Of a DNA stretch of 18,049 nucleotides, positions 1 to 18,049 are shown one piece after another. Source of the DNA: Desulfobacteraceae bacterium (lineage in GTDB: Bacteria; Desulfobacterota; Desulfobacteria; Desulfobacterales; SURF-15); NCBI GenBank assembly GCA_003599475.1, contig QZKK01000103.1, forward strand, positions 1 through 18,049. The letters run 5' to 3'. Every line of letters begins with the position of its first letter. Positions within the stretch are counted from its first letter, which is position 1. The position numbers and the translations under genes were made by a program. Below the pieces are notes generated by a model. The model had not been told where the DNA came from. It saw only the letters and a list, made by a program, of their open reading frames with translations, and did no database searches.

Positions 1-803
1 TGCTCATGGTCTTGCCGGTAATGGGAGCCGTTCTGATTTCCGCACTTGCCATCAATTTCTACCAGGTAGGCCTTCATTTTTCTTTTAAACCGCTTGAACC
101 GAAGCTGGAACGCTTCAATGTGTTCAAGGGGATGAAGCGGTTTTTTTCGAAAAAAGCGTTTGTCGAACTGATCAAATCGATTGTGAAACTAGCCATCATC
201 GGCTGGGTCGCCTACCGGGTCATCGACTCGGAAATCGGGCATCTGCTCCATCTGCATGATCTGGAGTGTGCAGCGATTACAGTTTTCATCCTGAAAGGGA
301 TCTTCAAGCTCTTTCTCTGGGTGCTTCTGGTGATGGCCGTTTTGGCTGTTTTAGACCATGCCTTCCAGAAGTGGCAGTTCGAGGAACAGCTCAAGATGAC
401 CAAACAGGAGATCAAGGAGGAATACAAGCAGACGGAAGGGGATCCTCAGGTGAAGGCAAGAATCAAGAGCATCCAGATTCAGGCCGCACGGCGAAGAATG
501 ATGCAGCAGGTCCCCCAGGCCGATGTGGTGGTCACCAACCCGACGCACCTGGCCCTTGCGATCCGATATGCCGCAGAGAAAATGACCGCCCCTCAGGTGG
601 TCGCCAAGGGGGCGGGTCGCGTGGCGGAGCGGATCAGAACGGTTGCAGCGGAACACAGCATTCCGGTGGTGGAAAACAAGGAATTGGCCCGGAATTTGTA
701 TAAGCTCGTAAAGATCGGAGAAGAGATTCCGGTGCAGCTATATCAGGCCGTCGCCGAGTTGTTAGCGTATGTATATAAACTTAGAGGGAAAATTCCGAGA
801 TAG
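1..803 (+). CDS. flhB: Flagellar export switch protein FlhB, 5' end missing
   Basis: FlhB is the substrate-specificity switch of the flagellar type III export apparatus in the inner membrane. The reading frame is already open at base 3, so the gene starts outside the window. About 266 residues are visible, and comparison with the usual ~360-380 residues suggests roughly 90 N-terminal residues are absent. The visible part has membrane segments (first residues MVLPVMGAVLISALAI; a second around KGIFKLFLWVLLVMAVLAVL), the charged linker with KMTKQEIKEEYKQTEGDP, and the autocleavage motif NPTH at bases 537-548 inside VVVTNPTHLALAIRY. These are family hallmarks. The intact NPTH means self-cleavage between N and P should occur. 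The gene is followed after 98 bases by flhA, the usual partner. An AGAGGAG Shine-Dalgarno-like sequence overlaps its stop codon. Confidence 0.97.
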   Translation, partial: LMVLPVMGAVLISALAINFYQVGLHFSFKPLEPKLERFNVFKGMKRFFSKKAFVELIKSIVKLAIIGWVAYRVIDSEIGHLLHLHDLECAAITVFILKGIFKLFLWVLLVMAVLAVLDHAFQKWQFEEQLKMTKQEIKEEYKQTEGDPQVKARIKSIQIQAARRRMMQQVPQADVVVTNPTHLALAIRYAAEKMTAPQVVAKGAGRVAERIRTVAAEHSIPVVENKELARNLYKLVKIGEEIPVQLYQAVAELLAYVYKLRGKIPR

Positions 804-901
804 AGGAGATCGAAAGACGGCTGCCGCCGCGAACAAATGTCACTGCGCCAACGGCCGGCGCCAACTTACCCCTTCAGGGGGTTACGGATCGTAAACGTAA
901 A

Positions 902-3019
902 ATGGATACCTTGATGGTCAAAGCAAGAAGCGGCTTTTTCAATGAAATCGTAAAGGATGCATCCGATATCGTCATGGTGCTGGCGGTCATCGGCATTCTG
1001 ATGGCGATGATTCTGCCGTTGCCGTCCGCCTTGCTCGACATATCGCTGGCCATGAACATCACGCTTTCGGTCATCGTCCTCATCACCGCGATGTACACGG
1101 TAAAGCCGCTTGATTTTTCCATATTCCCGTCGCTTCTTCTGGTGCTCACCCTGTTTCGGCTCTCCCTGAATGTCGCATCCACCCGTCTGATTCTGCTCCA
1201 CGGAGACGAAGGACCCCTTGCCGCCGGATCGATCATCCAGGCCTTCGGCATGTTCGTCGTCGGCGGAAATTTCGTAATCGGCATGATCATTTTCATGATC
1301 CTTGTCCTGATCAACTTTATCGTCATCACCAAAGGGTCCGGGCGTATTGCGGAAGTCGCCGCACGATTTCAACTGGACGGCATGCCCGGCAAGCAGATGG
1401 CCATCGATGCGGATTTAAACGCCGGCATCATCGACGAAACCGAAGCCCGCGAACGCAGGAAGGTGATTTCCATGGAGTCCGAGTTCCACGGAGCCATGGA
1501 CGGGGCGAGCAAATTCGTCCGCGGGGATGCCGTCGCCGGCATCATCATCACGGTAATCAACATCGTCGGCGGTTTCGTGATCGGAGTCCTGCAAAAAAAC
1601 ATGTCCGTCTTGGACGCCTTGGAAAACTACACCGTCCTGACGGTTGGAGACGGTCTGGTCACCCAGATTCCCGCCCTGATCGTATCGACGGCAGCAGGTC
1701 TTCTGGTTTCGAGGTCCGCCTCGGAAAACGCCATGGGAAAAGAGTTCGGCAAGCACATCTTTTCGAATCCGAATCCGATCTATATCGGTTCCGTTGTCGT
1801 ATTTCTCTTCGGTCTGGTGCCCGGGATGCCGACATTCCCATTCGTTGCCCTTTCCCTGCTGCTCGGCGGATCCGTTTACCTGTTCAGGCGCAATCGGGCT
1901 GCTGCTGAAAGCCTTCCGGCATCCGATTCGGCTTCCGAAGAAAAAACCGACTCGGCACCCGAGGATGTGGAGCATCTTCTTTCGGTCGATACGATGGAGC
2001 TCGAGGTGGGCTACGGGCTGATTCCGCTGGTGGATAAAGACCAGGACGGCAGCCTGCTCGGAAGAATCCGAGCCATCCGCAGGCAATTTGCCACCGAACT
2101 GGGGATCGTCATCCCCCCCATCCATATTCGGGATAATTTGAAGCTGAAACCGTCCGAATATCGGATGGTCATCAAAGGGGTGGAAATGGCTCGGAGTGAA
2201 CTGCTGGTGAACCATCTGCTGGCAATGGATCCGGGCGATGCCCAGCGCAAGATCGAGGGGATCGAAACGAAGGAACCGGCGTTCAATCTGCCGGCGATAT
2301 GGATTCCTAGGGAGCGGGAGGAGGAGGCCAAGTTTGCCGGCTATACCGTCGTCGATATTCCCACGGTCATCGCCACCCATCTGACGGAGATGATCCGAAG
2401 CAGCGCGGGCGACCTGATGGGAAGACAGGAGACCCAGCATCTGCTGGATCACATGGGCAAGACGCATCCGAAGGCGGTGGAAGAGCTGGTGCCTTCGCTG
2501 CTGTCTCTGGGGGCTGTGCAGAAGGTGCTGCAGAACCTGCTGAAGGAGCGGATCTCCATCCGTGATCTGCTCTCCATCATCGAATCCCTCGCCGACTACG
2601 CCACGATGACCAAGGATCCGGATCTGCTCACCGAATATGTCCGGCAGAAGCTGGCACGTTCGATCCTTGCCCCGTTTATTCAGGAAGGCGGGGTACTCAA
2701 TGTCATTCCGGTCGAACACGCCATCGAGGAGCTTTTTTCCAAGAGCATTCAGCGCTCCGATCATGGAGGGGTTCCGCCCATCGAACCTTCGGTGATCGCA
2801 ACGATTACTGCATCGATTCAGGATTCGGTTGAAAAGGCGAACATCATGAACATTCATCCCATCATCTTGTGCTCACCCGGGATTCGGCGGCATTTCAGAA
2901 AAATTGTCGAGCAGATCGATCCGTCGGTCATGGTGATTTCGCATGCGGAAGTCATGCAGAATGTTCGATTGCAATCGCGGGGAAAGGTAAGCCTGGCACA
3001 TGGCCATAAGGCGCTATAA
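902..3019 (+). CDS. flhA: Flagellar export gate protein FlhA
   Basis: FlhA forms the nonameric export gate of the flagellar type III secretion system. It couples proton flow to export and docks chaperone-substrate complexes. The 705-residue product has the normal family length. The N-terminal half is membrane-embedded (from about residue 22, DIVMVLAVIGILMAMILPLP, to about 330) and contains the conserved cytoplasmic FHIPEP loop at residues 155-175 (RFQLDGMPGKQMAIDADLNA...). The C-terminal cytoplasmic domain begins after an acidic linker near residue 345. The ATG at 902 has no convincing Shine-Dalgarno; ATG 914 and TTG 911 are alternatives. The frame is open upstream to base 785 but without ATG, GTG or TTG. 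The 3' end overlaps flhF by 20 bases, so the two are probably translationally coupled. Confidence 0.96.
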   Translation: MDTLMVKARSGFFNEIVKDASDIVMVLAVIGILMAMILPLPSALLDISLAMNITLSVIVLITAMYTVKPLDFSIFPSLLLVLTLFRLSLNVASTRLILLHGDEGPLAAGSIIQAFGMFVVGGNFVIGMIIFMILVLINFIVITKGSGRIAEVAARFQLDGMPGKQMAIDADLNAGIIDETEARERRKVISMESEFHGAMDGASKFVRGDAVAGIIITVINIVGGFVIGVLQKNMSVLDALENYTVLTVGDGLVTQIPALIVSTAAGLLVSRSASENAMGKEFGKHIFSNPNPIYIGSVVVFLFGLVPGMPTFPFVALSLLLGGSVYLFRRNRAAAESLPASDSASEEKTDSAPEDVEHLLSVDTMELEVGYGLIPLVDKDQDGSLLGRIRAIRRQFATELGIVIPPIHIRDNLKLKPSEYRMVIKGVEMARSELLVNHLLAMDPGDAQRKIEGIETKEPAFNLPAIWIPREREEEAKFAGYTVVDIPTVIATHLTEMIRSSAGDLMGRQETQHLLDHMGKTHPKAVEELVPSLLSLGAVQKVLQNLLKERISIRDLLSIIESLADYATMTKDPDLLTEYVRQKLARSILAPFIQEGGVLNVIPVEHAIEELFSKSIQRSDHGGVPPIEPSVIATITASIQDSVEKANIMNIHPIILCSPGIRRHFRKIVEQIDPSVMVISHAEVMQNVRLQSRGKVSLAHGHKAL

Positions 3020-4160
3020 AGCCCGGAGCATTCAGGAGGCCATCAGCCGGATCAAGGAGGATATCGGTCCGGATGCGATGATCCTTTCCACGCGCAGGCT
3101 TCCAAAAAGCGCCGATCACCGGAATCTTTTCGAAGTAACCGCCGCTCTGGAAAAACCGGCCGCCGTCGAGTTTCGCGACAGGCTTGAAGCGCAAGAGCCC
3201 TCCGTATCGAATCCCGGCAACCGGGAACCGGAGGACGGGTTCAGAGCCGGCAGGGGAGAATCGGACCGTTGCGGCACCCTGCGGGTCGATGATCTGAATG
3301 CAGGTCTATTCAGCATCAAAGACATGCTTCTCGTCATCGACCAGGGCGGCGGACTCCCGGAATTTCTGCAGCGGTTTCCGGAGAGCCTCAACTGGTACGC
3401 CAAGCTGGTCACAGCCGGAGTTTCGGAGCGCCAGGCACGAAAGATCATGATCCGGAGCCTGGAAAAGGCCCCTGCCCGGCCCCTGCCGATGGAGGAAATC
3501 ACGAAACGGGTCCTCAGGACGGTGTCGGGCATGATCCGAATCAGCGATCCGTTTTCGTCCCCGAACGGCAGCTCCCGCCTGTCTGCATTCATCGGACCGA
3601 CCGGGGTAGGAAAAACGACCACCATCGCCAAGCTGGCGGCGGTGTTGAGTCTTCAGCAGAAAAAAAGCGTCGGAGTGATCTCCGTGGACAGCTACCGTAT
3701 CGGGGGCGTCGATCAGCTCAGGACTTATGCCGGAATCATGGGGTTGCCCTGCCTTTCGGCATTCTCTCCTCGGGATCTCCAGACTGCGGTCGAGAAAATG
3801 CGGGACAAGGAGATCGTACTGATCGATACCGCCGGACGGAGCCATCTGGACAGGGACAGGATGATGGATCTGTGCCGGTTCATGCAGGGGAGCCTTCAAA
3901 TATCTTGTCACCTGGTCATGAGCGCAGCAACGGATCGAACCGATATGAGGGAGGTGGCCGATCATTTTTCGATGCTGAAGCCGCAGACCTGTGTGTTTAC
4001 CAAGCTGGACGAAACCCGGCGGAAAGGAGCGATGATCGATCAACTGGCCCTGATGAAGATGCCGATCTCCTATATTACAAACGGTCAGCGCGTGCCGGAG
4101 GATATTGTTTCCGCCAGCAGGAGGTCTGTTTTGAAGCTGGTCCTGAGCGGCCGGCCGTAG
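3000..4160 (+). CDS. flhF: SRP-type GTPase FlhF, flagellar placement factor
   Basis: FlhF is an SRP-family GTPase (relative of Ffh and FtsY) that fixes the site of flagellar assembly, usually a cell pole, working with FlhG. The product has 386 residues. An N-terminal basic region (MAIRRYKARSIQEAISRIKEDIG...DAMILSTRR) is followed by a variable acidic linker, an N-domain (about 100-180) and the G domain. The G domain shows the P-loop GPTGVGKTT at 199-207, the insertion-box stretch DSYRIGGVDQLRTYA at 230-244, DTAGR at 276-280 and the guanine-specificity motif TKLDE at 334-338. All GTPase motifs are intact. The start ATG lies inside flhA (20-base overlap) with a GGAAAGG-like ribosome site just upstream. 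An 11-base perfect tandem duplication follows its stop codon. Confidence 0.96.
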   Translation: MAIRRYKARSIQEAISRIKEDIGPDAMILSTRRLPKSADHRNLFEVTAALEKPAAVEFRDRLEAQEPSVSNPGNREPEDGFRAGRGESDRCGTLRVDDLNAGLFSIKDMLLVIDQGGGLPEFLQRFPESLNWYAKLVTAGVSERQARKIMIRSLEKAPARPLPMEEITKRVLRTVSGMIRISDPFSSPNGSSRLSAFIGPTGVGKTTTIAKLAAVLSLQQKKSVGVISVDSYRIGGVDQLRTYAGIMGLPCLSAFSPRDLQTAVEKMRDKEIVLIDTAGRSHLDRDRMMDLCRFMQGSLQISCHLVMSAATDRTDMREVADHFSMLKPQTCVFTKLDETRRKGAMIDQLALMKMPISYITNGQRVPEDIVSASRRSVLKLVLSGRP

Positions 4161-4171
4161 AAGAAGCCCAA

Positions 4172-4193
4172 ATTCCGATCAGATTCCGATCAG
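4172..4193 (+). repeat. 11-bp perfect tandem duplication after flhF
   Basis: ATTCCGATCAG occurs twice back to back (4172-4182 and 4183-4193) in the flhF-flhG spacer, 11 bases after the flhF stop codon. It is non-coding. A second, unrelated 11-bp tandem duplication overlaps the fliA stop codon. Confidence 0.9.
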
Positions 4194-4245
4194 ACGGATT
4201 CGATTAAGGGGGTCCCGATGATCTTGAATGCGAAGGAGTACAGCA

Positions 4246-5190
4246 GTGGATCAAGCAAGCAGCTTAAGAAGGATCATCAAAGAGAAGAGAGGCGTCCCGG
4301 CAGCACGGGGCGCAAATCACTCGGAACCCGCCGGTGCGCTCCCCCCCCGGGTGGTTTCGGTAACCAGCGGCAAGGGCGGGGTCGGAAAGACGCATATCGT
4401 GGCAAACCTGGCCGTAGCGCTTTCACGTCTGGGCAAAAGGATCCTCGTACTGGATGCGGACCTGGGGCTTGCCAATATCGATATCATCTTCGGGGTGCAC
4501 CCGGAATATAACATCGGAGATGTGGTCACCGGTGAAAAGACTCTTCCGGAGATCATCGTGGAGGGGCCTTCGGGTGTGCGGATCATTCCGGCGGGTTCCG
4601 GTTTCGTCAATCTGACACAGTTGACGGACGGGCAGAAGATGAGCCTTATGGGCGAGTTCGAAGCGCTGGAAGACAGATTCGACATGATGCTCGTCGATAC
4701 CTCCGCGGGCATTTCACAGAACGTGATCTATTTCAACCTTTCCGCCGATGACTGCATGGTTGTCGCCACCCCGGAGCCGACCTCCATCACCGACGCCTAT
4801 GCGGTAATGAAGGTCATGGGACTGCAACACGGCACCCGGTATTTCAAACTCCTGGTCAACATGGTCAAAGACGACAGGGAAGCCAAGGCAGTTTACGCCA
4901 ACCTGTGCCAGGCCACCGATCGGTTTCTGGAGGGAGTCGTCATCGAGTATGTCGGGTTCATTCCGCTGGACGATCTGGTCAGGAAGGCGGTCAAGCACAG
5001 GAAATCGATGATGGAAATGTATCCCGAAGCCGAGTTCAGCAAAGGCATCGAAAGAATCGCGGAAGAGCTTCTGGAGTGGCCGAGAACCATTGAATCGGAC
5101 GGAAATATCAAGTTTTTCCTCAAGCGGTACCTGGAGTTTCGCGCTGAAAACGACAAGAGCTGCCGAAGACTCCAATCGGGGGTTCTTTGA
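4246..5190 (+). CDS. flhG: MinD-like ATPase FlhG, flagellar number regulator
   Basis: FlhG (YlxH/FleN/MinD2) is a membrane-cycling ParA/MinD-family ATPase that stimulates FlhF GTPase activity and limits flagellar number. I chose the GTG at 4246 over the in-frame ATG at 4228. The GTG has a strong GAAGGAG ribosome site at 4232-4238 with 7-base spacing, and it gives the family's typical N-terminus, (M)DQASSLRR, whose DQAxxLR motif is the FlhF-activating peptide known for FlhG. The 314-residue product has the deviant Walker A motif SGKGGVGKT (KGGVGKT at 43-49), the switch region DADLGLANID (70-79) and Walker B DTSAG (151-155). The residue after KGGVGKT is His instead of the common T/S/N. It lies 85 bases after flhF and before fliA, the usual order. 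Confidence 0.94.
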   Translation: MDQASSLRRIIKEKRGVPAARGANHSEPAGALPPRVVSVTSGKGGVGKTHIVANLAVALSRLGKRILVLDADLGLANIDIIFGVHPEYNIGDVVTGEKTLPEIIVEGPSGVRIIPAGSGFVNLTQLTDGQKMSLMGEFEALEDRFDMMLVDTSAGISQNVIYFNLSADDCMVVATPEPTSITDAYAVMKVMGLQHGTRYFKLLVNMVKDDREAKAVYANLCQATDRFLEGVVIEYVGFIPLDDLVRKAVKHRKSMMEMYPEAEFSKGIERIAEELLEWPRTIESDGNIKFFLKRYLEFRAENDKSCRRLQSGVL

Positions 5191-5197
5191 GGTAAAC

Positions 5198-5343
5198 GTT
5201 CAGGGGTTCAAAGGTTCAAGGTTCAGAGGTTAAGGATTGCGCCGGTTTCCAGGTTTCAACTCAAAATACGAGGGGACATCAACAGCAATCATTGAGACCT
5301 AACCATTGAAATTACGCCAACGTTGAACCTTTGAACGCTGAAC
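5198..5343. repeat. GGTTCA-rich inverted repeat in the flhG-fliA spacer
   Basis: The left arm GTTCAG-GG-GTTCAAAGGTTCAA (5198-5219) is matched by the reverse-complement right arm TTGAACCTTTGAAC-G-CTGAAC (5323-5343). The core of 14 bases is perfect, and a further 6 pair after a 1-base length difference. The left arm continues into more degenerate GGTTCA units up to about 5233, and the right arm into CCCGGTGAACGGTT. The arms are separated by about 103 bases with no ORF. The iterated GGTTCA unit looks like a dispersed intergenic repeat (REP/MITE-like) rather than a terminator; that reading is inference. Confidence 0.75.
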
Positions 5344-5436
5344 CCGGTGAACGGTTACGGTTTGACTTCATGATCCTTTCCGTGTTTGCGAGCCTGACGG
5401 CTGAACGATTAAAAAGCGAAAAGAGACGGGAATCAA

Positions 5437-6210
5437 ATGCATACCGCACAAAAATCGGCAAAAAATGATGAGAAGAAGGCTTTTCGGGGCTTCAACCGGA
5501 AGGAACGCGAGGCCATGATCGTCGGGTATGCCCCCCTGGTCAAACACATCGCCGGCCGGATGGCCATGCGAATTCCTTCCAGCATTTCTTTTGACGAGTT
5601 GATCAGTGCCGGCTGTCTTGGCCTGATCGATGCCATCGACCGATTCGACCCCACAAAAGAGGTCGACCTGAAGACCTATGCAGCCTACCGGATCAAGGGG
5701 GCCATTCTGGACGAGCTCCGCAGCATGGACTGGTATTCCCGATCCATGAGGAAAAAAATCCAACAGATCGAAAAGGCTTTGTCGGCTGTGGAATCGCGCG
5801 AGGGCAGGCCCGCCGAAGATTGGGAAGTGGCAAAGGAGATCGGAATGGAGTTGGACGATTACTGCAAGCTGCTTTCCAACATACACGGCATCGGGCTCTT
5901 CAGCCTTGACGAGTACATAAAGGATGAAGACAACGATACCCTGACCAAGAAATCTTTTCAGGAAAGGGTCCTGAGCGAGGATGATCCGGCCCAGAACGTG
6001 GTCAACAATGAAATGAGGAAGTATCTTGCAGAGGCCGTCAAAACACTTTCCGAAAAGGAGCAGATGGTTGTCTCGTTCTACTATTTCGAGGATCTCACCT
6101 TGAAGGAGATCGGGCACATCCTCGATCTTACGGAGTCGAGAATATGTCAGATCCACACCCTCGCCCTGATCAAGTTGAGGTCGAGGCTCAAAGGCTATCA
6201 CAGAGCCTGA
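5437..6210 (+). CDS. fliA: Flagellar RNA polymerase sigma factor FliA (sigma-28)
   Basis: FliA directs RNA polymerase to late flagellar and chemotaxis promoters once the hook is complete and FlgM is exported. The 257-residue product has region 2 at about 25-98 (LVKHIAGRMAMRIPSSISFD, DELISAGCLGLIDAIDRFDP, TYAAYRIKGAILDELRSMDW). Region 3 follows at about 105-160, and region 4 at about 196-252 contains the helix-turn-helix LTLKEIGHILDLTESRICQIH. GLIDAIDRFDP and DELRSMDW are FliA hallmarks. Length and domain order are normal. The ATG at 5437 has a purine-rich upstream sequence (AAGAGACGGGAA). A 246-base spacer with repeats separates it from flhG, so it may have its own promoter, but I could not point to a convincing one. 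No che genes lie between flhG and fliA. Confidence 0.96.
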   Translation: MHTAQKSAKNDEKKAFRGFNRKEREAMIVGYAPLVKHIAGRMAMRIPSSISFDELISAGCLGLIDAIDRFDPTKEVDLKTYAAYRIKGAILDELRSMDWYSRSMRKKIQQIEKALSAVESREGRPAEDWEVAKEIGMELDDYCKLLSNIHGIGLFSLDEYIKDEDNDTLTKKSFQERVLSEDDPAQNVVNNEMRKYLAEAVKTLSEKEQMVVSFYYFEDLTLKEIGHILDLTESRICQIHTLALIKLRSRLKGYHRA

Positions 6211-6224
6211 GAGGAGCCTGAGAG
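6203..6224 (+). repeat. 11-bp perfect tandem duplication across the fliA stop codon
   Basis: GAGCCTGAGAG is repeated directly (6203-6213, 6214-6224); the first copy contains the fliA TGA. The second copy forms the left part of a hairpin (6214-6230). Confidence 0.9.
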
Positions 6225-6230
6225 AGGCTC
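6214..6230 (+). promoter_or_regulatory. Small hairpin covering the ribosome site of the FliL-like gene
   Basis: GAGCCT (6214-6219), loop GAGAG, AGGCTC (6225-6230) form a perfect 6-bp stem four bases after the fliA stop. It has no T-run, so it is not a typical terminator. It would hide the AGAGAGG sequence (6221-6227) that could serve ATG 6236. The GGAG at 6232-6235, which could serve ATG 6245, stays free. A translational effect is inference. Confidence 0.45.
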
Positions 6231-6235
6231 CGGAG

Positions 6236-7006
6236 ATGCAGCCCATGCCGATCGAAAAAGAAGCGGAATTTGTTTCTCAGGAAGAAATCGACCGTCTTCT
6301 CGGAGATGAGGACGCTCCCGAATCGAAAGCGATTCCCGAACAGTCGGAAAATCGGGCTTCGTTAAAATCCCATGCCGGGCAAGAGGCGCCGGCGGAAATC
6401 CCTCTCGCCGATGCCCCTGCAGGGAAGGATGCAGATGAATCGGCGAAAACCTTTGCCGACAGGGTTGTTTTGGAAGAAGTCCCCCGGGAGACGATCGCTC
6501 GACCGCCGGTTTGCAGAAACAGATGGTCTCCCGGCAGGGAATTTTGGATCGCCGCATCGATGGCGGTGATTTTGGGAATGGCCGTAAACGCTTTTTTATG
6601 GGCGAACAGCCGGGAAATCCGGCACCCGGGCAAACCGGAAGTTTCGACTTTTCCAGTTGTAAACATTCCGGATGCTCAGCTTCCCGCTTCGCTCAGGATA
6701 TCCCCCCTCTCATTTGACCTGAAAGGGTTCCTTGTTTCGGCACCCGCGGACCGCAAGGATTTAGCCTACATCACCGTCGATGTATCCGTCGAGCTGACCA
6801 ACGCAAAGGCCGTGTCCCTGATTAAAGCGCACACCGCTTTTTACCGAAATATCATATATGAAGCGATACGGGGCCTTCTGAAATCGATCGACAAGGCAAA
6901 TTTCAATGAAATCAGTCTAAAGCTGGAGATTCTCAAGGCGGTGAACAGATCTTTTCCGGAGCGAGCCGTCCGGGATATCGTCGTGGATGCACTTGTCGTG
7001 TATTGA
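6236..7006 (+). CDS. FliL-like membrane protein with FliM-type CheY-binding motif
   Basis: The 256-residue product has three parts. The cytoplasmic N-terminal segment (1-103) is acidic and low in complexity and carries VSQEEIDRLLG at residues 13-23, nearly identical to the LSQEEIDALL peptide at the start of FliM that binds phosphorylated CheY. A single membrane helix spans about 104-123 (FWIAASMAVILGMAVNAFLW). The periplasmic part, from about 155 to 256, resembles FliL: hydrophobic LKGFLVSAP strand, ITVDVSVEL strand, a helix with YRNIIYEAIRGLLKS, then LKLEILKAVNRSFPERAVRDIVVDALVVY. FliL-family proteins encircle MotAB stators and support torque. ATG 6245, nine bases after GGAG, is an alternative start. 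It directly follows fliA. The FliL assignment is by pattern only; the combination with a FliM-like peptide is unusual. Confidence 0.7.
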   Translation: MQPMPIEKEAEFVSQEEIDRLLGDEDAPESKAIPEQSENRASLKSHAGQEAPAEIPLADAPAGKDADESAKTFADRVVLEEVPRETIARPPVCRNRWSPGREFWIAASMAVILGMAVNAFLWANSREIRHPGKPEVSTFPVVNIPDAQLPASLRISPLSFDLKGFLVSAPADRKDLAYITVDVSVELTNAKAVSLIKAHTAFYRNIIYEAIRGLLKSIDKANFNEISLKLEILKAVNRSFPERAVRDIVVDALVVY

Positions 7007-7038
7007 ATGCTTAGGAGAGCGCCAAAGGAGTATCGGCC

Positions 7039-7353
7039 ATGACGACCCTTTCGGATGTCAATATCATCGTCCAGCAAAGCGGCAGGGCGAAAGCCGCCCA
7101 GAACATCCTTCACGCCGTTCAGGAGCAAAGTCAATTGGCGGCAGGGCAGCAGAGGGTAAGAGAACAGGCGCAGCGGTCAACGATTCAGAACTCCGAAGAT
7201 TCAAAGCCCGCCCAATTGAAGAAAAAACCGGACGATAAAGAGTCGGATAAAAGGAAAGAGCGTCGAAGCGCAAAAGGGGGAGGCAACCCGCCGGCGGAGG
7301 ATGCTGCGGTCAAACCCCGAAGCCGCGGAAAATTCGTGGATACGGTGGCATAG
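7039..7353 (+). CDS. Small charged protein of unknown function in flagellar operon
   Basis: I do not recognise this 104-residue protein. It has a good AAAGGAG ribosome site (7024-7030) eight bases before its ATG and sits 32 bases after the FliL-like gene and 5 bases before the next gene, so it is very probably real. Residues 12-50 look helical and Gln/Ala-rich. Residues 55-80 are highly basic and acidic (KPAQLKKKPDDKESDKRKERR) and probably disordered. The last ten residues (SRGKFVDTVA) form a compact tail that could be a docking motif. There is no signal peptide or membrane segment, so it should be cytoplasmic. Its place between two membrane proteins of the flagellar operon suggests a motility role, but nothing in the sequence states one. 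Confidence 0.75.
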   Translation: MTTLSDVNIIVQQSGRAKAAQNILHAVQEQSQLAAGQQRVREQAQRSTIQNSEDSKPAQLKKKPDDKESDKRKERRSAKGGGNPPAEDAAVKPRSRGKFVDTVA

Positions 7354-7358
7354 AGATC

Positions 7359-7859
7359 ATGGAGATGTTTACCGTCGAATTCTGGGTCGCTTTTCAAATG
7401 CTGATCGACCTGGTGCTGATCCTCACAGTTCTCTATTTTCTCCGAAGTCATCGGAGTCCGCCCGACGATGCCTCGAAAGAGAGCGCAGGAAAGATCATCG
7501 GGATGATCGAGCCTCTGCTGAAAGAGGCCGATGCAACCGCCAAAGCCTTTGAAAATCAGCTCAAGGAGAAGAATCGACTCATCCGAAGCCTCAACGAGAC
7601 CCTGGACAGTCGGATCATCAGCCTCAATCTGCTCGTCGGCCGGGCGGAAACGTGCCTGGGCGGATCGGTCCCGGGCGCCGGGGCGAAAAACGATGTCTAC
7701 GATCAGCAAAAGGCTGTCCTCGCTCTTTTCGATCAGGGCCTCGATTCGGATGCCGTGGCGCAAAGGCTTTCCATGCCAAAGAGAGAAGTCGATATGGTAT
7801 TCGAGCTCAAACGGAAGTTTTTGAAACTGGAGCGGGACATCCCGAATCCGGGAGCATAG
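7359..7859 (+). CDS. SwrB/DUF2802-like single-pass membrane protein
   Basis: The 166-residue product begins with one membrane helix (about 8-28, FWVAFQMLIDLVLILTVLYFL). A cytoplasmic coiled coil follows (about 41-95), then a C-terminal helix-turn-helix-like module (about 116-152, QQKAVLALFDQGLDSDAVAQRLSMPKREVDMVFEL). This architecture matches SwrB of Bacillus, which activates type III export in the basal body, and the DUF2802 proteins found in gammaproteobacterial flagellar clusters. The final module looks like a HTH but, on a membrane anchor, is more likely a protein-binding element. As with swrB after sigD, it lies downstream of the fliA gene. ATG 7359 has only a weak ribosome site. Homology to SwrB is inferred from architecture and gene position, not from alignment. 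Confidence 0.65.
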   Translation: MEMFTVEFWVAFQMLIDLVLILTVLYFLRSHRSPPDDASKESAGKIIGMIEPLLKEADATAKAFENQLKEKNRLIRSLNETLDSRIISLNLLVGRAETCLGGSVPGAGAKNDVYDQQKAVLALFDQGLDSDAVAQRLSMPKREVDMVFELKRKFLKLERDIPNPGA

Positions 7860-7862
7860 TTC

Positions 7863-7878
7863 GGGTTGCGGGTAACCC
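7863..7878 (+). promoter_or_regulatory. Short hairpin abutting the FliK-like start codon
   Basis: GGGTT (7863-7867) pairs with AACCC (7874-7878) across a six-base loop, ending directly before the ATG at 7879. It would occlude the GCGGG sequence that is the only ribosome-site candidate. It is short and may be chance. Confidence 0.3.
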
Positions 7879-8985
7879 ATGAACCTCGGCATTTCTCAGA
7901 TCATCGCTTTCGGTTCGGAAATCCAGGTGGAAGACAAAGGTGTTCCCCCCGGCCGCGTGCTTTCCGGCCTCGGCAAGGGTCAGATCGTTGAAGCCGAGGT
8001 CGTTCGCAGCATTTCTCCCAGGCAGGTGCTCCTGAAGATGAAGGGAAAAACCTTCTCTGCGCACACCTGCATCCCATTCAAGCCGGGCCAGAAAATCTCG
8101 CTTCGGGTGACCCACACCGGATCCCGACCCGGATTTCAATATGTTGAAACCAGAGGGGGCAGTTTCCTGCAACTGCCTCCCGATTGCTTTTCGGACTTTC
8201 GCCGTCTCTGCCCTTACGGCGCCCTCGGCAAGCTGCTGCGGAACTTGAAGAGTCAGCCGGAGACCCCCCTGGCAAGAGCCGCCCTGATATCGATCGAGCG
8301 CCTGGTCAAGGCGATCGCTCCGGAATCCGATGTTGCGGATCCCGACCGGACTCGAGGATTCGTCCGGAATAGCGGTCTGACCTGGGAGCACAAGCTGCTT
8401 TCGGTCATCGAAGCGAAAAGGAGCCTGCCGCAGCCTTTCCTGCAGCGGTTCATCGAAGGAGATCTGAAAGGCCTCTCCCTGCTTCTCATGCAAAACGCCG
8501 AAAAGGAAGATTTCGGGGGAATCAACGATCTTCATCTTCTATTAGAAAACATCGAGCGGCTCCAGGTTTTGAATCACCATGCTTCGAAGGAATCCGCTCG
8601 GTTTCTGGTTCCGGTTCCCGTCCTGTTTGACAGGGACATTCGATTCGGTCAGGTGCTGGTCGATCTCGGGAGCAGATCGTCCGGACCGGGGGAGGATCGA
8701 ATCATCCGGGTATCGCTTCTATTGGAGATGTCCGGATTGGGAAATCTGCAGGTGGATCTTTCCATCCTCAAGGGCGCAATCACCGGTCTTTTCAGCGTTC
8801 AGGACGATTCGTCCCGGCTGCTGATCGAATCCCAAATGCCGCATCTGCTGGAAAGACTGCAAAAGTCAGGCTTTATCGTCCACGACATGAGCTGCCGGAC
8901 GGTGGGGCACGAGGCGCTTTCCTCAGCCTCGCTGGCAGACCGGATGATCGAGGACCATCCGGGCGTTCTCAGCATCCTGGTCTAG
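7879..8985 (+). CDS. FliK-like flagellar hook-length control protein (probable)
   Basis: The 368-residue product has an N-terminal beta-rich segment (about 27-90: LGKGQIVEAEVVRSISPRQV, ...PFKPGQKISLRV). This type recurs in FliK-like proteins of deltaproteobacteria. A helical middle follows, and a C-terminal region (about 243-343) resembles the FliK C-terminal domain: FLVPVPVLFD, then RIIRVSLLLEMSGLGNLQVDL, SVQDDSSRLLIESQMPHLLERLQKSG. The strand 'LLLEMSGLGNLQVDLSI' corresponds to the LxLxPxxLGxVxVxL core of FliK, although the canonical Pro is replaced by Ser. FliK is an exported molecular ruler that triggers the FlhB switch; FlhB is also in this operon. It is the last gene of the flagellar run. 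The call rests on pattern likeness and context; another FliK may exist elsewhere. Confidence 0.55.
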   Translation: MNLGISQIIAFGSEIQVEDKGVPPGRVLSGLGKGQIVEAEVVRSISPRQVLLKMKGKTFSAHTCIPFKPGQKISLRVTHTGSRPGFQYVETRGGSFLQLPPDCFSDFRRLCPYGALGKLLRNLKSQPETPLARAALISIERLVKAIAPESDVADPDRTRGFVRNSGLTWEHKLLSVIEAKRSLPQPFLQRFIEGDLKGLSLLLMQNAEKEDFGGINDLHLLLENIERLQVLNHHASKESARFLVPVPVLFDRDIRFGQVLVDLGSRSSGPGEDRIIRVSLLLEMSGLGNLQVDLSILKGAITGLFSVQDDSSRLLIESQMPHLLERLQKSGFIVHDMSCRTVGHEALSSASLADRMIEDHPGVLSILV

Positions 8986-9061
8986 TTTTTCACCGAATAA
9001 GCGCTTGCGGATTCCCCGCCTCTCGTGATACAAAACCGATTTTGGTGCAATCATCATTTGA

Positions 9062-9877
9062 ATGCAAACGGAATCGGACATGTATCAGGATACGGTTCGC
9101 ATCCTTTGGAATCATCAGATCGGCCCGGGTTATTTTCAGATGGGGGTGACATGCCGCCCGAAGTATGCTGCATCCGTACCCGGACAGTTCGTCATGCTGA
9201 AACTTCCGGATCAGATCACGCCCCTGCTGCGAAGGCCCTTTTCCATTCACGGACTTCTCTCAAGCAGCGGGAGAGTCTTCGGACTGGAGATTTTGTACAA
9301 GGTCGTCGGGGAGGGGACTCGGAAATTTTCGCGCTGCCGGGAGGGGGAAACCCTCGACCTGATCGGACCACTGGGAAATGGATTTACCGTCTCCGGGAGT
9401 GAACGCCGGATATTCATGGCCGCAGGCGGGATCGGAGTGGCTCCGATGCGGTTTTTAGCTGAGTTTCTCACCGAGAAAGGCTTCGACCCCTCGGCGGTCA
9501 CCCTTTTCTTGGGAGGGCGTTCCAGGGGAGATCTGTTGTGCAAGGAGGCGTTTGCCGATCTGGGGATTAGCGTCTTTACAACCACAGACGACGGATCTGA
9601 AGGCGATAGATGTTTTGTCACCCATCCCTTGGCAGCCGCTGTGCGACAGTCCCCGCCCGATCGGTTGTATGCATGCGGGCCGTCGGATATGCTCCGGTGT
9701 GTCATCGACCTGGCCGAGGCCCGGGCGGTGCCCTGTGAGATATCCCTCGAGAGTGCGATGGCTTGCGGCGTCGGCGCCTGTCTGGGATGCGCCGTCGCGA
9801 ATCGACGTGCAGACGGAAGCTACTTTCATGCGTGCATCGACGGCCCGGTTTTCGATTCGAAATCCATTGCGCTCTGA
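9062..9877 (+). CDS. pyrK: PyrK-type FAD/[2Fe-2S] electron-transfer subunit
   Basis: PyrK transfers electrons from dihydroorotate dehydrogenase B (PyrD) to NAD+ in pyrimidine synthesis. The 271-residue product shows an FAD-binding beta-barrel with PGQFVML (40-46) and RRPFSIHG (57-64), and an NAD-binding domain with AAGGIGVAPMRFLAE (120-134) and ACGPSDML (204-211). A C-terminal [2Fe-2S] cluster is bound by Cys 235, 240, 243 and 258 (MACGVGACLGCAV then HACIDGPVFD), the spacing expected for PyrK. ATG 9080 (MYQDTV...) is an equally good start; a GGAAT-like ribosome site precedes it. pyrD, usually adjacent, is not in the window. The neighbours are a flagellar gene and the atp operon. A related electron-transfer flavoprotein with another partner is possible, but the C-terminal motif fits PyrK best. 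Confidence 0.85.
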   Translation: MQTESDMYQDTVRILWNHQIGPGYFQMGVTCRPKYAASVPGQFVMLKLPDQITPLLRRPFSIHGLLSSSGRVFGLEILYKVVGEGTRKFSRCREGETLDLIGPLGNGFTVSGSERRIFMAAGGIGVAPMRFLAEFLTEKGFDPSAVTLFLGGRSRGDLLCKEAFADLGISVFTTTDDGSEGDRCFVTHPLAAAVRQSPPDRLYACGPSDMLRCVIDLAEARAVPCEISLESAMACGVGACLGCAVANRRADGSYFHACIDGPVFDSKSIAL

Positions 9878-9883
9878 GTCGAT

Positions 9884-9895
9884 ACCGGATCCGGT
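9884..9895. promoter_or_regulatory. 12-bp perfect palindrome upstream of the atp promoter
   Basis: ACCGGATCCGGT is a perfect palindrome lying four bases upstream of the proposed -35 hexamer (9900). The position suits an activator or operator site. It could also be a short hairpin after pyrK or chance. Confidence 0.35.
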
Positions 9896-9899
9896 CAAT

Positions 9900-9929
9900 T
9901 TGGCATTGACTTGCCCGAAAACCTATGAT
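9900..9929 (+). promoter_or_regulatory. Sigma-70-type promoter of the atp operon
   Basis: TTGGCA (9900-9905, 5 of 6 consensus) and TATGAT (9924-9929, 5 of 6) are separated by 18 bases. Transcription would start near 9936. This supports the atpZ start at 9986, because a start at 9950 would leave a leader of only about 14 bases. Confidence 0.65.
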
Positions 9930-9985
9930 AGTGGGCTTGCGGGCGTGAAATGGGCGATTTATTCGTTTCGGGTCCCGATAGCACG

Positions 9986-10204
9986 ATGAAAAGAGAGACC
10001 AGGCGGCAGCTCAGACAACTGGCGTATTTCAGCAGCCTCGGTTTTTCCATCGCGCTTTCGATTGTCATTGGATTGGCGATCGGGGTCTATCTGGATAAGG
10101 TGTTTCATACGGCACCGTATCTGACGCTTTTCTTTCTCGTCCTGGGGGTGATTGCCGCTTTCCGGAACATCGCCCTGGCCATCCAGAAAAGCAGAAAGCT
10201 ATAA
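9986..10204 (+). CDS. atpZ: AtpZ/AtpI-family F0 accessory protein
   Basis: This short two-helix membrane protein belongs to the ATPase_gene1 (AtpZ) type encoded at the head of F0 clusters. It is thought to help with c-ring assembly or with Mg/Ca supply. From ATG 9986 it has 72 residues: a basic start (MKRETRRQLRQL), first helix about 13-36 containing SLGFSIALSIVIGLAIGVYLD, a short loop with TAPYLT, and a second helix about 45-66 (LFFLVLGVIAAFRNI). These are family traits. An in-frame ATG at 9950 adds 12 residues that do not look conserved (MGDLFVSGPDST) and lies too close to the proposed transcription start. It is followed after 10 bases by atpI. Confidence 0.85.
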   Translation: MKRETRRQLRQLAYFSSLGFSIALSIVIGLAIGVYLDKVFHTAPYLTLFFLVLGVIAAFRNIALAIQKSRKL

Positions 10205-10214
10205 AGGCGTGTTG

Positions 10215-10613
10215 ATGCAATACCCGGTTAATATTCAGGAGCGGCTCTTACGATTTGTCCTCCGATCCAACTGGATCCTTTTTGGGGCGGCAAGCCTGTT
10301 CGGATTCTATCTTGCCTCTTCCCATGTCACCAAAGGGATCGTTTGCGGCGGCCTGATCGTCAGCCTCAATTTCCACCTGATGTATCGCACCCTGAAGAAG
10401 GCGTTGACGCCGCCGCATCTTTCGTCGCATGCCGCCCTGATGGCAAAATCGTATGTAAGATTTCTGATCAGCGGCGCCGTCATTTTCATGCTGATCTCCA
10501 GGGGGTATGTGCATCCCCTGGGACTTTTCATCGGACTTTCGATCGTGGTTGCCAGTATTCTTGCAGGCACCCTCTATGAATTGAAGCGAATGATATGTGA
10601 GGAGGCGGTCTAA
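10215..10613 (+). CDS. atpI: ATP synthase subunit I (AtpI-like membrane protein)
   Basis: This F0 assembly factor belongs to the ATP-synt_I type, implicated in c-ring assembly. The 132-residue product begins at ATG 10215, seven bases after AAAGG (10203-10207). It has four predicted membrane helices: SNWILFGAASLFGFYLAS, VTKGIVCGGLIVSLNFHLMY, a third around YVRFLISGAVIFMLISRG and a fourth around LGLFIGLSIVVASILAGTLYE. The Asn in SLNFHL is commonly conserved. The frame is open further upstream within atpZ, but those residues overlap the atpZ end and do not look like AtpI. It ends one base before the GTG of atpB, so the two are tightly coupled. Confidence 0.85.
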   Translation: MQYPVNIQERLLRFVLRSNWILFGAASLFGFYLASSHVTKGIVCGGLIVSLNFHLMYRTLKKALTPPHLSSHAALMAKSYVRFLISGAVIFMLISRGYVHPLGLFIGLSIVVASILAGTLYELKRMICEEAV

Positions 10614-10614
10614 A

Positions 10615-11304
10615 GTGGTACATCCATACCTTTTTTTCGTTAAAGTTTTCGAATGGATCGGTCTGGGCTCTTTTGCGCATCACTACCCGCATGTGATCTA
10701 TTCATGGGTGGTCATGCTTCTTCTGATCGTCTCCGGCTCGATCGCTGCAAAGAAAACCAGCCTGATTCCGACCGGCGCTCAGAACTTCTTCGAGGTGATC
10801 ATTGCCGGTATCGAAGATTTCATGGTGGATATCACCGGAGAGGAGGGCCGATGGTTTCTTCCGGTGGTGGCCACCATCTTCATCTATATTCTCACCTGCA
10901 ACCTGCTGGGGCTTGTGCCCGGATTCTTTCCTCCGACGGCAAGCTTGAACACCACGGCATCCTGCGCCTTGACGGTCTTTGTCTTTACTCACTATATCGG
11001 GCTCAAGTACCATGGAGCCAAATACATCAAACACTTTTTGGGCCCGATCTGGTGGATGGTGCCCATCATCTTTCCGATAGAAGTGATCGCCCATTTTGCG
11101 AGGGTCCTGTCGTTGTCTTTCCGGCTTTTCGGCAACATGATGGGGCACGAGCTTGTGCTGGGGATTCTCTTCTTCCTGGCGGGGGCGTTTTTCGCGCCGC
11201 TGCCGATCATGGCGCTCGGGATCTTTGTTGCCCTGGTGCAGGCCTTTGTTTTCTTCCTGCTGTCCATCATTTATTTCAGCGGCGCCATGGAGCATGCGCA
11301 CTAA
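10615..11304 (+). CDS. atpB: F0F1 ATP synthase subunit a
   Basis: Subunit a forms the two ion half-channels beside the c-ring in F0. I chose GTG 10615: it has a perfect AGGAGG (10600-10605) at nine-base spacing and gives the usual N-terminus (M)VHPYLFF. An in-frame ATG at 10597 lies inside atpI and before the ribosome site. The 229-residue protein is all membrane helices after the N-terminus. The essential arginine is in SLSFRLFGNMMG (Arg 170, equivalent to E. coli Arg 210), followed by His 178-Glu 179. The last helix has VQAFVFFLLSIIYFS with Gln 209 matching E. coli Gln 252. NLLGLVPG at about 96-103 is also typical. The 177-base gap to atpE is longer than the other gaps in this operon. Confidence 0.96.
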   Translation: MVHPYLFFVKVFEWIGLGSFAHHYPHVIYSWVVMLLLIVSGSIAAKKTSLIPTGAQNFFEVIIAGIEDFMVDITGEEGRWFLPVVATIFIYILTCNLLGLVPGFFPPTASLNTTASCALTVFVFTHYIGLKYHGAKYIKHFLGPIWWMVPIIFPIEVIAHFARVLSLSFRLFGNMMGHELVLGILFFLAGAFFAPLPIMALGIFVALVQAFVFFLLSIIYFSGAMEHAH

Positions 11305-11400
11305 ACGACTTACTTGTCAATGCCGGAATCGAGACTGTGTCCATTCGTTTCGGGTCAGCTGGAGAGAAGCCGGAGAGATCTGGGATACAGTAAACGGTTG

Positions 11401-11417
11401 CGGTTATTCGAATACCG
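11401..11417. promoter_or_regulatory. Imperfect palindrome in the atpB-atpE spacer
   Basis: CGGTTATTCGAATACCG is a palindrome apart from one extra T. It lies in a 177-base spacer that becomes AT-rich towards atpE (AAGGGAATTTAAATTGAAG before the ribosome site). Such a leader could raise atpE translation, as known for E. coli atpE; a role for the palindrome itself is unknown. Confidence 0.35.
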
Positions 11418-11481
11418 GAAAAAAGGTTGAAAAGGTCGATTTGAAAAGGGAATTTAAATTGAAGAGGAGGTAGAATCGAGT

Positions 11482-11766
11482 ATGGAAGCAAAAGCGTTGG
11501 ACTTCTTTATCATGAGTGTGGCAGCAGCAGGATTCGGTCTTGCCGTTGCAGCCGCTGTCTGCGGAATCGCTCAGAGTTTCGGATTGAGAGCCGCAGTCGA
11601 GGGGATCGCGAGAAACCCGGAATCATCCGGCAAGGTGACCGTGACCATGCTCATCGGTCTTGCCATGATCGAATCTCTTTGTATTTATTCGTTGGTCATC
11701 TCTCTGATCCTCATCTATGCACATCCTCAGGCAGGCGCAATCGCCGCTCTGTTCGGCGCCAAATAA
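11482..11766 (+). CDS. atpE: F0F1 ATP synthase subunit c, sodium-type binding residues
   Basis: Subunit c forms the rotor ring of F0. The 94-residue product has two membrane helices (about 8-36 and 53-80) joined by the polar loop ARNPESSG (Arg 44-Asn-Pro). The ion-carrying Glu 64 lies in AMIESLCIYSLVIS. Aligned with Ilyobacter tartaricus c, Gln 31, Glu 64, Ser 65 and Tyr 69 match the sodium ligands Q32, E65, S66 and Y70, while T67 is replaced by Leu 66. The first-helix glycine motif GxGxGxG is reduced to A/V/G/A/S. A strong GAGGAGG (11464-11470) lies 11 bases upstream, fitting the many copies needed. It is the last gene of the operon; atpF and F1 genes do not follow. Confidence 0.95.
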   Translation: MEAKALDFFIMSVAAAGFGLAVAAAVCGIAQSFGLRAAVEGIARNPESSGKVTVTMLIGLAMIESLCIYSLVISLILIYAHPQAGAIAALFGAK

Positions 11767-11789
11767 TAATCCCCTGCAATCGAATCTTT

Positions 11790-11828
11790 CTGCAGGGTTG
11801 CACCCTTTCTATGGGTGCAACCCTGCAG
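11790..11828. terminator. Perfect 16-bp stem-loop between convergent atpE and uvrA
   Basis: CTGCAGGGTTGCACCC (11790-11805) and its exact reverse complement (11813-11828) flank a seven-base loop (TTTCTAT). It lies 23 bases after the atpE stop. The uvrA stop codon (11809-11811) is in the loop, so the right arm encodes the last UvrA residues. Neither side has a clear T-run, so it may act as a bidirectional or processing stem rather than a classic intrinsic terminator. Confidence 0.8.
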
Positions 11829-14685
11829 AGCCTCTCTTCTCCAGCTCTTCACGATCCATCCGCCGCCGCGGCCGGAGGACGCGCTTCAGATACTGGCCGG
11901 TGTAGGATTCGGAAATTTCGGCGATTGCCTCCGGTGTGCCGCATCCGACGACATGCCCGCCGCGGCTTCCCCCTTCCGGGCCGAGATCGATGATGAAGTC
12001 GGCGGTTTTGACGATATCCAACTGGTGCTCGATGATGATCACGGTGTTTCCCGCATCGACGAGCCGGTTGAGCACCAGAAGAAGCTTTTGGATGTCGTCC
12101 GCGTGAAGTCCGGTGGTCGGTTCATCCAGAATATAGAGCGTATTGCCGGTCCCCTTTTTGCTCAGTTCACGCGCCAACTTGATTCGCTGGGCTTCGCCGC
12201 CGGAAAGGGTCGTTGCCGGCTGCCCCAGGCAGATGTACCCGATGCCGACATCGACCATGGTTTCCAGCTTGATCCGAATCTGGCCGATGTTTCCGAAAAA
12301 CTGCATGGCCTGCTGGACGGTCATGCCGAGAACCTCAGAGATGTTTTTCCCCTTGTATTTTACTTCGAGTGTTTCCCGGTTGTATCGTTTGCCGCGGCAG
12401 ACGTCGCAGGCAACGTAGACATCGGGCAGAAAATGCATCTCGATTCGGATGATTCCCTCACCCTGGCAGGCCTCGCACCGGCCGCCCTTGACGTTGAAGC
12501 TGAACCGGCCGGGACCGTAGCCTCGCACGCGGGAATCCGGCGTTTTCGCGAACAGTTCCCGGATGGTGCCGAATACGCCGGTATAGGTGCCGGGATTCGA
12601 GCGCGGGGTTTTTCCGATCGGGGACTGGTCGATGTGGATCGCCTTGTCGAGATGCTCGAGTCCGCTCAACTCGCTGTATGCGCCGGCTGAGGTGCGGGTG
12701 CGGTAGAGCTTTTGCGCGATCGCCCGATACAGGGTTTCAAGGACAAGGGTCGATTTCCCCGATCCCGATACTCCGGTGACGCAGATGAAGCATCCGAGGG
12801 GAAATTCGACGTCGATGCCCTTCAGGTTGTTTGCGGAGGCTCCTCTGACGGTAACACGGCGGCCGCTGCCGGAACGCCTCCTTGCCGGTATTTCGATCCG
12901 CTTCCGGCCGGAAAGATACTGTCCGGTAAGGGAAGTTTCATGTTTCAAAAGGGCGTCGGGAGGACCTGAAAAAACGACTTGCCCGCCGTTTACTCCCGCG
13001 CCCGGACCCATTTCAATGACATGGTCGGCTTCAAGAATCGTATTCTCGTCATGTTCTACGACAAGAACGGTGTTTCCGATGTTGCGCATCTGGAGCAGGA
13101 TCTCGATCAGCCGTCGGTTGTCTCTCGGGTGCAGCCCGATGCTCGGCTCATCCAGGACATAGAGGACTCCGGTCAGCTTGGAGCCGATCTGGGTGGCGAG
13201 TCGGATTCTCTGGCTTTCTCCGCCGGAGAGGGTGGAGGCAGGCCTGTCCAGCGTCAGGTAAGACAGGCCGACGTTTTGGAGAAAGTCGAGCCTTTCCAGG
13301 ATCTCCCTCTGAATCCGCTCCGCTATGGTTTTCGATTTTCCCTCCAGCGGCAGCCGCCGGAAAAAGGCGTGCGAATCGGCAACCGGCAGGGAGGCGATCT
13401 CGTGGATGGAAAGGTTTCCGACGCGAACGGCCCTGCTCTGCGGATTGAGTTTGATCCCGGAACAATCGGGACAGGGGCGCGAATTCATGAATCCTTTGAT
13501 CTCTTCGCGGACCGGGTACGAATCGGTTTCAACATAACGCCGCTCCAGAGTGGGAATGATTCCCTCATAGGGCTTTTCATGGATGGTGCGGCGTCCGTTC
13601 CGTTCAAAATAGAACCGGATCTTCTCCTCCCCGGACCCGAATAAAAGGACCTTTTTGAACGAATCGGACAGGTCCGCGTAGGGGGTGTGAATATCGGTGC
13701 CGTAGTGGCCGGTCAACGCATCCAAAAACTCGAAAAAGTAAACCGAGTTCCGTTTCGCCCACGGCGCAACGGCACCCTCTCTCAACGAGAGGTGAGGATT
13801 CGGCACGATGAGTTCCGGATCAAAGGCGCTGATTGCGCCCATGCCGTCGCATGTCTTGCAGGCTCCATGCGGGGAGTTGAAAGAAAAACTCGCCGGGGTC
13901 AACTCCGGGTATCCGGCGCCGCAGCCCGAACATACGGCCCTTTCGCTGAAGCGCAACGGCTCCATCCCTTCGATATCGATGCTCACGAATCCGTCCGAGA
14001 GCGACAACGCCAATTCCAGGGAATCCGCCAATCGGTTGCGGATGGAATCCTTGACGATCAATCGGTCCACCACAGCTTCGAGGGTGTAGGTTTTTTTGGG
14101 GTCGAGCCTGCCGACCGATTCGATTTCATGAATGCGTCCGTCGATGCGGACTCGTGCAAAGCCGTCTCTCTTGAGCCTGCGGATCAGCGGGTCGTGATTC
14201 CCGGCCTGTCCGGTCACTAGAGGAGACAGGATGATGATCTTTGACTGAGGGGGGAGCGATAGGACGGCATCGACCATCTGATCGACAGTCTGGGATGTGA
14301 TCCGCTGTCCGCAGCGGTGGCAGAACGGGGTGCCGATCCGGGCAAAGAGCAGACGCAGGTAGTCGTAAACTTCGGTTACCGTCCCTACCGTAGAGCGCGG
14401 GTTGTGAGCGGCGGTCTTCTGCTCGAGAGCGATCGCGGGAGAAAGCCCTGTGATTGTATCGACGTCCGGTTTATCCATCTGTTCCAGGAACTGACGGGCA
14501 TAGGTTGAAAGCGATTCCACGTATCGCCGCTGGCCTTCGGCATAAAGGGTGTCGAATGCAAGAGTCGATTTTCCCGATCCGGAAAGGCCGGTCACGACAA
14601 CAAGGCGGTTTCGGGGGACATCCACATCGATATTTTTCAGGTTGTGCTGTCTTGCCCCGCGAATGATGATCTTTTCGGCTTCCAT
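11809..14685 (-). CDS. uvrA: Excinuclease ABC subunit A
   Basis: UvrA is the damage-sensing ATPase of nucleotide excision repair. It works as a dimer with UvrB, to which UvrC is then recruited. The 958-residue product is complete and of usual length (E. coli 940). It has two ABC ATPase halves. The first shows Walker A GLSGSGKST (33-41), zinc module Cys 252/255/276/279, signature LSGGESQRI (486-494) and LDEPS. The second has GVSGSGKST (638-646), zinc module Cys 737/740/760/763, signature LSGGEAQRI (827-835) and LDEPTTGLHADD. All catalytic and zinc motifs are intact. The start MEAEKIIIRGARQHNLKN is typical. The basic C-terminal tail is encoded partly within the stem-loop shared with the atpE end. 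It reads away from dnaA, with a separate promoter in the intergenic region. I saw no obvious E. coli-type LexA box. Confidence 0.98.
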   Translation of the reverse strand: MEAEKIIIRGARQHNLKNIDVDVPRNRLVVVTGLSGSGKSTLAFDTLYAEGQRRYVESLSTYARQFLEQMDKPDVDTITGLSPAIALEQKTAAHNPRSTVGTVTEVYDYLRLLFARIGTPFCHRCGQRITSQTVDQMVDAVLSLPPQSKIIILSPLVTGQAGNHDPLIRRLKRDGFARVRIDGRIHEIESVGRLDPKKTYTLEAVVDRLIVKDSIRNRLADSLELALSLSDGFVSIDIEGMEPLRFSERAVCSGCGAGYPELTPASFSFNSPHGACKTCDGMGAISAFDPELIVPNPHLSLREGAVAPWAKRNSVYFFEFLDALTGHYGTDIHTPYADLSDSFKKVLLFGSGEEKIRFYFERNGRRTIHEKPYEGIIPTLERRYVETDSYPVREEIKGFMNSRPCPDCSGIKLNPQSRAVRVGNLSIHEIASLPVADSHAFFRRLPLEGKSKTIAERIQREILERLDFLQNVGLSYLTLDRPASTLSGGESQRIRLATQIGSKLTGVLYVLDEPSIGLHPRDNRRLIEILLQMRNIGNTVLVVEHDENTILEADHVIEMGPGAGVNGGQVVFSGPPDALLKHETSLTGQYLSGRKRIEIPARRRSGSGRRVTVRGASANNLKGIDVEFPLGCFICVTGVSGSGKSTLVLETLYRAIAQKLYRTRTSAGAYSELSGLEHLDKAIHIDQSPIGKTPRSNPGTYTGVFGTIRELFAKTPDSRVRGYGPGRFSFNVKGGRCEACQGEGIIRIEMHFLPDVYVACDVCRGKRYNRETLEVKYKGKNISEVLGMTVQQAMQFFGNIGQIRIKLETMVDVGIGYICLGQPATTLSGGEAQRIKLARELSKKGTGNTLYILDEPTTGLHADDIQKLLLVLNRLVDAGNTVIIIEHQLDIVKTADFIIDLGPEGGSRGGHVVGCGTPEAIAEISESYTGQYLKRVLRPRRRMDREELEKRGSAGLHP

Positions 14686-14729
14686 CGCCTTTCATTTCCA
14701 CTTGTAGACGGTTTTTTCCCAAAAGCCAT

Positions 14730-14758
14730 ATTCTACCTGGGCAGAACCTTTTTTACAA
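14730..14758 (-). promoter_or_regulatory. Probable uvrA promoter
   Basis: On the minus strand TTGTAA (14758-14753) and TAGAAT (14735-14730, 5 of 6 consensus) are separated by 17 bases. The start would fall near 14723, leaving a leader of roughly 38 bases before the uvrA ATG. Confidence 0.5.
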
Positions 14759-14972
14759 ATCGTTTGAAGCGGCACCTGAATTTATCACGATCGGAGATCG
14801 GGTCCTACCTTTAAATGAAAATAGAAGATAATCGGAGAAAAAGGAAGAAAATAGCAGGGTAAACGATTGTCGAAACTTCGGGCATTGTCGGGAATCTGTT
14901 TAAAATGCTTGAAAAAATGAGAGCGCGACAAAAAGGTCGTATTTAGAAGCAGTTGATTGCTCGTATGCAGGA

Positions 14973-15010
14973 TTATCAAATAAAATCGGATGGATAATAA
15001 TTGTTGATAA
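14973..15010. repeat. Inverted TTATCAA pair upstream of dnaA
   Basis: TTATCAA (14973-14979) and TTGATAA (15004-15010) face each other across 24 AT-rich bases. They resemble the left half of DnaA boxes. They could be weak boxes, or boxes of the altered DnaA encoded next door; this is inference. Confidence 0.4.
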
Positions 15011-15048
15011 CTCACTTCAAAAACAGCCCTGAAGCGATATTTTTCGGT

Positions 15049-15077
15049 TTGACACCCGGCCGGCAATGGAATAGAAG
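15049..15077 (+). promoter_or_regulatory. Probable dnaA promoter
   Basis: A perfect TTGACA (15049-15054) is followed after 17 bases by TAGAAG (15072-15077, 4 of 6). Transcription from near 15084 would give a leader of about 147 bases before ATG 15231. The near-DnaA-box TTATCAACA lies about 40 bases upstream, compatible with autoregulation. Confidence 0.5.
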
Positions 15078-15230
15078 AGGCCCAACAGTTCTGGAGAGGC
15101 AGCTACCACCTAGTGTTCAAAATGCAATAACCATTCCATATTGCTGTTTATAGTCGCTATCCTGTATTTTTATGTGTCATCGGGGGGTTTCGAGAAGAAT
15201 TATACAGTTCTTTCAAGCGGAAAGATAGTT

Positions 15231-16577
15231 ATGGAGACAATTTGGGCGAAGGCAAAAGCGGCGATCAAAGAACGCGTTCCGGGGCATAGCTATCGGATGT
15301 GGATCGAGCCTCTGAGACTTCAAACCTGTCAGGCAGATCGGTTCGTTCTGTCGACGCCGAACTACTTTTCCAAAAAACGCGTTCACAGCCAATACGGGCC
15401 GCTGATCGAAGGGGAGGTTTGCAAGGCTTTCGGAAAGCCCTGCTGCGTCCTGATCGAGGTTTCCCTCCAGCAAGAACCGGCAGAGAGCATGGAGGCGGGG
15501 ACCGATCGCCAGATCCCTCTTCCGAGCATCAACCTTCAACCCCATGCCGGCAGGATGTTGAGAAGGAATTTTACCTTCGACCATTTCGTTGTCGGGGGCA
15601 ACAACGATTTCGCCTATTCAGCGGCAGTTTCCATGGCATCACAGAAAAACTGCCAGCAGAATACTCTTCTGCTCATCGCAAACCCGGGAATGGGGAAAAG
15701 CCACCTGTCTCAGGCGGTCGGACACCACATCCTGTGTGAGTTTCCCAACGAACGGGTCTATTACATCACCGCAGAAGATTTTACCAATGAGATGGTCTAT
15801 TCCTATCGCAATGGTTCCATCGATAAATTCAAGGAGAAATACCGCTCCCAATGCGATGTCCTGTTGCTCGAAGACATCCATTATCTGACCGGAAAGGAGC
15901 GGACCCAGATCGAGCTTTCCTTGACGCTCGACTGTCTCCTCAACGCCAGCAAGAAACTGATTTTCACGAGCTGCTACCTGCCCTCCGATATTCCCAAATT
16001 GCACGATCAATTGAAGTCGAGGCTTTTAAGCACGCTGATTTCCAACATGGAACCACCCAATTTCAGAACCCGGGTGCGCATCCTGCAGAAAAAGTCGCTG
16101 GACAATGGAATCGAAATCCCCGAGGAGGTGACTCAGTACCTGGCAGGAGAGCTTTCCGAGAATGTACGCCAGCTTGAAAGCGGATTGATCGGGGTTGCCG
16201 CCAAGTCTTCCCTGCTGAGCAAACCGATCGATCTGAAGCTGGCCCAGAGCGTCGTCCAAAATATTTCCAACAAAAGCAAACTGATTACGATCGAGAGCAT
16301 CAAAAAGCTCGTCTGCAAGCACTGCAACATATCCGCCGAGGATTTGGTTTCGAATTCAAGGAAGCATTCGGTCGTCAGGCCTCGCCAGATTGCCATCTAT
16401 CTTTCCAGGAAGTTTACCGATCAGCCGCTTCAGGCTATCGGAAAAAGCTTCAACCGGTATCATGCCACCGTTCTGCATTCAATCGGATTGGTGGAGCGGG
16501 AGATCAGGACAAACGGCACAATGCGGGAGCAGATCAAATATCTCTGCAAGAAATTGGATTCGGGTAATTTCCAGTAG
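15231..16577 (+). CDS. dnaA: Replication initiator DnaA with divergent DNA-recognition motif
   Basis: DnaA is the AAA+ ATPase that binds and opens the replication origin. ATG 15231 gives 448 residues starting METIWAKAKAAI, with GGAAAGA upstream; an in-frame ATG at 15141 adds an unlikely hydrophobic extension. Domain I (1-78) has HSYRMWIEPL, and linker II is short (about 79-110). Domain III (about 111-345) has Walker A ANPGMGKS (150-157, Ala in place of the first Gly), Walker B LLLEDI (211-216), the LKSR arginine finger region (261-264) and sensor 2 NVRQLESGL (311-319). Domain IV (about 350-448) has RPRQIAIYLSRKFT. The recognition motif, normally F-G(G)-RDHTTV, reads FNRYHATV (407-414). It lies convergent to a dnaB-containing operon. 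It could be the sole initiator or a diverged paralogue. Confidence 0.9.
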   Translation: METIWAKAKAAIKERVPGHSYRMWIEPLRLQTCQADRFVLSTPNYFSKKRVHSQYGPLIEGEVCKAFGKPCCVLIEVSLQQEPAESMEAGTDRQIPLPSINLQPHAGRMLRRNFTFDHFVVGGNNDFAYSAAVSMASQKNCQQNTLLLIANPGMGKSHLSQAVGHHILCEFPNERVYYITAEDFTNEMVYSYRNGSIDKFKEKYRSQCDVLLLEDIHYLTGKERTQIELSLTLDCLLNASKKLIFTSCYLPSDIPKLHDQLKSRLLSTLISNMEPPNFRTRVRILQKKSLDNGIEIPEEVTQYLAGELSENVRQLESGLIGVAAKSSLLSKPIDLKLAQSVVQNISNKSKLITIESIKKLVCKHCNISAEDLVSNSRKHSVVRPRQIAIYLSRKFTDQPLQAIGKSFNRYHATVLHSIGLVEREIRTNGTMREQIKYLCKKLDSGNFQ

Positions 16578-16581
16578 GCTC

Positions 16582-16625
16582 GGTTGAGTCGTCACTCGCT
16601 CCTTTCCCTTCTTAACGACTCAACC
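16582..16625. terminator. 11-bp inverted repeat between convergent dnaA and the small Cys gene
   Basis: GGTTGAGTCGT (16582-16592) and ACGACTCAACC (16615-16625) are perfect reverse complements separated by a 22-base pyrimidine-rich loop. It lies five bases past the dnaA stop and 20 bases beyond the 3' end of the minus-strand operon. The T-run of a classic terminator is lacking on both strands. It could serve both convergent transcripts or be a dispersed repeat. Confidence 0.55.
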
Positions 16626-16645
16626 AATTGACCTCGCGACCGTTC

Positions 16646-16843
16646 TTATTGCAGTTTCATTGGAACCCCATCGAAGGATACCAATTCTTCCAGGATTTCC
16701 GTGCGCTCATTCTGGTCCTGTTCGATGACGCAGCGCAGGCGGAGTGCGCAGCGAAGTTTACAGACCGGATCCTTCGGGCTGAACTCCCCGAGGCATCCGA
16801 GATGTAGATCGAGAACCCGTTTACCGAGAAGTACTTTTTTCAT
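16646..16843 (-). CDS. Small four-cysteine protein, unknown function
   Basis: This 65-residue protein has cysteines at 17, 28, 32 and 38 in the arrangement LGCLGEFSPKDPVCKLRCAL...RCVIEQ. Four closely spaced Cys in such a pattern suggest a small zinc- or iron-binding knuckle. The pattern 'C-L/F-G-x-F/Y ... D-x-x-C-x2-3-C ... C' is one I associate with small uncharacterised bacterial and phage proteins, but I cannot name a family. Its ATG overlaps the stop of the upstream inositol-monophosphatase gene (ATGA), with GAGGAT at a good distance upstream, so translation is very likely coupled. The N-terminus is basic (MKKVLLGKRVLDLHLG) and the C-terminal half acidic. There is no signal peptide of normal form and no membrane segment. 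Confidence 0.7.
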   Translation of the reverse strand: MKKVLLGKRVLDLHLGCLGEFSPKDPVCKLRCALRLRCVIEQDQNERTEILEELVSFDGVPMKLQ

Positions 16844-17640
16844 GTTCTATCCTCAATTTTAAGCAGCATCAGCATTTCGTCATGAATCTTGCCGTTGGTT
16901 GCCAGCAGCTCCGGCTTGTCCACGGAAAATGCAGCATTTGAAAAATCCGTTACCTCAGCCCCGGACTCTTTGGCGATGAGAAATCCTGCCGCCGTGTCCC
17001 AAGGATGAAGGTTCTGTTCCCAGTATCCGGCAAATCGTCCGCAGGCCAGGTAACAGAGATCGAGTGCGGCCGAACCGAGCCGGCGAATTCCCTGGGCGAC
17101 CTTCAGACAGTTTGAAAAACGCCGGATGATGGGGAAATGGTCCTTTTCGGAATCGTAGGGAAAGCCGGTCACGAGCAAGCTTTCACTTACGGATCGGGTG
17201 TTGGATACCCGAATGGACCGGCCGTTCCGTGTAGCGCCCTGTCCCTTGACGGCAACGAACAATTCATCGGTCAGGGGGCCAAGCACGATCCCGAGCGCGA
17301 TATCTCCATCGACGGCGCAGGCGATGGAAACGCAAAAGAGGTTCAGCCCGTGTGCAAAGTTGGTGGTGCCATCGAGGGGATCGATATACCATCGGATATC
17401 CCGCGCTCCGGCACTCATCCCGCTTTCTTCGGCCAGTACGGCATGTTCCGGGAAGGCCGCGCGGATTGTCTCGATGATGGCCTTTTCAGATTGCCGATCG
17501 GCTTCGGTCACAAGATCGGTCGGGCCCTTTTTGTCGATTTTAAGGACCTTTCCAAAATGTGCACGCAGGACTTGCCCCCCTTTATAAGCGGCTGCAATGC
17601 CGATTCGCTTGGCAGCATCCGTATCCATCACATCCTGCAT
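16840..17640 (-). CDS. Inositol-1-monophosphatase family protein (SuhB-like)
   Basis: The enzyme belongs to the Mg2+-dependent, Li+-sensitive phosphatase family that hydrolyses inositol monophosphate or related sugar and nucleotide phosphates (SuhB, CysQ, archaeal FBPase). The 266-residue product has normal length. Metal-binding motifs are intact: VTEAD (44-48), AEES (70-73), IDPLDGTTNFAHG (86-98) and HPWDTAAG (212-219) with Asp 215. The DPLDGTTNF form and total length point to IMPase/SuhB rather than CysQ, but the substrate cannot be told. Start ATG 17640 has CAGGAC a few bases upstream. The gene follows dnaB after 29 bases and overlaps the small Cys gene by four, so the three form one operon. 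Confidence 0.93.
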   Translation of the reverse strand: MQDVMDTDAAKRIGIAAAYKGGQVLRAHFGKVLKIDKKGPTDLVTEADRQSEKAIIETIRAAFPEHAVLAEESGMSAGARDIRWYIDPLDGTTNFAHGLNLFCVSIACAVDGDIALGIVLGPLTDELFVAVKGQGATRNGRSIRVSNTRSVSESLLVTGFPYDSEKDHFPIIRRFSNCLKVAQGIRRLGSAALDLCYLACGRFAGYWEQNLHPWDTAAGFLIAKESGAEVTDFSNAAFSVDKPELLATNGKIHDEMLMLLKIEDRT

Positions 17641-17669
17641 GAAACGTCCTGTTCCTTAAAATCGGACAT

Positions 17670-18049
17670 CTATTCGTACTGCTTTAAAAGCTTCGAGTCC
17701 TGCAGGTCTTCGAATCGGGTATAGGCATCGAAGAACTTAAGCGACACGTCGCCGGTCGGTCCGTTGCGCTGCTTTCGCAGCAGCACTTCCGCAACCCCTT
17801 TGTTCGGGTTGTTTTCTTCCCGATTATAGACTTCATCCCGATAGATGAAGGCAACGACATCGGCATCCTGCTCGAGTGCCCCGGATTCCCGAAGATCCGA
17901 GAGCAGGGGGCGTTTATCGCTCCGCTCCTCGAGCTTTCGGTTCAACTGGGAAAGCGCCATGACCGGAATGTCGACTTCTTTGGCCAACCCCTTCAGGGCG
18001 CGTGAGATTTCAGAGATCTCGAGATCCCTGCGTTCCGCGGAACCGCTGC
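17670..18049 (-). CDS. dnaB: Replicative DNA helicase DnaB, C-terminal part
   Basis: DnaB is the hexameric helicase loaded at the origin by DnaA and the helicase loader. Only the last ~126 residues are inside the window; the frame runs off the right edge, so the N-terminal domain and Walker A are not visible. Visible RecA-fold motifs are [20 protein letters not shown], the [12 protein letters not shown] stretch, [21 protein letters not shown] (motif 3 and 4 region), FIYRDEVY, and [14 protein letters not shown] with the arginine-finger loop. All match DnaB. There is no sign of an intein in the visible part. It heads the minus-strand operon with the inositol monophosphatase gene and converges on dnaA. 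Confidence 0.96.

Follow-up and report, generated by a model that had tools for sequence, protein, structure and literature searches.

Do chemotaxis signals enter the flagellar motor at the rotor switch alone, or can they also act at the stator? Phosphorylated CheY (CheY-P) is thought to reach the motor via FliM and FliN (PMC6700473) and binds the FliM N-terminus (PMC6700473; PMC9126983), for which the consensus LSQXEIDALL is given (PMC6700473); these and the other papers cited below are drawn upon in excerpt. FliL rings encircle stators (PMC9195833). The question is raised by a gene, referred to here as X, whose product carries a FliM-type peptide ahead of a transmembrane helix and a FliL-like domain. 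The window, i.e. the whole stretch of DNA analysed, comprises 18,049 nt from Desulfobacteraceae bacterium (GCA_003599475.1, contig QZKK01000103.1, positions 1-18,049, forward strand). Its features are as follows.

4228..5190, + strand: flhG (ParA/MinD matches; best PDB match FleN 5j1j), whose product has DQASSLR near the N-terminus, in agreement with the DQAxxLR activator motif
5437..6210, + strand: fliA, directly upstream of X (sigma-70 domains; conserved order)
6236..7006, + strand: gene X, fliA-linked FliL-like protein of 256 aa (ORF; FliL domain; conserved synteny)
6272..6304, + strand: putative FliM-type docking peptide VSQEEIDRLLG, residues 13-23 (FliM-matrix score; homologue conservation; predicted helix 15-23)
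6305..6457, + strand: acidic linker, residues 24-74 (low model confidence, presumably disordered; length differs among homologues)
6458..6484, + strand: another conserved motif of the cytoplasmic tail, DRVVLEEVP, at residues 75-83 and of D-x-V-I-L-E type (homologue columns)
6536..6616, + strand: transmembrane helix, residues 101-127 (structure model)
6701..7003, + strand: periplasmic FliL-like domain, residues 156-256 (Pfam PF03748 below cut-off; fold match to 7sgn and 6ahq)
7039..7353, + strand: small ORF that follows X and precedes the DUF2802-like gene, without a Pfam match (recognised at this position in 16 of 21 loci)
7359..7859, + strand: DUF2802-like, perhaps FipA-like, protein (weak PF10975 match, E 0.013, below cut-off)
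11809..14685, - strand: uvrA, ordinary by Pfam
15141..16577, + strand: dnaA, ordinary by Pfam

Architecture and gene neighbourhood of X

The original prediction for this DNA described VSQEEIDRLLG at residues 13-23, an acidic linker, a transmembrane helix and a FliL-like periplasmic domain, and the ORF, the structure model, Pfam and fold comparison bear out this arrangement. The model has a single long helix, at residues 101-127, and the periplasmic domain has the stomatin-like FliL fold, matching the structures 7sgn and 6ahq. PF03748 scores slightly below its cut-off on X (E 1.5e-4; 22.6 bits against 24.6). The same family is annotated in the database for the homologue P0003, scores 47.6 and 51 bits in the fliA-linked relatives L102 and L107 and 17.4-20.8 bits in P0028, P0029 and P0005, and has no match in P0021. 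No match for X was found in NCBIfam or PHROGs, and a PDB sequence search with X gave a single match, to a ribosomal protein, at E 1. By analogy with FliL, and from the acidic tail, the N-terminus of X would lie inside the cell.

A FliL gene commonly stands beside fliM or motAB, a position that is not strictly defining (PMC9195833). Compared with FliL (PF03748, a stator-associated ring protein), X differs in being encoded behind fliA, between fliA and the small and DUF2802-like genes, instead of with fliM or motAB, and it adds a long acidic cytoplasmic tail with one or more putative docking motifs. The recurring order is flhB-flhA-flhF-flhG-fliA-X-small ORF-DUF2802-like-fliK-like. Among 21 loci, 17 reach fliA and X is the next matched gene in all 17, while the other four end inside X at a contig end; the DUF2802-like gene was matched in 19. 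FipA, a DUF2802 protein, is described as encoded just downstream of a flhA-flhF-flhG-fliA-chemotaxis operon (PMC11620751). Of the 21 loci, the one with the gene order closest to the window is that of G064; its X gene (L067) falls into two ORFs, through either a frame break or an assembly error. A misread ordinary FliL is ruled out, since G001 has a separate fliL upstream of fliM elsewhere in its genome.

Conservation and copy number of the motif

Two protein searches returned 19 homologues of X (P0002-P0020), of which 17 hold at least one motif copy by the counting regex and P0015 holds two; the motif is absent from P0018, which has an unrelated N-terminus with the precomputed domain PF00496, and from P0020, which is labelled partial. 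The motif is retained while the linker drifts: in the alignment excluding P0002, P0018 and P0020, 9 of 10 motif columns have one residue in at least 90% of sequences, compared with 0 of 51 linker columns. When named genomes were scanned, one locus was obtained, L001 from Desulfobacteraceae bacterium 4572_130, whose protein (9158-10294) has two copies and the same gene order as the window.

Across 24 X sequences, from 23 genomes and the window, the number of copies ranges from 1 to 14, the window having one, and the tails are acidic (20-39% D+E). A third protein search added ten array proteins of 6 or 7 copies each. One of them is P0028 from Desulfatiferula olefinivorans, with 519 aa and 7 copies; its low-confidence model (mean pLDDT 53.7) has one short helix per copy plus three others, a helix like a TM segment and an end that resembles FliL.

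The tail holds a second conserved element. In 17 homologues, 8 of the 9 columns of DRVVLEEVP reach 90%, and of 26 motif-bearing X proteins, 19 have a D-x-V-I-L-E motif just ahead of the transmembrane helix (0.56 expected). The 16 fliA-linked proteins without the docking motif, some of which have short tails, lack D-x-V-I-L-E at this juxtamembrane place; L090, one of the motif-less proteins, has TVILG farther upstream.

Likeness of the peptide to FliM

The identification of the peptide as FliM-type stands. The window sequence VSQEEIDRLL fits the LSQxEIDALL consensus, and on a matrix built from 46 FliM-type N-termini (29 from order FliM loci and 17 from the phylum whose sequences resemble FliM) it scores 21.6, the next-best site in the window protein scoring 2.4 and the lowest training peptide 35.8. 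At a threshold of 16, the matrix finds 168 sites in the X proteins, covering all 24, whereas the controls give 0.3 sites for shuffled X and a single site for the other ORFs from the window and 20 loci, 177,466 residues in total; these control ORFs are stop-to-stop frames of at least 100 aa in six frames and therefore include false genes. The corresponding counts for X, shuffled X and other ORFs are 190, 1.5 and 16 at a threshold of 12, and 212, 8.4 and 35 at a threshold of 8. The best site per X protein ranges from 17.2 to 35.2 (median 31.2), in every case below the FliM training minimum.

The counting regex gives 144 copies in the 24 X sequences, with 0.013 expected by shuffling. The shuffles, at 0.013 for the regex and 0.3 for the matrix, rule out that any acidic tail suffices. 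Of the 144 copies, 93% have I, V or L ahead of SQ, a position that the regex leaves free and that holds L in order FliM loci read with a looser regex; because Q is fixed and other positions are restricted in the counting regex, the profile of the copies is independent only outside those positions. The FliM regex fixes L, Q and EVD, and the looser reading is the better source for FliM peptides. The X motifs favour DDID (DDID or EEID) whereas 29 order FliM peptides have xEVD; EID occurs in two other order FliM proteins, those of G037 and G070. This conserved sequence difference would be a point against a shared ligand.

A strict DNA pattern found 37 sites in 7 of 10 X genomes, with none for the reversed pattern; 35 lie in known X genes and two on a second G069 contig, at the start of the same gene. 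As all 37 belong to X, the possibility that the motif is simply common in these genomes is ruled out. Among 395 phylum genomes the pattern matched 94 (reversed control, 1 match), and more than three sites occur in G021 alone, where they form an array in the X gene. A further 29 phylum matches were inspected: 17 are FliM N-terminus-like, 2 FliY-like, 4 zinc-ribbon-like with the motif C-terminally placed, and 6 apparently unrelated.

In other phylum genomes, a zinc-ribbon-like protein with Cys-x-x-Cys pairs and a C-terminal VSQDDIDALFGG-type peptide lies near the locus centre in L227, L228, L229 and L232. It is possibly a further CheY-docking protein.

X shares with the FliM CheY-P docking peptide its sequence, a predicted helix and a disordered attachment; it differs in that its version is placed on a membrane FliL domain and occurs in as many as 14 copies in relatives. 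FliY, with an EIDAL peptide, CheC and FliN-type domains, is a flagellar protein other than FliM that has such a peptide. FliY is a C-ring protein with neither a transmembrane helix nor a FliL domain, unlike X. The C-terminal helix of CheZ, a short SQ..[IV]D.L[LF]-like sequence, binds the same CheY face as the FliM-type peptide, and differs from the X peptide in being C-terminal and on a phosphatase; no paper giving the CheZ peptide letters was found among the literature matches listed.

Occurrence in the order and phylum

The order sample consists of 96 genomes of the order of 4572_130. Profile searches matched 22 and 37 of these genomes, the 37 including ordinary FliL, and FliM was found in 53. 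The motif-bearing gene follows fliA, or has the same downstream arrangement where the contig begins inside the gene, in 25 order genomes, one of which (G049) has a contig with the X tail only. In five others (G040, G042, G068, G086 and G095) the fliA-linked FliL-like gene lacks the motif; the reading past fliA covered part of the 53 FliM-positive genomes, so 25 and 5 are counts among those examined. One profile (A3) missed G021 and G049, and both were found by the pattern or by reading past fliA. No FliL-like gene was matched after fliA in G013, where a CheY-like gene follows, or on the short contig of G065; the G084 stretch stops before fliA and holds no FliL-like gene.

The FliL-like profile gave 63 matches in the 395 phylum genomes. 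Thirty loci were inspected, many of them ordinary fliL preceding fliM, and 11, from genomes outside the 96-genome sample, have a FliL-like gene that is linked to fliA and lacks the motif. Conservation of the motif together with the transmembrane and FliL parts therefore holds among the close homologues and in the 25 order genomes, and fails in five order genomes and 11 other loci; the motif is a feature of one branch among the FliL-like proteins linked to fliA, not of all.

The original prediction had allowed that CheY input at this protein might act in place of the C-ring switch. Replacement is unlikely because 29 of 30 order FliM loci retain their own SQ-x-EVD-x-LL-like peptide (in the remaining one, L160, no FliM peptide was found).

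CheY, FlhG and other candidate partners

A CheY match at E<=1e-25 is present in 20 of 22 X genomes, G001 and G081 being the exceptions, and, once G021 (75%) and G035 are added, a full-length match with 60-75% identity in 19 of 24. The match is poor in G079 (40% identity, besides a 73% fragment spanning residues 2-41) and in G003 (52%; G003:C218:19682-20038, interrupted by two TAG codons in frame). Of the 24 X genomes, 22 gave a CheA match. A close CheY was not found in G001 (best E 2.6e-17, in a longer ORF), G081 (1.5e-21) or G035 (5.7e-17), nor CheA in G001 or G003, which both retain X; genome completeness is not given, so these absences weigh little. The G064 CheY gives a good alignment with CheY of known structure from enterobacteria and Vibrio, including the alpha4-beta5-alpha5 part. 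In 7 of the 11 motif-less phylum loci a cheY gene separates fliA from the FliL-like gene; these insertions favour CheY as the ligand and are not decisive. None was found there in the window or the motif-bearing loci searched, a point against CheY docking.

The earlier alternative of a FliM/FliN-interacting partner finds a concrete form in FlhG. The peptide would then dock this MinD-like ATPase, not CheY, and X would be a membrane FlhG receptor at the motor or pole that competes with FliM and helps to set flagellar number, placement or C-ring assembly. We regard this as unlikely, but as a serious rival because FlhG is also reported to bind the peptide-bearing N-termini, in monotrichous bacteria that of FliM and in the Bacillus group the first 36 residues of FliY (PMC12826062; PMC12327844, in excerpt), and because flhG is a constant neighbour, lying near X wherever the locus extends to it and in the order flhF-flhG-fliA-X in all 17 loci reaching fliA. 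The downstream DUF2802-like gene adds to the case, since FipA (DUF2802) recruits FlhF (PMC11620751), as does the retention of X in the two genomes without a CheA match, one of which (G001) also keeps the FliM peptide. The adjacency of flhG is, however, alike in loci with and without the motif and so leaves the motif unexplained, and cheY between fliA and the FliL-like gene is not predicted. At the FliY-binding residues given for Geobacillus FlhG, K177, R207 (also printed 277) and F215 (PMC12826062; PMC12327844), the window FlhG aligns K, N and F, one being changed, if an offset of 8 is assumed.

Docking of CheY could also serve as a sink, in which arrays keep CheY-P off FliM and damp or shorten the signal with no delivery to the motor. 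The motif evidence is the same as for docking at the stator, and up to 14 copies per chain could titrate CheY-P, but a soluble protein would do equally well, the fusion to a transmembrane helix and FliL domain is left unexplained, and the window X has a single copy. This reading is more doubtful than FlhG docking. Binding of another partner, such as some other receiver domain or, by direct contact, components of the C-ring, with a convergent likeness to FliM, would fit the consistent DDID against xEVD difference, the scores below the FliM training set and the juxtamembrane D-x-V-I-L-E motif, but is very improbable given that the likeness reaches the flanking position left free by the regex and that high matrix scores are almost confined to X.

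Proposed role of X

Activated CheY docking at the stator is the likeliest role of X, and the view that X is a second FliL whose tail docks CheY-P near the rotor-stator interface is slightly favoured over its negation. This second FliL is encoded behind fliA instead of ahead of fliM, and the periplasmic domain is most probably either a part of the FliL ring that encircles active stators or a similar structure. The tail in the cytoplasm would present a FliM-type amphipathic docking helix, one in the window and up to 14 in relatives, binding CheY-P through the alpha4-beta5-alpha5 face of CheY. Tethered to the membrane beside the C-ring, such tails could keep activated CheY near the rotor-stator interface, from where it may be passed to FliM or may bias stator engagement directly.

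A further-reaching form of this proposal is more tentative. A ring of FliL paralogues per stator, in one order related to sulfate reducers, would act as a CheY-P antenna by placing tens to more than 100 docking helices in the rotor-stator gap; besides the C-ring, the targets of chemotaxis would then include the stators or the supply of CheY-P nearby, and motif copy number would set the gain. No report of a FliL with FliM-type motifs was found among the matches listed in the open-licence literature, mostly titles and abstract openings; a literature search with the motif letters gave only apparently unrelated papers, and neither CheY nor FliL occurs in the main text of the D. vulgaris CheA3 paper.

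The FliM-type peptide on a FliL-family tail suggests that there may be an unrecognised place for chemotaxis signals to reach the motor. If true, a stator-ring protein with its own docking peptide arrays would be a new chemotaxis input point at the motor and could account for the tuning of speed or switching gain in some bacteria. The natural range of 1-14 copies, together with a named species, Desulfatiferula olefinivorans, with 7 copies, would offer a simple test bench.
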